From Saccharopolyspora spinosa NRRL 18395 (GTDB lineage Bacteria > Actinomycetota > Actinomycetes > Mycobacteriales > Pseudonocardiaceae), in NCBI RefSeq assembly GCF_000194155.1, contig NZ_GL877878.1, positions 2,792,783-2,856,782 of the forward strand: 64,000 bases of DNA, given 5' to 3'. The notes under the pieces were generated by a model. It had not been told where the DNA came from. It did not search any database and was given only the letters and a program-made list of their open reading frames with translations. Position numbers and translations under genes: made by a program. Each line of letters starts with the position of its first letter. Within the stretch, counting starts at the first letter, position 1. Below are positions 1 to 64,000 of the stretch, piece after piece.

Positions 1-12
1 CGGATCGTCCGG

Positions 13-156
13 CTAATCAAGCCCGCTGCCGCACCAGGTCACGAACGCCGGCACGTCGAACTTACGCTGCGCTTCCGTCGCCGAGACCAGGCCGGTTTCG
101 TGACGGATCTTCTCGTGCCGCACGATGGCGCCGAACTCCCAAAGACTGCACTCCAC
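13..156 (-). CDS. Possible 47-residue protein or remnant of a gene end
   Basis: A GTG-started minus-strand frame of 47 codons ends at a TAG. The translation contains the stretch RHETGLVSATEAQRKF and ends in WCGSGLD, which reads like real protein, but I recognise no family. A purine-rich AGGGG lies some distance upstream of the GTG. It could be a small gene or the 3' end of a decayed one. Low confidence. Confidence 0.2.
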   Translation of the reverse strand: MECSLWEFGAIVRHEKIRHETGLVSATEAQRKFDVPAFVTWCGSGLD

Positions 157-510
157 CTCAGACCCCTACGCGGTTCCGCGTTGGACCCTTCGGGCCGATT
201 GGCCGCGCGGCAGCATATCGACACCGAGTACGCAACATGTCAGAAAATGCCACGGAAACGCGCCCTCACTCAAATGGTCTAGTCAATGCTCTTCAGCTGC
301 CACGGTCACCGGAGCAGACGAGAGGCGTGGAATTGTGCGCCATCTCACAGAAGAATCGTGTCGAGCGGCCGCACTACTGGCCTAATTGGCGATTCGCTAG
401 TTCGGTCAACCGGCCCACCGCACAGTCACCAGTCCCTGGAAGTTAACGATAGGCACGCTCCGACCTCAATGGATCCCTTATACAACACGGGGTGTCTGCC
501 AAGTGGATGA
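157..510. other. No gene seen
   Basis: All six frames are short and have no recognisable domain or good ribosome binding site. It lies downstream of the minus-strand secretion-substrate cluster and upstream of the small frame at 13-156. Confidence 0.4.
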
Positions 511-1128
511 TCACGGCAAACCGTACTTACGTAGCAGCCTTCGTGCTGGGCACAGGAGCCGCCATCCGGTGATTACATTGACGGCCGACAGCAGGAGTGG
601 CGTCGCGAGCAGGATCAGGTAGCCGATGGTTGCCGGGGTGTAGCCGACCGGTTGGTCGCCGGACAACTGGCGGTAAATGGGGTCGCCGACTGTTCTGACC
701 GATGCGCTCACGGTACCAGTGAAGAAAAACGTGGAGATGATCGTGGTGAGGATCGTGCCACCGAACAGCGTGACGAGCACTCGCCGGGCCCTGGTCGCGA
801 AGGTCACGTTAAGGTGCCCGTTTTTCACGTAGACCGGCGCAAACGCCAACGTGACACCAGAAGAGAAATAGAAGAACGCCGAGAGACCACCCATCATCGT
901 CACCAGACCGGTCGTCGCCCAGGTCGCCGTGGGCAGCCGGTAACCGATCACGACCACCAAAATGCCAATGACGACACTCAAAACGACCGACAACGATCCA
1001 ATGAGTACAGACCAGAACTGGATTTTCCGCCCGAGTTGCGACGGCAGCACCATAAACTCGTGGTAGGCGGGGCGTTGTGCCGGAGCGCGGTAGTGGTGCG
1101 GGGGTACGCCTGGCCCACCGGGGTTCAT
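511..1128 (-). CDS. Four-helix membrane protein of the type VII substrate-like cluster
   Basis: The 205-residue protein has a proline-rich cytoplasmic-looking N terminus (about residues 1-25) followed by four hydrophobic segments near residues 36-60, 68-92, 112-135 and 160-180. I recognise no catalytic motif. I chose the ATG at 1128 because it overlaps the upstream stop codon as ATGA; an in-frame TTG lies five codons earlier. The tight overlap says it is translated with the two secretion-substrate-like proteins upstream, so it may be their membrane partner or an immunity-like protein. That role is inference. Confidence 0.6.
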   Translation of the reverse strand: MNPGGPGVPPHHYRAPAQRPAYHEFMVLPSQLGRKIQFWSVLIGSLSVVLSVVIGILVVVIGYRLPTATWATTGLVTMMGGLSAFFYFSSGVTLAFAPVYVKNGHLNVTFATRARRVLVTLFGGTILTTIISTFFFTGTVSASVRTVGDPIYRQLSGDQPVGYTPATIGYLILLATPLLLSAVNVITGWRLLCPARRLLRKYGLP

Positions 1129-1892
1129 CGGTTGACTCGCCAATCTGATCCGTCACCGTCGCTGACGCTACCGTCGGAAAGGTCACGGTCCGAGCGAGAC
1201 CACGTGCTGCCGACGTCGCGGATCTTCTGCGTGAGGGCGGTCTGCTCGGTCTCGATCACATCCAGATAGGAATTCACCGCCGTGATCGCAGCGGTGATCA
1301 AGCCGATCGCGACGCTTACACCCGTCGCGATCGCGCCGATCGCGGCACCTGCGCCCACGATGGTGCATGCCGCAGCGACGGCGCCGACGACACCGACGAT
1401 AAAGACGGCTATGGCTACATAGAGCGCCAATTTGAAGGCGTCGAGCGCGTTCGCCAAGCTGTTCAGCGAGTTGCGGATCTGCAGGGCGAGATCTTTTAGA
1501 CCCGTGAGCCCGTCGGCTTGTGCCGGAACGATCGCTTTGTAAGCTTCGGCCGCACGGCCCGTCCATTCGACGTTTGCATCGAGGTTGTGCAGAGCGACAT
1601 CACCCGCAACGTCTCCGATCGGGTTGGCGACTCCGCTTGCCCACATCTCGGCTTTGAGCCTGAGTCCGGCGGAGTTGCCGGGCTGGTTCCACGCCTGCTG
1701 GATCTTGGCCCAGAATTCTTGGATCTTCTGTTTCACGACCTCCATGCCCCGTTGAATCGGCTCAATCAGGTGCGCAAAGGCTTCAGGGACCCAGGTGAGA
1801 ACCTCATTGACCTTGTCGAAGAACTCCTTGATCCTCTGGTTCAGCTCCTGCAGCTTGTCGTCGACCTGGCCGACGAGCGGATCAGCCACCAT
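1125..1892 (-). CDS. WXG100-like protein with C-terminal membrane helices
   Basis: The 255-residue protein has long amphipathic helices at residues 5-70, a W-T-G turn near residue 110 (EWTGRAAEAY) typical of WXG100 type VII secretion proteins, and a Gly/Ala-rich hydrophobic block at about 160-220 that should span the membrane or form a pore. The charged C terminus ends in a Ser/Asp-rich stretch. The start is the ATG at 1892, preceded by GGGGGAC, and overlaps the upstream gene by 11 bases. Long WXG proteins of this layout are usually type VII substrates or toxin carriers; no C-terminal enzyme domain is seen here. Confidence 0.6.
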   Translation of the reverse strand: MVADPLVGQVDDKLQELNQRIKEFFDKVNEVLTWVPEAFAHLIEPIQRGMEVVKQKIQEFWAKIQQAWNQPGNSAGLRLKAEMWASGVANPIGDVAGDVALHNLDANVEWTGRAAEAYKAIVPAQADGLTGLKDLALQIRNSLNSLANALDAFKLALYVAIAVFIVGVVGAVAAACTIVGAGAAIGAIATGVSVAIGLITAAITAVNSYLDVIETEQTALTQKIRDVGSTWSRSDRDLSDGSVSDGDGSDWRVNR

Positions 1893-2229
1893 AGATGTCC
1901 CCCTGCATTCGGTACGCGTTCTGGATTTCGTGCATCCCTTGCTCGTCGTCACGCTCGTACTGATCGGCCGAACTACGCAGGTCCGCGCCGATCTCCCTGA
2001 AATACTCGGCCGCCTGACGGATCATGTCTTCCAGCGCCGTGCGGGCGTCGTTGAAAGCGTCGTCCAGGCCCATGTCAACCGCCCATATCGACGCTTCTTC
2101 GCCCGTGATGTTGAGCGGCCCCAGGGCGTGCAGCGGGGCGTTCAAGCTGTCGGCTGCGGCTTCCCAAACGCGCGCATCCGACCGCAGCGCCTCCAGCGCA
2201 ACGTCGACGCCATCACCAGGTTGAGTCAC
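1882..2229 (-). CDS. WXG100/EspC-like secretion-associated protein
   Basis: The 115-residue all-helical protein has the layout of EspC/WXG100-family proteins: an N-terminal helix beginning VALEALRSDARVWEAAADSL, a central turn, and a C-terminal helix ending in a Y-x-x-x-D-like segment (ADQYERDDEQG). Such proteins are small partners exported by type VII (ESX) systems, often as pairs with a larger WXG protein encoded next door, as here. No EccC or other ESX machinery gene is in the window. It follows the YbaB-like gene by 27 bases. Confidence 0.6.
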   Translation of the reverse strand: MTQPGDGVDVALEALRSDARVWEAAADSLNAPLHALGPLNITGEEASIWAVDMGLDDAFNDARTALEDMIRQAAEYFREIGADLRSSADQYERDDEQGMHEIQNAYRMQGDIYGG

Positions 2230-2256
2230 GTGGCACTCCTCGTGTCATCAGGGCGG

Positions 2257-2982
2257 TCACGACAGAAGACCGAGCCGGCGAAGGAACAGCTGCGGGTCGC
2301 TAGCCAGGACATTCAGCTCGTCAATGGCGCGGCTGTGAGGCCCCTGCGCCAATTCACCAGGCGAACTCTGCTCACTCAGATGTGTCAAGACCTCGGTGAG
2401 CTCAAGCTCGATCTCCGAATTCCGCGAGGACGCGGCCCAGCCCGAGTCGATCCACACCTCCAGAACCTGCCCACTCCTGGCAGAACCCCGAACATGCCCA
2501 CCCGAACTCTCCACCGAGACCGTCCGGTCAACGCGAGCGGACAGCTGCTCGGTGAAGCCGTTGAGATCAGCCGAGACCGTATCCACCAACCTCATCACGT
2601 CGTCCTTGCCTAGCGGCGACGTATCAGGGACATCAGCCGGTTCGCCAGCCGCGGAGAGAGAAGGCGTCTGCTCGACACGTTCGACCTGGTTCTCAAGCAC
2701 CCGCATGGTCGCAGCCGTGAATGCGGAAAGTACAGCCGCCCCAAGCTCACGTGGGTCGACCGAACGTCGCCAATCCGCAGCAAGAACAACCGAGGTCACA
2801 GCCCCGGCATCCGTGACATGGACAGTGACCGCCGGCGCCTCAGAGTCGGCCGTGTCATCCGTATCGCTCGCGAACGAACCACCACTGGGTAAGGGATCCT
2901 CCAGATCCTCGAAGTCCTCGAACTCCGACAGCGGGTCGTACTCGGGTTCCCAATCGTTCGCCCGACGCCTGCCGTAGCTCAT
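2257..2982 (-). CDS. YbaB/EbfC-like protein at head of secretion-substrate cluster
   Basis: The 241-residue protein carries an acidic N terminus (residues 12-50) and then a YbaB/EbfC-like segment, recognisable from the pattern VTSVVLAADWRRSVDPRELG followed by a long helix. In actinomycetes YbaB-like proteins often stand first in WXG100/EspC gene clusters, where they are thought to act as chaperones or binding partners rather than nucleoid proteins. The ATG at 2982 was chosen over longer in-frame starts because GGGGAGGGGAAG lies just upstream. The three following genes on the same strand are tightly spaced and form one operon. Confidence 0.6.
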   Translation of the reverse strand: MSYGRRRANDWEPEYDPLSEFEDFEDLEDPLPSGGSFASDTDDTADSEAPAVTVHVTDAGAVTSVVLAADWRRSVDPRELGAAVLSAFTAATMRVLENQVERVEQTPSLSAAGEPADVPDTSPLGKDDVMRLVDTVSADLNGFTEQLSARVDRTVSVESSGGHVRGSARSGQVLEVWIDSGWAASSRNSEIELELTEVLTHLSEQSSPGELAQGPHSRAIDELNVLASDPQLFLRRLGLLS

Positions 2983-3666
2983 CCGACTTCCCCTCCCCAG
3001 AATCGAGTGCCGGGTCAGTCTGCCGCCCAAACCCTCACCCGCACGTAGAGGGCTGCGGAATGTGTCCTGCGAAACGGCCAGTAGGGTGAAAGATCGCCGG
3101 GATGAGATCCGCCAGCCATTCCAGCTGAGTATTTCCTGGCAACGACGTAGCATCGGCGCCGGGTTCGTCGGGCACGCGGTGATCCCGGTCGGCAGCACCG
3201 GCTGCCCGGGAACCTCGATTGCCGAGTCGGCGGGAATACGGGGCGCGGTACAGGATCGGACGCGGAACTGGCGGCGATGGTGCTGGAAACTACTCAGGCC
3301 CGGTGGCCGCTCTGGCGGCGGTAGCTCAACCAATTCCCAGCCTTGGCAGCACCTCTAGCGCGACCAGTACTCGCACTGGGGCAGATAGTGCTGCCGCTGG
3401 TGTAGGTGCCACAGGTCGTGGCCAGCGTGACGGCAACGACAATGAGAGACCAACAAGCACCTGGAGCGGCGATGCGGACGCGGCTCGTTCGCCCATGCGG
3501 ACCCGAGGTTAAAACGTGATCATTAAGGTTGCACCCTCCAGCCTCCGCAAGAGGATGGGCGGCCGTTGAGCCAGAACCGTTCCGCACGCCTATGGAAGTT
3601 GCGTCGCAGCTCGGCTGAAAACGGAGCGTTTCTGGACTGCTGATCTTGAAACCGGTTCCAAAAAGA
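2983..3666. other. No convincing gene; promoter side of the YbaB-like gene
   Basis: Several frames of 60-100 codons are open, among them a minus-strand frame at 3294-3587 with a hydrophobic run (WSLIVVAVTLATTCG) that could be a lipoprotein signal, but its downstream part does not look like protein. I annotate no gene. The segment runs from the YbaB-like gene's upstream region to the left end of the tRNA-Asn island. Confidence 0.4.
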
Positions 3667-3737
3667 AGAAGCCCAGACCGTATGACCTGGGCTTTTGCTC
3701 CTCCGACTGGACTCGAACCAGTAACCCTTCGGTTAAC
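3667..3737. repeat. attL-like direct repeat: 3' part of tRNA-Asn plus terminator
   Basis: These 71 bases match 21562-21632 with a single difference (A at 3677, G at 21572). The copy holds the 3' 40 bases of a tRNA-Asn gene (3698-3737, minus strand), starting exactly at the anticodon, and the terminator hairpin behind it. Beyond 3737 the similarity stops, so the 5' half of the tRNA is absent. This is the expected left end of an element integrated by a site-specific recombinase into the tRNA 3' end. Confidence 0.9.
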
Positions 3738-4115
3738 TGACCGTTCTGGCCGCCAGTCGCCGCCGGTCGATCTAGCTGGGAAATTTGTGATCGCTCACGA
3801 CCCCAGTCGCCCACGTTCGCCCCGAATCGGCCGCGTTTCTGCACCATAAATGCACCCTCGTTCGTGATCTTGGCGCCGAGACGGCTGGCCAACCCCTTGG
3901 CCGTATTGCACAACCGGGCAAGTTGTTCTCGGTACGGGAGCGGGCCACGCCGTAGAGCCCCTACACGGCCTCGGAGGCGTCGAACCAACAAGGCGTCTGG
4001 AAGGCGGTGCGTCAAGACCCCACCCTGCCCAAAGTCGGCGAAACGCCCAGAATCAACCGAAAAGGCCATCCGCACTGTCCTTCTGCGCTCGGTGATCAGT
4101 GGGATGATCTTGGAT
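3738..4115. other. Island left end, no convincing gene
   Basis: A minus-strand frame is open through the repeat (3590-4183) and includes GAFMVQKRGRFGANVGDWG, but no integrase or excisionase catalytic motif is visible. It may be leftover recombination-gene sequence. The last bases form the upstream region of the formyltransferase-like gene. Confidence 0.35.
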
Positions 4116-4994
4116 ATGCCGAAATCGCCGCGCGTCGTGCTCGCCTCATTCGGTCCTGACCAGTTCGCAACACTCCACTCCACATGCGAACAAGCCGGAT
4201 TCGTGCCGGTTTCCTACGCTTACTCCCGTTCCAAGAGGCCGCGACAGCGGAGTTCCCCGAACTCCGGGAGGATTGTCGGCGAAGTTCTTAATGCCATTCC
4301 ACCCGGCATGGACCTGTTGCTCCCCGGCAGCGCCGACGGTCTGGCCACCGCCCTGTCCGGGTATTGCCCTGATCTCGTAGTGGTGTACGGGTTTTCTTGG
4401 AAGCTGCCCGAAACCGTACTGCGCTTGCCCCGGTACGGCGTCATCAACGTGCACACTTCTTTGCTGCCGCGGTACCGAGGGCCCGCGCCGGTCCTGTGGG
4501 CGATCCGCAACGGCGATGCCGACATGGGTGTGACGATCCACCGCATGGACGGCGAATTCGACACAGGGAACATCATTGTTCAGCGAGGTGGCATTCCGCT
4601 GGACGACGACATCACTCAGGAAAGCTTGTCGGCGCGAATCAATCCGGTGATCGGCGATCTTCTCAGCATCGCGCTCGAACGCGTCGCGACAGGGTTCCCG
4701 GGGACCCCGCAGGACGACTCCGAGGCGTCCTACGCAGGGTTCATGGAACCGGGATTCTCGCACGTAGACTGGTCGCACACTGCCCGCGACATTCACAACC
4801 AGGTTCGCACGTTCCGACACATGGGATCCGGACGCGGTCCGCTCGGGCAGATCGACGGCCGGTGGGTGAAGATCCTCCGCACCAGTACTACCCGGGCGGA
4901 AGGCATCCGGGTTGACTGCGCGGACGGGCCACTTTGGGTGACCGAATTCGTGCCCGCCGAGCCACCCGCTACGGACGGCCCAACGCCTCGGTAA
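4116..4994 (+). CDS. Formyltransferase-like enzyme (Fmt/ArnA fold)
   Basis: The 292-residue protein has the Rossmann-type formyl-transfer domain of methionyl-tRNA formyltransferase relatives. The hallmark NVHTSLLPRYRGPAP lies at residues 111-125, giving the family's catalytic Asn111 and His113, and the catalytic Asp is seen in EFDTGNII at about residue 149. A C-terminal OB-like region (about 210-292) has the Fmt layout. Donor would be 10-formyltetrahydrofolate. It is probably not the housekeeping Fmt, because it sits alone in an island rather than beside def; substrates of such enzymes include sugar amines and natural-product amines. Its 3' end overlaps the convergent STAND gene by 26 bases. 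An ATG at 4104 is an alternative start. Confidence 0.75.
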   Translation: MPKSPRVVLASFGPDQFATLHSTCEQAGFVPVSYAYSRSKRPRQRSSPNSGRIVGEVLNAIPPGMDLLLPGSADGLATALSGYCPDLVVVYGFSWKLPETVLRLPRYGVINVHTSLLPRYRGPAPVLWAIRNGDADMGVTIHRMDGEFDTGNIIVQRGGIPLDDDITQESLSARINPVIGDLLSIALERVATGFPGTPQDDSEASYAGFMEPGFSHVDWSHTARDIHNQVRTFRHMGSGRGPLGQIDGRWVKILRTSTTRAEGIRVDCADGPLWVTEFVPAEPPATDGPTPR

Positions 4995-7368
4995 GGCGTT
5001 CACGTTTCGCGGCGGCTTTCGGATCTTCGAAGTCGGTAAGGCTTCGCAGGGCTTCCTGCCGGCAGTGCGATGCTTCCGCGGCCGCGTCGGTAGCAGCGAA
5101 TGCTACGGCGAGGTCGTCGAGCGTGTGAGCCAGCTGCCAGTGATCTCCGAGTTCGCGGTGGATCGCTGCCGCTCGCCGGTGGAAGCCGACTGCCTCTCGG
5201 AGGCGGCCTAGTTCCTGGTACGCCTGGCCGGTGCCGTGCAATGACATGGCCTCGCGGCTGCGATCGCCCAAGCGCTGCTGAATGGTCGCAGCTTCCTGAC
5301 AGGAGACCAGCGCCTCGCCCGGTTCGCCCACAGCCCGCTGGATCCGCGCCAGTTCGACCAGCCAATGCGCTTCCCACATCCGGTTGTTGAACTGGTCGGC
5401 TATGGCGAGAGCATCGCGAATAGACGAAAGCGCATTCTCGACATCGCCCGTTTCCCGTAGGGTCATGCTAAGGATGAACAGGGCGTTTCCTTCGCGGGCG
5501 CGATCGGCCAGCTCTCGGTAGACCCGAAGTGCCGCATGCAGGTTTTCGATCGCTTCCCCGAATTCCCCGAGCTCGTAGTAGGTCTCCCCGAGATTGCACA
5601 GCGCGAGGCCCTCCCGGCGCCTGTCCCCGATCTCTCGCGAAATCACCATGCTCTGTTCGAAGTAGGACTTCGCATCTGCCAGCCTTCGTCGCCGGAGCCC
5701 AAGTAAGCCGAGAGCATTGATGGAAATCGCCCTTCCCGGTTGATCGCCGATTTTCTCGCGAATCGTCAAGGCAGCGCGGTGGTAACTCTCGCTCTCGGCC
5801 AGCCGACGCGCTTGGAAGGACGATTTCCCCAGGCTTTCGAGCATCTCGGCTTCCCCGTGGAGATCGCCGACCTGGCGAGCGGACTCCAGTCCGATGAGAC
5901 TGGTTGCCAGCCAATCGTCGAATATGTTCCTGCTCGCGTAAATGCTCCGCAGCATGGCTGAAAGCTGCCATGCGACCCGATGCAGCGAGACGTCCGAAGC
6001 AGCACGAGCAGCAGCGACCAGATTGGATCTCTCCACCTCGAACCAGTCCAACGCCTCAGTGCGACCGGCGAAGGTAATGGGAACGACATCCACCTCGGGT
6101 GGTTCGAGGGAAAATCGCCGAGTGCCAGGGAAGATGACGTGCAGCGCGGAATCAAGCGTGCGCAGATACCAGCTGAGCACGCGTCGCAATGCAGCTCGGC
6201 GGCTTTCCGGTGCCTCCTCGTGAAACACCTGGTCGGCCGCGTAAGCACGCAGCAGATCGTGGAGTTGATACCGCCTGGACGCGCTCTGCTCAAGCAGATG
6301 CGCCCCTACCAAGACATCCAGTTGGCGACGTACCCGACTGCCGTCAGCGTTGATCAACACTGCGGCTACCTCTGCGCCGAATTCCGAGCCTGGAAGCAGA
6401 CCCAGCAGTCGAAACAGCCGCGCCACCTCCGCTGACAGCGCCCGGTACGACCAGGCGAACACGGTTCGAACCGCGTCGGCCTCCTCGTCATCTTCGGCTG
6501 TGAGGGCATCCCACAACGCCGACTCGTCGCGGAGATCCGAGATCAGATCGCCAAGCCGCATCAGCGGCCGACTGGCAGCACGCTCCGCGGCGATCCGCAA
6601 CGCCAGTGGTAGCCGTGCGCACAACCGGGCCAACTCCCGCAATTCAGCGTCGTCGTCATTTGACCGGTAACCCGCAGTGACCGCGCGCAGCAGCGCGATG
6701 GCCTCCGTCTCGGGGAGCATGTCCAAACTCAGCCGCCGCGCACCGTCTCTGGCGACCAGCCCCGAAAGCCGGCTGCGGCTGGTCACCACAACCAAGCACC
6801 CGGCCGTTCCGGGCAGCAAGGGCCGCACCTGCCCGACCGACGCGGCATTGTCGAGGATGATCAACACCCGCTGGCCGGCCAGCCGCGAGCGGTACAGGGC
6901 GGCCTTTCCCTCCAGTTCGGCAGGGATCGCGGCCGCGGGTTCGCCGAGTGCCCGCAGAAACCGGTCGAGAGCTTCTTCGGCCGTTACCGGAAGGCCCGGG
7001 TCGTAGCCCCGGAGGTTGGCGTACAACTGCCCATCCGGGAAGCGGTGCCGCATCAAGTGCGCCCAGTGCAGGGCCAACGAAGTCTTACCGACCCCAGCGG
7101 TACCCGTGATCACCGACAGCGCCACCGCCAAGGGTTCATCACGGTCATCAGTCAGGACGCCATCAAGGTGTTCCAGCTCCGCGTTCCGGTTGACGAAACT
7201 ACGCACATCCCCGGGAAGCTGCTGCGGTGTGGGGACGGACGACCGGTCGGCTCCGTGGAAGTGGACACCTCCATAGACATGCCGGGCCTGCACGACATCA
7301 GCTGTCGACCCGGACACTTCCGTGCGGTTGTCATGCCGCGATAGTTCGTCCGGGTCTCCACTGTGCAT
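4969..7368 (-). CDS. STAND NTPase: NB-ARC domain with C-terminal TPR array
   Basis: The 799-residue protein begins with a short tail containing VVQARHVYGGVHFHG, a motif often found before NTPase domains in actinobacterial STAND proteins. The NB-ARC ATPase follows, with Walker A GTAGVGKTS at residues 89-97, Walker B VLIILDNA near 168-175 and the GLPL-like RLPLALRIAA. About residues 480-790 are tetratricopeptide repeats. There is no SARP-type DNA-binding domain, so it is not a plain AfsR regulator. Such proteins act as ligand-sensing switches in signalling or anti-phage immunity; which applies here is inference. It follows the DUF6879-like gene by three bases and forms an operon with it. Confidence 0.8.
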   Translation of the reverse strand: MHSGDPDELSRHDNRTEVSGSTADVVQARHVYGGVHFHGADRSSVPTPQQLPGDVRSFVNRNAELEHLDGVLTDDRDEPLAVALSVITGTAGVGKTSLALHWAHLMRHRFPDGQLYANLRGYDPGLPVTAEEALDRFLRALGEPAAAIPAELEGKAALYRSRLAGQRVLIILDNAASVGQVRPLLPGTAGCLVVVTSRSRLSGLVARDGARRLSLDMLPETEAIALLRAVTAGYRSNDDDAELRELARLCARLPLALRIAAERAASRPLMRLGDLISDLRDESALWDALTAEDDEEADAVRTVFAWSYRALSAEVARLFRLLGLLPGSEFGAEVAAVLINADGSRVRRQLDVLVGAHLLEQSASRRYQLHDLLRAYAADQVFHEEAPESRRAALRRVLSWYLRTLDSALHVIFPGTRRFSLEPPEVDVVPITFAGRTEALDWFEVERSNLVAAARAASDVSLHRVAWQLSAMLRSIYASRNIFDDWLATSLIGLESARQVGDLHGEAEMLESLGKSSFQARRLAESESYHRAALTIREKIGDQPGRAISINALGLLGLRRRRLADAKSYFEQSMVISREIGDRRREGLALCNLGETYYELGEFGEAIENLHAALRVYRELADRAREGNALFILSMTLRETGDVENALSSIRDALAIADQFNNRMWEAHWLVELARIQRAVGEPGEALVSCQEAATIQQRLGDRSREAMSLHGTGQAYQELGRLREAVGFHRRAAAIHRELGDHWQLAHTLDDLAVAFAATDAAAEASHCRQEALRSLTDFEDPKAAAKRERLTEALGRP

Positions 7369-7371
7369 TCG

Positions 7372-7983
7372 TCATTCCCCACCGGGAGCTGCTAACGGGA
7401 CCACCCTGCGTTCGAAGTAACTGGACAGGCTTTCTCCCATCTCATAAAGGTCCTGGATGAACTGCTGACACCGCGTGATCAGGCTCCGGTCCTGATATCT
7501 GATACCGGCTTGAAGAACCCCGTCTTTGTCGTACTCAGCTTGGTACATGACGTCATTCCCGAGAGTGTAGATCTCGGGCAGTGAACCGACCTTTTCGAAG
7601 TGCTCCACCTGTTCGACGTCCACTACGTGGACTTTGCCGCCGCACTCGTGCCGAATTCGCAGCAGATGCAGTTCCCACTGAAGATAGGGAGTGATTGGCT
7701 CTTCGACTACCCTGACCCGCCAAGTACCGAACCCCTGTTCGGCAATCCGCCGATAGTAGTCCGCCAGGCTGCTACGCCGCGATTCGATCAGGCGCATCGC
7801 TTCAGCCCAATCTCCGCTAGCGAAGGCCGCCCAGCTGTCGTTTCCCGGCTCCTTGAAATGTTGTTGGCGCTCCAGCTTCCAGAACCCCGGCTCCTCAATG
7901 CGCCAGAAGTGCCGCTGAAAGTCAGCGCGGTACTCGTCGAGCGGCATCCGATCGCCTCGCGCGCCGTCAAGCAGCTCACTCAT
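7372..7983 (-). CDS. DUF6879-like protein
   Basis: The 203-residue soluble protein begins with an RHFWRIEEPGFWKLER pattern and contains EEPITPYLQWELHLL and ERRVVPLA, which I associate with the DUF6879 family of actinobacteria; no enzymatic residues are known to me. The ORF overlaps the upstream small gene by 8 bases and ends three bases before the STAND gene, so the three are cotranscribed. Related proteins are commonly encoded next to small regulators in actinomycetes. Function unknown. Confidence 0.6.
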   Translation of the reverse strand: MSELLDGARGDRMPLDEYRADFQRHFWRIEEPGFWKLERQQHFKEPGNDSWAAFASGDWAEAMRLIESRRSSLADYYRRIAEQGFGTWRVRVVEEPITPYLQWELHLLRIRHECGGKVHVVDVEQVEHFEKVGSLPEIYTLGNDVMYQAEYDKDGVLQAGIRYQDRSLITRCQQFIQDLYEMGESLSSYFERRVVPLAAPGGE

Positions 7984-8248
7984 CGGGTATGTCCAACTTC
8001 GCAGCCACGATCGTGGCCCGCGGGATGATCACGAGCCGCTCATCCGCGTCAACAGTCACACCCGCGGGGAGCCGCGACCGGTAGGAGTCCGTGAGATCCC
8101 GTCCGATGACTGCGACATCGCCGTTATCGAGCTCCCAGATGTCGGGACAACTGTCGTCCTCAGAGGTCAAACTGAGCTCGTGCGCAGACTTCCCCCATCG
8201 CCGTGCAAGCGAGGACGACGGGTCCGCTTCCCATCTTTTTCGGGGCAT
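7976..8248 (-). CDS. Small conserved protein paired with the DUF6879-like gene
   Basis: The 90-residue protein starts at the ATG of MPRKRWEAD (an upstream in-frame ATG exists at 8275). Its middle reads CPDIWELDNGDVAVIGRDLT and the C terminus DERLVIIPRATIVAAKLD, a beta-rich pattern. I have seen this layout as the usual short partner of DUF6879-like genes but know no function. It is the first gene of the operon with the DUF6879-like and STAND proteins; an inverted repeat at 8331-8353 lies in its promoter region. Confidence 0.6.
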   Translation of the reverse strand: MPRKRWEADPSSSLARRWGKSAHELSLTSEDDSCPDIWELDNGDVAVIGRDLTDSYRSRLPAGVTVDADERLVIIPRATIVAAKLDIPDE

Positions 8249-8330
8249 TTCGCACCTCATATCCGTCCACGGCACGCTTGTCGGCCGCGGAACCGCTCGA
8301 CCCTTGATTCAATTGTCCGCAACTCGCAAA

Positions 8331-8353
8331 GTGTCATATACCAGAGATGACAC
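8331..8353. promoter_or_regulatory. Inverted repeat, possible operator of the STAND operon
   Basis: GTGTCAT and ATGACAC form 7-bp arms separated by nine bases, about 80 bases upstream of the first gene of the minus-strand STAND operon. The symmetry fits a dimeric repressor site. No regulator is assigned. Confidence 0.35.
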
Positions 8354-8522
8354 TATTCGACCAACGTAGCATGATGATCTTGAACAGCGTCGTCCTCGTT
8401 GTCACTTTGCGCTGATCGAACCCGGAAGTACGCCCAATTTGGTGAAAGCCGGAACCCCTACCCAACTCGCCACCGAACCATCCTGGTCCACTACAAGAAC
8501 TACTCGGATTCCAATGAGGTGA

Positions 8523-8562
8523 TTGCAGGTAACCATCAATGATGGTGGTTGCATGTAACCAT
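8523..8562. promoter_or_regulatory. Two direct copies of a TTGCANGTAACCAT motif
   Basis: TTGCAGGTAACCAT (8523-8536) and TTGCATGTAACCAT (8549-8562) differ by one base and are spaced 26 bases apart, suggesting a binding site for a regulator at two and a half helical turns. The gene it once served may be the decayed frame downstream or the Wadjet operon 480 bases away. Confidence 0.35.
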
Positions 8563-8633
8563 GCAGTCACTACGTCGCATATCACTACGGTTTGCGTTCG
8601 ACGATGTGTCAGACGGGTGGCGAACTCTAGTCG

Positions 8634-8763
8634 GCGGAGGCAGCAGGGCTTGCCGACGAGATCGCGAGCCTTCGCGCGCTGACTACACGTCTGCAGGCGG
8701 AGAACAGGCGGTTGCTGCGCCTGTTGGAGTTGACGTCGGCCCAGGCGTCACCGCCTGGGCGTG
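8634..8763 (+). pseudogene. Fragment of an N-terminal coiled-coil region, gene otherwise lost
   Basis: Right after a stop codon a short frame reads ADEIASLRALTTRLQAENRR followed by LLRLLELTSAQASPPG. This resembles the N-terminal coiled coil seen in large helicase/primase proteins of actinobacterial conflict systems (TOTE-like), whose ELTxxQAxPP segment I recall. The rest of such a gene is missing; the following bases to 9039 have no recognisable protein and lead into the Wadjet operon. The family assignment is tentative. Confidence 0.35.
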
Positions 8764-9039
8764 TTCCTCGACCTGTCGACGATGGAGCCGCACGACGACC
8801 AGTAGGCATTCTCGTCGTCGCTCGGCCGGACGAGCCCGGCCGAGGTCAACCGGGTCGACCGCCGCGCCGGAAGCTCGCCCGACAGAAGGCGATCGAAGCC
8901 CACTACGCAAAGCTCCTCTCCGCACAGGTCGAGCGCTGGCAACGCGCCAGAAAACTCCGAGCGAGCCCTGAGGGGTGGCGCTGGCGCCCCGGAGGCTTGC
9001 CGTACCCTCGGATGCGGTCTTCGGGAGAGAGGAACGGGC

Positions 9040-10575
9040 TTGAGCGAGGTCGATTTTCGTCCTTTCGCTCATCTCGGCGCGCCCAATGCCGAACTATACC
9101 GCCGGATCATGGGCTCATTCATGCAGGCCAAACTTCGGTTCATCGTTCACCTTCGGCCGGAAGATGTTCACGAGGTCATTGGTGGAGACCTGCCGTCCAT
9201 CGTCGATTCGCTTTCCCGGCTGGTGGATTGGGGGAATCTTCGCGCCGACCCGGACACCAGCCGCGTCACCACGGTCGAGGACTTTCACCGCGCTCGGTTC
9301 CTCTACCAGCTCACACACGCGGGCGAGGCCGCCGAGCAGGCGCTCGCGAGTTACGACGAGGCCCTCGGCAGGCGTGGGGCGCTGCAGGCCGTTGCACTCA
9401 CGGACATCGCAACGCAGCTCCGCGCATTGCTGGAATTGGTGCATCAGGACGACCCTGATCCGGCGAAGGTGCATTTGTCACTGCGATCGCTCGTAGACCG
9501 CTTCACCGATCTCGCCGACAACGCACAAGCCTTCATGAATTCGCTGCAGCGCACCATCGATCTGCACGATGCCGACCTGGACGCCTTCCGCGCCTACAAA
9601 GACCGGTTGATCGACTATCTGGAGCGCTTCGTCAAGGATCTGGTCGCCACCGGCGGAGAGATCGCCGCACTGGTCGTCGACCTCGAGCAAATCGGCGTCG
9701 TGCGGTTGCTGGACGTGGCTGCCGAACGGGAAGCCGCCGATGCCGCCCCCGGCGTTGGCGAGGACGGGGACGATCCGCGCCAAGTCGAGTTCGAACGCGG
9801 GCGGTTGCGCTGGCAAGACCGTTGGCGTGGCTTCCGGGGTTGGTTCATCAGCGAGCCGCAACATCCCAGTCAGGCCAAGTTGCTTCGCGCCCGAGCCCGC
9901 GCGGCCATTCCGCAACTGCTGCAGGTGGTGGCGACGCTTAACGAGCGCCGCGCTGGGCGTTCCGACCGGTCCGCCGATTTCCGCAGTCTGGCGTGCTGGT
10001 TCGCGCAGGCGTCCCGGGAGGAGGACATGCATCGGTTGTGGCGAGCTGCGTTCGGGCTTTCTCCTTCGCGTCACTTGGTCGCGGAGGCCGACGAAGCGGA
10101 CCACCCGGTTCCCGCGAACACCCCGTGGGCGCAGGCACCTCCCCTGGAGATCAGTCCGCGCTTGCGGAAAACCGGCAGCTATGAACGCCGCGGCAAGCCC
10201 AACCGGGTTGTCGACCGTTCGGCGCAGCGCCAGTACCTGGCCGAGTTCGCGGCGAAGGAGGCAGCCGAGACCGCAGCGGCCAGGCGAGCTCTCGTGACCG
10301 AACGCCCGACGCGCCTCAGCGATCTCGGGGAGCTGGACCCGACCGCGTTCCAGTTGTTCCTCCACCTGCTCGGCGATGCTCTGGCCGCGTACGCACCAGG
10401 TCAGCGCACGGTCACCACCACGACCACCGATGGCACCATGACCATCCGGCTCACCTCCCTCGATGACGGCAGGAAAGCCGAGATCCACACACCGCAGGGA
10501 GTCTTCCGGGGGCCCGATCACCTGGTGGAGATCATCGATCTGACCACCGAAGAGCAAGTGGAGCAAAGCGCATGA
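9040..10575 (+). CDS. jetA: Wadjet JetA-like protein (DUF2397/TIGR02677 type)
   Basis: The 511-residue protein begins at a TTG preceded by GAGAGAGGAACGG. The opening, DFRPFAHLGAPNAELYRRIM, and its helical, charged body match the DUF2397 (TIGR02677) family, the first gene of a conserved four-gene cluster now known as Wadjet. JetA is the kleisin-like subunit that bridges the SMC-like JetC heads together with JetB. The C-terminal part (residues 420-500) contains a beta-rich segment. A 136-base gap separates it from jetB, unlike the overlapping junctions downstream. Confidence 0.85.
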   Translation: MSEVDFRPFAHLGAPNAELYRRIMGSFMQAKLRFIVHLRPEDVHEVIGGDLPSIVDSLSRLVDWGNLRADPDTSRVTTVEDFHRARFLYQLTHAGEAAEQALASYDEALGRRGALQAVALTDIATQLRALLELVHQDDPDPAKVHLSLRSLVDRFTDLADNAQAFMNSLQRTIDLHDADLDAFRAYKDRLIDYLERFVKDLVATGGEIAALVVDLEQIGVVRLLDVAAEREAADAAPGVGEDGDDPRQVEFERGRLRWQDRWRGFRGWFISEPQHPSQAKLLRARARAAIPQLLQVVATLNERRAGRSDRSADFRSLACWFAQASREEDMHRLWRAAFGLSPSRHLVAEADEADHPVPANTPWAQAPPLEISPRLRKTGSYERRGKPNRVVDRSAQRQYLAEFAAKEAAETAAARRALVTERPTRLSDLGELDPTAFQLFLHLLGDALAAYAPGQRTVTTTTTDGTMTIRLTSLDDGRKAEIHTPQGVFRGPDHLVEIIDLTTEEQVEQSA

Positions 10576-10711
10576 GTAGCCCTGGGGCAACCTCAGTCCG
10601 CCTCAACCGCACCCCAGGGGACCGTGACGCAAACCAGCCACAAGAAACCACGCAACGGGAGATTGGGCTGGACGCAACCACCACTGTGAATCGCGGAGAG
10701 GCGGACCAGGC

Positions 10712-11896
10712 ATGAGCGCGCTCGGCGATGCAATGTCGGCCTCCCGCGCCGATGAACTGCGCCGCGCCGCCCGGGCCCTGTTGCGGCGCCCCCTGCTGCG
10801 CGCCACGGACCCCTCGTTCGTCCTCATCCGCCGGTACGTGCCCGACCTGCGGGACTGGTTCGACCGCAACACCGGCTGGCGACTGCACATCGACAGCGAA
10901 GTCGCCCGGCTCGTCAAGCAGCCGGCAGACACCACCGACACCACGCACCCGGCGCGGGACGTGCGGTCCAAGCAGCCGTTCGGTCGCCGCCGCTACGTGC
11001 TGACTTGCCTGGCGTTGGCCGCGCTGGAGCGCGCCGACGCGCAGATCACCCTCGGCCGTCTCGCCGAGCAGGTCGTGCTCGGCGCCGCCGATCCCGAACT
11101 CGTCACCGCCGGCGTCGAATTCACCCTGAGCAGCCGGGCGGAGCGGTCCGATCTCGCGACGGTGGTGCGGCTGCTGCTCGACCTTGGTGTACTCACCCGG
11201 GTTGCCGGAGATGAGGAAGCGTTCGTCAAGGACACCGGCGACGCACTTTACGACGTGCGACGCCGCGTCTTGTCCGCCCTTCTCGCCGCTCCGCGTGGCC
11301 CGTCGACAGTAACGGCCCAGGGATTCGAGGACCGGTTGGCCGCGCTGCTCTACGAGATCCCACCCACCACAGACGACCTGCGCAACCAGCGCATCCGGCA
11401 TCGCCTCACCCGACGGCTGCTCGACGAACCCGTGTTGTACTACGAGGAACTCGACGATGCGGAGCGCGCATACCTCACCAGCCAGCGCGCGGCCATCACC
11501 GCACGGATCACCGAGCTCACGGGTCTGGTGGCCGAGACTCGCGCCGAGGGCATCGCGATGGTGGATCCCTTCGATGACCTCACCGACGTCCGGATGCCGG
11601 AAAGCGGCACCGAAGGTCACGCGACCCTGCTGCTCGCCGAGCACCTCGCCCAGCACGGCAACCGCGCCCTGCCGCTGGAAGAACTGCACCAGTACCTCCG
11701 GCGAAAGGCCGACGAGCACCGCACCTACTGGCGGCGCAACGCAACCGATCCGGGCGCCGAAGTCGAACTGACCGAGACCGCGCTTGGCAGGTTGGCTGCG
11801 CTGCGGCTGGTCGATCGGGCGGATGGCGCCGTCACCGCGCTGCCCGCGCTCTCCCGCTACGCGCTGGCCGAACCCACCATCCAGGAAACGAAATGA
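10712..11896 (+). CDS. jetB: Wadjet JetB-like protein (DUF2398/TIGR02678 type)
   Basis: The 394-residue protein shows the winged-helix-rich layout of DUF2398 (TIGR02678). The N-terminal segment RALLRRPLLRATDPSFVLIR and the segment YVLTCLALAALERADAQITL are typical. In Wadjet it is the KITE-like subunit binding the JetA kleisin and JetC. Its stop overlaps the jetC start as ATGA, so the two are translationally coupled. The ATG at 10712 follows GAGAGGCGG. Confidence 0.85.
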   Translation: MSALGDAMSASRADELRRAARALLRRPLLRATDPSFVLIRRYVPDLRDWFDRNTGWRLHIDSEVARLVKQPADTTDTTHPARDVRSKQPFGRRRYVLTCLALAALERADAQITLGRLAEQVVLGAADPELVTAGVEFTLSSRAERSDLATVVRLLLDLGVLTRVAGDEEAFVKDTGDALYDVRRRVLSALLAAPRGPSTVTAQGFEDRLAALLYEIPPTTDDLRNQRIRHRLTRRLLDEPVLYYEELDDAERAYLTSQRAAITARITELTGLVAETRAEGIAMVDPFDDLTDVRMPESGTEGHATLLLAEHLAQHGNRALPLEELHQYLRRKADEHRTYWRRNATDPGAEVELTETALGRLAALRLVDRADGAVTALPALSRYALAEPTIQETK

Positions 11897-14800
11897 GCCG
11901 AGAACTGCCCGAGCCCGCGGTGCAGCGGTGGCAGCCGCTGCGTGCCGGTCTGATCGACATGTTCTACTACGACTCCGAGGAGTTCTGGTTCCGCGACGGC
12001 CGGCTGCTGCTGCGCGGCAACAACGGCACGGGCAAGTCCAAGGTGCTCGCGCTCACCCTTCCCTTCCTGCTGGACGGTGATCTCTCGCCGCACCGGGTCG
12101 AACCGGATGCCGACCCGAAGAAACGGATGGAGTGGAACCTGCTACTCGGCGGCGAACATCCGCATCCGGAGCGTCTCGGTTACACCTGGCTCGAATTCGG
12201 CCGCATCGACGAGCAAGGTGCGCCGGTGTTCCGCACCATCGGCTGTGGCCTGAAAGCGGTGTCCGGCAAGGGAATCGCGCGGCACTGGTACTTCGTCACC
12301 AGCAAGCGGATCGGCGATGACCTGGCGCTGGTCGATGCGACCGGAACCGCACTGTCCCGGGATCGGCTGATCGACGCGCTCGATGAGCAGGGCACGGTCT
12401 ACGACCGCGCTCGGGACTACCGGCGTGCGGTCGACGAGACCTTCTTCGGTTTCGGCGAGCAGCGCTACAGTGCGCTGGTCGACCTGCTCATCCAGCTCCG
12501 CCAGCCGCAGCTGTCCAAACGCCCCAGCGAGCAGGCGCTGTCCAATGCGCTGACCGAAGCGTTGCCCACGCTGGACCAAGCGGTGATCGCGGATGTTGCC
12601 GAAGCCTTCCGCAGTCTTGAGGAAGACCGCGACGCGCTGGCCGCGATGATCGAAGCACGCGATGCCGCGCAGTCGTTCCTCGATCATTACCGCCGATACG
12701 CGTGCATCGCGGCGCGGCGGCGGGCGGCGCAGCCTCGTCTCGCGCAGTCGAACTACGAGCGAGTCAGAAGCGACTTGAGCGCGGCGGAAGCCGAATTCAC
12801 CCGAGCCGAGGAAGAACTCACCGCGATCCGGCTGAAGCTCACCGAGCTCACCACCGCCCGGAAGCGACTGCAGGCTCGGGACGAGGCACTGCGCGCCAGC
12901 CCGGAAATGCGCAGCGCGCGCGAACTGGAACTCGCCGGGCAGCACGCACGAAGGCTGGCAGCGGAAGCGAAGCGGATCGTCGGTGAACGCGACCGTGCAG
13001 TCGGCAGGCTGGCCACGCAACGTGATCGGCACCAAGCCGCGACGCAGCGGCTGTCCGCCGCGCGGGAGACCCTGACCGGCGTCCGACGCTCCGGTGTCGA
13101 CGTCGCCGACCGTGCCAGGATTGCTGTCGAGCACACCGGGGACATCGATCGGCCGCTGGACGAACAACCGGATCTGGCAGTGCTGCGCCGGACTGCCGAG
13201 CAGCTCGCGGTTCGGCAGCAGCGAGCGATCAAACACGTGACCGGATTGGTCCAGGCGGTCGAGGACGCTGTGCAGGCACTCGCGGCTGCCCGCCGTCGCG
13301 TGTCAGAGCTCGACGCGGAAGCCGCAGATCTGGCGGATCGGCGCGTCGAAGCCGGCAACGAGGTGCGGGAAAACGGCGTCGAGCTGGTGTCGGCGGTGCG
13401 CGAGCACCTGGAGAACGCGACGGAACTCCGGCTCGCAGATCTTGCCGCAGTCATGGCCGAGTTGGAGCTGTGGGTGGAGACGCTCGCCGGGCCGAACCCC
13501 GCCGCGACGGCGGTGAGCGCTGCCGGTCACGCGGCGGCCGGGGAGCTCGCCGCGGCGGCGGCCGATCTCGAAGCGCAGGAACGCGCCGGTCGGCAGCGCA
13601 GGACCGAACTCACCGACGAGATCGAGCGGCTGGAAAGCGGGGAAGACAGCGCCCCACCGGTTCCGCACACGAGGGACCACGCAGCCCGGGAAGGGCGTCC
13701 GGGTGCGCCGTTGTGGCGGCTGGTGGATTTCTCCGAGAACGTTGACGAGGCACGACGGGCCGGGCTCGAAGCCGCGCTGGAAGCGGCCGGAATCCTCGAC
13801 GCCTGGGTAACGCCAGGAGGCGAGCTCTATGCCGCCGACACCAGCGACATCCTGCTGCGGACCGGCGAACCCGCGTCGGTGAACTTGAGTGCGGTACTCG
13901 AACCAGCTGTGGACCGAGCCGATCCGCACGCCGACGCGGTTTCCGATGCCACGGTCCTGAGCGTGCTCGCCTCGATTGGGCTCGGTGAGCACGGACAGAC
14001 CTGGGTCGGCCCGGACGGGCGGTTCCAGATCGGGGTGTTGGCAGGCGCGTGGCACAAACCGGTCGCCACCTACATCGGGCGCGGGGCGCGCGAAGCGGCT
14101 CGCCGCGCCCGGCTCGGTGAGCTGCGCGAAGAACTCGCGCGCGTGCAGGCCGAGCTCGCCGTGGTCGCCGAAGCACGCCGACGGCTTGAGGAACGCAAAG
14201 CCAAGCTCGCCGAAGAGGTCGCTGCGGTGCCCAGCGACGCGCGATTGCGTCAAGCACACGCGCAGCTCGCCTCTCTTGATCAGGAGCACCAGCGGCTCAC
14301 CGTGCGGCAGGCGAAAGCCGGACAGGATGTCGTGGCCGCAACCGCGGTCGAGGAAGCTGCCCGCACCGCGCTGGGCGAGGGTGCGCTTGATGCCGGCCTT
14401 CCCGCCGAACGCACCGAACTATCCGAAGTAGACAGTGCCCTGGGCGAATACCGCGTCGTCATAGCGGGTCTTTGGCCAGCGGTAGAGGCAGTCAGCGAAG
14501 CCGATAGGCATGCCGGGGAGACTGCGGTCGAACTGGAGCACGCCGAGTCCACAGTTGAGGAACTGACCGACCGCGCGGGCACGGCAGAGCACGAGGCCGC
14601 CGCCGCCGACGAACACCACCGCACCCTCAGCAGCACCGTTGGCGCAGCGGTCGCCGAGCTGCAGCGACAACTCGTCGAGGTCACGGAAGCCGTGCAGGAC
14701 AACGAATCCGGCCAGCAACAGGCCGGGCTGGACCGGGATCGCGCGATCGAGCAGCGAGGGGCGGCCAAGGGGCGTCGCGAAGAGCTGGGCGAACAGCTCA

Positions 14801-15984
14801 AGACGGCGGCCGAGGAACGCGCGACGGCGGCCGAGTCGTTCCGCCGGTTCGCCGGTACCGGACTGCTGGCGGTTGCCTTGCCGGAGCTCGAGATCCCCGA
14901 CCCGGCCGAGAAGTGGGCCCCGGATCCCACGGTTCGGTTGGCCCGCCGGGTCAACGAGGAACTCGCCGACGTCGCCGACGATGACAACGCCTGGGAACGG
15001 GCGCAGCACCGCGTCAACAACGAGCACAAGTCGCTGCACGACACGCTGTCCCGGCACGGCAACCGGGCTTCCGCGGATCTACGCGAGGACGGCGTGGTCG
15101 TGGAGATCGAGTTCCAGGGCCGCCCGGCGTCGGTGCCGGAACTGACCGAGGCGCTGGCCACCGAGGTCGCCGACCGGGAGCGGCTGCTCAACGAGCGAGA
15201 GCGGGAAACCCTAGAAAACCACCTGGTCAACGAGGTGGCGAGCACCCTGCAGGAACTCATCTCGGCGGCCGAGGCGCAGGTGGCGCTGATGAACCAGGAG
15301 CTGGCGGCCAGACCGACCAGCACCGGTATGCAGCTACGGCTGCTGTGGCGGCCGAAAGAGGACGGCCCAGCGGGACTCGCGGTGGCCAGGGAGCGGCTGC
15401 TGCGGCAAACTTCGGATGCGTGGTCAGAGGACGACCGGGCCGCAGTCGGCGGATTCCTGCAAGCCCAGATCGCCGAGGTCCGCGCCCGGAACACGACCGG
15501 AACCTGGCTGGAGCACCTGACGGAGGCGCTGGACTACCGGAAGTGGAACCGGTTCGTGATCCAGCGGCACCAACACGGTCAATGGCGATCGGCGAGCGGA
15601 CCGGCTTCCGGCGGTGAGCGCGTGCTCGCCGCCAGCGTGCCGCTGTTCGCTGCGGCATCGTCGCACTACGCCTCGGCCGGAAACCCGCACGCACCGCGCC
15701 TGGTCACCCTCGACGAGGCGTTCGCTGGCGTCGACGACAACGCGCGGGCGAAGTACCTGGGTCTGCTCGCCGCCTTCGACCTCGACGTGGTGCTGACCAG
15801 TGAACGTGAATGGGGTTGCTATCCAGAGGTTCCCGGGCTACGGATCGCGCAGTTGTCGAGGGTCGACGGGGTGCCTGCGGTGCTGGTGACGAACTGGGAA
15901 TGGGACGGTTCGGCGCGAACCCGCGTACTCCCGCAGGCTTCCCCCGCACAGCAAGGTTTGTGGGGTCAGTCGGTTGGAGCGTGA
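11893..15984 (+). CDS. jetC: Wadjet JetC-like SMC ATPase (TIGR02680 type)
   Basis: The 1363-residue protein is an SMC/MukB-like ATPase. Walker A is GNNGTGKS at residues 42-49; a charged, heptad-like coiled-coil region covers roughly 250-1150 with a globular hinge-like part around 580-730. The ABC signature SGGERVLAA lies near 1238 and Walker B LVTLDEAF near 1269. JetC is the DNA-loop-extruding motor that detects small circular DNA. It matches the TIGR02680 family of the DUF2397/2398/2399 Wadjet subtype. Its end overlaps jetD by 11 bases. Confidence 0.9.
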   Translation: MSRELPEPAVQRWQPLRAGLIDMFYYDSEEFWFRDGRLLLRGNNGTGKSKVLALTLPFLLDGDLSPHRVEPDADPKKRMEWNLLLGGEHPHPERLGYTWLEFGRIDEQGAPVFRTIGCGLKAVSGKGIARHWYFVTSKRIGDDLALVDATGTALSRDRLIDALDEQGTVYDRARDYRRAVDETFFGFGEQRYSALVDLLIQLRQPQLSKRPSEQALSNALTEALPTLDQAVIADVAEAFRSLEEDRDALAAMIEARDAAQSFLDHYRRYACIAARRRAAQPRLAQSNYERVRSDLSAAEAEFTRAEEELTAIRLKLTELTTARKRLQARDEALRASPEMRSARELELAGQHARRLAAEAKRIVGERDRAVGRLATQRDRHQAATQRLSAARETLTGVRRSGVDVADRARIAVEHTGDIDRPLDEQPDLAVLRRTAEQLAVRQQRAIKHVTGLVQAVEDAVQALAAARRRVSELDAEAADLADRRVEAGNEVRENGVELVSAVREHLENATELRLADLAAVMAELELWVETLAGPNPAATAVSAAGHAAAGELAAAAADLEAQERAGRQRRTELTDEIERLESGEDSAPPVPHTRDHAAREGRPGAPLWRLVDFSENVDEARRAGLEAALEAAGILDAWVTPGGELYAADTSDILLRTGEPASVNLSAVLEPAVDRADPHADAVSDATVLSVLASIGLGEHGQTWVGPDGRFQIGVLAGAWHKPVATYIGRGAREAARRARLGELREELARVQAELAVVAEARRRLEERKAKLAEEVAAVPSDARLRQAHAQLASLDQEHQRLTVRQAKAGQDVVAATAVEEAARTALGEGALDAGLPAERTELSEVDSALGEYRVVIAGLWPAVEAVSEADRHAGETAVELEHAESTVEELTDRAGTAEHEAAAADEHHRTLSSTVGAAVAELQRQLVEVTEAVQDNESGQQQAGLDRDRAIEQRGAAKGRREELGEQLKTAAEERATAAESFRRFAGTGLLAVALPELEIPDPAEKWAPDPTVRLARRVNEELADVADDDNAWERAQHRVNNEHKSLHDTLSRHGNRASADLREDGVVVEIEFQGRPASVPELTEALATEVADRERLLNERERETLENHLVNEVASTLQELISAAEAQVALMNQELAARPTSTGMQLRLLWRPKEDGPAGLAVARERLLRQTSDAWSEDDRAAVGGFLQAQIAEVRARNTTGTWLEHLTEALDYRKWNRFVIQRHQHGQWRSASGPASGGERVLAASVPLFAAASSHYASAGNPHAPRLVTLDEAFAGVDDNARAKYLGLLAAFDLDVVLTSEREWGCYPEVPGLRIAQLSRVDGVPAVLVTNWEWDGSARTRVLPQASPAQQGLWGQSVGA

Positions 15985-17194
15985 TCGGCTGCGACGGCTG
16001 CTCGGCGATCCTGAGTTGGCCTGGCTGGTCAACCGGGTCCGCGCCCGAATGGAACGCGGCCAACCCCTGCACGGCACCGTCACGCTCGCTGACGCCACAG
16101 CCGCCCAACGCGCCGCCGCGCACCGGCTGCTCGGACGCCGCCCACGTGCGGGTGCCAAGGTGACGGTGTCACTGGACGCCGTCGACGATGTGCTGCGCCG
16201 ATCAGGTGTCTGCGAGGACGGTCTGGCGGCTGCCGTCGTAGCGCTCACCGGACCGGTCTCGGAAAAAGCAGCGGTTGCAGCGAAACTGGCACAGGCCTGG
16301 CAGGAAGCGTTCGCGCCGCTGGAAGAGGTGGTCGGCCGGCAACTCGCCGACTGGTACTCGACGATCCGCGATACCGGCCTGGTCCGCAGGCTTACGGGCA
16401 ACCCGGAAGCCGCCGGCCCGATTCTGCGCGATCTCGCTGCGGTTGTCCGGAATCTGCCCGCCGATGGCGAGCCGCTGGGGCATTTCGCAGCACGGGTAAC
16501 ACGTCGTGCGCATGCCCTGGACGAGGGCCCACTCGCGACTCTCGCCCTCGGGGCCGCGCGTGCCATGACGAGCATCCCGAACGGCAGCGGCTCCGAATGG
16601 CGGCACGAGGTATGGGCCTCGGTCGGTCTGCTGCGCGACGACGTGTCCAGCACCGTGTTGACCTTGGGCCTGCGGGGCGACGACCGCACACCGACCGGCC
16701 GCGCACTGGCCGCCTGGCACGAAGCCGGCCAACCGGTGGTGTTGACCTTGCGCCAGCTCGTCCGCAATCCCCCGGTGTTCACCGAGCAACTGGTGTCGGT
16801 GTGCGAAAACCCGGTGGTGGTCACGGCCGCGGCCGACCGCCTCGGTAGCACGTGCCAACCGCTGATCTGCACCAACGGCCAACCGGTCGCGGCGGTGATT
16901 CACCTGCTGCGATTGCTGACCGAAGCGGGAGCCGAACTCCGCTACCACGGCGACTTCGACTGGGGCGGCCTGCGCATCGCGAACGCCGTCCTGGACCGCT
17001 TCCCCGCCCGCCCCTGGCGCTTCGACACAAAGTCCTACCTGGCCGTCGCACCCCGCGGCCACACCCTGACCGGCACCCCAGTAACGGCCCAATGGGACGC
17101 CAACCTCACCGAAGCCCTACGCACCACCGGAAAAGCAGTCGAAGAAGAACTAGTCCTCGACGCCCTCCTCACCGATCTCCACCCCAACGCCTGA
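15974..17194 (+). CDS. jetD: Wadjet JetD-like Toprim nuclease (DUF2399/TIGR02679 type)
   Basis: The 406-residue protein has a helical N-terminal half (DUF3323-like) and a C-terminal Toprim domain. The Toprim glutamate is seen in VCENPVVVTAAA near residue 276 and the D-x-D motif in YHGDFDWGGLRIA near 325, matching DUF2399 (TIGR02679). In Wadjet this subunit cuts the DNA once the JetABC motor stalls on a small circle. The catalytic residues look intact. The frame starts inside the jetC end, indicating tight coupling. Confidence 0.88.
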   Translation: MERDRLRRLLGDPELAWLVNRVRARMERGQPLHGTVTLADATAAQRAAAHRLLGRRPRAGAKVTVSLDAVDDVLRRSGVCEDGLAAAVVALTGPVSEKAAVAAKLAQAWQEAFAPLEEVVGRQLADWYSTIRDTGLVRRLTGNPEAAGPILRDLAAVVRNLPADGEPLGHFAARVTRRAHALDEGPLATLALGAARAMTSIPNGSGSEWRHEVWASVGLLRDDVSSTVLTLGLRGDDRTPTGRALAAWHEAGQPVVLTLRQLVRNPPVFTEQLVSVCENPVVVTAAADRLGSTCQPLICTNGQPVAAVIHLLRLLTEAGAELRYHGDFDWGGLRIANAVLDRFPARPWRFDTKSYLAVAPRGHTLTGTPVTAQWDANLTEALRTTGKAVEEELVLDALLTDLHPNA

Positions 17195-17897
17195 ACCGCC
17201 CGAACCGCTCAGCAGAAACCGACGGACCGTGGTCTCCAACGCATCGGCATTGATCGCCAACATCGCATTCTGTTGGAAACTGTGGCCGTTTTCGCTATAT
17301 CGGGGTGACGCAGCCCAGCCTCAGCGTCCTGATCGGGAATAGCCGCACAGGCCGGGCACTCATTATGCGCTGCGATCGGTTCGGCGCACGGCTGGCGACA
17401 TCTACTGCTGGGAGGGGATGGTTGCCGTGTGCGCCCATGTCGCCAATGGCATTCCCTTTCCATGTCCGCAGTTTCTGGCCGCCCCGAATAGCGGTCAAGA
17501 GCCGGTGAACTCCCGAACATCCTCGATGTCGATCATCTGCTCGACCTGGCTCGTGACGTACTCGCAAACACATCCAGTTCGACGCCGAACTTCTCCCGAA
17601 CCTAGACGATTTTTCCACAGGGACGGAAGCAAGGTTCGCAGGAACCACTGTTTCGAAGGCCACCAGCACGAACGTTTCCAGCTGATCCCCCGGCACCCTT
17701 TCGGCCCTGCTACTCAGGCGCTCACCCAACAACGCCTCGGCGAGACGTTCCGTGGTCCAGCCGGAGACGGCCGTGCGGGGCAGGACTTGGTCGGTAACCG
17801 ATACAGGTGGTTCTGCGAGGCGGCATCGAAGAAGCCATGCGCATCGCCGAGGAGGCAGGCGAGTCGGCCGAGACCGGCTCGCCACCGTCACCGTCGG
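17195..17897. other. No convincing gene between Wadjet and the reductase
   Basis: About 700 bases with only short or shadow-like frames on either strand; a plus-strand frame open from 17418 joins the distant oxidoreductase in frame but its first 480 codons do not look like protein. This is likely decayed sequence inside the island. Confidence 0.4.
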
Positions 17898-18467
17898 CTA
17901 GCTTCTCGGGACGTAGCGGAGGAGGACCGCGCCGGACGGGAAGGTGCGGTTCTCCACCAGTTCGAGTGGGATCCACTTGTCCAGCGGCGGGAAGAACGGT
18001 GTGCCGCCACCGACGGCGGTCGGGGTGAGGACCAGGTTGAACCCGTCGACGAGTCCGGCCCGGACCAGTGGTGCGGCCAGCGTCGCGCCTGCCACCTCGA
18101 TGAGCCCGTCGGTCTCGTCCTTCATCTTCCGCACGACCTCGACCGGGTCACCGCGCTCCAGCCGCGCGTTCCCTTCGACCTTGTCGAGGGTCTGCGAGAA
18201 GACAACCTTCGGCACCGCCCGCCACAGCTGGGCGAACTCGACCACCACGGGTGTAGCGGACGGGTCCTCGTCGGCGGTCGGCCAGTACGCCGACATCAGC
18301 TCCCAGAGCTTGCGCCCGTACAGCGCTACGGCGAGAGCACGGGTGTGGTCGTTCCAGTACTGGTGCAGCTCATCTTCCGGCTCGGACCACTCGATGCTGC
18401 CGGACCTGTCGGCGATGTAACCGTCGACCGAGACGTTCATGCCATAGCTCAACTTTCCCATGTCCAT
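17898..18467 (-). CDS. Dihydrofolate reductase-like protein (RibD C-terminal fold)
   Basis: The 189-residue protein has the RibD_C/DHFR-like fold: the opening KLSYGMNVSVDGYIADRSG, the helix with ALYGRKLWELMSAYW and the late PTAVGGGTPFFPPL are diagnostic of the YyaP/YwjB group. These NADPH-binding reductases have few proven substrates. The start is ATG at 18467 or 18461. It is divergent from the oxidoreductase downstream of it and may have been transferred together with it. Confidence 0.75.
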   Translation of the reverse strand: MDMGKLSYGMNVSVDGYIADRSGSIEWSEPEDELHQYWNDHTRALAVALYGRKLWELMSAYWPTADEDPSATPVVVEFAQLWRAVPKVVFSQTLDKVEGNARLERGDPVEVVRKMKDETDGLIEVAGATLAAPLVRAGLVDGFNLVLTPTAVGGGTPFFPPLDKWIPLELVENRTFPSGAVLLRYVPRS

Positions 18468-18597
18468 ACAGACTTCCCGCACGCGCGAAACTCATCGCGT
18501 GACCTCCCGGATCTCGATGTCCCCGGACGGCGAGGGCCCCAACGCCCATGTGGCTCGTCGATTTCTGTAGGCAGAGACTTACCGATAGGAGTTGTAA

Positions 18598-18673
18598 GAG
18601 GCTCCGGCAATTGGGTCATTCGAGGCGTCGTGAGTGGGTCCGGTGTCCCAGCGGTAGAGCGGTCTGGCGGGTG
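18598..18673 (-). mobile_element. IS end fragment, inverted copy of the 20.2-kb IS right end
   Basis: About 76 bases starting GAGGCTCCGG are nearly identical to the reverse complement of 20133-20208, the right end of the IS remnant, including the last codons of its transposase. It is preceded by TAA, as are the other copies of this end. The fragment runs directly into a duplicated oxidoreductase 3' end. Confidence 0.7.
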
Positions 18674-18790
18674 CGGGACGGACGACTGCGGACGAACATT
18701 GGCAACGTCGCGTCCCTCGACGACGCCGTCGCGGCCTTCAATCCGACCGAGCGGATCAGCGGGCAGACGATCATCCACGTTCGTCCGTGA
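18671..18790 (+). pseudogene. Truncated second copy of the oxidoreductase 3' end
   Basis: The frame reads RDGRLRTNIGNVASLDDAVA and ends with QTIIHVRP, close to the C terminus of the oxidoreductase that ends at 19772 (RLRTNIGNVATLDDAVAALN, ending IIRVRP). Only the last 40 codons or so remain, fused at the 5' side to an IS end. It marks a past duplication with an IS-linked deletion. Confidence 0.75.
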
Positions 18791-18854
18791 GCGACACGCG
18801 CCCATCGATGCAACATTTCCACCAAAGAGACAAATGACCGAGGAGACAATTCCC

Positions 18855-19772
18855 ATGAAGGCGATCGTGGTGACGGACCAGGCTGCGGGAACGGCCGGGA
18901 TGACGCTGGTGGAGCGGCCCGAGCCGCCGGCAGCGATAAACGACGTCGTTGTTCAGGTTCATGCGTCGGGATTCGTCCCGACTGAGCTGACGTGGCCCTC
19001 GACCTGGGCCGATCGCGCCGACCGTGACCGAACACCGTCGATCCCTGGGCACGAGCTGGCCGGAGTGGTCGCCGCTCTCGGGTACGGCACGACGGGGCTG
19101 TCGGTGGGACAGCGGGTGTTCGGCCTCGCGGACTGGCATCGCGACGGCACCCTGGCGGAGTACGTGGCCGTCGAGGCACGCAACCTCGCGCCGCTGCCGG
19201 GCGACGTCGACTTCACGGTGGGCGCGAGCCTGCCGATCTCGGGCTTGACCGCATGGCAAGGGCTGTTCGAACACGGCCGCCTTCAGGCGGGGCAGAGCGT
19301 CCTCGTACACGGCGCGGCCGGCGCAGTCGGGACGATGGTGACGCAACTCGCACGTGAGTTCGGCGCATACATCATCGGCACCGGACGCGCCGCCGACCGC
19401 CAGAAGACGCTCGACTTCGGCGCGCAGGAGTTCGTCGACCTCGGCAACGACGCCCTGGAAGACGTCGGCGGGGTCGACCTGGTGTTCGATGTCATCGGCG
19501 GCGACATCCAGAGGCGGTCCGCAGGCCTGATTCGAGCCGGAGGAACGCTGGTGTCCGTCGTCGGGCCGACTGAGGCGCGGCCCACGGACGGCCTGGCGGT
19601 CGACTTTGTTGTCGAGTCCGATCGTGGCCAATTGGGTGAGATCGTGCAGCGAGTACGGGAAGGACGACTGCGGACGAACATCGGCAACGTCGCGACCCTC
19701 GACGACGCCGTCGCGGCCCTTAATCCAACCGAGCGACGCAAAGGGAAGACGATCATCCGCGTTCGTCCGTGA
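18855..19772 (+). CDS. NADP-dependent zinc-independent oxidoreductase (MDR family)
   Basis: The 305-residue protein is a medium-chain dehydrogenase/reductase of the quinone-oxidoreductase type. The N-terminal GroES-like domain (residues 1-120) contains PSIPGHELAGVVAALG; the Rossmann domain carries VLVHGAAGAVGTMVTQLA near 150-167, the nucleotide-binding glycine motif of the group. Catalytic zinc cysteines are absent. The start ATG at 18855 follows AGGAGACAATTCCC. Its substrate is unknown. A broken copy of its 3' end precedes it, and an IS remnant follows 40 bases downstream. Confidence 0.8.
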   Translation: MKAIVVTDQAAGTAGMTLVERPEPPAAINDVVVQVHASGFVPTELTWPSTWADRADRDRTPSIPGHELAGVVAALGYGTTGLSVGQRVFGLADWHRDGTLAEYVAVEARNLAPLPGDVDFTVGASLPISGLTAWQGLFEHGRLQAGQSVLVHGAAGAVGTMVTQLAREFGAYIIGTGRAADRQKTLDFGAQEFVDLGNDALEDVGGVDLVFDVIGGDIQRRSAGLIRAGGTLVSVVGPTEARPTDGLAVDFVVESDRGQLGEIVQRVREGRLRTNIGNVATLDDAVAALNPTERRKGKTIIRVRP

Positions 19773-19812
19773 AGACTCGGGGACAGCGACCGGTCCTTGT
19801 GGGTGCCGATAA

Positions 19813-20208
19813 GGGGCTCCGGCAGTAGGTGCCGGTTGCTGATCTTGGCTGGGGTTAAGGCAGGGCGGGCATGGCCGTGGATGATCATGACATTCCTGAC
19901 GCTTCGTGATCACAAGGAACGACCATGCCCGTGCTTCCATCGATCTGTCATTGAGCCGACCTGGGTCCAATTCGCCGCGCTGCTGCCCGAAAAATTAGAG
20001 CTTGTCCCCACGGATCCGCTGGGCTGTCACCGCAGGCGCATCCCCGACCGCATCGTCTTCGAGCATGTCATCGACGCCCGACTTCTACCATCACCTGGCC
20101 ACCGCCATCGTCACAGTCCGTCAACTCATCCAACGCGCCAGACCGCTCTACCGCTGGGACACCCGACCCACTACGCGACGCCTCAAATGACCCAATTTCC
20201 GGAGCCTC
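19813..20208 (+). mobile_element. 396-bp internally deleted IS5-like element
   Basis: Terminal inverted repeats GGGGCTCCGG (left) and CCGGAGCCTC (right) are flanked by TAA on both sides, a plausible 3-bp target duplication. Inside, the transposase N terminus (beginning near 19925, and after a shift IEPTWVQFAALLPEKLE, then GCHRRRIPDRIVFEHVI) is joined to its C terminus (LYRWDTRPTTRRLK), so the catalytic middle is missing. Frames are also shifted. I read it as a member of the IS5 superfamily from the RRIPDR-V-FEHV pattern. It cannot make transposase but keeps both ends. Confidence 0.75.
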
Positions 20209-20236
20209 TAAAGGAGTTATTAGAACTCCCCCACCA

Positions 20237-21223
20237 TCAAGGCACTTGACCAGTCGGTCTCCACTCGAGTGCCATCCGGAAACACCTGAAGTTCTCGACT
20301 ATGCACGTCGTCCAGGATGGCGTGCACGCTTTCGTGGAGTCCGGTGAGTTCCCGGCGAGAGCACCCCGCAGCCGCACTACCAGTGCCCGAGGCAACGCGA
20401 GAAGCAGGCCGAAGTTGGCGAAGTCCGTGGCTACAAAAGTCTCGTTGAAGTCGTTCACCGGCAGGTCAGCGTTCGCCGCGCCCCCGAAATCCAGCGCGCG
20501 CAGGAACGGCAGGTAGTAGTCGAGAGCGAACCGGTCCCGCGTGACCGCGTCGAGCGAAATGGGTTCGATTCCTTCCTTCTCCGGGTCAACAGCGTCGATC
20601 CGCATGCCTTCGTCGCGGACCGGGAAGGAAGCGACACAGCCTAACGCAACACATGGCTTCTCGTCGTCGATCGCGATCACGGAGCGCTTCTACGCCTCCA
20701 GTTGCCGCCGGAGTTTGAGATCCATGTCGCCGGCACGGCCTTTCGCCTCAGCCCCCACCCACCCGGCCGGCGCCAGACCGAACAAGTCCGAGCGCTTGCG
20801 AGTGTTCCCGAAACCGACTCGGTATTCGCTCGCGTACCGATCGATGTGCATCAGGGTGCGTCACCACAAGCAGCTTTTGACGGAAGATCCCGGTGATCGC
20901 TTGTCCCAGCGCGTAGGAAAGCGCCGCCGACTCCGAACGGTCCAGGCTGAGCGCGAGGTCGGACCGAAGGAGTTCCGCACGGTAGGTGCGTCGGAAGTAG
21001 GCCGGGATCAGCGAGGCCCGATGCAGCCATTCCCACACTGATGCGGCACCGTGCGACAGTCGATCCCCCGGAGCCGGCCAGTGACGATCAGCGCGTGCGC
21101 GAGGTCGTCAACCGAGAACGTCAACACGCCGCTGCGCGGCACCGTGCCGGGCGGGAACGCAAGGGCGGAGTACGGGACTTCAAAGTCCAGCGGAGGAACC
21201 TGCAACAGATAACCCTCCAGCAC
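20237..21223 (-). pseudogene. Decayed nuclease-like gene (EAK motif), frameshifts and stop
   Basis: Three minus-strand pieces line up as one gene of about 320 codons: 21008-21223 (start MLEGYLLQVPPLDFEVPYSA), 20748-21038, and 20237-20680. Between the second and third piece the sequence reads WVGAEAKGRAGDMDLKLRRQ, then TAG where a sense codon is expected, then KRSVIAIDDEKPCVALGCV. The E-A-K core suggests a PD-(D/E)XK restriction-like fold, but this is inference. At least two frameshifts and one nonsense change make it inactive. It lies at the right end of the tRNA island. Confidence 0.6.
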
Positions 21224-21561
21224 TATGGCCTTTGAGCCCGCGCCGTCACGAACCCGAGCCTCAGCGGCAATCCCGCGATGATCTCACTTGCTGTGCTGGT
21301 GCGGTCGAGCGCAGATGTCTGTGTCCGCATCCTGCAGCCCGATTCCGTTCTGGACGGTTGTCCTTTTCCAACGGCTGTTTGCCACGTCTGATAGTGCTTC
21401 GTATGGAACTACGTGGGTTTCGGCAGCCACACGATGATGACCTGACCAGATGTGCACATCGCCCAACAGGCCGCCAAAGCCCCGGCTTACGCCCGCAGCG
21501 GCGCAGCTCCGTGATTCTGCGCCTTTTCTGCACCCTCGGGGGACAAATCGGGCACAAAAAG
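21224..21561. other. Island right end, no convincing gene
   Basis: Short minus-strand frames exist, one of 60 codons beginning MGDVHIWSGHHRV at 21466, but none has a recognised domain. No integrase or excisionase is visible next to the attachment repeat, where one would be expected. Confidence 0.35.
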
Positions 21562-21665
<104 letters not shown>

Positions 21666-21672
21666 ATATTTC

Positions 21673-21705
21673 GTTCTCGTCAGCCCTCGTCGCGCTGACG
21701 AGAAC
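21673..21705 (-). terminator. Stem-loop behind tam
   Basis: GTTCTCGTCAGC and GCTGACGAGAAC form a perfect 12-bp stem with a 9-base loop, 72 bases past the tam stop codon and upstream of tRNA-Asn. It probably separates the two transcripts. Confidence 0.65.
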
Positions 21706-21776
21706 TACTCTAGCCCATGCCCTCAGACCGCCTCACCGGACCCCCCTGTTGCTGATCCAGACGACGAACCCGCTGG

Positions 21777-22541
21777 TCAGCGCCGGTGGGCCACGACGAA
21801 GATGCGGCGGAACGGGAACCAGGTCGTACCGTCGCGTCGTCGCGGGTACGCCGCCACCAGGCGAGGTGCCAGCTCCGCGCGGAATTCCGCCCACTCCGCG
21901 TCGTCCAGCGACGCCCGGATCGGGCGCAGCGCCGTGCCCGTGACCCACTCCAGCACCGGGTCGGCGCCGCTCAGCGCGTGGACGTACGTCGTCTCCCAGG
22001 TGTCCACCTCCGCACCGAGGTCGGCGAGCGCGTTCGCGTAGCCGATCGGCGACAGCACCGCGTCGGATCGCAGCACCTCGCCAACCCTGTCCCGCCAGCG
22101 CGACTCCGCGACCAGTTCCCGGATCGCCACGTAGGACGGAGATTCGAAGTTGCCCGGCACCTGGAAGGCGAACCACGCCCCGGCGGGCAGTTGGGGCAGC
22201 CAGCGCTGCAGCAGCTCCAGGTGTTCCGGCACCCATTGCAGGACCGCGTTGCACAGCACGACATCGGTGTCCGGCAACGGTTTCCAGTCCCGGACGTCCT
22301 CCTGCCTCGCGGCCACCCCGCGGGCCTGGGCCGCCGCGACCATCTCCGGCGACGCGTCCGTGGCCTCGACCACCGCCTCGGGCCACCGATCGGTCAGCAG
22401 CGAGGTCAGGCTCCCCGCGCCGCAGCCGAGATCCACGACCCGGCGGGCCCCGGTCGCACCGACCCTGGCCAGCAGGTCGTGGGCCGGGCGGTCGCGCTGG
22501 TCACTGAACGACAGGTACTTCTGCGGATCCCACACGTCCAC
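21777..22541 (-). CDS. tam: Trans-aconitate 2-methyltransferase
   Basis: The 254-residue protein is a class I SAM methyltransferase. Motif I VVDLGCGAGSLTSLL lies at residues 40-54, and the opening MDVWDPQKYLSFSDQRDRPA is the signature of Tam, which methylates trans-aconitate that forms spontaneously from cis-aconitate and inhibits aconitase. Further Tam features are LCNAVLQWVPEH near residue 100 and the late TWFPFRRIFVVA. It starts at ATG 22541, seven bases from a strong palindrome that is probably an operator. It is separated from the gene at 22602 by that region and likely forms its own unit. Confidence 0.85.
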   Translation of the reverse strand: MDVWDPQKYLSFSDQRDRPAHDLLARVGATGARRVVDLGCGAGSLTSLLTDRWPEAVVEATDASPEMVAAAQARGVAARQEDVRDWKPLPDTDVVLCNAVLQWVPEHLELLQRWLPQLPAGAWFAFQVPGNFESPSYVAIRELVAESRWRDRVGEVLRSDAVLSPIGYANALADLGAEVDTWETTYVHALSGADPVLEWVTGTALRPIRASLDDAEWAEFRAELAPRLVAAYPRRRDGTTWFPFRRIFVVAHRR

Positions 22542-22548
22542 ACCTCCG

Positions 22549-22572
22549 TATACAGTACGCTCGTACTGTATA
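22549..22572. promoter_or_regulatory. Palindromic operator in front of tam
   Basis: TATACAGTACG and CGTACTGTATA are perfect 11-bp arms around a two-base centre. The shape is that of TetR-family operators. It ends seven bases before the tam start codon, so a bound dimer would block transcription start or elongation. No TetR gene is in the window. Confidence 0.65.
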
Positions 22573-22601
22573 TTTGGGGCTTCGGCGGTGTCGAGCGGAA
22601 A

Positions 22602-23141
22602 TCAGTCCGGCCCCGGGCCTTTCGCCTCCCGTAGGCGCTCGGCGACGGTCGCGGCGAACTCGGCCACCGCCGCCTCGTCCGCGTCCCGGTCGGCCCGCAC
22701 CTGCAGCACGATCCCGTCCTCGCCGGGCACCTTGCGCTGCACGAACCACGCTCCCCCGCCGGGCAAGTCCCGGTGGTGGCGGGAGCGGATGGACTGGTTG
22801 ACGCGCTCGTGCACGACGTCGGGCAGCCGCCCCGGCTCGGCCAGTTCGAGCCGACGGCCCGGCTGGTCGCGCAGCAGTACCGCGCCGCCCGCCGAACCGG
22901 CTTCCTCGGCCTCGATCACGGTGAGCACGCCGTTCCTCCAGGTCGCCTTGCTGAGCAGGTGCCAGCCGAGGCGGCGGCCTTCCGGCAGCCACAACCCCAG
23001 GTGCGTGGCGACCAGCGCTCCGTCGGCCGTCTTCGCCACCGCCAGCACGTGCTCCTCGGCCTCCAGCGAGCCGGGGAACTCCGCCGGTACCTCGGCCGTG
23101 CCGCTCAGCCGCGCGACGAACCGCCGCAGCCAGGCGATCAC
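22602..23141 (-). CDS. Conserved protein coupled to dnaG
   Basis: The 179-residue soluble protein follows dnaG with a 4-base overlap (start at 23141, dnaG stop at 23138-23140), so both are translated from one message. It contains AKTADGALVATHLGLWLPEG, an eight-stranded-looking pattern, and ends in a helix. I have seen similar proteins next to dnaG in other actinomycetes but know no function. No catalytic motif is visible. Confidence 0.7.
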   Translation of the reverse strand: MIAWLRRFVARLSGTAEVPAEFPGSLEAEEHVLAVAKTADGALVATHLGLWLPEGRRLGWHLLSKATWRNGVLTVIEAEEAGSAGGAVLLRDQPGRRLELAEPGRLPDVVHERVNQSIRSRHHRDLPGGGAWFVQRKVPGEDGIVLQVRADRDADEAAVAEFAATVAERLREAKGPGPD

Positions 23142-25030
23142 AGCGTCCCCATCGCCTGGTCCAGCAGCGCCTTGCGGTAGCCCTCCAACGCCACCATGTC
23201 GCCGAACAGCGCGTTGTACTCCTCGGCGTCCTCCAACGGCGACATCCGCTGCACCCTGGACTTGATGTCCGCGATCTGCCTACTGACCAGCCGCTCCTGC
23301 AACCGGGCGATCAAGGCCGCGACATAGCGCGGATCCTCCTCCGACTGGTTCTCCAACTGCTCCACCGAGAGCTCGGTGAGCAGGTGCCGCGCGACCTGGC
23401 TCTCGCACTGCTGCGACACCGCATCCACGAACGCCGCGCCGGACAGGCCGGACACGGTGCCTCCCGCTGCCAGCAGCGCCCGGTGCAGCTCGGTGTAAGC
23501 GGGCTCGGTGAACGCTTCCTCGGGCAGCGAGTCGTACAGCGGGCCCGCCAGCGCAGGCACCTGCAGCGCCGCCTTCAACGCCTCCCGCTGCAGGAAGCGC
23601 GGATCGTGGCGGGGCGGGCGCTTCGGCAGGTCGATCTCCATGCCCAGCGACTGCTGCGACTGGTCCTGCCGCGGGCGTCGCCGCGACGAACGGGTGGGGG
23701 CACCGGAGCTCTGCCGCACCTGGCGGACCACCTGGTTTTCATCGTTCCAGCCCGCCCACCAGGCCAGCTTGGTGGCGTAGCCGTCCCGGCTGGCCGGGTC
23801 CTTGATCTGCGCGACCAGCGGCACCGTGCGCTTCAGCGCCGCGACCCGGCCGTCGACGGAGTCCAGGTCGTACTCGGTGAGCAGGCTGCGGATGGCGAAC
23901 TCGAACAGCGGCCGACGGCGGGCGACCAGGTCACGCACCGCCGCGTCGCCCTTGGCCTCCCGCAGCTCGCACGGGTCCATCCCGTCTGGCGTGATCGCCA
24001 CGTAGGTCTGGCCGGCGAACTGCTGCTCGCCGTCGAACGCCTTCAGCGCCGCCTTCTGGCCAGCCTCGTCGCCGTCGAAGGTGAAGATGACCTCGCCGCG
24101 GAACGCATCGTCGTCCATCATCAGGCGCCGCAGCACGGAGATGTGGTCGTCGCCGAAAGCCGTGCCGCAGGAGGCCACCGCCGTCGGCACTCCGGCCAGG
24201 TGCATCGCCATCACGTCGGTGTAGCCCTCGACCACCACCGCTTGGCGCCGCTTGGCGATATCCCGCTTGGCCAAGTCGATACCGAAGAGCATCTGGGATT
24301 TGTTGAAGATCGGGGTGGCCGAGGTGTTGACGTACTTGGCCTCGATCGGGTCGTCGTCGAAGATCCGCCGCGCGCCGAATCCGACCACGTCGCCGCTGAG
24401 GTCCTTCAACGGCCACAGCAGGCGCCGGTGGAACCGGTCGATCGGGCCGCGGCGCCCCTCCTTGGACAGGCCGCACTTGATCAGCTCGTCGAGCTCGAAG
24501 CCCTTCATCAGCAAGATCTTGGTGAGCTTGTCCCAACCGGCCGGGGCGAAGCCGCAGCCGAAGCGCTCGGCCACCGCCTCGTCGAAACCGCGCTGCGCCA
24601 GGTACTCCCGGGCCTTCAGCGCTTCCGGCGAGCGGAGCTGCTCGGAGTAGAACTCGGCGGCGATGCGGTGCGCTTCGACCATCCGGGCGCGCGTGCCGCG
24701 GTCCCGCTTCGGTCCCGGGGTACCGCCCTCGTACTGCAGTTGGAGACCAACCCGGTCGGCCAGCCGCTCGACGGACTCGACGAAGCCGAGGTGCTCGATC
24801 TTCATCAGGAAGGCGATGACGTCGCCGCCCTCGCCGCAGCCGAAGCAGTGGAAGGTGCCGTGGCTGGGCCGGACGTTGAACGACGGCGTCTTCTCGTCGT
24901 GGAACGGGCACAGGCCCTTCTGCGCGCCGCCGCCGGCGTTGCGCAGGGCGACGTACTCGCCGACCAGATCGTCGATCCGGTTGCGATCGCGCACTTCGGC
25001 GATGTCGCTTTCCCGGATCCTGCCTGCCAC
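23138..25030 (-). CDS. dnaG: DNA primase
   Basis: The 630-residue protein has the N-terminal CHC2 zinc ribbon (CPFHDEKTPSFNV and CFGCGEGGD, about residues 41-70), the primase catalytic core with Toprim motifs VVVEGYTDVMAMH near 262 and FTFDGDEAGQKAA near 315, and a C-terminal helical DnaB-binding region (about 480-630). It makes RNA primers at the replication fork. It starts with GTG at 25030. The dnaG position near dgt, glyS and uppS matches the M. tuberculosis Rv2343c neighbourhood. Confidence 0.97.
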   Translation of the reverse strand: MAGRIRESDIAEVRDRNRIDDLVGEYVALRNAGGGAQKGLCPFHDEKTPSFNVRPSHGTFHCFGCGEGGDVIAFLMKIEHLGFVESVERLADRVGLQLQYEGGTPGPKRDRGTRARMVEAHRIAAEFYSEQLRSPEALKAREYLAQRGFDEAVAERFGCGFAPAGWDKLTKILLMKGFELDELIKCGLSKEGRRGPIDRFHRRLLWPLKDLSGDVVGFGARRIFDDDPIEAKYVNTSATPIFNKSQMLFGIDLAKRDIAKRRQAVVVEGYTDVMAMHLAGVPTAVASCGTAFGDDHISVLRRLMMDDDAFRGEVIFTFDGDEAGQKAALKAFDGEQQFAGQTYVAITPDGMDPCELREAKGDAAVRDLVARRRPLFEFAIRSLLTEYDLDSVDGRVAALKRTVPLVAQIKDPASRDGYATKLAWWAGWNDENQVVRQVRQSSGAPTRSSRRRPRQDQSQQSLGMEIDLPKRPPRHDPRFLQREALKAALQVPALAGPLYDSLPEEAFTEPAYTELHRALLAAGGTVSGLSGAAFVDAVSQQCESQVARHLLTELSVEQLENQSEEDPRYVAALIARLQERLVSRQIADIKSRVQRMSPLEDAEEYNALFGDMVALEGYRKALLDQAMGTL

Positions 25031-25098
25031 GCACCCAGTCTAGGGGCATTGTGATCGTCACGGTCGAGGTGGCTTGCCGGTGCGGCAGAATCGCGGCT

Positions 25099-25992
25099 GT
25101 GCCCGCCACGAACGCCACCCTCGCCGCAGAATTCGACCAGCACCGCAGCCGGTTGATCGGCATCGGCTACCGGCTCACCGGCCGCCTCGCCGACGCCGAG
25201 GACGCAGTCCAGGACGCCTGGCTGCGGCTGGCGTCGACCGACCGCGAGAGCATCCGCGACCTGGGCGGCTGGTTGACCACCGTGGTCAGCCGGCTGTGCC
25301 TGGACCGGATGCGTTCGGCCGCCGTCCGACGCGAGCAGTACGTCGGGCCGTGGCTGCCGGAACCGCTGGTGACCTCGCTCGACGACGATCCGGGCGACAT
25401 CATCGCGGTCCGCGACGACCTGCGGATGGCCGCGCTGCGCGTGCTGCACGAACTGCCACCGGACCAGCGGTTGGCGTTCGTGCTGCACGACGGGTTCGAC
25501 GTGCCGTTCGCCGAGATCGCCGAACTGCTGAAGTGCAGCGTGGCGGCGGCGCGGCAGTACGCATCGCGGGCGCGCCGGGCGATGGCCGAAGCGGACCCGC
25601 CGGAGCGGGTGCCGCTGCCCGAGCAGCAGCGGGCGCTGGACGATTTCCTCACCGCGGTGGCCTCGAAGGACATCGACGCGATCACCCGGGTGCTGCACCC
25701 GGCGGCAGCGGTCTACGGCGATAGTGGCGGCAAGGCCCGCACCGCGCGTCGCCCGGTGGTGGGCGTCGACAAGGTCGCCCGGTTCATCGTGGGGCTCATG
25801 GAGAAGTACGGCGACGGGCTGGTCGAGAACATCCGGCCGGTGCTGGTCAACGGCGATCTGGGGGTTCTGTTCAGCGGCTCCGAAGACGGCAAGGCAGCGC
25901 CCCGCGTGTTCAGCATGGCGGTGCGCGACGGCCGCCCGGCGCAGATCTTCGACATCGTCAACCCGGACAAGCTCACCCGCGTCCCCTGGTAA
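25099..25992 (+). CDS. ECF41-type RNA polymerase sigma factor (SigJ-like)
   Basis: The 297-residue protein has sigma region 2 (HRSRLIGIGYRLTGRLADAE then DAVQDAWLRL) and region 4 (PPDQRLAFVLHDGFDVPFAE), followed by a SnoaL-like C-terminal domain with YGDSGGKARTARRPVVG and the terminal motif NPDKL. Those two C-terminal motifs define the ECF41 group, in which the extension tunes the sigma factor without a classical anti-sigma factor. The usual partner gene (a carboxymuconolactone decarboxylase or oxidoreductase) is not adjacent. The start GTG at 25099 was preferred over an ATG-like start 16 codons upstream. It is divergent from dnaG. Confidence 0.85.
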   Translation: MPATNATLAAEFDQHRSRLIGIGYRLTGRLADAEDAVQDAWLRLASTDRESIRDLGGWLTTVVSRLCLDRMRSAAVRREQYVGPWLPEPLVTSLDDDPGDIIAVRDDLRMAALRVLHELPPDQRLAFVLHDGFDVPFAEIAELLKCSVAAARQYASRARRAMAEADPPERVPLPEQQRALDDFLTAVASKDIDAITRVLHPAAAVYGDSGGKARTARRPVVGVDKVARFIVGLMEKYGDGLVENIRPVLVNGDLGVLFSGSEDGKAAPRVFSMAVRDGRPAQIFDIVNPDKLTRVPW

Positions 25993-26252
25993 GTACCGGG
26001 CCCCCGCCTGCCCAGAGACCGTGAGCGCTGTTGGGTGCGGTAGCAGCTGTTTGGGTGTTGGTTGAAGCGAACGGACAGTGATGATGTGTGTAGTGACGCC
26101 GCTGGTGGGTCTGACCCTCGAACGGTCACCACGCACGCGGCCGGACGGGCGTTTGTGATCTCATAGGAGCTTGGCCAAGAAGCCCCGTCACTGTCTTGTC
26201 CACCCGCCCGACCGGCGCGTGCCGCCCTCGGAACGGACTGGCAAGGACGGAC

Positions 26253-26798
26253 ATGACCAGCATGACGCACAACGCCCCGCAGATCACCGGTGGAGTCGAC
26301 ACCCACGGCCTGACCCACCACGCCGCAGTGATCGACTCGATCGGCCGGCACCTGGCCGACCAGGAGTTCCCGGCCACCATCCGCGGCTACCGGGACCTGC
26401 TGGACTGGACGCGCTCCCACGGCGACCTGGTCGCGGTGGGGGTGGAAGGCACCGGCGCCTACGGCGCCGAGCTGACCCGGGTCCTCACCGCGGCCGGGGT
26501 CGCGGTCGTGGACGTGGACCGGCCGGACCGCACAACGCGGCGGATGAAGGGCAAGTCCGACCCGATCGACGCCTACGCCGCCGCAACGGCCGTGCTTTCC
26601 GGGCGGGCCACCGGTATCCCCAAGAGCCGGGACGGGGCGGTCGAGGCGGTGCGGGCGCTGCGGATCGCGCGCCGCAGTGCGATCGCCACCACCCTCAAGG
26701 CGATGAACCAGATCCGCGGCGGATGGAAAACCCCTGCCGAGATCCTCGAACATCACCTACAATCGCCCCAAACAAGCGGTGTTGCCACGACCGCTTGA
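26253..26798 (+). pseudogene. IS110-family transposase, truncated after the DEDD domain
   Basis: The 181-codon frame carries the IS110 N-terminal RuvC-like (DEDD) domain: GGVDTHGLTHHAAVID (first Asp), GVEGTGAYGAELTRVL (Glu), VDVDRPDRTTRRMKGKSDPI and DAYAAA (later Asp residues). It ends with QSPQTSGVATTA, and the C-terminal transposase_20 domain with its conserved Ser is missing. It is therefore a broken element. The region from about 26030 is probably the element's left end. The following bases belong to another IS. Confidence 0.8.
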
Positions 26799-26839
26799 AT
26801 CCGTCCGCTCGCAGATCTCCGCCAAAAGGCACAACCGTC

Positions 26840-26935
26840 TACCGGTCTCCGGCATCACTGGGAAACTCGCTGGTCGTAGGGTGATGGCCGACGGAGGTTA
26901 CTGCGGCAACCTGACGCGATCACGTTTTACCAGAA
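26840..26935 (+). mobile_element. Short IS5-like transposase fragment
   Basis: The frame reads GKLAGRRVMADGGYCGN, similar to the conserved region around the second catalytic Asp of IS5-like transposases (ADGGY-GN). Flanking parts of the gene are missing. It is fused to the broken IS110 gene upstream. Confidence 0.5.
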
Positions 26936-27294
26936 ACGACTCACGGGCCGAGCGGTCGGCTCCGAGCTTTGGAGCCGGAGAGAGACCGATGCCCCTTTTC
27001 TTCTATTGGCAGGGTTAAGGGGGCACACTTGCCGGGCTTCCCCGGTGGAATGTCGTGTTTTGCTGGCAGTGTCGCTCTGATGTCGCGGGTGCGACGCCGA
27101 ACGCGCGCATGACGAGAATCCGTGAGGGGCGATGTTTGGCTAGGAACGTTGGTTTCTGCTGGCGGCCCCACGGCGGGTTCCGGAGGCCGGGGAGGGGGGT
27201 TTTTGGCTGGATTTGCCAAGCTCGCTCAAGACGAATCGTCCAGGTGGGGCCGGAGACGTTCACTTGTATGACCGCTGCGCGGGGCGTCGGGCAT
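26936..27294. other. No gene seen; IS-derived debris likely
   Basis: About 360 bases without a credible frame, lying between IS5-like and IS3 fragments. G-rich runs occur around 27190-27205. Probably remnants of insertion-element ends. Confidence 0.35.
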
Positions 27295-27492
27295 TCATAC
27301 CAAGTTCAGGAGCGCGGCACGGATCGATTCGACACCCCACCACAGGCCCACCTTGTGGAGGTCCTGGTGTTCTGCAATGAACTCCGCGAAGCGATGTGGC
27401 CGGTCGATCCCGGCCGCGAAGAAAGCCGACGCTGCTTTGAGAGTCGCGTTGTCACGCCCTGGTTCTACGTTCTTCCGGCGTAGTTGTTGCAA
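27295..27492 (-). mobile_element. IS3-family transposase fragment
   Basis: A minus-strand frame of 65 codons contains LKAASAFFAAGIDRPHRFAE then FIAEHQDLHKVG, which matches the junction of the two IS3 transposase parts (the family usually reads ILKAASAFFAAELDRP). The DDE catalytic domain is missing. It is a decayed insertion. Confidence 0.65.
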
Positions 27493-27507
27493 CTCCGCCG
27501 ACTCTTC

Positions 27508-27625
27508 CGACGCGAACAGGCCATCCGCCTCACACCAACAACCCCGGCACCCACACCAGACTGAACGAAGCGAACGGACCGTTCGTGCCGCCTAACGACG
27601 CGAACAGGCCGTTCGCTTCACATCG
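27508..27625. repeat. Degenerate repeat with GAACGGACCGTTC-type palindromes
   Basis: CGACGCGAACAGGCC recurs at about 27508 and 27596, each followed by similar bases, with an intervening palindrome CGAACGGACCGTTCG. Short palindromes of this type are common between actinomycete genes. Meaning unknown. Confidence 0.45.
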
Positions 27626-27767
27626 GTTGGCGAGGCGGAACGAGACCGCGCCCGTTGGGATCGCCACCGAAACCTCTAGGCAGAACGGGTTTTACAGCGG
27701 CCTCTGCAGCACCCAACGGGCTCACGGACTTCTACCTGCGGTTCTAATCAACTTTCCCGGCCTATTG

Positions 27768-27780
27768 CCGGAGCCTCTAA
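27768..27780. mobile_element. IS end CCGGAGCCTC followed by TAA
   Basis: The same ten bases and TAA neighbour as the right end of the IS remnant at 20199-20211. It lies 14 bases from the serpin stop codon and probably marks the right border of the insertion debris that begins near 26 kb. Confidence 0.55.
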
Positions 27781-27793
27781 GCAGGCCCCCGGC

Positions 27794-28888
27794 TCAGCTG
27801 GGGTCGGTGACTCGGGCCAGGAAGTAGAGGGCTCCCGTGGTCTGGTGGCGCACCAGGAATAGGAACGGTCGGTCCACTTCGACGCGGATCGGGTCCGGCT
27901 CCCGGACGATCGCGGTCAGCCGCATCATCATCGCCGTCGCCGCAGCGCCTTCGAGGCCGCTCTCGTCCACTTCCAGCACCGACTGGTGCATGATCATCGA
28001 AACTCGCAGCGGCTGATCTGTCAGCGGCGAAAAATCCGCCGCTGGAGTGAACAGCGCACGCACCCCGAGCGCGCCGAGCGGGCTGCTCAGCTCGGCGTCG
28101 CCGGTGACGTCGAACTTCGGCAGGAACAGCTCCACCCGCTGCTGCTCGACGGCGACCAGCAGCCTGCGCAGCCGCGCCGCGTCGAGATCCGGTTCGGACG
28201 TCGCCAGGTCGGCGTCCGGCAGCAGTATCACGGCCTCGACACCGCCTGCTGCGGGCAGGCTGACGACCTGCCATCTTTCCGCTGCGGCGTAGCCGAGGCG
28301 CCGGGTGGCGTGCATGGTCTGAACTTCGCGGTCGCCAGCCGGGGCGTGGAACGGCCGCCGACCGGTGGCTTTCTCGTCGAACGCCTCCCGCCACGAAACC
28401 TTCAGGTAGAGGGCGTTGACCAGGGCCGCGACCGTTTCCGGGTCGACCGAACCGGCGGGCAGCAGCTCGGGGATCAGTTCACGCGTCGTCTCCGAGACGT
28501 CCGCGTTGATCAGCTGCCGTGCCTCCTCCGGGGCCGCCCGGAACGGCGCGTTGCGCACCGCGCTTCCGGGCCAGTCCTCCAGCGCCGACAGGTAGGACTG
28601 CTCGACCAGGAGACCCGCGTGCGTCCACAGCGTGTTCGCCACCGCCAGCACAGGCGGCTCGGCGGCTCCACCGGCGGAGAGCTCGGCGGCGCCGCTGAGC
28701 AGTTTCAGCAGCCCGGCCGGGTCGTCCCGCAGCGCGGCGACCAGCTCGTCCCTGGTCTGACCGCTGGTCGCGGTCGCGGCCAGGCCGAGTGCGCTGGCCA
28801 CCGAGTAAGGCGACCAGCAGAACGGGGTGTCCACCGGCGGAGCTAGCCGTCGGTGCAGGGACAGGCTGAAGTCGAGGTGTTCGCTCAC
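27794..28888 (-). CDS. Serpin-family serine protease inhibitor
   Basis: The 364-residue protein shows the serpin fold throughout: SPYSVASALGLAATATSGQT near the N terminus, VNALYLKVSWREAF, a shutter-region pattern, and the inhibitory hinge DESGLEGAAATAMMM before the reactive loop, ending with RPFLFLVRHQTTGALYFLAR. The small residues of the hinge (G-x-E/A-A-A-A) suggest it can insert its loop and inhibit proteases. No signal peptide is seen, so it is likely cytoplasmic. I chose GTG at 28888 (VSEHLDFSLSLHR); the frame is open far upstream but that part does not look like serpin. Length fits the family. Confidence 0.88.
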   Translation of the reverse strand: MSEHLDFSLSLHRRLAPPVDTPFCWSPYSVASALGLAATATSGQTRDELVAALRDDPAGLLKLLSGAAELSAGGAAEPPVLAVANTLWTHAGLLVEQSYLSALEDWPGSAVRNAPFRAAPEEARQLINADVSETTRELIPELLPAGSVDPETVAALVNALYLKVSWREAFDEKATGRRPFHAPAGDREVQTMHATRRLGYAAAERWQVVSLPAAGGVEAVILLPDADLATSEPDLDAARLRRLLVAVEQQRVELFLPKFDVTGDAELSSPLGALGVRALFTPAADFSPLTDQPLRVSMIMHQSVLEVDESGLEGAAATAMMMRLTAIVREPDPIRVEVDRPFLFLVRHQTTGALYFLARVTDPS

Positions 28889-29174
28889 GGCCGCTGGGCT
28901 CCGTTCCGCGTCGGCTGACTCGGGCTGATCCCGAGTCTGCCAGCCGAACGGCCGACACCGCTCGCACCGGCGCTGGCGGATTCTCGCCCACTCGAGCACC
29001 GGGGCGTGGGGGCCGCCAGCGGTTCGGCCGCGCAGGACGAATGGTGTTGCGCCCGAAGTGAAGCGAGCGGCCATTTTCGCGCGAAATCGCCGCCTGGAGC
29101 ACCGTCGTCGACGTGAGCTTCCAGCCGCCGTTGCCACCCGCACCGCCAAGCGGAACAAGTCGGGAAACTCGTTC

Positions 29175-29360
29175 CTAGCTGATGGATTCCTCGATGTCAG
29201 AGAGGCCCATCAGGCGGAGCTCCTGGGCGATGTAGTCGGCCGCTTGCTGGGCCGCCGGATCCTGCCACCGCAGGTCCCGGACCCAGTCGGCCAGGTTGTC
29301 GGTGTTCACGTACGGCTCGCCGCCGACGACGAGCTTCTGGATGTAGTGCCGGTTGCGCAT
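29175..29360 (-). CDS. Small conserved-looking protein, 61 residues
   Basis: The ATG at 29360 is preceded by AAGGAG with seven-base spacing, the best ribosome binding site in the neighbourhood, so I regard it as real. The protein is acidic and helical with NLADWVRDLRWQDPAAQQAA in the middle. It has no cysteines and no signal peptide. I recognise no family. It lies 172 bases downstream of dgt and 286 bases upstream of the serpin start, on the same strand. Confidence 0.55.
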   Translation of the reverse strand: MRNRHYIQKLVVGGEPYVNTDNLADWVRDLRWQDPAAQQAADYIAQELRLMGLSDIEESIS

Positions 29361-29532
29361 CGGGGTCTCCTTGCGGCCCGGGGCTTCGGGGCCGGGCCGC
29401 GGGCTGTCTCCGCATCGGACAGCCGGACGGGGATCGGGGGCGTGCTGTCGGCGGTCGGGACCCGCCGATTAACACTCTGAGTAAGAATTCTGCGGGAAAA
29501 TCCCAGATCAACTCTCCCCTTTCGGATTAACA

Positions 29533-30837
29533 TCACATCGGATTAGCCACGTTCCGTACATGATTTCGATGCCAGCCGATCGCCTGCGCGTCCGTCAACG
29601 ACGAAACCTGGTCCAGCACGACGCGCAGCCGGGCCGCGTCGTCGCCCGCCCGGCGCCAGGCCGAGGCCATCGCCGGGTCCAGCGAATCCGGGGCCCGCTC
29701 GGACAACGCCCACACCAGCTCGGCCAGCAGCGCCCGCTGCCGCTCCTGCATCCGCAACCGCTGCGGATCGCTCATCACGTACCGCAGCGCGACTGCCTTG
29801 AGCACCGCGACCTCGGCCACCACCGGTTCGGGCACGACCAGCTCCGCGCGGTACCTGGTCAGCGGCCCGGGCCCGAAGCGGTCGGCCGTCCCGGTCACCG
29901 CCGCGGCCACGAACCGCCCGACGAGTTCGCTGGTGAGCCGTTTCAGCGCGACCTGCGCGCGGAACGTGCCGTCGTAGTCCAGCACCGCGGCCACCACCGG
30001 CCACCGCACCAGCTCCGACGCCGCGTGTTCGAGCAGCCCGGCGGTGTCCCCCGAACCGTCGCCCCAAAATTGCTTGGCCGCCATCCGGACGATCTCCGCC
30101 CGCTCATCGCCGCTGGTCAGCGAACGCAGCGAGATCCGCCCCGACAGCACCCCGTCCTCGACGTCGTGCACCGAGTAGGCGACGTCGTCGGACCAGTCCA
30201 TGATCTGGGCCTCCAGGCACCGGCGCGCGGGTGGCGCGGCTTCGCGCAGCCACTCGAACACCGCCAGGTCGTCCGGGTAGACCCCGAACTTGGCCTGGCC
30301 CGGGCGCTTCGGCCACGGGTACTTCGTCGCCGCGTCCAGGCACGCGCGGGTCAGGTTCAGGCCGCGACCGACGTCACCCGATTCGGCCAACTTCGGCTCC
30401 AACCTGGTGAGGATGCGCAGGGTCTGCGCATTGCCCTCGAAACCGCCGCAGTCGCCGGCGAGGTCGTTCAGCGCCCGCTCGCCGTTGTGCCCGAACGGCG
30501 GGTGCCCGATGTCGTGCGCGAGCCCAGCGGTGTCCACCAGATCCGGATCGGCTCCCAACGCGGCGGCGATGCCCCGCCCGATCTGCGCGACCTCCAGCGA
30601 ATGGGTCAGCCGGGTGCGCGGCACATCGCCCTCTTCCGGGCCCACGACCTGCGTCTTCCCCGCCAACCGGCGCAACGCCGCCGAATGCAGCACCCGCGAC
30701 CGGTCTCGCGCGAACGGACTCCGGTCATCGGAACGGGCGCCGGCGGGCACCGCGACCTTCGGCGGCTCGGGCAGCAGCCGCCGAAGGTCGTGCGCGTCGT
30801 AGCCGGGCATCGCGCCCGTCGGGTCTCCGGAGCTCAT
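29533..30837 (-). CDS. dgt: Deoxyguanosinetriphosphate triphosphohydrolase-like protein
   Basis: The 434-residue protein belongs to the HD-domain dNTPase family. The metal-binding residues are visible in [18 protein letters not shown] (first His), [15 protein letters not shown] (His-Asp pair) and [19 protein letters not shown] (last Asp). It hydrolyses dGTP and possibly other dNTPs to the nucleoside and triphosphate and helps balance nucleotide pools. The ATG at 30837 (MSSGDPTG) was chosen as start. It precedes the small gene at 29175 and follows a YdcF-like gene, as expected for the dnaG-dgt-glyS region. Confidence 0.93.
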
Positions 30838-30905
30838 CGCGCTCAGATTACGGCCAGAACCCGACACATCGCGGCAGCGCAGCGGGGCCTGTCGCGCGCC
30901 GTGCC

Positions 30906-31562
30906 TCAGCCCAGCCCGTCGCCGGAGATCTCGGACGGGGCGTGCGTCAGGCGGTAGTACATGAGTGCGCCGGTTTCCCGGACGATGTACTTGAACTGGA
31001 CCTCGCGGGTCTGCACCACGGGGCCGGACCGGGCCGGGGACGCCCACGCCGTGAGCCCAAAGTCGTTGGCCATCGTCCGCGCCCGCAGCGAATGCCAGGG
31101 GTCGCTCACGATCAGCGCGCTCGTCCAACCACGCTGCTGGGACAGCTCGGCGACGGCCTGGAGGCTGCCCAGCGTGTCGCTGCCGACATCGACGTCCACG
31201 ATCTTCCCGGAGGGCACCCCGTTGTCCATCAACCACTTCTTGCCGGCCTGCGCCTCGGTGTAGGCGTCACCGGGCAACCGGCCGCCGACCGTGACGATGT
31301 ACTTGGTCAGGCCGTCCTGGTAGAGCTCCAAGGCCTGGTCGAGCCGGGCGGCCAGCACGTCCGAGGGCTTGCCGTGGTACTGGGCGGCACCGAGCACGAC
31401 GACGATGTCGACCGGCCGCCGGTCGTCGGCGCGGGCCACCTGCCACACGCGGAACGCGGTGCCGCCGATCACCAGCAGCACCACCAGCAGGGCACCGACC
31501 ACCGCGCGCCCCAGCAGCCGACCGACGGGTCGGCGCCGATGGGCGGCTCGATGAGGGCTCAC
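30906..31562 (-). CDS. YdcF-like (DUF218) membrane-anchored protein
   Basis: The 218-residue protein has an arginine-rich N terminus, one membrane helix (residues 17-38, [17 protein letters not shown]) and a DUF218/YdcF domain. Family motifs are [30 protein letters not shown] and the acidic [15 protein letters not shown]218 proteins such as SanA and ElyC are linked to cell-envelope integrity. The C-terminal domain should face outside. The start GTG at 31562 was chosen because it directly precedes the basic and hydrophobic segments. Confidence 0.75.
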
Positions 31563-31722
31563 GTTGGCATCCTCGCAGATCTTCGGGAACCACCGACGAC
31601 GATCCGGGGCCGGCCGCACCGGGCGGTTCGACAGGTCCGGAAGCGCAAACCTTCTCAAGCGCTCCCAGACGTCGGGCCGACGACGTCCGAGGACGCCGCC
31701 GGCCCGAACCGGCGCACCAAGC

Positions 31723-33108
31723 TCAGCAGCCGAGCAGGCGGACCGCCAGGTACTCCTCCAGCTTGTCGATCGCCACCCGCTCCTGCGACATCGTGTCGCG
31801 CTCGCGGACGGTGACCGCGTGGTCGGACAGCGAGTCGAAGTCGACCGTGACGCAGAACGGCGTGCCGATCTCGTCCTGCCGCCGGTAGCGGCGACCGATC
31901 GCACCGGCGTCGTCGAAGTCGACGTTCCAGTTGCGGCGCAGCTGCGCGGCGATGTCGCGGGCCTTCGGCGACAGCTCGGCGTTTCGCGACAACGGCAGCA
32001 CCGCCACCTTCACCGGCGCCAACCGGCGGTCCAGCTTCAGCACGACGCGCTTGTCCACGCCGCCCTTGGCGTTGGGCGCCTCGTCCTCGTGGTAGGCGTC
32101 GATCAGGAACGCCATCATCGGCCGCCCCACACCCGCGGCCGGCTCGATCACGTACGGCCGGTACCGGGAGTTGCTGGCCTGGTCGAAGTACGACAGGTCC
32201 ACGCCCGAGTGGTTCGAGTGCGTGGTGAGGTCGAAGTCGGTGCGGTTGGCGATGCCTTCCAGCTCACCCCACTCCTGGCCGCCGAACCGGAACCGGTACT
32301 CGATGTCGACGGTGCGCTTCGCGTAGTGCGAGAGCTTTTCCTTGGGGTGCTCGTAGTTGCGCAGGTTCTCCGGGTCGATGCCCAGGTCCGTGTACCAGCG
32401 GGTGCGCTCGTCGATCCAGTACTGGTGCCACTGCTCGTCCTCGCCGGGCTCGACGAAGAACTCCATCTCCATCTGCTCGAACTCGCGGGTCCGGAAGATG
32501 AAGTTGCCGGGCGTGATCTCGTTGCGGAACGACTTGCCGATCTGGCCGATGCCGAACGGCGGCTTCTTGCGCGCGGTGGTCATCACGTTCGCGAAGTTGA
32601 CGAAGATGCCCTGCGCGGTCTCCGGCCGCAGGTAGTGCATCCCCTCCTCGCTCTCCACCGGACCGAGGAAGGTCTTGAGCATCATGTTGAACTCGCGCGG
32701 GTCGGTGTACTGGCCGCGGGTTCCGCAGTTCGGGCACGGGACGTCGGAGAGGTCGTCCTCGGCGATCTCCTTGCCGGTGCGCTCGGCGTACTCCTCGGCG
32801 AGCTGGTCGGCGCGGAAGCGGTGGTGGCAGGAGGTGCACTCCACGAGCGGGTCATGGAACGCGGTGACGTGCCCGGAGGCCTCCCAAACCGGGCGGGGCA
32901 GGATCACCGACGAGTCCAGGCCGACGACGTCGTCGCGGCCCTGGACCATCGACTTCCACCACTGGCGCTTGATGTTGTCCTTGAGCTCGACGCCGAGCGG
33001 TCCGTAGTCCCAAGCCGACCGCGTACCGCCGTAGATCTCGCCGGACGGATAGACGAAACCACGGCGCTTGCAGAGATTGACGATCGTGTCGATCTGGTCG
33101 GCGGGCAC
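31723..33108 (-). CDS. glyS: Glycyl-tRNA synthetase
   Basis: The 461-residue protein is the single-chain (alpha2, eukaryote-like) glycyl-tRNA synthetase. The opening [20 protein letters not shown] and [17 protein letters not shown] are characteristic; class II motif 2 is [19 protein letters not shown] and motif 3 lies in [12 protein letters not shown] zinc-binding segment is visible in [11 protein letters not shown] and [13 protein letters not shown] at 33108 was preferred because GGAG sits five bases ahead; GTG at 33114 overlaps that site. It is divergent from the SmtB/Zur pair, as in M. tuberculosis. Confidence 0.95.
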
Positions 33109-33391
33109 GTTCACTCCGGAATCATCACTGGATTTACGTCGAACCAGCTGGTCGGGCTGGAGTTTCCCAGCGTACCGATCCCGGACCGGGTGACGTTCGC
33201 CCGGGCTGGCCATCGGGTGGCGCGAGGCCACTGGCCGAGCGTGCGGTATTGATGTGACAGGTCAGGTGGGACGTACCCGTAGGATGGGGTGCGTGGAGCG
33301 TCCCCGCCCGCAGGCCGCCGTTCGGGCGCCTGCGCGGCCGCCGCAACCGCAGTCAGGCGACCCCGCGTCGAGGCTCGCCGGAAAGGAAACG

Positions 33392-33856
33392 ATGCCCGCC
33401 GTCAGCCCGGATTCCGAGCCGGCCCGGTCGACTGCGGGCCTCGCCCTGGACAGCACCGCCGACCACGTGCACTCGCCGGAGCGCGCCGCGCGCCCGGTCC
33501 CGCTGCGGGACCAGCGGATCCTGGTCGAGGCCGGGGAGCTGCTGAGGGCGCTGGCCGCGCCGGTACGCATCGCGATCGTCCTGCAGCTGCGGGAGGCTGA
33601 ACGCTGCGTGCACGAGCTGGTCGACGCGCTCGGCGTCGCCCAGCCGCTGATCAGCCAGCACCTGCGGGTGCTGAAGTCCGCCGGGGTCGTCCACGGCGAG
33701 CGGCACGGCCGGGAGGTCGTCTACCGGCTCGTGGACGAGCATCTGGCGCATATCGTGGTGGATGCCGCCGCGCACGCGGAGGAGATCTCCGGCACCCGGT
33801 CGCACGGTCCGGCGCCACGTTCCATCGCATCCCAACAGGAGACGGAGACAGCGTGA
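33392..33856 (+). CDS. ArsR/SmtB-family zinc-responsive repressor
   Basis: The 154-residue protein is an ArsR-family winged-helix regulator with recognition helix region GVAQPLISQHLRVLKSAGVV at residues 81-100. The alpha-5 zinc site of SmtB/CzrA, D-x-H-x10-H-x2-E, is complete: Asp115, His117, His128 and Glu131. It should release DNA on binding zinc. It is translationally coupled to zur (stop overlaps the GTG start), matching the smtB-zur operon of M. tuberculosis, where SmtB represses the pair until zinc is high. The ATG at 33392 follows GAAAGGAAAC. Confidence 0.9.
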   Translation: MPAVSPDSEPARSTAGLALDSTADHVHSPERAARPVPLRDQRILVEAGELLRALAAPVRIAIVLQLREAERCVHELVDALGVAQPLISQHLRVLKSAGVVHGERHGREVVYRLVDEHLAHIVVDAAAHAEEISGTRSHGPAPRSIASQQETETA

Positions 33857-34278
33857 CCACCGGCGAGGGTCCCACGGTCGGCGTACCGGGACTGCGGGCC
33901 ACCAAGCAGCGAGCGGCTGTGTCGAACCTGCTGGACCAGGTCGACGACTTCCGCTCCGCCCAGGAACTGCACGAGGAGCTGCGGCGGCAGGGCGAGGGCA
34001 TCGGCCTGACCACGGTCTACCGCACGCTGCAAACCCTGGCCGACGCGGGCGAGGTCGACGTGCTGCGCACCCCGACCGGCGAGGCGGTGTACCGGCGGTG
34101 CTCCAGCCACCACCACCATCACCTGGTGTGCCGGCACTGCGGCCGGACCGTGGAGGTGGCAGACCCGCCGGTAGAGAACTGGGCCGAGCGGATCGGCCAG
34201 GAACACGGCTTCTCCGACGTCAGCCACACGGTGGAGATCATCGGCAGCTGCCCGGACTGCACCGCCCGGGGCTTCTGA
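33853..34278 (+). CDS. zur: Zinc uptake regulator, Fur family
   Basis: The 141-residue protein is a Fur-family repressor. The DNA-binding half contains LRATKQRAAVSNLLDQVDDF and GIGLTTVYRTLQTLADAGEV; the metal-binding half has SSHHHHHLVCRHCG and the C-terminal GSCPDC, giving the structural CxxC...CxxC zinc site. Its location directly behind an SmtB-type zinc sensor and near glyS identifies it as Zur rather than FurA. It should repress zinc uptake genes under zinc-replete conditions; a candidate target is the permease pair at 35.4-37.1 kb. Confidence 0.93.
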   Translation: MTTGEGPTVGVPGLRATKQRAAVSNLLDQVDDFRSAQELHEELRRQGEGIGLTTVYRTLQTLADAGEVDVLRTPTGEAVYRRCSSHHHHHLVCRHCGRTVEVADPPVENWAERIGQEHGFSDVSHTVEIIGSCPDCTARGF

Positions 34279-34307
34279 TGTTTCGGGATTCCTGACTCGT
34301 CTTGCGT

Positions 34308-34420
34308 GGCGGTGCCGGTAGCGGAACCTCCGACGCCTTCTCGGCTCCGGGATCCCCGACTTGTGCATGACCGAAGCATCGGGGCCGTCCTCGCGAGAAG
34401 ACCCGCGGCGGTGCGAGCTG
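34308..34420. repeat. Dispersed intergenic repeat, copy 1
   Basis: The segment contains GCGGTGCCGGTAGCGGAACC followed by TCNGACGCC, CTCGG and GGGATCNCCGAC patterns, and ends with GAGAAGACCCGCGG. It resembles a segment at 55424-55535 and more loosely one at 46305-46375. It sits directly behind zur and could act as a transcription stop or be a small mobile palindromic unit. Confidence 0.6.
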
Positions 34421-34475
34421 CGAGGGTGGGCTAGACGAGTAAGTCTGAATACGATCAGTGATCGTAGGCGGTGAG

Positions 34476-34783
34476 TGAGCGAGTGACTGGCTGGCCGGTG
34501 CGGCCGTCGCCCAACGCACCGAACGCGGCATTGCTCTGGAGCAGCTCCAGGGCATCCGTGAGCTGGTCACGGTTCGACGCGGCCAGCAGGCCCGACAATC
34601 GTCCTGGCCGTGATCGACGTCGATGCGGCCAATACCTCGCAGCACTGTCCTCGCTGTCGTGACACCGAGAGGGCCAACCGGACCACTCGGGATGACTTCC
34701 TGTGTCGTCGGTGCGGTCTCGCTGGACCAGCCGACGTCGTCGCCGGGGTCAACGTGCGCGACCGCGCACGCCCGGCGTGGGTA
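34476..34783 (+). pseudogene. TnpB-like (IS200/IS605 OrfB) C-terminal remnant
   Basis: Two pieces in different frames fit a TnpB C terminus. The first reads AVAQRTERGIALEQLQGIRE then LVTVRRGQQARQSSW; the second reads VDAANTSQHCPRCRD and RANRTTRDDFLCRRCGLAG, the zinc ribbon with four cysteines, then ADVVAGVNVR. The segment that normally joins them is deleted, and the RuvC N-terminal part is absent. It is inactive. Confidence 0.7.
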
Positions 34784-34814
34784 TTTGTCAAACATGTCCC
34801 AACCGCTCGGTCCT

Positions 34815-35231
34815 TCATGGCCGAGTATTGGACCGGCTCTGCCACACCTCCGGGCTGTGGGTGCGTCCGGCCACGGCGACCGGGAGGTCGTCGTGCACCA
34901 GGTCGGCCAGGGTGACCTCCTCCAGCACTTCCCGCAGGCTGCTGCGAACGGCGATCCATACCCGCTGCAGAACGGCCACCGAAGGTTCGTAGCGGACATC
35001 CTCCGGCCGCACTCCGTGCACGCTCACCAGCGGCCCGTCCACGGCCCGGATCACGTCCGCCACGGACACCGCTTCCGCCGGGCGGGCCAGCACCCAGCCC
35101 CCGGCCTGGCCGCGCCGACTGGCGACGATCCCGCTCCGGCGCAGGTCGGCCAACACCGCCAGCAGGAAGTTGCGCGGGATGTCCTGGGCGACGGCCACAT
35201 CTTCGGCCCTTGCCACTTTTCCCGGCGACAA
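34815..35231 (-). pseudogene. Rrf2-family regulator missing its N terminus
   Basis: The frame reads AEDVAVAQDIPRNFLLAVLA then DLRRSGIVASRRGQAGGWVL, the second half of the Rrf2 winged helix, and ends with a plausible Rrf2 C terminus (VTLADLVHDDLPV). The first 25-30 residues, which hold the first DNA-binding helix, are missing because a transposase fragment begins immediately upstream. A TTG at 35231 would open the frame but the product would lack helix 1. No Fe-S cysteines are visible. Probably inactive. Confidence 0.7.
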
Positions 35232-35236
35232 GCCGA

Positions 35237-35302
35237 ACCGGCCAGGTCATCGTCGATTTTGACGTAGAGTGCGATCACGAGGGTGTCCAGGTCTGTCGTC
35301 AC
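35237..35302 (-). mobile_element. IS982-like transposase start fragment
   Basis: The minus-strand GTG at 35302 opens MTTDLDTLVIALYVKIDDDL, which resembles the N terminus of IS982-type transposases. The frame runs into the Rrf2 remnant, so only about 22 codons remain. Confidence 0.55.
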
Positions 35303-35443
35303 AAACGGATCATGGACACCCTCGCCTCATGCTCGCAGGAATTTGGAATTACTCGTCTAGCGGCTGCGCCGTTTCAAAGACAACGACCAGACCACCAGCT
35401 CGTATGGCCTATGAGAACTGGTCTGGTCAGTACTCGTAGGTGT

Positions 35444-36142
35444 TCAGTACTCGTAGGTGTCTTGCGGGGTCGGGATCGGGCGGATCAGCGCCGTCTCCAG
35501 CGTCGGGACGTAGTCGTTGGCTTCCGTAGCCGTTCCCGGTCGCAGCTTGCCCGTCACCTCGATCCAGGTGTCCGCCGGGAGCTCCGCCGCTTGCGCGGCG
35601 GCCGCGAGGTCGACCTTCACCGGGGCCGCGTCCGCGGCGCAGCAGCTGATGCGCATCCTCGCGAGCTGCGTCGTTCCCGGTGTCGGATGCACGACGAAGC
35701 CCTGGAGGCGCACCGCCCGGCCGTTCAGCGCACCGCTGTCGTCCCAGATGACGCGGGTGACGAACTCCGACAGGCTCAGCAGCGGCGCCTGCTCGGGCGG
35801 CAGGCTCGGGAACAGGGATTCCTTCGGCGCGGCCGGCGCCACCATCCGGTCGCGGGTCACCGAGTCGGAGCCGAGGGCGGGTGGGGCGATCAGGAAGATC
35901 GCGAACACCGGCAGCAACAGCATCCAGGGACTCCGCGAGTTGTGCTCGTGCCACCCGGGCCCACTGGCCCGGACGTCGCGGACGATCGCGAACGCCGACA
36001 GCGCGATCATGACCACCCCCGCGACTACCAGCCACGGGAACAGCGCGGGCTTGACGTAGCGGAGGTAGCTGCCGCCCAAAGCGATCTTGAGCAGCGCGCC
36101 GCCCAGCAGCAACAGCAGCAGGTTCTGCGTTTCCCGGCGCAT
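35444..36142 (-). CDS. TIGR03943-like permease partner protein
   Basis: The 232-residue protein has two N-terminal membrane helices (residues 5-24, 32-55), a third near 75-90, and a soluble C-terminal domain with RAVRLQGFVVHPTPG and a CC pair (RISCCAADAAPV). This is the layout of the TIGR03943 family, which is always coded beside a DUF318 permease, as here (one-base overlap TGATG). The pair is suspected to move or sense metal. Its last codons and stop lie in a 17-bp tandem duplication (35427-35443 and 35444-35460). Confidence 0.75.
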   Translation of the reverse strand: MRRETQNLLLLLLGGALLKIALGGSYLRYVKPALFPWLVVAGVVMIALSAFAIVRDVRASGPGWHEHNSRSPWMLLLPVFAIFLIAPPALGSDSVTRDRMVAPAAPKESLFPSLPPEQAPLLSLSEFVTRVIWDDSGALNGRAVRLQGFVVHPTPGTTQLARMRISCCAADAAPVKVDLAAAAQAAELPADTWIEVTGKLRPGTATEANDYVPTLETALIRPIPTPQDTYEY

Positions 36143-37146
36143 CACGCACCTCCCAGCAGCAGGGCGCCGACGGCGACCGCGCAGCCGACGGCGACCACGA
36201 ACGTGGCGGGTGCGAACCGGGCGGCGAAGCGGCGGCCGAAGGCACCGGACTGCAGCGCGATGAGCTTGAGGTCCACGGCCGGCCCGACGACCAGGAACAC
36301 CAGCTTCGGGATCAGCGGCAGGCCCGGCATCGAAGCCACCACGAACGCGTCGGCCTCGCTGCACAGCGCGAGGACCACCGCGAGCACCGCCATGACCAGC
36401 ACACCCAGCACCAGCTGACCGCCGAGCGACTCCAGCCAAGCCGCGGGCACCAGGACGTTGAACACCGCGGACGTCAGGCCGCCGAGCACCAGGAATCCGC
36501 CCGCCTCGACCAGATCGTGCCGGGCGGACTCGGCGAACACCACCCACCGGCTGCCGGATCCGCGGTGCGCCTCGACCCGATGCAGCGCCCGCTCGGCGAG
36601 CCATTCCGCCTTGCCGAGCCGGGCCCAGAGCCAGCCCATCACGCACGCCGTCAGCAGTGACCCGAGGAATCGCGCCACCACCATCAGCGGCTCGTCCGGG
36701 AAGGCGACCGCGGTGGAGACCAGGACGATCGGGTTCACCGCCGGGGCGGCCAGCAGGAAGGCAAGCGCCGCGGCCGGTGCGACGCCCTGCTGCATCAGCC
36801 GTCGCGCGACCGGCACCGAAGCGCACTCGCAGCCTGGCAAGGCCACGCCCGCGACACCAGCCACCGGCACCGCGACGGCGGGGTTGGCGGGCAGCAGCCG
36901 ACGCAGCGCCTCCGGCGGGACGAACGCCGCGATCAACCCGCTGACCAGCACGCCGAGCACTAGGAACGGCATGGCTTGCACGCAGACGGCGACGAACACG
37001 GTCGAGCCGGTGCGGAGCGCGGGGACGTCGAGCAGTGTGCTCAGCTGCTGCTGGAACACCGCCGCGACGACCAGCAGGCCGCAGAGCACCTCCAACGAGG
37101 TGATGATGGGGCGCCGCGTGCGCGGCGGGTCGGCGATCTCGGTCAC
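36142..37146 (-). CDS. DUF318 (ArsP-2-like) membrane permease
   Basis: The 334-residue protein has about eight to ten hydrophobic segments. The hallmark GVALPGCECASVPVARRLM (a conserved cysteine pair in a membrane loop) lies near residue 97, and a second repeat-like half contains ALCSEADAFVVASM. These identify the DUF318 permease family. With the TIGR03943 protein it forms a two-gene unit. The GTG at 37146 (VTEIADPP) is the start; a Zur-box-like palindrome lies 23 bases upstream, so zinc control is likely. The substrate is unproven. Confidence 0.8.
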   Translation of the reverse strand: MTEIADPPRTRRPIITSLEVLCGLLVVAAVFQQQLSTLLDVPALRTGSTVFVAVCVQAMPFLVLGVLVSGLIAAFVPPEALRRLLPANPAVAVPVAGVAGVALPGCECASVPVARRLMQQGVAPAAALAFLLAAPAVNPIVLVSTAVAFPDEPLMVVARFLGSLLTACVMGWLWARLGKAEWLAERALHRVEAHRGSGSRWVVFAESARHDLVEAGGFLVLGGLTSAVFNVLVPAAWLESLGGQLVLGVLVMAVLAVVLALCSEADAFVVASMPGLPLIPKLVFLVVGPAVDLKLIALQSGAFGRRFAARFAPATFVVAVGCAVAVGALLLGGA

Positions 37147-37169
37147 CGGGTCATCGTGCCAGTTCGAAC

Positions 37170-37184
37170 TGATAATCGTTCGCA
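37170..37184 (-). promoter_or_regulatory. Possible Zur box of the permease pair
   Basis: On the minus strand the 15 bases read TGCGAACGATTATCA. The actinobacterial Zur consensus, as I recall it, is TGAAAATNATTTTCA; ten of fourteen defined positions agree, and the right half differs at one base. It lies 23 bases before the permease start, a promoter-like location, and zur itself is 3 kb away. Confidence 0.4.
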
Positions 37185-37299
37185 CTAGGGGGCGAAACCA
37201 CCCCCACGTCTCCCGGCACCGACACCATCGCCCCTGCTCAAGCGGCGTGCTTGCCGCCGGACCGACACACCGACGCGTCCCCCGGCTCCGTGACGACCC

Positions 37300-37332
37300 G
37301 CAATTTGAAGGTCCGATTTCCATTGAAATTGC
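37300..37332 (-). terminator. Hairpin downstream of the YbjN-like gene
   Basis: GCAATTT and AAATTGC form stem arms 24 bases past the YbjN-like stop codon. The inner part resembles a degenerate copy of the TTTCAATTGAAA palindrome seen elsewhere in the window. It could end the uppS-ybjN transcript. Confidence 0.4.
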
Positions 37333-37355
37333 GGTCCAACCCCCGTCCGGGGGGG

Positions 37356-37784
37356 CTAGGTGGCGGTGCCCTCGGATTCGGTCAGCAGCTCGGTGCGCAG
37401 TTGGGACGCCGTCGCGACCACCAGCATCAGCAGGGTGCCCAGCGGAGTCGCCGCCATCCCCTCCGCCGGGAAGGCGTAGCGCAGGGTCACGTCCATGCCG
37501 CGCTCGGTGCGGACCACCCCGAGCGTGCCGAACAGACCCTGCCCCGCGCGTTCCGCGACCGACTGCGCGAGCTCGTCGGTGGCCGGCAGGTCCCAGGCGA
37601 CCACGCAGGTCAGGCTCAGCACCGTCAGCCCCTCGGCGAGCTGCATCGCCTGCACGGCGCATGGGACGTCGGAGTGTCGGAAGGTGAGCGCGCCGTCGTC
37701 GTCGACGTGCACGTCGTGGTAGTTCTCCAGCGCTTCCTTCGCCGCGGTCAACAACCGCGCGGTGGCTGCGGCTTCCTGGGTCAT
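37356..37784 (-). CDS. YbjN-like protein
   Basis: The 142-residue protein starts at ATG 37784, overlapping the uppS stop by one base (TGATG). It has the YbjN/type III secretion chaperone-like alpha-beta pattern: an N-terminal helix, then a beta hairpin GALTFRHSDVPCAVQAM and LTVLSLTCVVAWDLP. YbjN proteins are thought to bind partner proteins, with no enzymatic role known. It is translationally coupled to uppS. Confidence 0.6.
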   Translation of the reverse strand: MTQEAAATARLLTAAKEALENYHDVHVDDDGALTFRHSDVPCAVQAMQLAEGLTVLSLTCVVAWDLPATDELAQSVAERAGQGLFGTLGVVRTERGMDVTLRYAFPAEGMAATPLGTLLMLVVATASQLRTELLTESEGTAT

Positions 37785-38626
37785 CAATTGCCCTCCCGGG
37801 CGACATCGGCGGGCGCACCGGCCGCCGCCCTATCGATGGCTCCGCCGAACCGCCGGTCCCGGCGCGCGTACGCCTCGCACGCGTTCCACAGGTGCCGGCG
37901 GTCCACGTCGGGGAACAGGGTGTCCTGGAAGACGAGCTCCGCGTAGGCGGACTGCCAGAGCAGGAAGTTCGAGGTCCGCTGCTCACCGGACGGCCGGATG
38001 AACAGGTCCACGTCCGGCATCTCCGGCTGGTACAGGTAGCGGGCGACGGTGCGCTCGTCCACCCGGTCCGGGGTGATCTTGCCTTCCGCCGCCAACTTGG
38101 CGATCTCACGCACGGCATCGCCGATCTCGGCCCGGCCGCCGTAGTTGACGCACATGGTCAGGTTCATGACCTCGTTGTGCTGCGTGCGGACTTCCGCGGC
38201 CTGCAACTCGTTCACCACGCTGCGCCACAGCCGCGGCTTGCGGCCCGCCCAGCGCACCCGCACGCCCATCTCGTCGAGTTCGTCGACGCGTCGCCGGATC
38301 ACATCGCGGTTGAACCCCATCAGGAACCGGACCTCGTCCGGGCTGCGCTTCCAGTTCTCGGTGGAGAAAGCGTACAGCGACAGCCACTTGACGCCGATCT
38401 CGATCGCGCCCCTGGCCAGCTCCAGCACGACCGCCTCGCCGCGCTTGTGTCCCTCGATGCGCGGCAGCCCGCGCTCGTTGGCCCAGCGGCCGTTGCCGTC
38501 CATCACGATGGCGACGTGTTTGGGCACGAATTCCGGTGGCAACGCCGGCGGCTTCGCGCCGGAGGCGTGCGGTTCCGGCGTCCGCACGGTCAGGTCGTCC
38601 TTGCCCCGCCCACGGCGTCGCAACAT
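37784..38626 (-). CDS. uppS: Isoprenyl (decaprenyl/undecaprenyl) diphosphate synthase
   Basis: The 280-residue cis-prenyltransferase shows the diagnostic [17 protein letters not shown] near residue 38, with the catalytic Asp, and [18 protein letters not shown] near 210 with the conserved Arg and Ser. It makes the C50/C55 carrier lipid for peptidoglycan and arabinogalactan synthesis. The M. tuberculosis counterpart is Rv2361c next to recO, the same order as here. It is upstream of the YbjN-like gene and overlaps it. Confidence 0.95.
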
Positions 38627-38692
38627 AACTGGGTTCTCCTTCGGACTGCTGGGCGTGCGTGCTCATTGTCCTCGCCCCGGTCGGTCATCGGT

Positions 38693-39490
38693 TCAGCGCC
38701 CGTCCTCGGCAGCGGCGACCAGCGCGACATCGGCCGCGCGCTCCTGGATCAGCTCCGGCACCGTCCGTTCGACCAGCGGCAACGACCGCAACTGCCGTTC
38801 CATGTGCCACTGCAGGTGCGCCGCGATCAAGCCGCTGGCCTCCCTGCGGACCGAGTTCGAGGCAGTCTCCGCGGACGGCCAGTCACCGTGCAGCAGGCAT
38901 TCCATCAGCGGCAAGGTTTGCACCGAGGGCCGCACCGAACCGGCCGGCCGGCACCGGACGCACACCGCGCCGCCGGCCTGCACGTTGAACGCGGCGTGCG
39001 GGCCCGCTTCACCACAGCGCGCGCACTCAGCGAGCGCCGGCGCCCAGCCCGCGAAGGACATCGCGCGGAGCAAGAAGGCGTCCAGCACCTGCGAGGAGTC
39101 GCGTTCCCGCCCGGCCAGCGCGCGCAGCGCGCCGATGGCGAGCAGGTAGAGCCGCAACACCGGCTCGCCTTCCTCGGCGGCCAGCCGGTCGACGGTCTCC
39201 AGCACGGCGCAAGCCGCGGTGTAGCGCTGGTAGTCATCGACGATTTGCACGCCGAACGCGTCCACGGTCTGCACCTGGGTGATCACGTCGAGCGTACGAC
39301 CGGTGTAGAGCTGCACGTCGACGTGGCAGAACGGCTCGACCCGCGCGCCGAAGCGCGACGTCGTCCGGCGCACGCCTTTGGCAACAGCCCTGACTTTCCC
39401 GTACCGCCGGGTGAGCAGGGTTATGATCCGGTCTGCCTCGCCCAGCTTCTGCACCCGCAGCACGACCGCAATATCCCGGTAGAGGCTCAC
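38693..39490 (-). CDS. recO: DNA repair protein RecO
   Basis: The 265-residue protein begins with the OB-fold segment YRDIAVVLRVQKLGEADRII then TLLTRRYGKVRAVAKGVRR, characteristic of RecO, and has the zinc cysteines ECARCGEAG and VCVRCRP in the second half. RecO loads RecA on SSB-coated single strands in the RecFOR pathway. It lies 66 bases upstream of uppS on the same strand; the gap is short enough for one operon. Confidence 0.95.
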   Translation of the reverse strand: MSLYRDIAVVLRVQKLGEADRIITLLTRRYGKVRAVAKGVRRTTSRFGARVEPFCHVDVQLYTGRTLDVITQVQTVDAFGVQIVDDYQRYTAACAVLETVDRLAAEEGEPVLRLYLLAIGALRALAGRERDSSQVLDAFLLRAMSFAGWAPALAECARCGEAGPHAAFNVQAGGAVCVRCRPAGSVRPSVQTLPLMECLLHGDWPSAETASNSVRREASGLIAAHLQWHMERQLRSLPLVERTVPELIQERAADVALVAAAEDGR

Positions 39491-39605
39491 CCCCTCATCG
39501 TCGCACCTTCGTGCGAGTTCCCCGCCGAGAAGGCGGAGATTCGAGGGATCCGGCTCGCGTCATGGAACGTCCCAGGTGTGCGCCGTCAATCACTGAGAGG
39601 AAGAG

Positions 39606-39968
39606 ATGACCTACCCGCACGACCCGCAGAACCCGTACCAGCAGCAGGTACCGATCGTCGTCGGGCCGGGTTATCCGATGATGCCGCGCAACAACGGCAT
39701 GGCCATCGCCTCGATGTGCGTTTCGCTGGCGGCGATCTTCACCTGCTACGGCGCGATTCTGATCGGGCCGGTCGGTGCGATCCTGGGCCACGTCTCGATG
39801 CGCGAGATCAATCGGAATCCGCAGGCCTACACCAACCGCGCAATGGCGCTGACGGGCATCATCGTCGGGTGGGTCGTGCCCGCGCTCTGGGTGCTGTTCA
39901 TCACGTTCATGATCCTGGCCGCGACCGGTGTCCTGGGCAGCGGCCTGCAGAGCTCGTTCAACGACTAG
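39606..39968 (+). CDS. DUF4190-like membrane protein
   Basis: The 120-residue protein has a proline/glutamine-rich N terminus and two membrane helices (about residues 32-62 and 78-108). The pattern IGPVGAILGHVSMREINR between the helices is typical of DUF4190 proteins, which are common in actinomycetes and have no known function. It is divergent from recO and overlaps the end of the convergent DUF2752 gene by four bases. GAGAGGAAGAG is its ribosome binding site. Confidence 0.75.
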   Translation: MTYPHDPQNPYQQQVPIVVGPGYPMMPRNNGMAIASMCVSLAAIFTCYGAILIGPVGAILGHVSMREINRNPQAYTNRAMALTGIIVGWVVPALWVLFITFMILAATGVLGSGLQSSFND

Positions 39969-40384
39969 ACGTAGAGCGCTGTGAACGGCGGGAACGGCAG
40001 GTTCCTGATCACCGCCCAGACGGCGATCAGGACCAGCCCCGCCATCGGGGACCAGCGCCACTGCTCCCAGGTAGGGATGCGCCGCCCCTGCCAGCGGCCC
40101 AGCACCCAGGCGCCCCAGGTCCACAGGAAAAACGGGATGAACGCGATCAGCGCCGCGTTGTAGTGCAGCGCCGACAGCACGTCGCCGTGCAGCAGGCTGT
40201 AGAACAAGCGCGTCGCGCCGCAGCCCGGGCAGTCGAGCCCGGTCAGCCACTTGACCGGGCACGGCGGCAGCGGGAAACCCGCGTCGGACGTCGGGTCGGC
40301 GGCCAGCACGACGCCGGCCGCCGCGCAGCCGACGAGCACCGTCCCCGCCGGGAGCAGCATGGCGCGCAGCCGCGTCGCGGTCAT
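39965..40384 (-). CDS. DUF2752 membrane protein
   Basis: The 139-residue protein has three hydrophobic helices and the DUF2752 signature CPVKWLTGLDCPGCGATRLF with two CP motifs, near residues 44-63. These proteins are found beside dispanin-like genes. The start ATG at 40384 overlaps the stop of the upstream dispanin gene (ATGA), so they are coupled. Function unknown. Confidence 0.75.
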   Translation of the reverse strand: MTATRLRAMLLPAGTVLVGCAAAGVVLAADPTSDAGFPLPPCPVKWLTGLDCPGCGATRLFYSLLHGDVLSALHYNAALIAFIPFFLWTWGAWVLGRWQGRRIPTWEQWRWSPMAGLVLIAVWAVIRNLPFPPFTALYV

Positions 40385-40773
40385 TGCGTCGTTGCTACCA
40401 GGCTGCCGATGAGTACGGCGTACACGATGAAGAAGACGACGTAGGCGAGGATCAGCAGCCCGTAGGCGCTGGCACCTACGATGATGCCGATCTTGCCCCA
40501 CTTCTTGGCCTCGTCCGCGGCCAGCTGAGCCTGGTTGAACTGGCCCTGGGCCCACAACGAGTTGACCGCCAGCGACTTGATCAGCGACGGGATCCCGAAG
40601 GGCCAGCACACGAGGATGCCGCCGATGGCCCACCCCAGGTTGTTGTTCACCGGCACCGGGGCGTATCCGAACTGCGCCGCGTAGGGTCCCGGCCCTGGCT
40701 GAGGCGGTGGTGGTGGCAGTGGCGGTGGCGGCTGCTGCGCCGGCAGGCCGGCGGGGTCGGACGGTTCGGTCAT
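40381..40773 (-). CDS. CD225/dispanin-family membrane protein, copy 2
   Basis: The 130-residue protein has a proline-rich tail (PPPPLPPPPPQPGPGP) and two helices. Between them is the dispanin core NLGWAIGGILVCWPFGIPSL, then a conserved NSLWAQGQFNQAQLAADEAK. It is a paralogue of the next gene, with which it is nearly identical in the core. I chose ATG at 40773 because GGTGAGG lies ahead. The role of bacterial dispanins is unknown. Confidence 0.75.
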   Translation of the reverse strand: MTEPSDPAGLPAQQPPPPLPPPPPQPGPGPYAAQFGYAPVPVNNNLGWAIGGILVCWPFGIPSLIKSLAVNSLWAQGQFNQAQLAADEAKKWGKIGIIVGASAYGLLILAYVVFFIVYAVLIGSLVATTQ

Positions 40774-40842
40774 GGCCTCACCAGGGGACTCGGGCATGCC
40801 GTTGCGGCCAGCGCTCGGCTGGCCGCAACCACACGACTTTGA

Positions 40843-41277
40843 TCAGTAGGAGGAGCTCACCGAGGCGGCGACGATCACGAAGAAGATCACGTAGATCAGG
40901 ATGATCAGGACCCACCAGGCGGCACCGGCGATGATCCCGATCTTGCCCCACTTCTTGGCGTCGTCCGCGGCCGCCTGGGCCTGCGCGTACTGGCCCTGGG
41001 CCCACAGGTTCTGCACCGAGGTGGCCTTGATCAGGGACGGGATCGCGAAGGGCCAGCACAGGAAGATCGAACCGATGCCCCAGCCGATGTTGTTGTTCGG
41101 CGGGGCACCACCCATGCCGGGCTGCGGCGCGTAGGGGTTCGCCTGACCGTACGGATCGGGCTGGCCGTAGGGCTGCTGCGGCATCGGGCCCGACGGCGGA
41201 CCGTATCCGCCCGGCTGCTGGCCGTACGGCTGCTGCGGGTTGGGCCCCGAGGGCGGGCCGCCATAGGGATTCGTCAC
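40843..41277 (-). CDS. CD225/dispanin-family membrane protein, copy 1
   Basis: The 144-residue protein has a Gly/Pro/Tyr/Gln-rich tail (repeats of PQQPYGQ) followed by the dispanin core NNIGWGIGSIFLCWPFAIPS, QNLWAQGQYAQAQAAADDAK and a second membrane helix. It is the first gene of a run dispanin-dispanin-DUF2752. The tail repeats suggest a disordered, low-complexity cytoplasmic segment. Confidence 0.78.
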   Translation of the reverse strand: MTNPYGGPPSGPNPQQPYGQQPGGYGPPSGPMPQQPYGQPDPYGQANPYAPQPGMGGAPPNNNIGWGIGSIFLCWPFAIPSLIKATSVQNLWAQGQYAQAQAAADDAKKWGKIGIIAGAAWWVLIILIYVIFFVIVAASVSSSY

Positions 41278-41405
41278 GATTTTTCCTTTTAGTGGTCAAC
41301 AAAAGAAGCCGATACGTCCTTGCCGTGCGCAAAGACCGGCCAGCAACGTACCTGAGACGCGCACGCATTTCGGCGGGTTCCCGGGAATCCGCCGCGAAGT
41401 TGTGA

Positions 41406-42314
41406 TCAGAACCCCAGTTTGCGCAGCTGCTTCGGGTCGCGCTGCCAATCCTTGGCGACTTTCACGTGAAGATCAAGGTAGATTTTGGTGCCCAGCAGCG
41501 CCTGGATGTGCTTGCGCGCCTGGGTGCCGACGGCGCGCAGCCGCTCCCCGCCGCGGCCGATGACGATCGACTTCTGGCTGGAGCGCTCGACGTAGAGCAC
41601 CGCGTGCACGTCGATCAGGTCGTCGCGGTCTTCGCGGGGGATCATCTCCTCGATGGTCACGGCCAGCGAGTGCGGCAGCTCGTCGCGCACCCCCTCCAGC
41701 GCCGCCTCCCGGATCAGCTCGGCGATGAGCGTCGTCTCCGGTTCGTCGGTCAGCTCGCCGTCCGGGTAGAGCTGCGGACCCTCCGGCAGCTGTCCGACCA
41801 GCAGATCGGCCAGCACGTCCACCTGGAAGGAGTCCACTGCCGACACCGGCACCAGGTCGGCGAACTCCATCACTTGCTGAAGGTCGAGCAGCTGCTGCGC
41901 CACCTGCTCCTTGCCGACCAGGTCCGTCTTGGTGACGATGCCCAGCACCGGGGTGCGGCGGGCCACCTTCTTCAGCTGCTCGGCGATGAACCGGTCCCCC
42001 GGGCCCACCTTCTGGTCGGCGGGCACGCAGAACCCCACCACGTCCACTTCGGACCACGTCTCGTAAACCAGGTCGTTGAGCCGCCGCCCGAGCAGCGTGC
42101 GCGGCCGGTGCAGGCCGGGGGTGTCCACGATGATCAGCTGCGCGTCGGGGCGGTGCACGATGCCGCGGATGGCGTGCCGGGTGGTCTGCGGTTTGCTCGA
42201 GGTGATCGCCACTTTCGAGCCGACCAGGCGGTTCGTCAGCGTCGACTTCCCCGTGTTGGGGCGGCCGACGAAGCAGGCGAATCCGGAGCGGTGCACATCT
42301 GCGGAGCTGGTCAC
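41406..42314 (-). CDS. era: Ribosome-assembly GTPase Era
   Basis: The 302-residue protein has the GTPase motifs GRPNTGKST (G1, residues 17-25), DTPGLH (G3), TKTD (G4) and a C-terminal KH domain with IVIGRGGERLRAVG. Era binds 16S rRNA near its 3' end during small-subunit maturation. Start GTG 42314 (VTSSADVHRSG). Its place downstream of the deaminase-like, CorC, ybeY and phoH genes matches other actinomycetes. Confidence 0.95.
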   Translation of the reverse strand: MTSSADVHRSGFACFVGRPNTGKSTLTNRLVGSKVAITSSKPQTTRHAIRGIVHRPDAQLIIVDTPGLHRPRTLLGRRLNDLVYETWSEVDVVGFCVPADQKVGPGDRFIAEQLKKVARRTPVLGIVTKTDLVGKEQVAQQLLDLQQVMEFADLVPVSAVDSFQVDVLADLLVGQLPEGPQLYPDGELTDEPETTLIAELIREAALEGVRDELPHSLAVTIEEMIPREDRDDLIDVHAVLYVERSSQKSIVIGRGGERLRAVGTQARKHIQALLGTKIYLDLHVKVAKDWQRDPKQLRKLGF

Positions 42315-42380
42315 CGCACCATTGTGACCGGCCCACCCTGGCCCCAACCCACCGGGCAACCCCGGCGCCGACGAACCCGC

Positions 42381-42440
42381 GCAGTTTCAATTGAAACTGA
42401 CAACCCCACCCGCACTTGGGACAGTTTCAGTTGAAACTGC
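42381..42440. repeat. Two copies of the TTTCAATTGAAA palindrome
   Basis: GCAGTTTCAATTGAAACTGA at 42381-42400 and ACAGTTTCAGTTGAAACTGC at 42421-42440 are spaced 40 bases apart between the deaminase-like gene's stop codon and era. Both are near-perfect palindromes related to the exact copies at 60405 and 60487. Confidence 0.8.
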
Positions 42441-42448
42441 GCCGATGG

Positions 42449-42814
42449 CTACGCCTGGAGGACAGCGACGACGTCGCCGCGGGCGTCCGCGCGGAGGATC
42501 GTCGCCGTGCTGGTGAGGTCGCGGACCGCAGCCGCGGAGTCGGCGTCGACGGAGTCGGCGTCGGTGACGACCGCAGCCGCCTCCAGACCCTCGGCGCCGC
42601 TGGCGACCGCCGCCGCCACCGCCGCCTGCAGGGCCGTCAGCCGCAGGGACGGGAGGGCGACCGTGCACGCCGCGTAGGTCCGGCCGTCGGTGTCGCGCAC
42701 CGCTGCTCCCTCGGCCGCTCCGGTGCGGGCCCGGGACGACCGCGCGAGTGTGACGATCTTGGCGTCCTCCGGGTCGATCTCCTGCGGAGCCACCGATTCG
42801 ACGTGCTCAGCCAC
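42449..42814 (-). CDS. Cytidine deaminase-like protein, catalytic residues not evident
   Basis: The 121-residue protein sits between the CorC-like gene and era, where actinomycetes commonly have a protein annotated as cytidine deaminase. The fold pattern is visible ([20 protein letters not shown] then [19 protein letters not shown]), but the H-A-E and P-C-x-x-C zinc motifs of active deaminases are not. It may be a non-catalytic relative. GTG at 42814 follows GGAGGG; it overlaps the CorC stop by eight bases. Confidence 0.7.
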
Positions 42815-44135
42815 GGGCGTTGCTTCCCTCCTGGTCGGCACCGCTCAGCGGTGCTTGATCTGCGTTCACTGGCCGGACCAGCAGCGCGTTGATGCGAATC
42901 CGCCCGCGGTGGTCCTTGCCGCCCTCGGCGCGCAGCCGTAGCCCGGCGATCTCGGTCTCCGCCCCGGGCAGCGGCACCCGGCCGAGGCGCTGCGCCAGCA
43001 GCCCGCCGACCGTCTCCACGTCGGAGTCGTCGAGCTCCACGCCGAACAGCTCGCCGAGGTCTTCGACCGGCAGCCGCGAACTCACCCGGATGGTGCCGTC
43101 GTCGAGCCGCTCGATGGGGCGGTGCTCCTCCAGGTCGGACTCGTCGGTGATCTCGCCGACGATCTCCTCGATGATGTCCTCAATGGTCAGCAGCCCGGCG
43201 GTACCGCCGTACTCGTCGACTGCGATGGCCAGGTGGCTGCGGGACAGCTGCATCTCGCCGAGCAGCTCGTCCAACCGCTTGGTGTCCGGTACGAAGCTCG
43301 CCGGGCGCATCAGCTCCGCCACCGCCGGACCGGCCTCGTCGCGGGCGTCCAGCACGGCGCGGGTCAGGTCTTTGAGGGTCACCACGCCGACGATGTCGTC
43401 GACGCTCTCACCGATCACCGGGACGCGGGAGAACCCGGAGCGCAAGCACAGCGCCAACGCCTGCCGGGCGGACTTGGTCTGCTCGATCCAGATGATCTCG
43501 GTGCGCGGCACCATCACCTCGCGGGCGAGGGTGTCGCCGAGCTCGAAGACCGAGTGGATCATCTCTCGCTCGCCCGCGGCCACCACGCCGCGCTCGCCAG
43601 CGAGGTCGACCAGCTCGCGCAGCTCCACCTCGGTGGAGAACGGGCCCTCCCGGAAGCCCTTGCCGGGGGTGATCATGTTCCCGATCAGGATCAGCAGCCT
43701 GGTCAGCGGGTTGAGCAGCCTGGCCAGCACCCGCACCGGCGCGGCCACCTTGAGCCCAATGCCGTAGGGGTGCTGCCGGCCGAGGGTGCGCGGGCCGACG
43801 CCGACCAGCACGTAGGACGCCACCAGCATGATCAGCCCGGCGATCACCACCGCCCAGGCCTCGGAGTTGGCCATCCGGATGGCGACCACGGTGACCAGCA
43901 CCGTGGCACCCATCTCGCACGCCAGCCGCAGCAACAGCAGCAGGTTGACGTGCCGGGGCCGGTCCGCGAGCAGCTGCGCGAGCTGCTTGGCGCCGCCGCG
44001 GCCCTCGCGGACCAGCTCGTCGACGCGGGCCCGGGAGGCCACGGCGATAGCGGACTCGGAGGCCGCGAAGACCCCGGCCGCCAGCACCAGCAGCACCGCG
44101 ATGATCAGGAACGCAGTGGAACCGGTCACGGCCAC
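42807..44135 (-). CDS. CorC/HlyC-like membrane protein (CNNM, CBS, CorC domains)
   Basis: The 442-residue protein has an N-terminal CNNM domain with four helices (residues 1-190, including [18 protein letters not shown]), two CBS domains (about 205-330, [20 protein letters not shown] and [14 protein letters not shown]), and a C-terminal CorC_HlyC transporter-associated domain ([20 protein letters not shown]). The family is implicated in magnesium and cobalt handling. The GTG at 44135 follows GGGGAG. It sits between ybeY and the deaminase-like gene, spaced 11 bases from ybeY. Confidence 0.88.
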
Positions 44136-44146
44136 CGCCGACTCCC

Positions 44147-44710
44147 CTAGTTGGTGGCGGCCGGGCCGCCCTGCGGCTCCGGCTCGTCCAGCCCGACGGC
44201 ACCCAGCACCCTGGCGTCCGCGCTGCGCTGCGCGGCTGCCCGCTCGGCCTCGTCGCGGGCTTCGCGGTACTCGGCCAGGATGCGGTTCTGCAGGCCGAAC
44301 ATCTCCCGCTCCTCCTCCGGCTCGGCGTGGTCGTAGCCGAGCAGATGGAGCACACCGTGGACCGTGAGCAGATGCAACTCGTCCAGCAGGCTGTGCCCGG
44401 CCTTGCGGGCCTGGTCCTTGGCGAACGCCGGGCAGAGCACGATGTCGCCCAGCAGCGCCGGCCCGGAGCCGGCAGAGTCGGGGCGGCGGGCGGAGTCGTA
44501 TTCGTCCATCGGGAACGACATCACGTCGGTGGGACCGGGCAGGTCCATCCACCGCTCGTGCAGGTCGGCCATCACGTCGAGCTCCACCAGCACGATGGAC
44601 AGCTCCGCGAGCTGGCTGACGCTCATCTTGTCGAGCGCGAAGCGGGCGACCGAGACGATGGTCGCCTCGGGCACTGCGACGCCGGATTCGTTGGCGATCT
44701 CGATGCTCAT
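44147..44710 (-). CDS. ybeY: Endoribonuclease YbeY (rRNA maturation factor)
   Basis: The 187-residue metalloprotein has the zinc motif [11 protein letters not shown] (H-x3-H-x5-H) near residue 118 and the conserved [12 protein letters not shown] near 62. YbeY acts in 16S rRNA 3' maturation and ribosome quality control. It overlaps the phoH end by four bases (ATGA). The C-terminal 40 residues are a charged tail not found in shorter homologues. Confidence 0.95.
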
Positions 44711-45861
44711 GCGCGTCCCCGTCGATGCCCGTTTCGCCGATCCGACCGGTCGTGGTGGTCGGCGTCCTCCAGCGCGTGCCAGCGGTCGTAGGCATTGACG
44801 ATGTCGGTGACCAGCCGGTGCCGCACCACGTCGTGGCTGTCCAGCAGGGCGAAGTGCACGTCGTCGACGCCGTCCAGGATCTGCTGCACGATCTTCAGAC
44901 CGCTGCGCTGCCCGCCGGGCAGGTCGATCTGCGTGACGTCCCCGGTCACCACGATCTTGGAGCCGAAGCCCAGCCTGGTCAGGAACATCTTCATCTGCTC
45001 CGGCGTGGTGTTCTGCGCCTCGTCGAGGATGATGAACGCGTCGTTGAGGGTGCGTCCGCGCATGTAGGCCAGCGGCGCGATCTCGATCGTGCCCGCCTGC
45101 GTCAGCCGCGGCACCGACTCCGGGTCGACCATGTCGTGCAGCGCGTCGTACAGCGGCCGCAGGTAGGGGTCGATCTTCTCGTAGAGGGTGCCCGGCAGGA
45201 ACCCGAGTCGCTCGCCCGCCTCGACGGCGGGGCGGGTGAGGATGATGCGGTTGACCTGCTTGGCCTGCAGCGCCTGCACCGCCTTGGCCATTGCCAGGTA
45301 CGTCTTGCCGGTACCGGCGGGGCCGATGCCGAACACCACGGTGTGGTGGTCGATGGCGTCGACATAGCGCTTCTGGTTGAGGGTCTTGGGGCGGATCGTC
45401 CGGCCGCGCCGGGACACGATGTCGAGGCTGAGCACGTCGGCCGGCGACTCGTTGTGGTCGGCCGAGAGCATCGCGACGCTGCGGCGGACAATATCTGGCG
45501 TGAGCGGGCTGCCCTTGGCGATCAGCGCGATCAGCTCGGCGAACACCCGTTCGGCGAACGCGACCTCCGCGGGATCCCCGGACAGCGTCACCTCGTTGCC
45601 CCGGACATGGACATCGGCGGTGAGCAGATCCTCCACGACCCGGAGGTTCTCGTCCCTGGATCCGACCAGCGTCAGCACGACGTTGTCGGGAACGGTCACC
45701 TTCGACTGCGCTGTTGCCTGTTGCGCTGCGGTCTGGGGGTGCTCTCCGGACTGGGCGGCGGCTCCACCCGCTGCAATACCGGCCACGTGTGTTCGGGCCT
45801 GCTTTCTGCGCGTTCGCGCGGGTTGTTCGGTCAGTTCTCCCTGGCGTCGATGGTAGTCCAC
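44707..45861 (-). CDS. phoH: PhoH-like ATPase
   Basis: The protein of up to 384 residues has a KH-like N-terminal part and the PhoH ATPase domain: Walker [18 protein letters not shown], the motif [17 protein letters not shown], and Walker [20 protein letters not shown]. It is coupled to ybeY, the usual arrangement, and is thought to be an RNA-related ATPase or helicase. The true start is unclear: GTG at 45861 is chosen, but translation may begin at a later codon because GGGAGAAC lies 25 bases inside. Confidence 0.92.
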
Positions 45862-45908
45862 CCGGCAATCAGATTGCCGCCGTCGCCGCCACCTGGTCGA
45901 CACCGGGA

Positions 45909-46274
45909 TCAGCCGTTGAGCGGGCCACCGGTGAGTCCGCCGAGCGGTTCGCCGCCGAGTAGGTGCAGGTGCACGTGGAAGATCGTCTGCCCGGCGTCGG
46001 CGTTGGTGTTGAACAGCAGCCGGTAACCCGATTCGGCGATGCCTTCCTGCTCGGCGATCTCGCGGGCGACGGTGATCAGCTCGGCCAGCAGCTCCGGGTC
46101 GGCGGCGGCGAGCTCGCCGACATTGCGGTAGCGCTTCTTCGGCACGACGAGCACGTGGGTCGGGGCCTGGGGGTTGATGTCGCGGATCGCGATGACCCGG
46201 TCGTTCTCGCGCACCACGTCGGCCGGGACCTCGCGCGCGATGATCCGCAGGAACAAGGAGTCCATGTCGCTCAT
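45909..46274 (-). CDS. HIT-family nucleotide hydrolase/transferase
   Basis: The 121-residue protein is a histidine-triad protein. The active-site motif HVHLHLLGG lies near the C terminus (residues 99-107), and VLVVPKKRYRNVGELAAADP precedes it. HINT-type proteins hydrolyse nucleoside phosphoramidates and acyl-adenylates. ATG at 46274 (MSDMDSLF) is the start. It lies 47 bases upstream of phoH in the same orientation. Confidence 0.88.
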   Translation of the reverse strand: MSDMDSLFLRIIAREVPADVVRENDRVIAIRDINPQAPTHVLVVPKKRYRNVGELAAADPELLAELITVAREIAEQEGIAESGYRLLFNTNADAGQTIFHVHLHLLGGEPLGGLTGGPLNG

Positions 46275-46663
46275 GCCCGGAAGATTAGAGGTTTCACGGT
46301 TCATCTTGCGAAGCGGTGCGGGTGGTGGGAACCGCAGACGCCGCCTGGACTCCAGGATCTCCGCCTGGTGCCCCGGCACGCTGCGCCGCAATCGGGTCTG
46401 GGGGTTGTCCCGTTTGCGGCGCAGCTCTCGCCGGACCGAGGGGGGAGGTGTCCGACGAGTGCTGGGGTCCGATGCCCCGTGCGGCACCGGTTGCGGCGAA
46501 ACCCCGCCGCGATCTTTCGCACACCGAGCGTATCGCTGAGTCAACCGTTCGCGCTACGGATCGACCGAAGTTTTTGATCTTCTTAGCGGTATGTGACCAC
46601 CTTGCGCGTACTGCGCCGATTTCGAATGAGATCGTCAGTCACCCAGTCGTGAGATCAGGTCGT
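46275..46663. other. Intergenic region with degenerate dispersed repeat
   Basis: The 389 bases between the HIT gene and rsmE have no credible gene. The first part (46305-46375) resembles the dispersed repeat seen at 34308 and 55424 (GCGGTGCGGG, GGAACCGCAGACGCC, AGGATCTCCG). The promoter of the HIT-phoH-ybeY run should lie here. Confidence 0.5.
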
Positions 46664-47407
46664 TTAGGCCCAGCGGTCGGTGCGAACGCCGAGGGCTCCG
46701 AGGGCGACCGCGGCGGCTGTCGAGGCACGCAGGACCGTCGGGCCCAGGCGGACGACGTTCGCCCCCGCTTCGGCCAGCGCGGCGAGCTCATCGCTGGTCA
46801 CGCCGCCCTCCGGGCCGACGATCAGGACGAGTTCACCGGTCGCGGGCAGATCCACCGACGACAGCGGCGTGGTCGCCGACTCGTGCAGCACCAGCGCCGC
46901 GTCGGCACCGCGGACCAGCGCCGCGAGCTGCTTGGTGCTCACCGGCTCGTCCACCTGCGGCGTCCACGCCCGCCGCGCCTGCTTCGCCGCCTGCGCGGCC
47001 GTGCTCCGCCACCGCGCCAGCGCCTTCGCGCCGCGCGGGCCGTCGTCCCACTTCGCCACGCACCGGGCGGCGCGCCACGGCACCACCGCGTCCACGCCCG
47101 CCTCGGTCGCCAGCTCCACCGCGAGCTCCCCGCGGTCGCCCTTGACCAGCGCCTGCGCCAGCCGCACCCGCAGTCCGGGCTGCGGGACGTGCCAGGTCTC
47201 GGAAACGGCGAGCTGCAGCGAATCCTTCGCAGCGACCACCACTTCGCAGCGCGCCAAACCACCCTGCCCGTCCGAGAGCAGCAGCTGCTCACCGACGCGC
47301 AGGCGGCGGACGGTGGCCGCGTGCTTGCCCTCCGGGCCGTCCAGGGTGGCCGCGCCGACGGCGGGCAGCCGCTCGACGGAGAACACCGGCAGCGAGGATT
47401 CGGACAC
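46664..47407 (-). CDS. rsmE: 16S rRNA (uracil1498-N3)-methyltransferase
   Basis: The 247-residue protein has the N-terminal PUA-like domain and a C-terminal SPOUT knot with LIVGPEGGVTSDELAALAEAG, then VRLGPTVLRASTAAAVAL, the RsmE signature. It methylates U1498 of 16S rRNA. Start GTG 47407 is likely; another GTG four codons earlier (47419) shares the upstream purines. It lies downstream of dnaJ, as in M. tuberculosis. Confidence 0.9.
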   Translation of the reverse strand: MSESSLPVFSVERLPAVGAATLDGPEGKHAATVRRLRVGEQLLLSDGQGGLARCEVVVAAKDSLQLAVSETWHVPQPGLRVRLAQALVKGDRGELAVELATEAGVDAVVPWRAARCVAKWDDGPRGAKALARWRSTAAQAAKQARRAWTPQVDEPVSTKQLAALVRGADAALVLHESATTPLSSVDLPATGELVLIVGPEGGVTSDELAALAEAGANVVRLGPTVLRASTAAAVALGALGVRTDRWA

Positions 47408-47501
47408 GTCCCGCCTCACCGTTCAGTCTGTTCTTCGCAAGCGGCGGTAGCCGCTCGCGGTGTGGGACTCAACCCAAACCACTTCGAAGCACTCTTCCAG
47501 T

Positions 47502-47843
47502 TCAGCGGTGGCCGAAGGAGCGGAAGCGGGAGAACAGCCCGTGCCGGTTGCCGTTGCCGTTCGCGGTCACAGTCGGCTCCGGTTGCTCCTCGCCGCGCAG
47601 CACGGCGAGCTGGCGCAGCAGGTCGGACTGCGAGTCGTCGAGCCGGGTCGGCACCACGACGTCGAGGTGCACGTGCAGGTCGCCGTGGCCGCTGACCTTG
47701 CCGTTGGACCGCAGCTTGGGCAGGCCCCGACCGGTGAGCACGTGCTCGGTGCCGGGCTGGGTGCCGGGCTCGACCGTCAGCTCCTCCTGGCCGCCGTCGA
47801 GGGTTTCCAGGACGAGCACGGTGCCCAGCGCCGCGGCCGTCAT
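47502..47843 (-). CDS. dnaJ: DnaJ C-terminal fragment, separated by a frame break
   Basis: The frame starts at an ATG overlapping the stop of the main dnaJ ORF (ATGA) and reads [20 protein letters not shown] then [20 protein letters not shown], the second C-terminal substrate-binding domain of DnaJ. It ends [13 protein letters not shown]. In intact DnaJ the residue before this Met is Pro, and the codon here is indeed CCG in the same frame, so the two parts belong to one gene with about 17 codons lost between them. Translation from the ATG may occur but would give only the C-terminal domain. Confidence 0.75.
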
Positions 47844-48634
47844 CGGCGCTCGTGCGGCAGCTCCTCGACCTCGACGAACAGGTCACCGGCCGGTCCCCCG
47901 CCGGGCCCGACCTCGCCTTCGCCGGCCAGCCGCACCCGCATTCCGTCGCCGACACCGGCCGGGATCTTGACGGTGATGGTGCGCCGCGCGCGGACCCGGC
48001 CATCGCCGCCACACTGCTGGCACGGGTCGGTGATGACCTCGCCGAAACCACGGCAGACCGGGCACGGCCGGGACGTCATGACCTGCCCCAGGAACGACCG
48101 CTGCACGGACTGCACCTCGCCGCGACCGCCGCAGGTGTCGCAGGTCGACGGGGCGCTGCCGACGCGGGAGCCGCCGCCGTCGCAGGAGTCGCAGAGCACC
48201 GCGGTGTCGACGGTGATGTCCCGGTTCACGCCGCTGGCGCAGTCCTCCAGCGTCAGCTCCAGCCGGAGCAGCGCGTCCGAGCCCGGCTGGACGCGGCTGC
48301 GCGGGCCCCGCCCGCCGCCACCGGCGGCGCCGCCGCCGAAGAAGGCGTCCATGATGTCGCCCAGACCGCCGAAGCCCGCGAACGGGTCGCCCATGCCACC
48401 GCCGGCGCCGCCGCCGTTGGACAGCGGGTCGCCGCCGAGGTCGACAACCTGCCGCTTCTTCGGGTCGGAGAGCACCTCGTAGGCGGTCGTCACCTCGCGG
48501 AACCGCTCCTGCGCGGCTTCATCGGGGTTGACGTCCGGGTGCAGTTCTCGCGCGAGCTTGCGGTACGCCCGCTTGATCTGCTCGGGTGTCGCTTCCCTGG
48601 CCACCCCGAGGGTCGCGTAGTAGTCCCTGGCCAC
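47840..48634 (-). CDS. dnaJ: DnaJ N-terminal part: J domain, zinc fingers, CTD-I
   Basis: The 264-residue ORF has the J domain (residues 1-65, with HPD at 33-35), the Gly-rich linker, the four CxxCxGxG zinc repeats ([32 protein letters not shown]) and the first substrate-binding domain ending [11 protein letters not shown] then TGA. A normal DnaJ continues F-x-R-x-G-D-D-L-H into the second domain. The break removes this part and shifts the frame. The gene lies 60 bases from hrcA, its normal partner. Confidence 0.8.
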
Positions 48635-48693
48635 CTTTTCCGTACTTCCTCTGCTCGATCAACGAGTACACGCCGGTCGGGCGCGGCGAACCG

Positions 48694-49719
48694 TCACCGA
48701 CCGACCAGGATCTCACCCACGTACGCGGCTACGGCCCGCACTGCTGCCATAGTGCCCGGGTAGTCCATGCGAGTCGGCCCGACTACTCCCAGGCCACCCA
48801 GTACCATGCCATCCGAACCGTATCCGGTGGAAATTACCGAGGTCGTCTGCATCTCTTTGGCCTCGTTCTCCATCCCGATGCTGACCCGCACGGTGCCCGA
48901 ATCGCGAGCCGCCGCGAGCAGCTTGAGCACCACGACCTGCTCTTCGAGCGCCTCCAGGACCTGGCGCAGCGAGTTGGGGAAGTCGGCGACGTTGCGGGTC
49001 AGGTTGGGCGTGCCGCCCAGCAGCATCCGCTCCTCCGGGTGCTCCACCAGCGACTCGATGAGCACGCTGCACACGCGGATCAGCGAGTCGCGCAGCTCCG
49101 GCGGAGCCTGGTCGGGCAGCTCGGCCACCGCGGCGGAGGCGTCGGCGAGCCGCTTCTCGGCCATCGACGCGTTGAGCACGTTGCGCAGCCGGGCCACGTC
49201 GTCGTCGGTGATCACGTCGCCGAGGTCGACCATCCGCTGGTCGACACGCCCGGTGTTGGTGATCAGCACCAGCATCAGGCGCGCCGGGGTGATGGTGACG
49301 ACCTCGACGTGCCGGACGGTCGATCGGGTCAGCGTGGGGTACTGCACCACGGCGACCTGCTGGGTGAGCTGCGCCAGCAGCCGGACGCTGCGGCGCATCA
49401 CGTCGTCCAGGTCCAGCGCCCCTTCGAGGAACTTGTGGATGGCGCGACGCTCGGCCTCGGTCAGCGGCTTGACCTCGTGCAGCCGGTCCACGAACAGCCG
49501 GTAGCCCTTGTCGGTGGGCACCCGGCCCGCGCTGGTGTGCGGCTGGACGATGAAGCCATCCTCCTCCAGGGCGGCCATGTCGTTGCGGACCGTGGCGCTG
49601 GACACCCCGAGGTTGTGGCGGTCGACGAGCGCCTTCGAACCCACCGGTTCCTTGGTCGACACGTAGTCGGCCACGATCGCCCGCAGCACCTCGAATCGGC
49701 GTTCATCCGCATTCACCAC
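48694..49719 (-). CDS. hrcA: Heat-inducible transcription repressor HrcA
   Basis: The 341-residue protein has the N-terminal winged-helix ([18 protein letters not shown] and [18 protein letters not shown]) and the GAF-like dimer domain of HrcA. It represses chaperone genes by binding CIRCE elements. I see no CIRCE site in its own upstream region. Start GTG at 49719 or 49716, behind AAGGAGG. dnaJ follows directly. Confidence 0.94.
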
Positions 49720-49966
49720 CGCCACCTCCTTCACTCCCAACGACACCCGCCCAAACTTTGATGCCCAGGCGCAGCCCGGGTACCACCATCGAGTTTACGG
49801 TGTTCGTGCACCGGAGCCGAGGCGCACGGGCGGGCGGCGGTAGCCTGCCGCGGGGTCGCGGGCCGGTACATCCAGCGGAGCAGATCGGTTCCGTCGGAGG
49901 TAGCCGCAGGCGGACCAACTGCGGCGTCCACCGTGTTCGGCCGTTCGCCAGGAGGTGCCAGCTGCC

Positions 49967-50320
49967 GTGATCTTCAAGGACGTCCGGGAAGGTCAGCCGT
50001 ACCCCGACCACCGGATGGCGCTGCGGGATTGGGCGAACGTTCCGCCGCGCCCGGTGCGGATGGAAGATCTGGTCACCACGACGAAGGTGCTGCACCTGGA
50101 TCGGCTGCTCAGCCGGGACTCGACGTTCTTCGGGGACCTGTTCCCGCATGTGGTCCGCTGGCGCGGCGAGCTCTACCTGGAGGACGGCCTGCACCGGGCC
50201 CTCCGAGCGGCCCTCCACCAGCGCACGGTCCTGCACGCCAGAGTCCTCGACCTGGACGCAGCCCGGCCGGCCGCACCCGGTGGCGGTTCCAACGGGAATC
50301 AACGGCCCGATCCCCGTTGA
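49967..50320 (+). CDS. Conserved actinobacterial protein next to hrcA
   Basis: The 117-residue protein reads VIFKDVREGQPYPDHRMALR then LVTTTKVLHLDRLLSRDSTF and YLEDGLHRALRAALHQRTVL. Similar short proteins occur near hrcA in many actinomycetes and the E-D-G-x-H-R-A-x-R segment recalls ParB/sulfiredoxin-like folds, but the function is unknown to me. GTG 49967 follows GGAGG by 11 bases. It is divergent from hrcA and ends inside a strong hairpin. Confidence 0.7.
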   Translation: MIFKDVREGQPYPDHRMALRDWANVPPRPVRMEDLVTTTKVLHLDRLLSRDSTFFGDLFPHVVRWRGELYLEDGLHRALRAALHQRTVLHARVLDLDAARPAAPGGGSNGNQRPDPR

Positions 50321-50327
50321 AACCGCC
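50282..50327. terminator. Strong stem-loop over the end of the 117-residue gene
   Basis: GGCGGTTCCAACGGG and CCCGTTGAAACCGCC form a 15-bp stem with one mismatch and a 16-base loop. It spans the plus-strand gene's stop codon and ends 12 bases before the convergent hemW stop, so it may serve both transcripts. Confidence 0.6.
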
Positions 50328-50339
50328 CAAATCCGGTTT

Positions 50340-51569
50340 TCAGGAGATCAGGCGCTGAACCACTCCGTCGGCGAGGAGGCGACCGCGGTCCGTCAGGGTG
50401 CAACGACCCGCCGTCAGCGCTTCGGGCACCAGCAGACTGTCGGCGGCTGCTTGCTTCGCCGCCAGAAGGCCCGGCTCGTCCAGCGCGTCCACTGGGAGAC
50501 CCGTGGCCAGGCGGAGCTCGAGCATGATCCGCTCGACCCGCTGGTCCTCGGCGTCGAGGCGCTCCCGCCCCGCCGCCGGCGAGTTGCCCTCCGCCAGCAC
50601 CGCCGCGTAGCGGGCCGGGTGCTTGACGTTCCACCAGCGGACGCCGCCGACGTGGCTGTGCGCGCCCGGGCCGGCGCCCCACCAGTCGCCGCCCTGCCAG
50701 TAGCCGAGGTTGTGGCGGCAGCGCGCCGCGTCGTCCCGCGCCCAGTTCGACACCTCGTACCAGCCCAAACCCGCCTCGCCGAGCGCGCCGTCGATCAGTT
50801 CGTAGCGGTCGGCCAGCACGTCGTCGTCGGGCATCGGGAGTTCGCCTCGGCGGACCTTTCGGGCCATCGCGGTGCCGTCCTCGACGATCAGCGCGTACGC
50901 CGAGACGTGGTCGACCCCGGTGGACAGCACCGCCTCCAGCGAGGCCCGCAGGTCGTCGTCGGTCTCCCCCGGCGTGCCGTAGATCAGGTCCAGGTTGACG
51001 TGGTCGAAGCCGGCCGCACGCGCCTCGCCGACCGCCGCGACCGCGCGGCCCGGCGTGTGCCGCCGCTCCAGCACCCGCAGCACGTGCTCCGCGGCGGACT
51101 GCATGCCGAGCGACACCCGGTTGAACCCGGCCTCGCGGATCCCGGCGAAGAACTCCGGCGACGTCGACTCCGGGTTGGACTCGGTGGTGATTTCCGCCGC
51201 ACCGTCGAGTCCGAACGAGTCGCGGATCGCCGCCAGCACCTCGCCCAGCCGACCTGCGCCGAGCAGCGACGGCGTGCCACCGCCGACGAAGACCGTCGCC
51301 GCCGCCGGCACCGGCCGATCGCCCGCCGCCAGCACCCGCGCGCCCAGCTCCAGCTCCGCCCGAAGGCCGTCCAGCCAGCTTCCGAAACTCGCTGATGAGC
51401 CCAGCTCATCGGCGGTGTAGGTGTTGAAGTCGCAGTAGCCGCAGCGGGTGGCGCAGAACGGCACGTGGACGTACACCCCGAACGGCCGCGCCCCCAGGCC
51501 CGTCAGGGCCTCGGGCGGGAGCGTTCCGTCGGCCGGGGCGGGTTCACCGACAGGCAGTTGAGCAGGCAC
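50340..51569 (-). CDS. hemW: Radical SAM heme chaperone HemW
   Basis: The 409-residue protein has the radical SAM cluster motif CATRCGYCDFNTY (C-x3-C-x2-C, near residues 38-50), the GGGTPS motif near 96, and the C-terminal HemN_C-like domain. The C-x2-C-D/N-F variant with following cysteine pattern matches HemW rather than the oxygen-independent coproporphyrinogen oxidase HemN. It delivers heme to respiratory enzymes. It is divergent from the sulfur operon and convergent with the 117-residue gene. Confidence 0.88.
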   Translation of the reverse strand: MPAQLPVGEPAPADGTLPPEALTGLGARPFGVYVHVPFCATRCGYCDFNTYTADELGSSASFGSWLDGLRAELELGARVLAAGDRPVPAAATVFVGGGTPSLLGAGRLGEVLAAIRDSFGLDGAAEITTESNPESTSPEFFAGIREAGFNRVSLGMQSAAEHVLRVLERRHTPGRAVAAVGEARAAGFDHVNLDLIYGTPGETDDDLRASLEAVLSTGVDHVSAYALIVEDGTAMARKVRRGELPMPDDDVLADRYELIDGALGEAGLGWYEVSNWARDDAARCRHNLGYWQGGDWWGAGPGAHSHVGGVRWWNVKHPARYAAVLAEGNSPAAGRERLDAEDQRVERIMLELRLATGLPVDALDEPGLLAAKQAAADSLLVPEALTAGRCTLTDRGRLLADGVVQRLIS

Positions 51570-51635
51570 TCCACCACTGTCTCACCATGCGGATGGGGAT
51601 GGACCGGTCGGTGAGCACGTGGCACGCTGCCCCAC

Positions 51636-51731
51636 ATGGGTGCGACCTTGCCGAGGCTCTTGCTGGTCACCCGCCGCTACGTGGACCTGCGGCGCGTGTC
51701 CAGCGCGCTGTGCCGCGCCATCATGGGTTGA
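51636..51731 (+). CDS. 31-residue leader peptide of the sulfur operon
   Basis: The ORF reads MGATLPRLLLVTRRYVDLRR then VSSALCRAIMG. The RRYVDLRRVSSALCR core is the type of short leader peptide that actinobacteria place before sulfur assimilation genes; its single Cys codon (51711-51713) lies six codons before the stop. It ends one base before the first of three mutually pairing RNA segments that control access to the sulfite reductase ribosome binding site. It is too short for ordinary gene calls. Confidence 0.7.
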   Translation: MGATLPRLLLVTRRYVDLRRVSSALCRAIMG

Positions 51732-51844
51732 AATCCCGCCGCCGCGTTCTGCTTTGTCCAGTCGGCGCCGGGAGCGCCGAGCAGTGAGAACCGTCACCGT
51801 CGACGGGATTCCACGCGGCGCTGCCGCGCCCGAATCCCGGAGGT
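51732..51844 (+). promoter_or_regulatory. Attenuator-like RNA with two exclusive hairpins
   Basis: Segment 1 AATCCCGCCG (51732-51741) can pair with segment 2 CGACGGGATT (51801-51810; seven pairs, a mismatch, two pairs). Segment 2 can instead pair with segment 3: CGGGATTC (51804-51811) with GAATCCCG (51832-51839), extended by an inner stem CGCGGC/GCCGCG (51814-51819, 51823-51828). Segment 3 runs into the GGAGG ribosome binding site of the sulfite reductase. The two folds exclude each other. Ribosome position on the leader peptide would decide between them. Confidence 0.6.
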
Positions 51845-51849
51845 CGGAC

Positions 51850-53543
51850 ATGGTCCCCCCGACGGAAGCCCCTGCTAGCCCCGCCCGCAAGCGCAAGACG
51901 CGCGGCGAGGGCCAATGGGCGCTCGGTTATCGCGAGCCGCTCAACGCCAACGAGCGCTCGAAGAAGGACGACAACCCGCTGAACGTCCGGCAGCGCATCG
52001 AGACGATCTACGCCCACGGCGGCTTCGACTCGATCGACCCGGCCGACCTGCGTGGTCGTTTCCGCTGGTGGGGCCTCTACACCCAGCGCGCCCCGGGCAT
52101 CCCCGGCGCGCGCACCGGCACGATCGAGCCCGAGGAGCTCGACGACCGCTACTTCATGCTGCGGGTCCGCATCGACGGCGGTGCGCTGACCACCGAGCAG
52201 CTGCGCACCATCGGCGAGGTCTCGCAGACCTACGCGCGCGACACCGCCGACATCACCGACCGGCAGAACATCCAGCTGCACTGGGTGCGGGTCGAGGACA
52301 TGCCGACGATCTGGCAGAAGCTGGAGGGCGTCGGGCTGTCCACCACCGAGGCCTGCGGCGACTGCCCCCGCGTCGTGCTGGGATCGCCGGTCGCGGGCAT
52401 CGCCGCGGACGAGATCATCGACGCCACCCCGGCGATCGAGGAGATCAGCGGTTCATCGGCGACAAGTCGCTGTCCAACCTGCCGCGGAAGTTCAAGAGCG
52501 CGATCAGCGGCTCGCCGCGCTGGGACACCGTGCCGGAGATCAACGACATTTCGCTGGTCGGCGTCGTGCACCCGGAGCACGGGCCCGGCTTCGACCTGTG
52601 GGTCGGCGGCGGCCTGTCCACGAACCCGAAGCTGGCGGTGCGGCTGGGCGCCTGGGTGCCGCTCGGCGAGGTCGCCGAGGTGTGGCAGGCCGTGGTGCAG
52701 ATCTTCCGCGACTACGGCTACCGGCGGCTGCGGCACCGCGCCCGGTTGAAGTTCCTGCTCGCCGACTGGGGCGCGGAGAAGTTCCGGCAGGTGTTGGAGG
52801 ACGAGTACCTGGGCCGCAAGCTGGTGGACGGCCCCGCGCCGGAGACGCCGACCGGTCACCGCGACCATGTCGGGGTGCACCCGCAGGCCGACGGCAAGTT
52901 CTACGTCGGCGCGAAGTCCGCGGCGGGCCGGGTCAGCGGCTCCACGCTGGTGGAGGTCGCGAAGGCCGCCGAGCAGGTCGGATCGCGGCGCGTGCGCACC
53001 ACCGTCGAGCAGAACCTGCTGGTCCTCGACGTGCCGAAATCCGAAGTGGACAGCCTGGTCGCGGACCTCGACGGGCTGGGCCTGCCGGCCGCCCCGTCGC
53101 CGTGGCGGCGCAGCGTGCTGGCCTGCACCGGCATCGAGTTCTGCAAGCTGGCCATCGTGGAGACCAAGGAGCGGGCGATCGCCCTGGTCGACGAGCTCGA
53201 GCAGCGGCTGGCCGACATCCAGGGCGACGTCACCGACCCGGTGACGATCAACCTCAACGGCTGCCCGAATGCCTGCGCCCGCACCCAGGTCGCCGACATC
53301 GGCCTGAAAGGCCAGATGGTGCCGGACGGCGACGGCAACCAGGTCGAGGGCTTCCAGGTGCACCTCGGCGGCGGCCTCGGCGAGGACGCCGGGTTCGGCC
53401 GCAAGATCCGCGGTCACAAGGTCACCTCCGCCGAGCTCGGCGACTACGTGGAGCGGCTGGTCCGCCGCTACCTGGCGCAGCGCTCCACCGGCGAGCGCTT
53501 CGCGCAGTGGGTGGCGCGGGCAGCGGAAGACGACCTCAAGTGA
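51850..53543 (+). CDS. sir: Ferredoxin-dependent sulfite reductase, broken by a frameshift
   Basis: The 5' part (from ATG 51850) reads NIQLHWVRVEDMPTIWQKLE and ATEACGDCPR-type nitrite/sulfite reductase sequence up to AIEEIS; from there the correct sequence is in another frame (RFIGDKSLSNLPRKFKSAIS and on). One base, most simply a C near 52449, is missing. The 3' part carries the siroheme/[4Fe-4S] cysteines CTGIEFC and NGCPNAC. Repaired, the protein would be about 564 residues, typical for NirA/SirA. It reduces sulfite to sulfide. It heads the operon with cysH, cysD and cysN. Confidence 0.88.
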
Positions 53544-53719
53544 GCCGAGCGGCGCCGTTCTACTGCCCGTACTGCGGGGACGAGGACCTCACGCCCGAGG
53601 CCGAGCCGGCCGGGGCGTGGCAGTGCGCGTCGTGCCTGCGGGTCTTCACCGTGCGGCTCGTCGGACTGTCCCTCGGCGAGCAGGCCGAAGACCCGGCCGG
53701 AGGAAACGGAGAAGCATGA
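53540..53719 (+). CDS. Small zinc-ribbon protein between sir and cysH
   Basis: The 59-residue protein has two CxxC pairs, FYCPYCGDED and QCASCLRVF, forming a zinc ribbon or rubredoxin-like knuckle. Its start GTG overlaps the sulfite reductase stop (GTGA) and its stop overlaps the cysH start (ATGA), so it is tightly coupled to both. Small proteins of this kind are commonly found at this spot in actinobacterial sulfur operons. An accessory or electron-transfer role is inference. Confidence 0.75.
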   Translation: MSRAAPFYCPYCGDEDLTPEAEPAGAWQCASCLRVFTVRLVGLSLGEQAEDPAGGNGEA

Positions 53720-54441
53720 CTGCCGACACCACCACGAACATCGGCGCCCGGCGCAGCGACGACGAACTGCGGGCGCTGGTCGAGGAGGCCGCGCCGCGGC
53801 TGGCCGAGGCCGACGCGGAGGAAGCCCTGCGCTGGGCCGCCGACAACTTCGGCGACAGCCTGATCGTCGCGTCGAACATGCAGGACGCGGTGCTGGTCGA
53901 CCTGGCGGCCAAGGCCAAGCCGGGCGTAGACATCCTGTTCCTGGAAACCGGCTACCACTTCGCCGAGACCATCGGCACCCGCGACGCCGTCGCGCAGGTC
54001 CACGACGTGAACCTCGTCAACGCGATCCCCGCGCAGACCGTCGCCGAGCAGGACGCCAGCGAGGGCCCGCGGCTGTTCGAGCGGGACCCGAACCGCTGCT
54101 GCTTCCTGCGCAAGGTGGTGCCGCTGCGCAACACACTGGCCCGCTACGAGGCGTGGGTGACCGGGGTTCGCCGGGTGGAGGCCCCGACGCGCGCGAACAC
54201 GCCGATCGTGACCTGGGACGACCGCAACGCCCTGGTCAAGATCAACCCGCTGGCGGCCTGGTCCGACGACGACATGCAGCGCTACATCGACGAGCACGGC
54301 GTGCTGGTCAACCCGCTGGTGTCGGCCGGTTACCCGTCGATCGGGTGCCAGCCCTGCACCGCCAAGCCCGCGCCCGGTGCCGACCCGCGCAGCGGGCGCT
54401 GGGCGGGCAGCGCCAAGACCGAGTGCGGATTGCACGGCTGA
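53716..54441 (+). CDS. cysH: Phosphoadenylyl/adenylyl-sulfate reductase
   Basis: The 241-residue protein has the PAPS-reductase fold with DSLIVASNMQDAVLVDLAAK near residue 50 and the cysteines of a [4Fe-4S] cluster: NRCCFLRK, GCQPCTAK, and the C-terminal catalytic KTECGLH. The extra CC and CxxC pairs mark the APS-specific (assimilatory) reductase. It reduces APS to sulfite using thioredoxin. The ATG at 53716 lies within the end of the zinc-ribbon gene. Confidence 0.94.
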   Translation: MTADTTTNIGARRSDDELRALVEEAAPRLAEADAEEALRWAADNFGDSLIVASNMQDAVLVDLAAKAKPGVDILFLETGYHFAETIGTRDAVAQVHDVNLVNAIPAQTVAEQDASEGPRLFERDPNRCCFLRKVVPLRNTLARYEAWVTGVRRVEAPTRANTPIVTWDDRNALVKINPLAAWSDDDMQRYIDEHGVLVNPLVSAGYPSIGCQPCTAKPAPGADPRSGRWAGSAKTECGLHG

Positions 54442-54458
54442 GGAACTCCGGAGGAGAC

Positions 54459-55394
54459 ATGACGACAGTCGAGTTGCCGACCGATCGGACCGATGTGCCG
54501 CCGCAGGTGGACAACCTGGACGCGCTGGAGTCCGAAGCGATCCACATCTTCCGCGAGGTGGCCGGGGAGTTCGACCGGCCGGTGATCCTGTTCTCCGGCG
54601 GCAAGGACTCCACGGTGCTGGTGCACCTGGCGCTGAAGGCGTTCTGGCCCGCGCCGGTGCCGTTCCCACTGCTGCACGTCGACACCGGGCACAACTTCCC
54701 GGAGGTGCTGGCCTTCCGCGACGAGCTGGTGGAGCGGCACGACCTGCGGTTGGTGGTGGCGTCCGTGCAGGACTACATCGACGACGGCCGGCTGCAGGAG
54801 CGGGCCGACGGCACCCGCAACCCACTGCAGACCACGCCGCTGCTGGACGGGATCAGCGAGAACCGGTTCGACGCGGTCTTCGGCGGCGGTCGGCGCGACG
54901 AGGAGCGGGCCCGCGCCAAGGAACGCATCTTCAGCCTGCGCAACGCCTTCGGGCAGTGGGATCCGCGCCGCCAGCGCCCCGAGCTGTGGAACCTGTACAA
55001 CGGCAAGCACCGGCCGGGCGAGCACGTCCGGGTGTTCCCGCTGTCGAACTGGACCGAGCTGGACATCTGGCGCTACATCCAGCGGGAGAAGATCGAGCTG
55101 CCGGAGATCTACTACGCGCACCGGCGCGAGGTGTTCCTGCGCGACGGCATGTGGTTGACCTCGGGTCCGTGGGGCGGGCCCCGCGACGGGGAGGTCGCGG
55201 CCACCAGGACCGTGCGCTACCGCACCGTCGGCGACGGTTCCTGCACCGGTGCGGTGGAATCCGAGGCGTACACAGTGGACGACGTGATCGCCGAGGTCGC
55301 CGCCAGCCGGCTCACCGAGCGCGGCGCGACGCGAGCCGACGACCGCATTTCCGAAGCAGCAATGGAAGACCGCAAGCGCGAGGGCTACTTCTGA
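54459..55394 (+). CDS. cysD: Sulfate adenylyltransferase subunit 2
   Basis: The 311-residue protein has the ATP-pyrophosphatase PP-loop VILFSGGKDSTVLVHLALK near residue 48 and the CysD segments HVDTGHNFPEVLAFRDELVE and FGGGRRDEERARAKERIFS. With CysN it makes APS from ATP and sulfate. The ATG at 54459 follows GGAGGAGAC, 17 bases behind cysH. Confidence 0.95.
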   Translation: MTTVELPTDRTDVPPQVDNLDALESEAIHIFREVAGEFDRPVILFSGGKDSTVLVHLALKAFWPAPVPFPLLHVDTGHNFPEVLAFRDELVERHDLRLVVASVQDYIDDGRLQERADGTRNPLQTTPLLDGISENRFDAVFGGGRRDEERARAKERIFSLRNAFGQWDPRRQRPELWNLYNGKHRPGEHVRVFPLSNWTELDIWRYIQREKIELPEIYYAHRREVFLRDGMWLTSGPWGGPRDGEVAATRTVRYRTVGDGSCTGAVESEAYTVDDVIAEVAASRLTERGATRADDRISEAAMEDRKREGYF

Positions 55395-55423
55395 AAAACG
55401 GTTTTCCACCCTCGTTTCGAGTA

Positions 55424-55535
55424 GCGGTGCCGGCAGCGGAACCTCAGACGCCCCCTCGGTCCGGGATCGCCGACCCGTGTATGTCCTACACGGCGCCGGC
55501 GCTGTCCTCCCGGGAGACGTCTGAGGACCCGCAAG
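55424..55535. repeat. Dispersed intergenic repeat, copy 2, with hairpin ends
   Basis: GCGGAACCTCAGACG (55436-55450) and CGTCTGAGGACCCGC (55518-55532) form matching arms around about 67 bases that include CCGGGATCGCCGACCCGTG. It is similar to 34308-34420 and more weakly to 46305-46375. Here it separates cysD from cysN by 245 bases, an unusual gap inside this operon. Confidence 0.6.
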
Positions 55536-55639
55536 CGTTGCAAGTGGCCCAGGCGGGCCAAGTGGCTTCACCACTACAAGAACACGACGGAACTTCAGAG
55601 ACAAGGCACACAGCCGAACCACCAGGAATGGGTTCATCA

Positions 55640-56983
55640 ATGACCGAGACGACCACTCGCACCGCGCCGGACAGCGGTACCGAGGTGACTCTGCCGGTGC
55701 ACAGCGATCTGCTGCGGTTGGCCACCGCCGGTTCCGTCGACGACGGCAAGAGCACCCTGGTCGGGCGGCTGCTGCACGACACCAAGTCGGTGCTGGCCGA
55801 CCAGCTCGACGCGGTGCACCGCGCCAGCGCGGACCGCGGCCTCGCCACCCCGGACCTGTCGCTGCTGGTCGACGGCCTGCGCGCGGAGCGCGAACAGGGC
55901 ATCACCATCGACGTGGCCTACCGCTACTTCGCCACGCCCAAGCGCACTTTCGTGCTCGCCGACACCCCCGGTCACGTGCAGTACACCCGGAACACCGTCA
56001 CCGGTGCGTCGACCGCGCAGCTGGCGGTTCTGCTGGTGGACGCGCGCAAGGGCGTCATCGAGCAGACCCGGCGGCATGCGGCGGTGCTGGCGCTGCTGGG
56101 CGTGCCGCAGCTGGTGCTGGCCGTCAACAAGATCGACATGGTCGGCTTCGACGAGGCGGTATTCACCCGCATCGCCGCCGAGTTCACCGAGCACGCCCGG
56201 GCCCTGGGCTACCGGGACGACACCGTGGTGACCATCCCGGTGTCCGCGCTGCTCGGCGACAACGTGGTGGAACGCTCCGCGAACACCCCCTGGTACAGCG
56301 GTCCTTCGCTGCTGGAGCACCTGGAAAGCGTGCCGGTGGCACCGGACCCGCACGACGCGCCGTTCCGGATGCCGGTGCAGTACGTGATCCGGCCGCGCAC
56401 CGCCGAATACCCGGACTACCGCGGCTACGCGGGCCAGGTGGCGGCCGGTGTCGTCGCCGAGGGCGACGAGGTGGTCGTGCTGCCCGCCGGGCTGCGCACC
56501 CGGGTGTCCAAGGTGGACAGCCCGGACGGGGCGAGGCCGCGCGCCGCGGCCGGGCACTCCGTCACCCTGCTGCTGGCCGACGACGTGGACATCTCGCGCG
56601 GCGATCTGATCGCCGCCGCGGACGCCCCGCCGCGGGTCACCGACGAGCTCGACGCCACGGTCTGCTGGCTGGCCGAGAAGCCGCTGAACCCGGGCGCCAA
56701 GGTGCTGGTCAAGCACGGCACCCGCACCGTGCAGGCCATCGTCACCGAGCTGTCGGCCCGCTTCGACGAGCAGCAGCTGTCGAGTGTGGACGGTCCGGAT
56801 TCGTTGCAGCTCAACGAGATCGGCCGGGTGCGGCTGCGCACGGCGGAGCCGCTGCCGATCGACGATTACGCCGCGAGCCGGCGCACCGGATCGTTCCTGG
56901 TGATCGACCCCGCCGACGGCACCACGCTGGCCGCCGGACTGATCGGGGTGCCGTTGGCGCCGCTGGCCGCCGCGTCAGAATGA
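55640..56983 (+). CDS. cysN: Sulfate adenylyltransferase subunit 1 (GTPase)
   Basis: The 447-residue protein is an EF-Tu-like GTPase: G1 AGSVDDGKSTLVGRLLHDTK near residue 34, DTPGHVQYTRNTVTGAS, and NKIDMVGFDE. Two beta-barrel domains follow. There is no C-terminal APS kinase (CysC) domain, so this strain uses APS directly, consistent with the Fe-S type of CysH. Start ATG 55640, with an in-frame ATG at 55628. The gap to cysD holds a dispersed repeat. Confidence 0.95.
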   Translation: MTETTTRTAPDSGTEVTLPVHSDLLRLATAGSVDDGKSTLVGRLLHDTKSVLADQLDAVHRASADRGLATPDLSLLVDGLRAEREQGITIDVAYRYFATPKRTFVLADTPGHVQYTRNTVTGASTAQLAVLLVDARKGVIEQTRRHAAVLALLGVPQLVLAVNKIDMVGFDEAVFTRIAAEFTEHARALGYRDDTVVTIPVSALLGDNVVERSANTPWYSGPSLLEHLESVPVAPDPHDAPFRMPVQYVIRPRTAEYPDYRGYAGQVAAGVVAEGDEVVVLPAGLRTRVSKVDSPDGARPRAAAGHSVTLLLADDVDISRGDLIAAADAPPRVTDELDATVCWLAEKPLNPGAKVLVKHGTRTVQAIVTELSARFDEQQLSSVDGPDSLQLNEIGRVRLRTAEPLPIDDYAASRRTGSFLVIDPADGTTLAAGLIGVPLAPLAAASE

Positions 56984-56990
56984 GCAGGAG

Positions 56991-57734
56991 ATGACCGCGC
57001 CACTGGTGGCTGTCGCGCACGGCAGCCGGGATCCGCGTTCGGCCGCGACCATCCACGCCCTGATGGACGTGGTCCGCGCGATGCGCCCGGATCTCGACGT
57101 ACGAGTGGCGTTCCTGGACCTGTCGGCACCGCGCGTGGGCGACGTGCTCAGCGCGGTGCACGGCGACGGCCACGACTCGGCGGTCGTCGTGCCGCTGCTA
57201 CTCGGCCGGGCCTTCCACGCCCGCGTCGACGTGCCCGCGGCGGTGGCCGACGCGGAGCGGCGCTATCCGCGGTTCCGGGTGCACGTGGCCGACGTGCTGG
57301 GCCCGGATCCGCGACTGGACGAGGCGGCGTGGCGGCGGCTTGCCGAGGCCGGAGCGTCCGCCAACGACCCGGAACTGGGCGTGCTGCTGGCCGGCGCGGG
57401 ATCGTCGCACGCACCGGCAAACCGCCTAGTCGCCGACGTCGCGGCGCGCTGGCAGTCGCGCACGTCGTGGGCCGGCGCCGTCGCGACCTTCGCGGCAGCC
57501 GCCGAACCCGATGTTCCGGCGGCGATCGAGGCCCTGCGCGCACGCGGTGCCCGCCGCATCGCGGTCGCCTCCTGGTTCCTGGCCCCGGGCCTGCTCCCGG
57601 ACCGGATCATCGAGCTGGCCCGCAAGCACGCGACAAACCCGCTGCTAGCGGCCCCGATGGCCGACGACGAGGGCGTGGCCGACCACCGCTACGCCGAAGC
57701 CCAAGCATCCCCGGACCTGTCCGTCGCCCTCTGA
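56991..57734 (+). CDS. Sirohydrochlorin ferrochelatase-like protein (CbiX/SirB)
   Basis: The 247-residue protein begins PLVAVAHGSRDPRSAATIHA and contains AVVVPLLLGRAFHARVDVPA, the two chelatase motifs with metal-binding His, repeated in a degenerate second half (LGVLLAGAGSSHAPANRLVA). It should insert iron into sirohydrochlorin to make siroheme for the sulfite reductase. It lies seven bases behind cysN, in the position of M. tuberculosis Rv2393. Length fits a fused two-lobe CbiX. Confidence 0.88.
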   Translation: MTAPLVAVAHGSRDPRSAATIHALMDVVRAMRPDLDVRVAFLDLSAPRVGDVLSAVHGDGHDSAVVVPLLLGRAFHARVDVPAAVADAERRYPRFRVHVADVLGPDPRLDEAAWRRLAEAGASANDPELGVLLAGAGSSHAPANRLVADVAARWQSRTSWAGAVATFAAAAEPDVPAAIEALRARGARRIAVASWFLAPGLLPDRIIELARKHATNPLLAAPMADDEGVADHRYAEAQASPDLSVAL

Positions 57735-57990
57735 CACGGGCGAACGGTTCCGGGCGCAGGCCGCCAATAGCGGGATTCGTGCCGTTGCGGCAGGGAATTC
57801 CGCCTTCCTGGGGACGGGTAGTCGCCCGGGGGTTGAGCAAAAGTCGACAACTCTGTTGGTGGACGCAACCTGCGGGGCATGATGTGGCCGTGTCATCCAG
57901 CTGGGTACACGAAGGCCGGCAGCGGCCCGGACACCCCCGACCGCCCAGGCCGCTGCCGGACCCGACTTCGCAGTGCACCGTGGGGGCCGG

Positions 57991-58224
57991 ATGAACGCGC
58001 GACCGCACCTGATCGCGCGGGTCCGCGCCGAGTTCGCGCGCAGCGAGCAGGACAAGTCCTGCCACTTCTTCCCGCTGCCGGACGGCGGTGAACTGCCGGC
58101 GATGCTGTACGCCTACTGCGGTTTCGGCATCGTCCCAGGTCAGGCGGAAGCTCTCGACGGACCGGCCGGCATGCCGTGTCTGCGGTGCCTGATGGCCGCC
58201 GCGCTCTCCGACAGCAGCGTGTGA
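57991..58224 (+). CDS. Small Cys-rich protein of unknown function
   Basis: The 77-residue protein starts at ATG 57991 (MNARPHLIARVRAEFA) and has cysteines in DKSCHFFPLP, YAYCGFGIV and GMPCLRCLMAA. A metal-binding or redox role is possible. It lies 256 bases behind the chelatase gene and is a separate unit. I recognise no family; similar small proteins occur in Saccharopolyspora-type genomes as far as I recall. Confidence 0.5.
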   Translation: MNARPHLIARVRAEFARSEQDKSCHFFPLPDGGELPAMLYAYCGFGIVPGQAEALDGPAGMPCLRCLMAAALSDSSV

Positions 58225-58457
58225 TCGCGTCGCGACCAGCGATGACGGCAGAAACTCGCACCTTACGCTGAGTTGTTCTTTCGAACACTAAGCTTCACCC
58301 CATGTGGTCATGAGAGAGTTTAGTGCCAGCGTCTGGACGGGGAACCGGCCGCTCCTTGTGCTCGTCACACCCGTCAGGCCGCGCTATCGAGTGACCGCGC
58401 CGGTGGGGGGGCGATCAATTGCAAGGCTGGATGAGGAGTCGGGGACAACAGCGCGAG

Positions 58458-61400
58458 ATGAACACGCAGCAGCCGAATCGACCGGTCATCACGCCAACCA
58501 TGCGGGAACAGGCCCAGAAGCAGCCGAACACCTGGCTGTACGTGGTCGACCCGATCTTCACCGATCCGAACGCCGAGGTGCCGCCGTGGGGCTTCATCGG
58601 CGGCTACCGGGTGGACGAGCAGGGCGAGATCACCGACGACTTCTCGCCGAACCCGAACTACCGGCCGTCCCCGGTGGCGCTGCGGCTGCCCGCGCCGACC
58701 AACGACGTCGAACGCGCCCTGCAGCTCACCACCACCGGCTACGCGCAGGGGCATTCCCTGCTGACCGCGATGCTCGACGCCGAGCTGATCCTGTTCGCGC
58801 AGCCACAGGGCAGCGGGCTGTTCACGATGGAGCACGAGTCGGGCCGTCGGCAGCTGCAGGTGTTCACCTCGGAGACCTTCCTGCCGCCCAACTGGACGAC
58901 CTGGCAGCGGATGACCGGTCGGCAGCTTTCGACGCACAACCTCACCGGCATCGACGTGCAGGTCAACCCGACCAGCCCGGTCAAGGCCCGGCTCCCCGCC
59001 GAGGACCTGGCCAAGGCCGCGGCCGCGGTGCCACCGAAGGCACCTGCCGTGCCGATCAACTCCCCCGCGAACGGAATGCCGGTGCAGGCCCCACCGGGAG
59101 CCGCGCCGCAGCCGGGCGAGCAGGCCCCGAAGCCGACGGGCGGGCCGACCGCGCAGCCGCCGGGCGATCCCCTGGAAACCGAGTTCGGCCGCCGGTTCCT
59201 CGGCTCGATGCTGGCCGGGGCGATCGGCGACGCGCTCGGCGCGCCGGTGAAGTTCTACCCGGTGGACCAGATCCGCAGCCGCTTCGGCGCGATGGGCGTC
59301 ACGGAGTACGACCGCGCCGGTGAGCACCCGGGCGAGTTCACCGACGACACCCAGCTGGTGCTGTTCACCCTGGAAGGCCTGATCCGCGGGCACTTCGCGG
59401 CCCGCACCGCCGGGGCCGACAGCCCGCTGTCCGCGATCCAGTTGGCCTACCAGCGCTGGCTGCACACCCAGGGCTACGCGTGGATGCGGGCCGCCGGGCC
59501 GTTCACGATGAGCCACCCCAAGCCCGACGGCTGGCTGATCGAGCAGCGCGACCTGTTCGCCGTGCGCTCGCCGAACAGCAGCTGCATCACCGCGCTGCGC
59601 GAGTTCGCCGCGGTGGGCGCGCCCGGCACGTTCGAGCAGCCGATCAACGATTCGCAGGACTGCGGCGGCGTGGTCCGGGCGGCACCGGTGGCCCTGTGGT
59701 CCGACGAGCCGGAGCAGGTCTTCGAACTCGCCGCCGCAACCGCGGCCCTGACCTACTCGCAGCCCAACGGCTATCTGCCCGCCGGCGTGCTGGCCGTGGT
59801 GGTGCACCGGTTGCTGCGCGAGGAGACGCTCGAAGACGCGGTGCGGCAGGCCCGCGAACTGCTCGTGCAGTACCAGGGTCACGAAGACACCGAGCGCGCG
59901 TTGCAGGCCGCCGAGGAGCTCGCCAATCAGGGCAAGCCGAGCCCCGAGCAGCTCAAGGACACGTTGGGCGGCGGCTGGGCAGGGCACGAGGCGCTGGCCA
60001 TCGCGGTGTGCGCGGCGCTTAGCACCGACAACATCGCGGCCGCGCTGATGGTGTCCGTCAACCACTCCGGCGATAGCGACTCGACCGCGGCCATCTGCGG
60101 GAACATCGTCGGCGCCCGCTACGGCGCGCCCGCGCTGCCGGGCGTGTGGCTGCGCGACCTCAAGCAGCGCGAGATCGTCGAGACGCTGGCGACGGACGCG
60201 CTGCTGGAGTTCGGCGCGACTCCGCCGAGCGATGACGCGTGGACCTCGCGCTACCCGGCCGCGAAGGACATCTCCGAGCTGGTGTTCACCTCCACCCTGC
60301 CGCTGACGGACGCGGGGCCAGTCGCGAAGCCCTCGAAGGCGCCGCCGGTCGCCGACGACGCGCTCGCCGAAGCGGTCGAGCCCGAAGCCGAGCCAAACGC
60401 TCACGCAGTTTCAATTGAAACTGCGGACCAGCAGGAGGCGGAGGTTCCGGCGGAGGACACCGCGCCCCCCGAGCCCGAAGTCCCTGCAGTTTCAATTGAA
60501 ACTGCAGGCCAGTCGCACGCGGCAGTCGAGGCAGTCGACGAACCTGCCGAACCCGCCACTGACCCGGCGGCGCTTCGGCCGAACCGCATCCTGGGTTTCC
60601 TGCTCGGCGGCGCCGCTGGTGACGCGCTCGGCCACCCCATCGAGGACGACTCGCTGCAGAACATCCGCCGCAAGTACGGCGAGGCGGGGCTGACCGACTA
60701 CGTCGACGCGCACCGGCCCGGCGGGTCGATCAGCGACGAGACCCAGATGACGCTGTTCACCCTGGAAGGCCTCATCCGGGCCAGCGTCCGCCGTCGGCTC
60801 TTCGGCGAGAACGAGCCCACCACCCAGGTTCAGCACGCCTACCAGCGCTGGCTGCACACCCAGGGCTTCGACTGGCGGGAGGCCGGCGGGCCACGGGCCG
60901 CGACCGCACCGGACGGCTGGCTGATCAGGCAGAGGGGCCTGTTCGTCCGCCGCGCGCCCGCCACGACCACCATCCAGGCGCTGCACGGCTACGCCAACGG
61001 CAACAAGCAGGGCTCGTTCACCAACCGCCTCAACGACTCGAAGGGCTGTGGCGGGGTGATGCGGGCCGCCCCGGCCGGGTTGTGGTCCGCCGACTCCGCC
61101 GAGGTGTTCCAGGTCGGCGCGATGACCGCGGTACTGACCCACGGCCACCCCAGCGGCTACCTGCCCGCCGGGGCGCTCGCCGTGATCGTCCAGCAGCTGC
61201 TGGTGGGCCGGTCGTTGCCGGAGGCGGTGGACCGCGCGCTCACCGAGCTGTCCACATGGGACGGACACGACGAGACGAGCGCCGCAGTGCGCCGGGCCAT
61301 CGAGCTGGCCACCGCGGGCACCCCGACACCGGAGCAGATCCACGAGTTCCTCGGCGAGGGCTGGTTCGGCGAGCAGGCCCTGGCGATCGCGGTGTGCGCG

Positions 61401-63260
61401 GCGCTGACCCATCCGGAGTCGTTCGCCGACGCGGTGGTCCTGGCCGCCAACCACTCCGGCGACAGCGACTCGACCGCGGCGATCTGCGGGAACATCATGG
61501 GCGCGGCGCTCACTGCGGACGCGATCCCGCAGACCTGGCGCGACAAGCTGGAGCTGCGCGAGGTCATCGAGGGGCTGGCCGGCGACGCGATCCGCGAGTT
61601 CGGCCCGAACCCGCCGTCGGACGCGGAGTGGCTGGAGCGCTACCCGATCGGCGAGGCCGAGCCCGCCGTGCCACCACAAAAGGACGTCCTCGCGCCAGCG
61701 GCCGAAGTGCCCGAATGGACTCGGTACGCAGCAGGAACACCGGAATCGGAGACCGCGCAGCCCGGCGAGAGACAGGTCGAGGACGACCCGGTGCCGGAAA
61801 CCCCGGGCCAGGAAGCGCCCGCTCCGGAAGCCGCAGCGGCGGAAGTTCCGGTCGCCGATGCTCCCGCCGCCGAGACGCCCGCTGCGGAACCTCCAGCTCC
61901 CGAAGCCCCGGTTGCCGAGGCGGCAGTCGTCGAGGCTCCGGCTACGGAAACCGCCGTCGCGGAGGCGCCAGCCGAGGCAGGCGACGTAGCCGACGAAGGC
62001 CTGTCGGACGAGGAACTGCAGCTGCTCAGCGTGTGGCGCAAGTTCCGCGACAACGGCGAAGGGAACTCCGCCGACCTGACGCAGGGCCTGCAGAAGCTGC
62101 TCGTCGAGGCCTTCGGCGCCGAACGCGCGGCCCAGCTGATCGGCGAGGCCGCCGCCGAGCCGGAAGCCGGAGCCGGGCTCGCCGCCGAAACCCGGGTGCA
62201 GCTCAGCCGCCGCGAGCGGCTCGAAGGCTGCGTGCTGGGCGCCGCCGCTGGCGACGCCCTCGGCGCGCCTTGGATGTTCGCCGACCTGCGCACGGTCCTG
62301 GGCGCGAACCCGGGAGGCGTGCGGGAACTCTCCGAGGCCTTCGCCCGCCGCGGCGCGGCCACCGCCTACTCGCAGCAGGCGGCGTTCGTGCTCTACGGCC
62401 TGATCGGCGGGAAAATCCGCTCAACGCTGCGCGGCATCCCGGCGTTCCGGCCGGGCTTGGTCCGCACCGCGCTCCAGCAATGGCTGCTCACGCAGGGCGC
62501 CCGGGTCGACGTGCCGGCCGGGACGCTCGCCGAGAACGAAACGCTTCGCGCGCAGCGGTTCCCGGACGATGCGTCGCTGATCTCATTGGCGCAGTGCAAC
62601 GACCGCCGGGAGCCCCCGACGCCGGGCAACCCGCCGAACGCCGCCCGCACGCCCGCGGCAACGGTCCGCGGTGCGGTGGTCGGCTTCGAAGTCCGCACCG
62701 TGCAGGACTCGATCTCCCTCGGTATCGAGATCGCCGCGGTCACCCACGGGCATCCGGACGGTTACCTGCCGGCCGGGGCGCTGTCCGGGCTGGTGTCCGC
62801 GTTGCAGGAGGGCCACACCCTCGCCGAAGCGGTGCATGCCGTGCTGGCCGAGCTGGACCAGATGGAGGGTGCTGGGACCACTGCGCAGGGCTTGCGCTCC
62901 GCGATCGAGATCGCCGCGAACGGCCCGGTGTCGCCAACCAGACTGGAAACCCTGGGCCTCGGCTGGCAAGCGCCGGAAGCCCTGGCGATCGCCGTCGCGG
63001 CTGCGCTGGCACACCCGAACTCGTTCGCCGAAGCCGTGTCGCTGGCGGCTACCCACGCCGGTAACAGCGCGGCGACCGCGTCCATCTGCGGCAGCCTGCT
63101 GGGCACCGCCCGCGGCGCCGGGACGATCCCCGCCGAGTGGGCCACCGGCCTGGAGCTGCGCCCGGTCCTGGACCAGCTGCTGGAAGACGCGCACCGGGCA
63201 GGCACGGAGATCGACACCCACGAGCCAGTGCCCGGCTGGGCGCAGCGCTACCCCGGTTAA
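58458..63260 (+). CDS. SseB-like domain with three ADP-ribosylglycohydrolase-like domains
   Basis: The 1600-residue protein starts at ATG 58458 (MNTQQPNRPVITPTMREQAQ); an ATG at 58431 is possible. Residues 10-185 form an SseB-like domain. ADP-ribosylglycohydrolase-like domain 1 (about 237-597) has GAIGDALG, FTDDTQL and NHSGDSDSTAAICGN, all metal-binding Asp present. Domain 2 (about 711-1061) has GAAGDALG, ISDETQM and NHSGDSDSTAAICGN. Domain 3 (about 1250-1594) has AAAGDALG, but AYSQQAAF and THAGNSAATASICG, so it has lost most metal ligands. Two Pro/Ala/Glu-rich linkers separate the domains; the first contains two in-frame palindromes. Domains 1 and 2 are probably active, and domain 3 is not. 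Substrate unknown. Confidence 0.85.
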   Translation: MNTQQPNRPVITPTMREQAQKQPNTWLYVVDPIFTDPNAEVPPWGFIGGYRVDEQGEITDDFSPNPNYRPSPVALRLPAPTNDVERALQLTTTGYAQGHSLLTAMLDAELILFAQPQGSGLFTMEHESGRRQLQVFTSETFLPPNWTTWQRMTGRQLSTHNLTGIDVQVNPTSPVKARLPAEDLAKAAAAVPPKAPAVPINSPANGMPVQAPPGAAPQPGEQAPKPTGGPTAQPPGDPLETEFGRRFLGSMLAGAIGDALGAPVKFYPVDQIRSRFGAMGVTEYDRAGEHPGEFTDDTQLVLFTLEGLIRGHFAARTAGADSPLSAIQLAYQRWLHTQGYAWMRAAGPFTMSHPKPDGWLIEQRDLFAVRSPNSSCITALREFAAVGAPGTFEQPINDSQDCGGVVRAAPVALWSDEPEQVFELAAATAALTYSQPNGYLPAGVLAVVVHRLLREETLEDAVRQARELLVQYQGHEDTERALQAAEELANQGKPSPEQLKDTLGGGWAGHEALAIAVCAALSTDNIAAALMVSVNHSGDSDSTAAICGNIVGARYGAPALPGVWLRDLKQREIVETLATDALLEFGATPPSDDAWTSRYPAAKDISELVFTSTLPLTDAGPVAKPSKAPPVADDALAEAVEPEAEPNAHAVSIETADQQEAEVPAEDTAPPEPEVPAVSIETAGQSHAAVEAVDEPAEPATDPAALRPNRILGFLLGGAAGDALGHPIEDDSLQNIRRKYGEAGLTDYVDAHRPGGSISDETQMTLFTLEGLIRASVRRRLFGENEPTTQVQHAYQRWLHTQGFDWREAGGPRAATAPDGWLIRQRGLFVRRAPATTTIQALHGYANGNKQGSFTNRLNDSKGCGGVMRAAPAGLWSADSAEVFQVGAMTAVLTHGHPSGYLPAGALAVIVQQLLVGRSLPEAVDRALTELSTWDGHDETSAAVRRAIELATAGTPTPEQIHEFLGEGWFGEQALAIAVCAALTHPESFADAVVLAANHSGDSDSTAAICGNIMGAALTADAIPQTWRDKLELREVIEGLAGDAIREFGPNPPSDAEWLERYPIGEAEPAVPPQKDVLAPAAEVPEWTRYAAGTPESETAQPGERQVEDDPVPETPGQEAPAPEAAAAEVPVADAPAAETPAAEPPAPEAPVAEAAVVEAPATETAVAEAPAEAGDVADEGLSDEELQLLSVWRKFRDNGEGNSADLTQGLQKLLVEAFGAERAAQLIGEAAAEPEAGAGLAAETRVQLSRRERLEGCVLGAAAGDALGAPWMFADLRTVLGANPGGVRELSEAFARRGAATAYSQQAAFVLYGLIGGKIRSTLRGIPAFRPGLVRTALQQWLLTQGARVDVPAGTLAENETLRAQRFPDDASLISLAQCNDRREPPTPGNPPNAARTPAATVRGAVVGFEVRTVQDSISLGIEIAAVTHGHPDGYLPAGALSGLVSALQEGHTLAEAVHAVLAELDQMEGAGTTAQGLRSAIEIAANGPVSPTRLETLGLGWQAPEALAIAVAAALAHPNSFAEAVSLAATHAGNSAATASICGSLLGTARGAGTIPAEWATGLELRPVLDQLLEDAHRAGTEIDTHEPVPGWAQRYPG
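60405..60424. repeat. Perfect 20-bp palindrome inside the coding region
   Basis: GCAGTTTCAATTGAAACTGC is its own reverse complement. It is read in frame as AVSIETA within the linker between glycohydrolase-like domains 1 and 2. It is the same sequence, less one or two bases, as the palindromes at 42381 and 42421. Confidence 0.9.
60483..60508. repeat. Second palindrome in the same linker, extended to 26 bp
   Basis: The core is identical to the copy at 60405, and the symmetry continues three bases on each side. It again encodes VSIETA. The two copies lie 82 bases apart, in the same low-complexity linker. Confidence 0.9.
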
Positions 63261-63266
63261 TCCACA

Positions 63267-64000
63267 GTGGACGAATTCTGGTTGGACGAGACGGAACGGG
63301 CGCTGCTAGCGGCCTGGCGCGAAACGCACGCGCCCAGCCGCCGCGACCCGGTGGAGCAGCAGCTGCTGAACACCTGGCGGCGGTGGCAGCGGAAACCCGC
63401 CACCCGCCCGCTGTGGGCGACGGCCCTGCAACACCGGCTCAGCGCGGAACCCCCGCCGGCACCTGCCACCGGCCTGGCCGGTCGCAACGGCCCGCTGCCC
63501 GAAGCACCGGGACGGTTGCTCGGCATGCTGCTCGGCGGAGCGGTGGGCGAATTCGTCGCGCTCGGCCGGGTCGGGCAGCGCACCACCGCCGTGCTCTTCG
63601 TCCTGGAGGGCCTGATCCGCGCGCACACCCAAGCGCGGTCGGCGGGCGATGGAGATCCGGTCGGCTTCGCCCTCGGCGGACTCCAGCGCTGGCTGCACAC
63701 CCGCGGCGTGCCTTGGCGAGACTGCGGGGCTGACACCGCCCAGCCCAACGGCTGGCTGGTGACGGAACCCGCGCTGCACTCCGCCGACAGCGACGAACCG
63801 ACGATGCTCACCGCGCTCGCCCGGGTCGCCGCCGGGCACGCCGCCGGTTCCCGGCGGCAGCCCATCAACACCTCGGACACGGCCACCGCCGTGCCGCTCG
63901 GCGCACTCGCCGCGCTGTGGTCGGGCGACCCCGGCACGGTTTTCGCGCTCGGCGGCGACCTCGCCGCGCTCACCCACGGCCACCCGAACGGCCACAGCCC
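63267..64000 (+). CDS. ADP-ribosylglycohydrolase-like protein, 5' part
   Basis: A GTG-started frame six bases behind the 1600-residue gene remains open to the window end (at least 244 codons). It begins MDEFWLDETERALLAAWRET and then has a single glycohydrolase-like domain: GRLLGMLLGGAVGEFVALGR, VLFVLEGLIRAHT, GGLQRWLHTRGVPW, QPNGWLV and ALTHGHPNGH. The GDALG and TDDTQ motifs are replaced (GEFVALG; QRTTAVL), so it lacks the first metal-binding aspartates. It is probably a non-catalytic relative coupled to the upstream gene. The 3' end is outside the window. Confidence 0.8.
   Translation, partial: MDEFWLDETERALLAAWRETHAPSRRDPVEQQLLNTWRRWQRKPATRPLWATALQHRLSAEPPPAPATGLAGRNGPLPEAPGRLLGMLLGGAVGEFVALGRVGQRTTAVLFVLEGLIRAHTQARSAGDGDPVGFALGGLQRWLHTRGVPWRDCGADTAQPNGWLVTEPALHSADSDEPTMLTALARVAAGHAAGSRRQPINTSDTATAVPLGALAALWSGDPGTVFALGGDLAALTHGHPNGHS

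Follow-up and report, generated by a model that had tools for sequence, protein, structure and literature searches.

ADP-Ribosylglycohydrolase Domains with Intact and Lost Metal Motifs in a Conserved Two-Gene Array of Saccharopolyspora spinosa, a Candidate Orphan Polyimmunity Locus

Two adjacent genes of Saccharopolyspora spinosa, termed A and B, lie at the end of the 64,000-nucleotide stretch of DNA analyzed here (the window) and encode five ADP-ribosylglycohydrolase (ARH) domains, of which two carry the metal-binding motifs of active enzymes. With moderate confidence, the pair is read as an orphan, chromosomally fixed polyimmunity array directed against ADP-ribosyltransferase (ART) toxins of the type VII-delivered kind that act between actinomycetes. 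This analysis established by computation how the domains are arranged, the state of their motifs, their conservation and constraint, the vertical inheritance of the pair, and how its paralogues are linked to ART-type effectors. The immunity role is assigned by analogy with the paralogous locus, because none of the toxin and type VII secretion system (T7SS) queries used is matched in the flanks of the array in 27 relatives and the ART types searched gave no match in the host genome. Reversal of ADP-ribosylation, a role offered by the original prediction, appears likely from the sequences.

Architecture of the Array

Gene A (58458..63260, + strand) encodes a protein of ~1600 amino acids in which an N-terminal domain is followed by the ARH domains D1, D2, and D3, with long low-complexity linkers between them. 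Its start, read from the sequence, is the ATG at 58458, and a second in-frame candidate is the TTG upstream at 58419; gene calls are longest frames with codon-position GC, and their start positions are uncertain. No signal peptide or membrane segment was noticed in gene A by eye. The Pfam profile PF03747 (cut-off 26.2 bits) matches gene A in three stretches (E 6.7e-175, 581 bits), and gene A and these three domains lie where the original prediction had placed them. Gene B (63267..64000, + strand) runs past the window to ~65633 in window coordinates. Completed outside the window, it encodes 788 amino acids and matches PF03747 in two stretches (282 bits), D4 and D5, where at least one further ARH unit had been expected. 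A and B probably form one operon, as only 6 bases separate them.

The N-terminal domain of gene A (58530..59015, + strand) matches NCBIfam NF033532 (lone7para_assoc, “type VII secretion system-associated protein”) with 139.4 bits (E 1e-40, cut-off 85), and the database name of the gene A orthologues is likewise “type VII secretion system-associated protein”. The C-terminal half of the domain matches PF07179 (SseB) with 24.5 bits (cut-off 21) when the N-terminal segment is searched alone; PF07179 is absent from the hits of the whole protein at E ≤ 1 and matches 33 of 43 members of this N-terminal domain family at the same threshold. The earlier SseB label is thus borne out, and NF033532 is the closer one. 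The median dN/dS of the domain is 0.076.

The name NF033532 alone is weak evidence for type VII secretion. Five large proteins encoded next to other NF033532 genes were compared with profiles: three gave no match, one matched NF033532 weakly, and one resembled EccA at a score under the cut-off (254 of 467 bits). The neighbors of many single-copy NF033532 genes, and of the third copy in the host, look unrelated to secretion by eye. A 2263-residue protein beside an NF033532 gene (L142:7467-14255, − strand) has an N-terminus that weakly matches NF033532 itself (E 0.006).

An ARH domain was counted as catalytic (live) when it carried the Asp-rich metal motifs xD[DE][TS] and GDxD in alignment register. 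Both are present in D1 (59187..60215, + strand; TDDTQ at 59340-59354, HSGDSDST at 60063-60086) and in D2 of the host (60579..61604, + strand; SDETQ at 60732-60746, HSGDSDST at 61452-61475), as originally quoted. D2 also aligns to ARH1 across the conserved cores. The motifs are lost in D3 (62211..63191, + strand), D4 (63564..64000, + strand, clipped by the window end), and D5 (~64572-65522, + strand, beyond the window). The motif strings first given for D3 and D4 required correction: in register, D3 reads TAYSQ (62361-62375) and HAGNSAAT (63054-63077), and D4 reads GQRTT (63573-63587) and HSGDAATA. D5 reads GSDTQ and HSGNSATT. Against the DraG equivalog TIGR02662, gene A scores 124 bits, below the cut-off of 337.

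The Paralogous Locus and Its Effectors

Elsewhere in the host genome, four ARH domains and an NF033532 domain form a second cluster beside EspC, YbaB, and WXG-type genes. Paralogous arrays combining NF033532 with live and dead ARH domains were found in stretches from 29 genomes. Where both sides are covered, rpoC lies on one side and rpsL or rpsG on the other (e.g., G012, G025, G052, G062, and G070). In 20 of the 29 loci the ARH genes come after a type VII-type effector of 800 residues or more, and the C-terminus of this effector is ART-type in 17 of these 20. The assignment rests on the Scabin-like profile PF22596 in three effectors, on PF03496 or PF01129 above the Pfam cut-off in five, on PF03496 below the cut-off in eight, and on BLAST only in G078. 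Three of the eight are matched at E 0.014-0.029, and these three are 54-66% identical to other ART-type members by BLAST. GNAT-like C-termini occur in three loci including that of the host, where the Pfam match is below the cut-off; the other two calls rest on BLAST to the host effector. A contig end truncates the effectors of G061 and G079, and two overlapping frames make up that of G052.

The 14 aligned non-Scabin ART-type effectors share one invariant Arg, Ser, and Glu. This is as expected for the R-S-E clade of ARTs, with which the Imm-ARG family strictly associates according to the excerpted text of PMC3482391. Effector C-terminus similarity does not follow that of fusA (rho −0.05, 78 pairs). 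Outside the 29 loci, the array of G006 contains PF03496 and two TNT domains. The host carries a type VII-type locus (G000:C6 ~42140-54203; L013, L014) with a 1479-residue, partly masked effector that has a GNAT-like C-terminus. Open frames of up to 14,299 residues with one or more Scabin-like ART domains occur at G076:C1:2129103-2137706 and in other genomes of the genus; they probably encode giant toxins of several domains.

The paralogous locus contains 57 live and 49 dead full-length ARH domains and 34 partial ones; the split ARH gene of the G070 array is counted as fragments. The first gene downstream of the effector tracks the toxin type, with a similarity of 0.426 within and 0.171 between toxin clusters (permutation p 2e-4), the clusters having been drawn by the analyst from effector C-termini before the tests. 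Neither the last ARH gene (0.382 vs 0.378, p 0.43) nor species relatedness (0.566 vs 0.569, p 0.52) does so. The signal sits in the clusters only, since rank Mantel tests are not significant for toxin versus first gene (rho 0.03, p 0.36) or versus first ARH gene (0.19, p 0.06). All three GNAT loci have a first ARH gene that is wholly dead, as do seven ART loci (G012, G061, G062, G063, G064, G073, and G077) and one locus of Scabin type (G079). In G025, G052, G065, G066, G068, and G078 the first gene ends in a live ARH, and the effector is directly followed by a small non-ARH gene in G067, G069, and G070. A dead ARH with the motif YTxxRSVV follows the effector in 3/3 GNAT-type loci, that of the host included, and in 0/17 others.

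With an effector present, the last ARH domain is live in 20/20 loci; without one, in 5/9 (Fisher p 0.005, uncorrected for kinship). The integrity of D1 and D2 in the window array shows no significant association with the presence of an effector at the paralogous locus (14/20 vs 4/9, p 0.24), a point against the immunity reading. On these patterns it may be proposed, tentatively, that the ARH fold serves as a general non-catalytic immunity scaffold. Dead ARHs would be toxin-specific inhibitors, apparently even of a GNAT-like toxin, and live ARHs would give toxin-independent enzymatic protection; genes A and B would be a permanent composite of both, an SseB-linked scaffold that carries three pseudo-ARH domains besides two live ones.

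Surroundings and Proposed Mechanism

Beside the window array, the host EspC, YbaB, and WXG queries are unmatched in all 27 relatives (flanks of up to 10 kb per side), as are the N- and C-terminal queries from the effectors of G060, G066, and G077; two G068 queries, which derive from an ARH protein instead of an effector, are excluded. The same EspC, YbaB, and WXG and effector queries do match the paralogous locus (EspC in 19/29). By these queries, an adjacent R-S-E ART toxin, by which an Imm-ADP-RGHD locus is recognized, was seen in 0/27 flanks. The layout is that of a polyimmunity locus, with five ARH domains in two adjacent genes and the searched toxin queries unmatched in the flanks. The neighborhood search that had been suggested for an ADP-ribosyltransferase or secretion system thus succeeded at the paralogous locus, with the transferases in relatives, and with the queries used it matched neither beside the window array.

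In the host genome, no ART was matched by PF03496 (for which the control was silent), PF22596, or an ART alignment (A4). The latter matches in 15/22 genomes of the genus, 13 of which had contributed a row to it. PADLOC gave no anti-phage defense match for gene A, gene B, or two proteins of the paralogous locus. Just upstream of the array, genes for sulfate assimilation occupy window positions 53617-57734 together with a gene resembling sirohydrochlorin ferrochelatase (all labeled by eye). Two genes of this sulfate-assimilation region recur in 26/27 relatives, and no link between them and ADP-ribosylation was seen.

It is hypothesized that the array acts through soluble cytoplasmic protein, which would encounter either an R-S-E-type ART entering the cell or the target which that ART has modified. 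D1 and D2, with their intact ARH1/DraG-type residues, would hydrolyze ADP-ribosyl-arginine and reset the target whichever ART had modified it. D3, D4, and D5, as ARH folds without metal ligands, may bind the toxin, the modified target, or ADP-ribose rather than cleave; the model for this is the toxin-linked dead ARH folds of the paralogous locus, which appear to bind. Most speculatively, the SseB-type domain might be an interaction module for type VII substrates. The pair would then hold enzymatic and binding modes and would lack a toxin, as polyimmunity operons usually do. Protection would target the toxins of others, since no ART of the searched types was matched in the host genome.

Conservation across Genomes

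Gene A is present without an internal stop in 22/22 genomes of its genus, and the array is therefore far beyond chance. Its identity tracks that of fusA (rho 0.75; 190 pairs, 20 genomes); judging from these comparisons, the gene pair is vertically inherited. The domains of gene B follow gene A in 27/29 genomes, and the first in-frame start of gene B lies ≤10 bases from the end of gene A or overlaps it in 26 of these 27 (224 bases in the other). Seven neighbor genes are syntenic in 23-27 of 27 relatives.

It is unusual for immunity cassettes to be fixed throughout a genus, which counts against immunity and fits a housekeeping function. The pair could be a regulator in which D1 and D2 reverse endogenous regulatory ADP-ribosylation in a DraG-like manner, while D3-D5 are allosteric or scaffolding subunits of one complex. 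Universal presence, conserved synteny, vertical inheritance, strong constraint, and a host genome without matches to the ART types searched all agree with this account, although it is considered rather unlikely. The families searched yielded no candidate endogenous ART in the host genome, and the NF033532-ARH paralogues sit in ART-type toxin loci. Moreover, catalytic residues are lost without loss of the gene: D2 is lost or absent in some relatives, its catalytic residues are gone in 9 of the 27 genomes that have it, D1 has lost them in 2/29, and G013 retains the gene although both domains found there are dead. In G066, gene A is entirely without D2, and a 1213-residue protein of S. pogona (P0014) has the same layout.

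The “progressive loss” of active sites first proposed is only partly borne out: loss is visible in D2, intact in 18/27, and rarely in D1, intact in 27/29. D3 (0/29 intact), D4 (0/27), and D5 (0/27) are motif-less in every genome examined.

Origin and Constraint of the Domains without Metal Motifs

D1, D2, D3, D4, and D5 each form one clade (SH-aLRT 97-100) in a tree of 110 rows, and the long branches are mostly D4. The tree does not include L006 and L007, two ARHs that stand alone in the host. Changes between the live and dead states number at least nine on this tree and six on a thinned tree of 71 rows. Topology was tested on these 71 rows, from which five long-branch rows had been removed beforehand. 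One clade of all dead ARHs, i.e., a single loss of activity, is rejected (p-AU 6e-7). A single clade of D1, D2, and D3 is also rejected (p-AU 0.003), and with it a simple in-gene tandem duplication. D3+D4+D5 (p-AU 0.21) and D3+D5 (0.29) are compatible with the data as clades; since the former is not rejected, one loss may possibly have occurred at the base of all three. In G001 and G047, a related locus has two NF033532 domains and an ARH, paired with a two-ARH protein; in the two-ARH Streptoalloteichus proteins of this related locus (P0177, P0178), both motifs are intact.

Median dN/dS is 0.22-0.27 in the dead domains, 0.18 in D1 and D2, and 0.31-0.53 in the linkers, from pairs that are not independent of one another. 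The structural model of D3 has a pLDDT of 93, and D3 is predicted to keep a complete ARH fold. Its orthologues keep a THGxPDG segment, the counterpart of which in the live D2 is THGHPSG. Given this constraint on the dead domains and the full ARH fold predicted for D3, D3-D5 are, on this evidence, not decaying copies. An array in which some ARH units have become non-catalytic modules, as first proposed, agrees with these observations.

The same dead domains might instead bind ADP-ribose, NAD-derived ligands, or ADP-ribosylated targets as a sponge or sensor, regulating D1 and D2, or the T7SS via the SseB-type domain. The predicted fold of D3 and its retained THGxPDG segment would suit such a role, and ARH-fold chains are matched in PDB entries for mitoribosome assembly and the FtsHi motor. 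Known ARHs hold ADP-ribose in part through their metal-binding residues. D3-D5 have lost these residues and D4 matches the PF03747 profile only from about column 50, both of which argue against this account, which is considered improbable. That D3-D5 are non-functional remnants of duplication, as lost motifs and the long D4 branches could suggest, is very hard to reconcile with their well-supported clades, the stop-free gene A of 22 genomes, dN/dS values below those of the linkers, and the confident D3 model.

Relation to Known Systems

The original prediction knew of no described system with such a layout, a claim that is not supported. The orthologues are already named in databases, and the excerpted text of PMC3482391 describes both ARH immunity proteins (Imm-ADP-RGHD, Imm-ARG) and polyimmunity operons that are usually free of toxin genes. 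The preferred polyimmunity reading places genes A and B among known kinds; what looks new is the fixed orphan locus and the use, as immunity modules, of ARH folds that are dead. In those excerpts, Imm-ADP-RGHD is catalytically active and strictly tied to R-S-E ARTs. The present array resembles it in having PF03747 domains with intact residues and paralogous loci that pair such domains with R-S-E-type ART effectors near type VII-type genes. It differs in its genus-wide fixation, its SseB/NF033532 fusion, its three dead ARH domains, and flanks in which no adjacent toxin was detected. With the polyimmunity loci of the same excerpts it shares several immunity-type domains per polypeptide and a small toxin-free operon; the loci described there mostly use SUKH, SuFu, and other domains, whereas the window array is all-ARH, mixes live and dead domains, and is vertically conserved.

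Searches of open-licence papers on ARHs in the context of type VII secretion, polyimmunity, immunity proteins, pseudoenzymes, and Saccharopolyspora returned no title or abstract that describes the array, nor any bacterial ARH pseudoenzyme. If the polyimmunity reading is true, the array shows how evolution can turn an enzymatic antidote into a mixture of enzyme and binding domains, and it adds bacterial examples to the ARH pseudoenzymes. It would also give a testable account of a protein whose only database name is “type VII secretion system-associated”, together with ready toxin-immunity pairs of varied ART types and ARH partners.

Tri1, an ARH hydrolase immunity protein, both reverses the modification and occludes the toxin active site, according to excerpts of PMC10763514 and PMC12483513, and is thus a precedent for dividing two functions between live and dead domains. 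However, it serves a T6SS toxin, and gene A scores 104 bits against the Tri1 equivalog NF041672, below the curated cut-off of 490. ADPRHL1, a non-catalytic vertebrate ARH, lost catalysis and kept function, which also lends some support to the sponge or sensor account; in the excerpts available it is a heart protein, and they show no link to toxins. In PDB entry 8za7, an ART-ARH effector-immunity pair of Listeria monocytogenes, a single ARH chain of 332 residues is found with the toxin.
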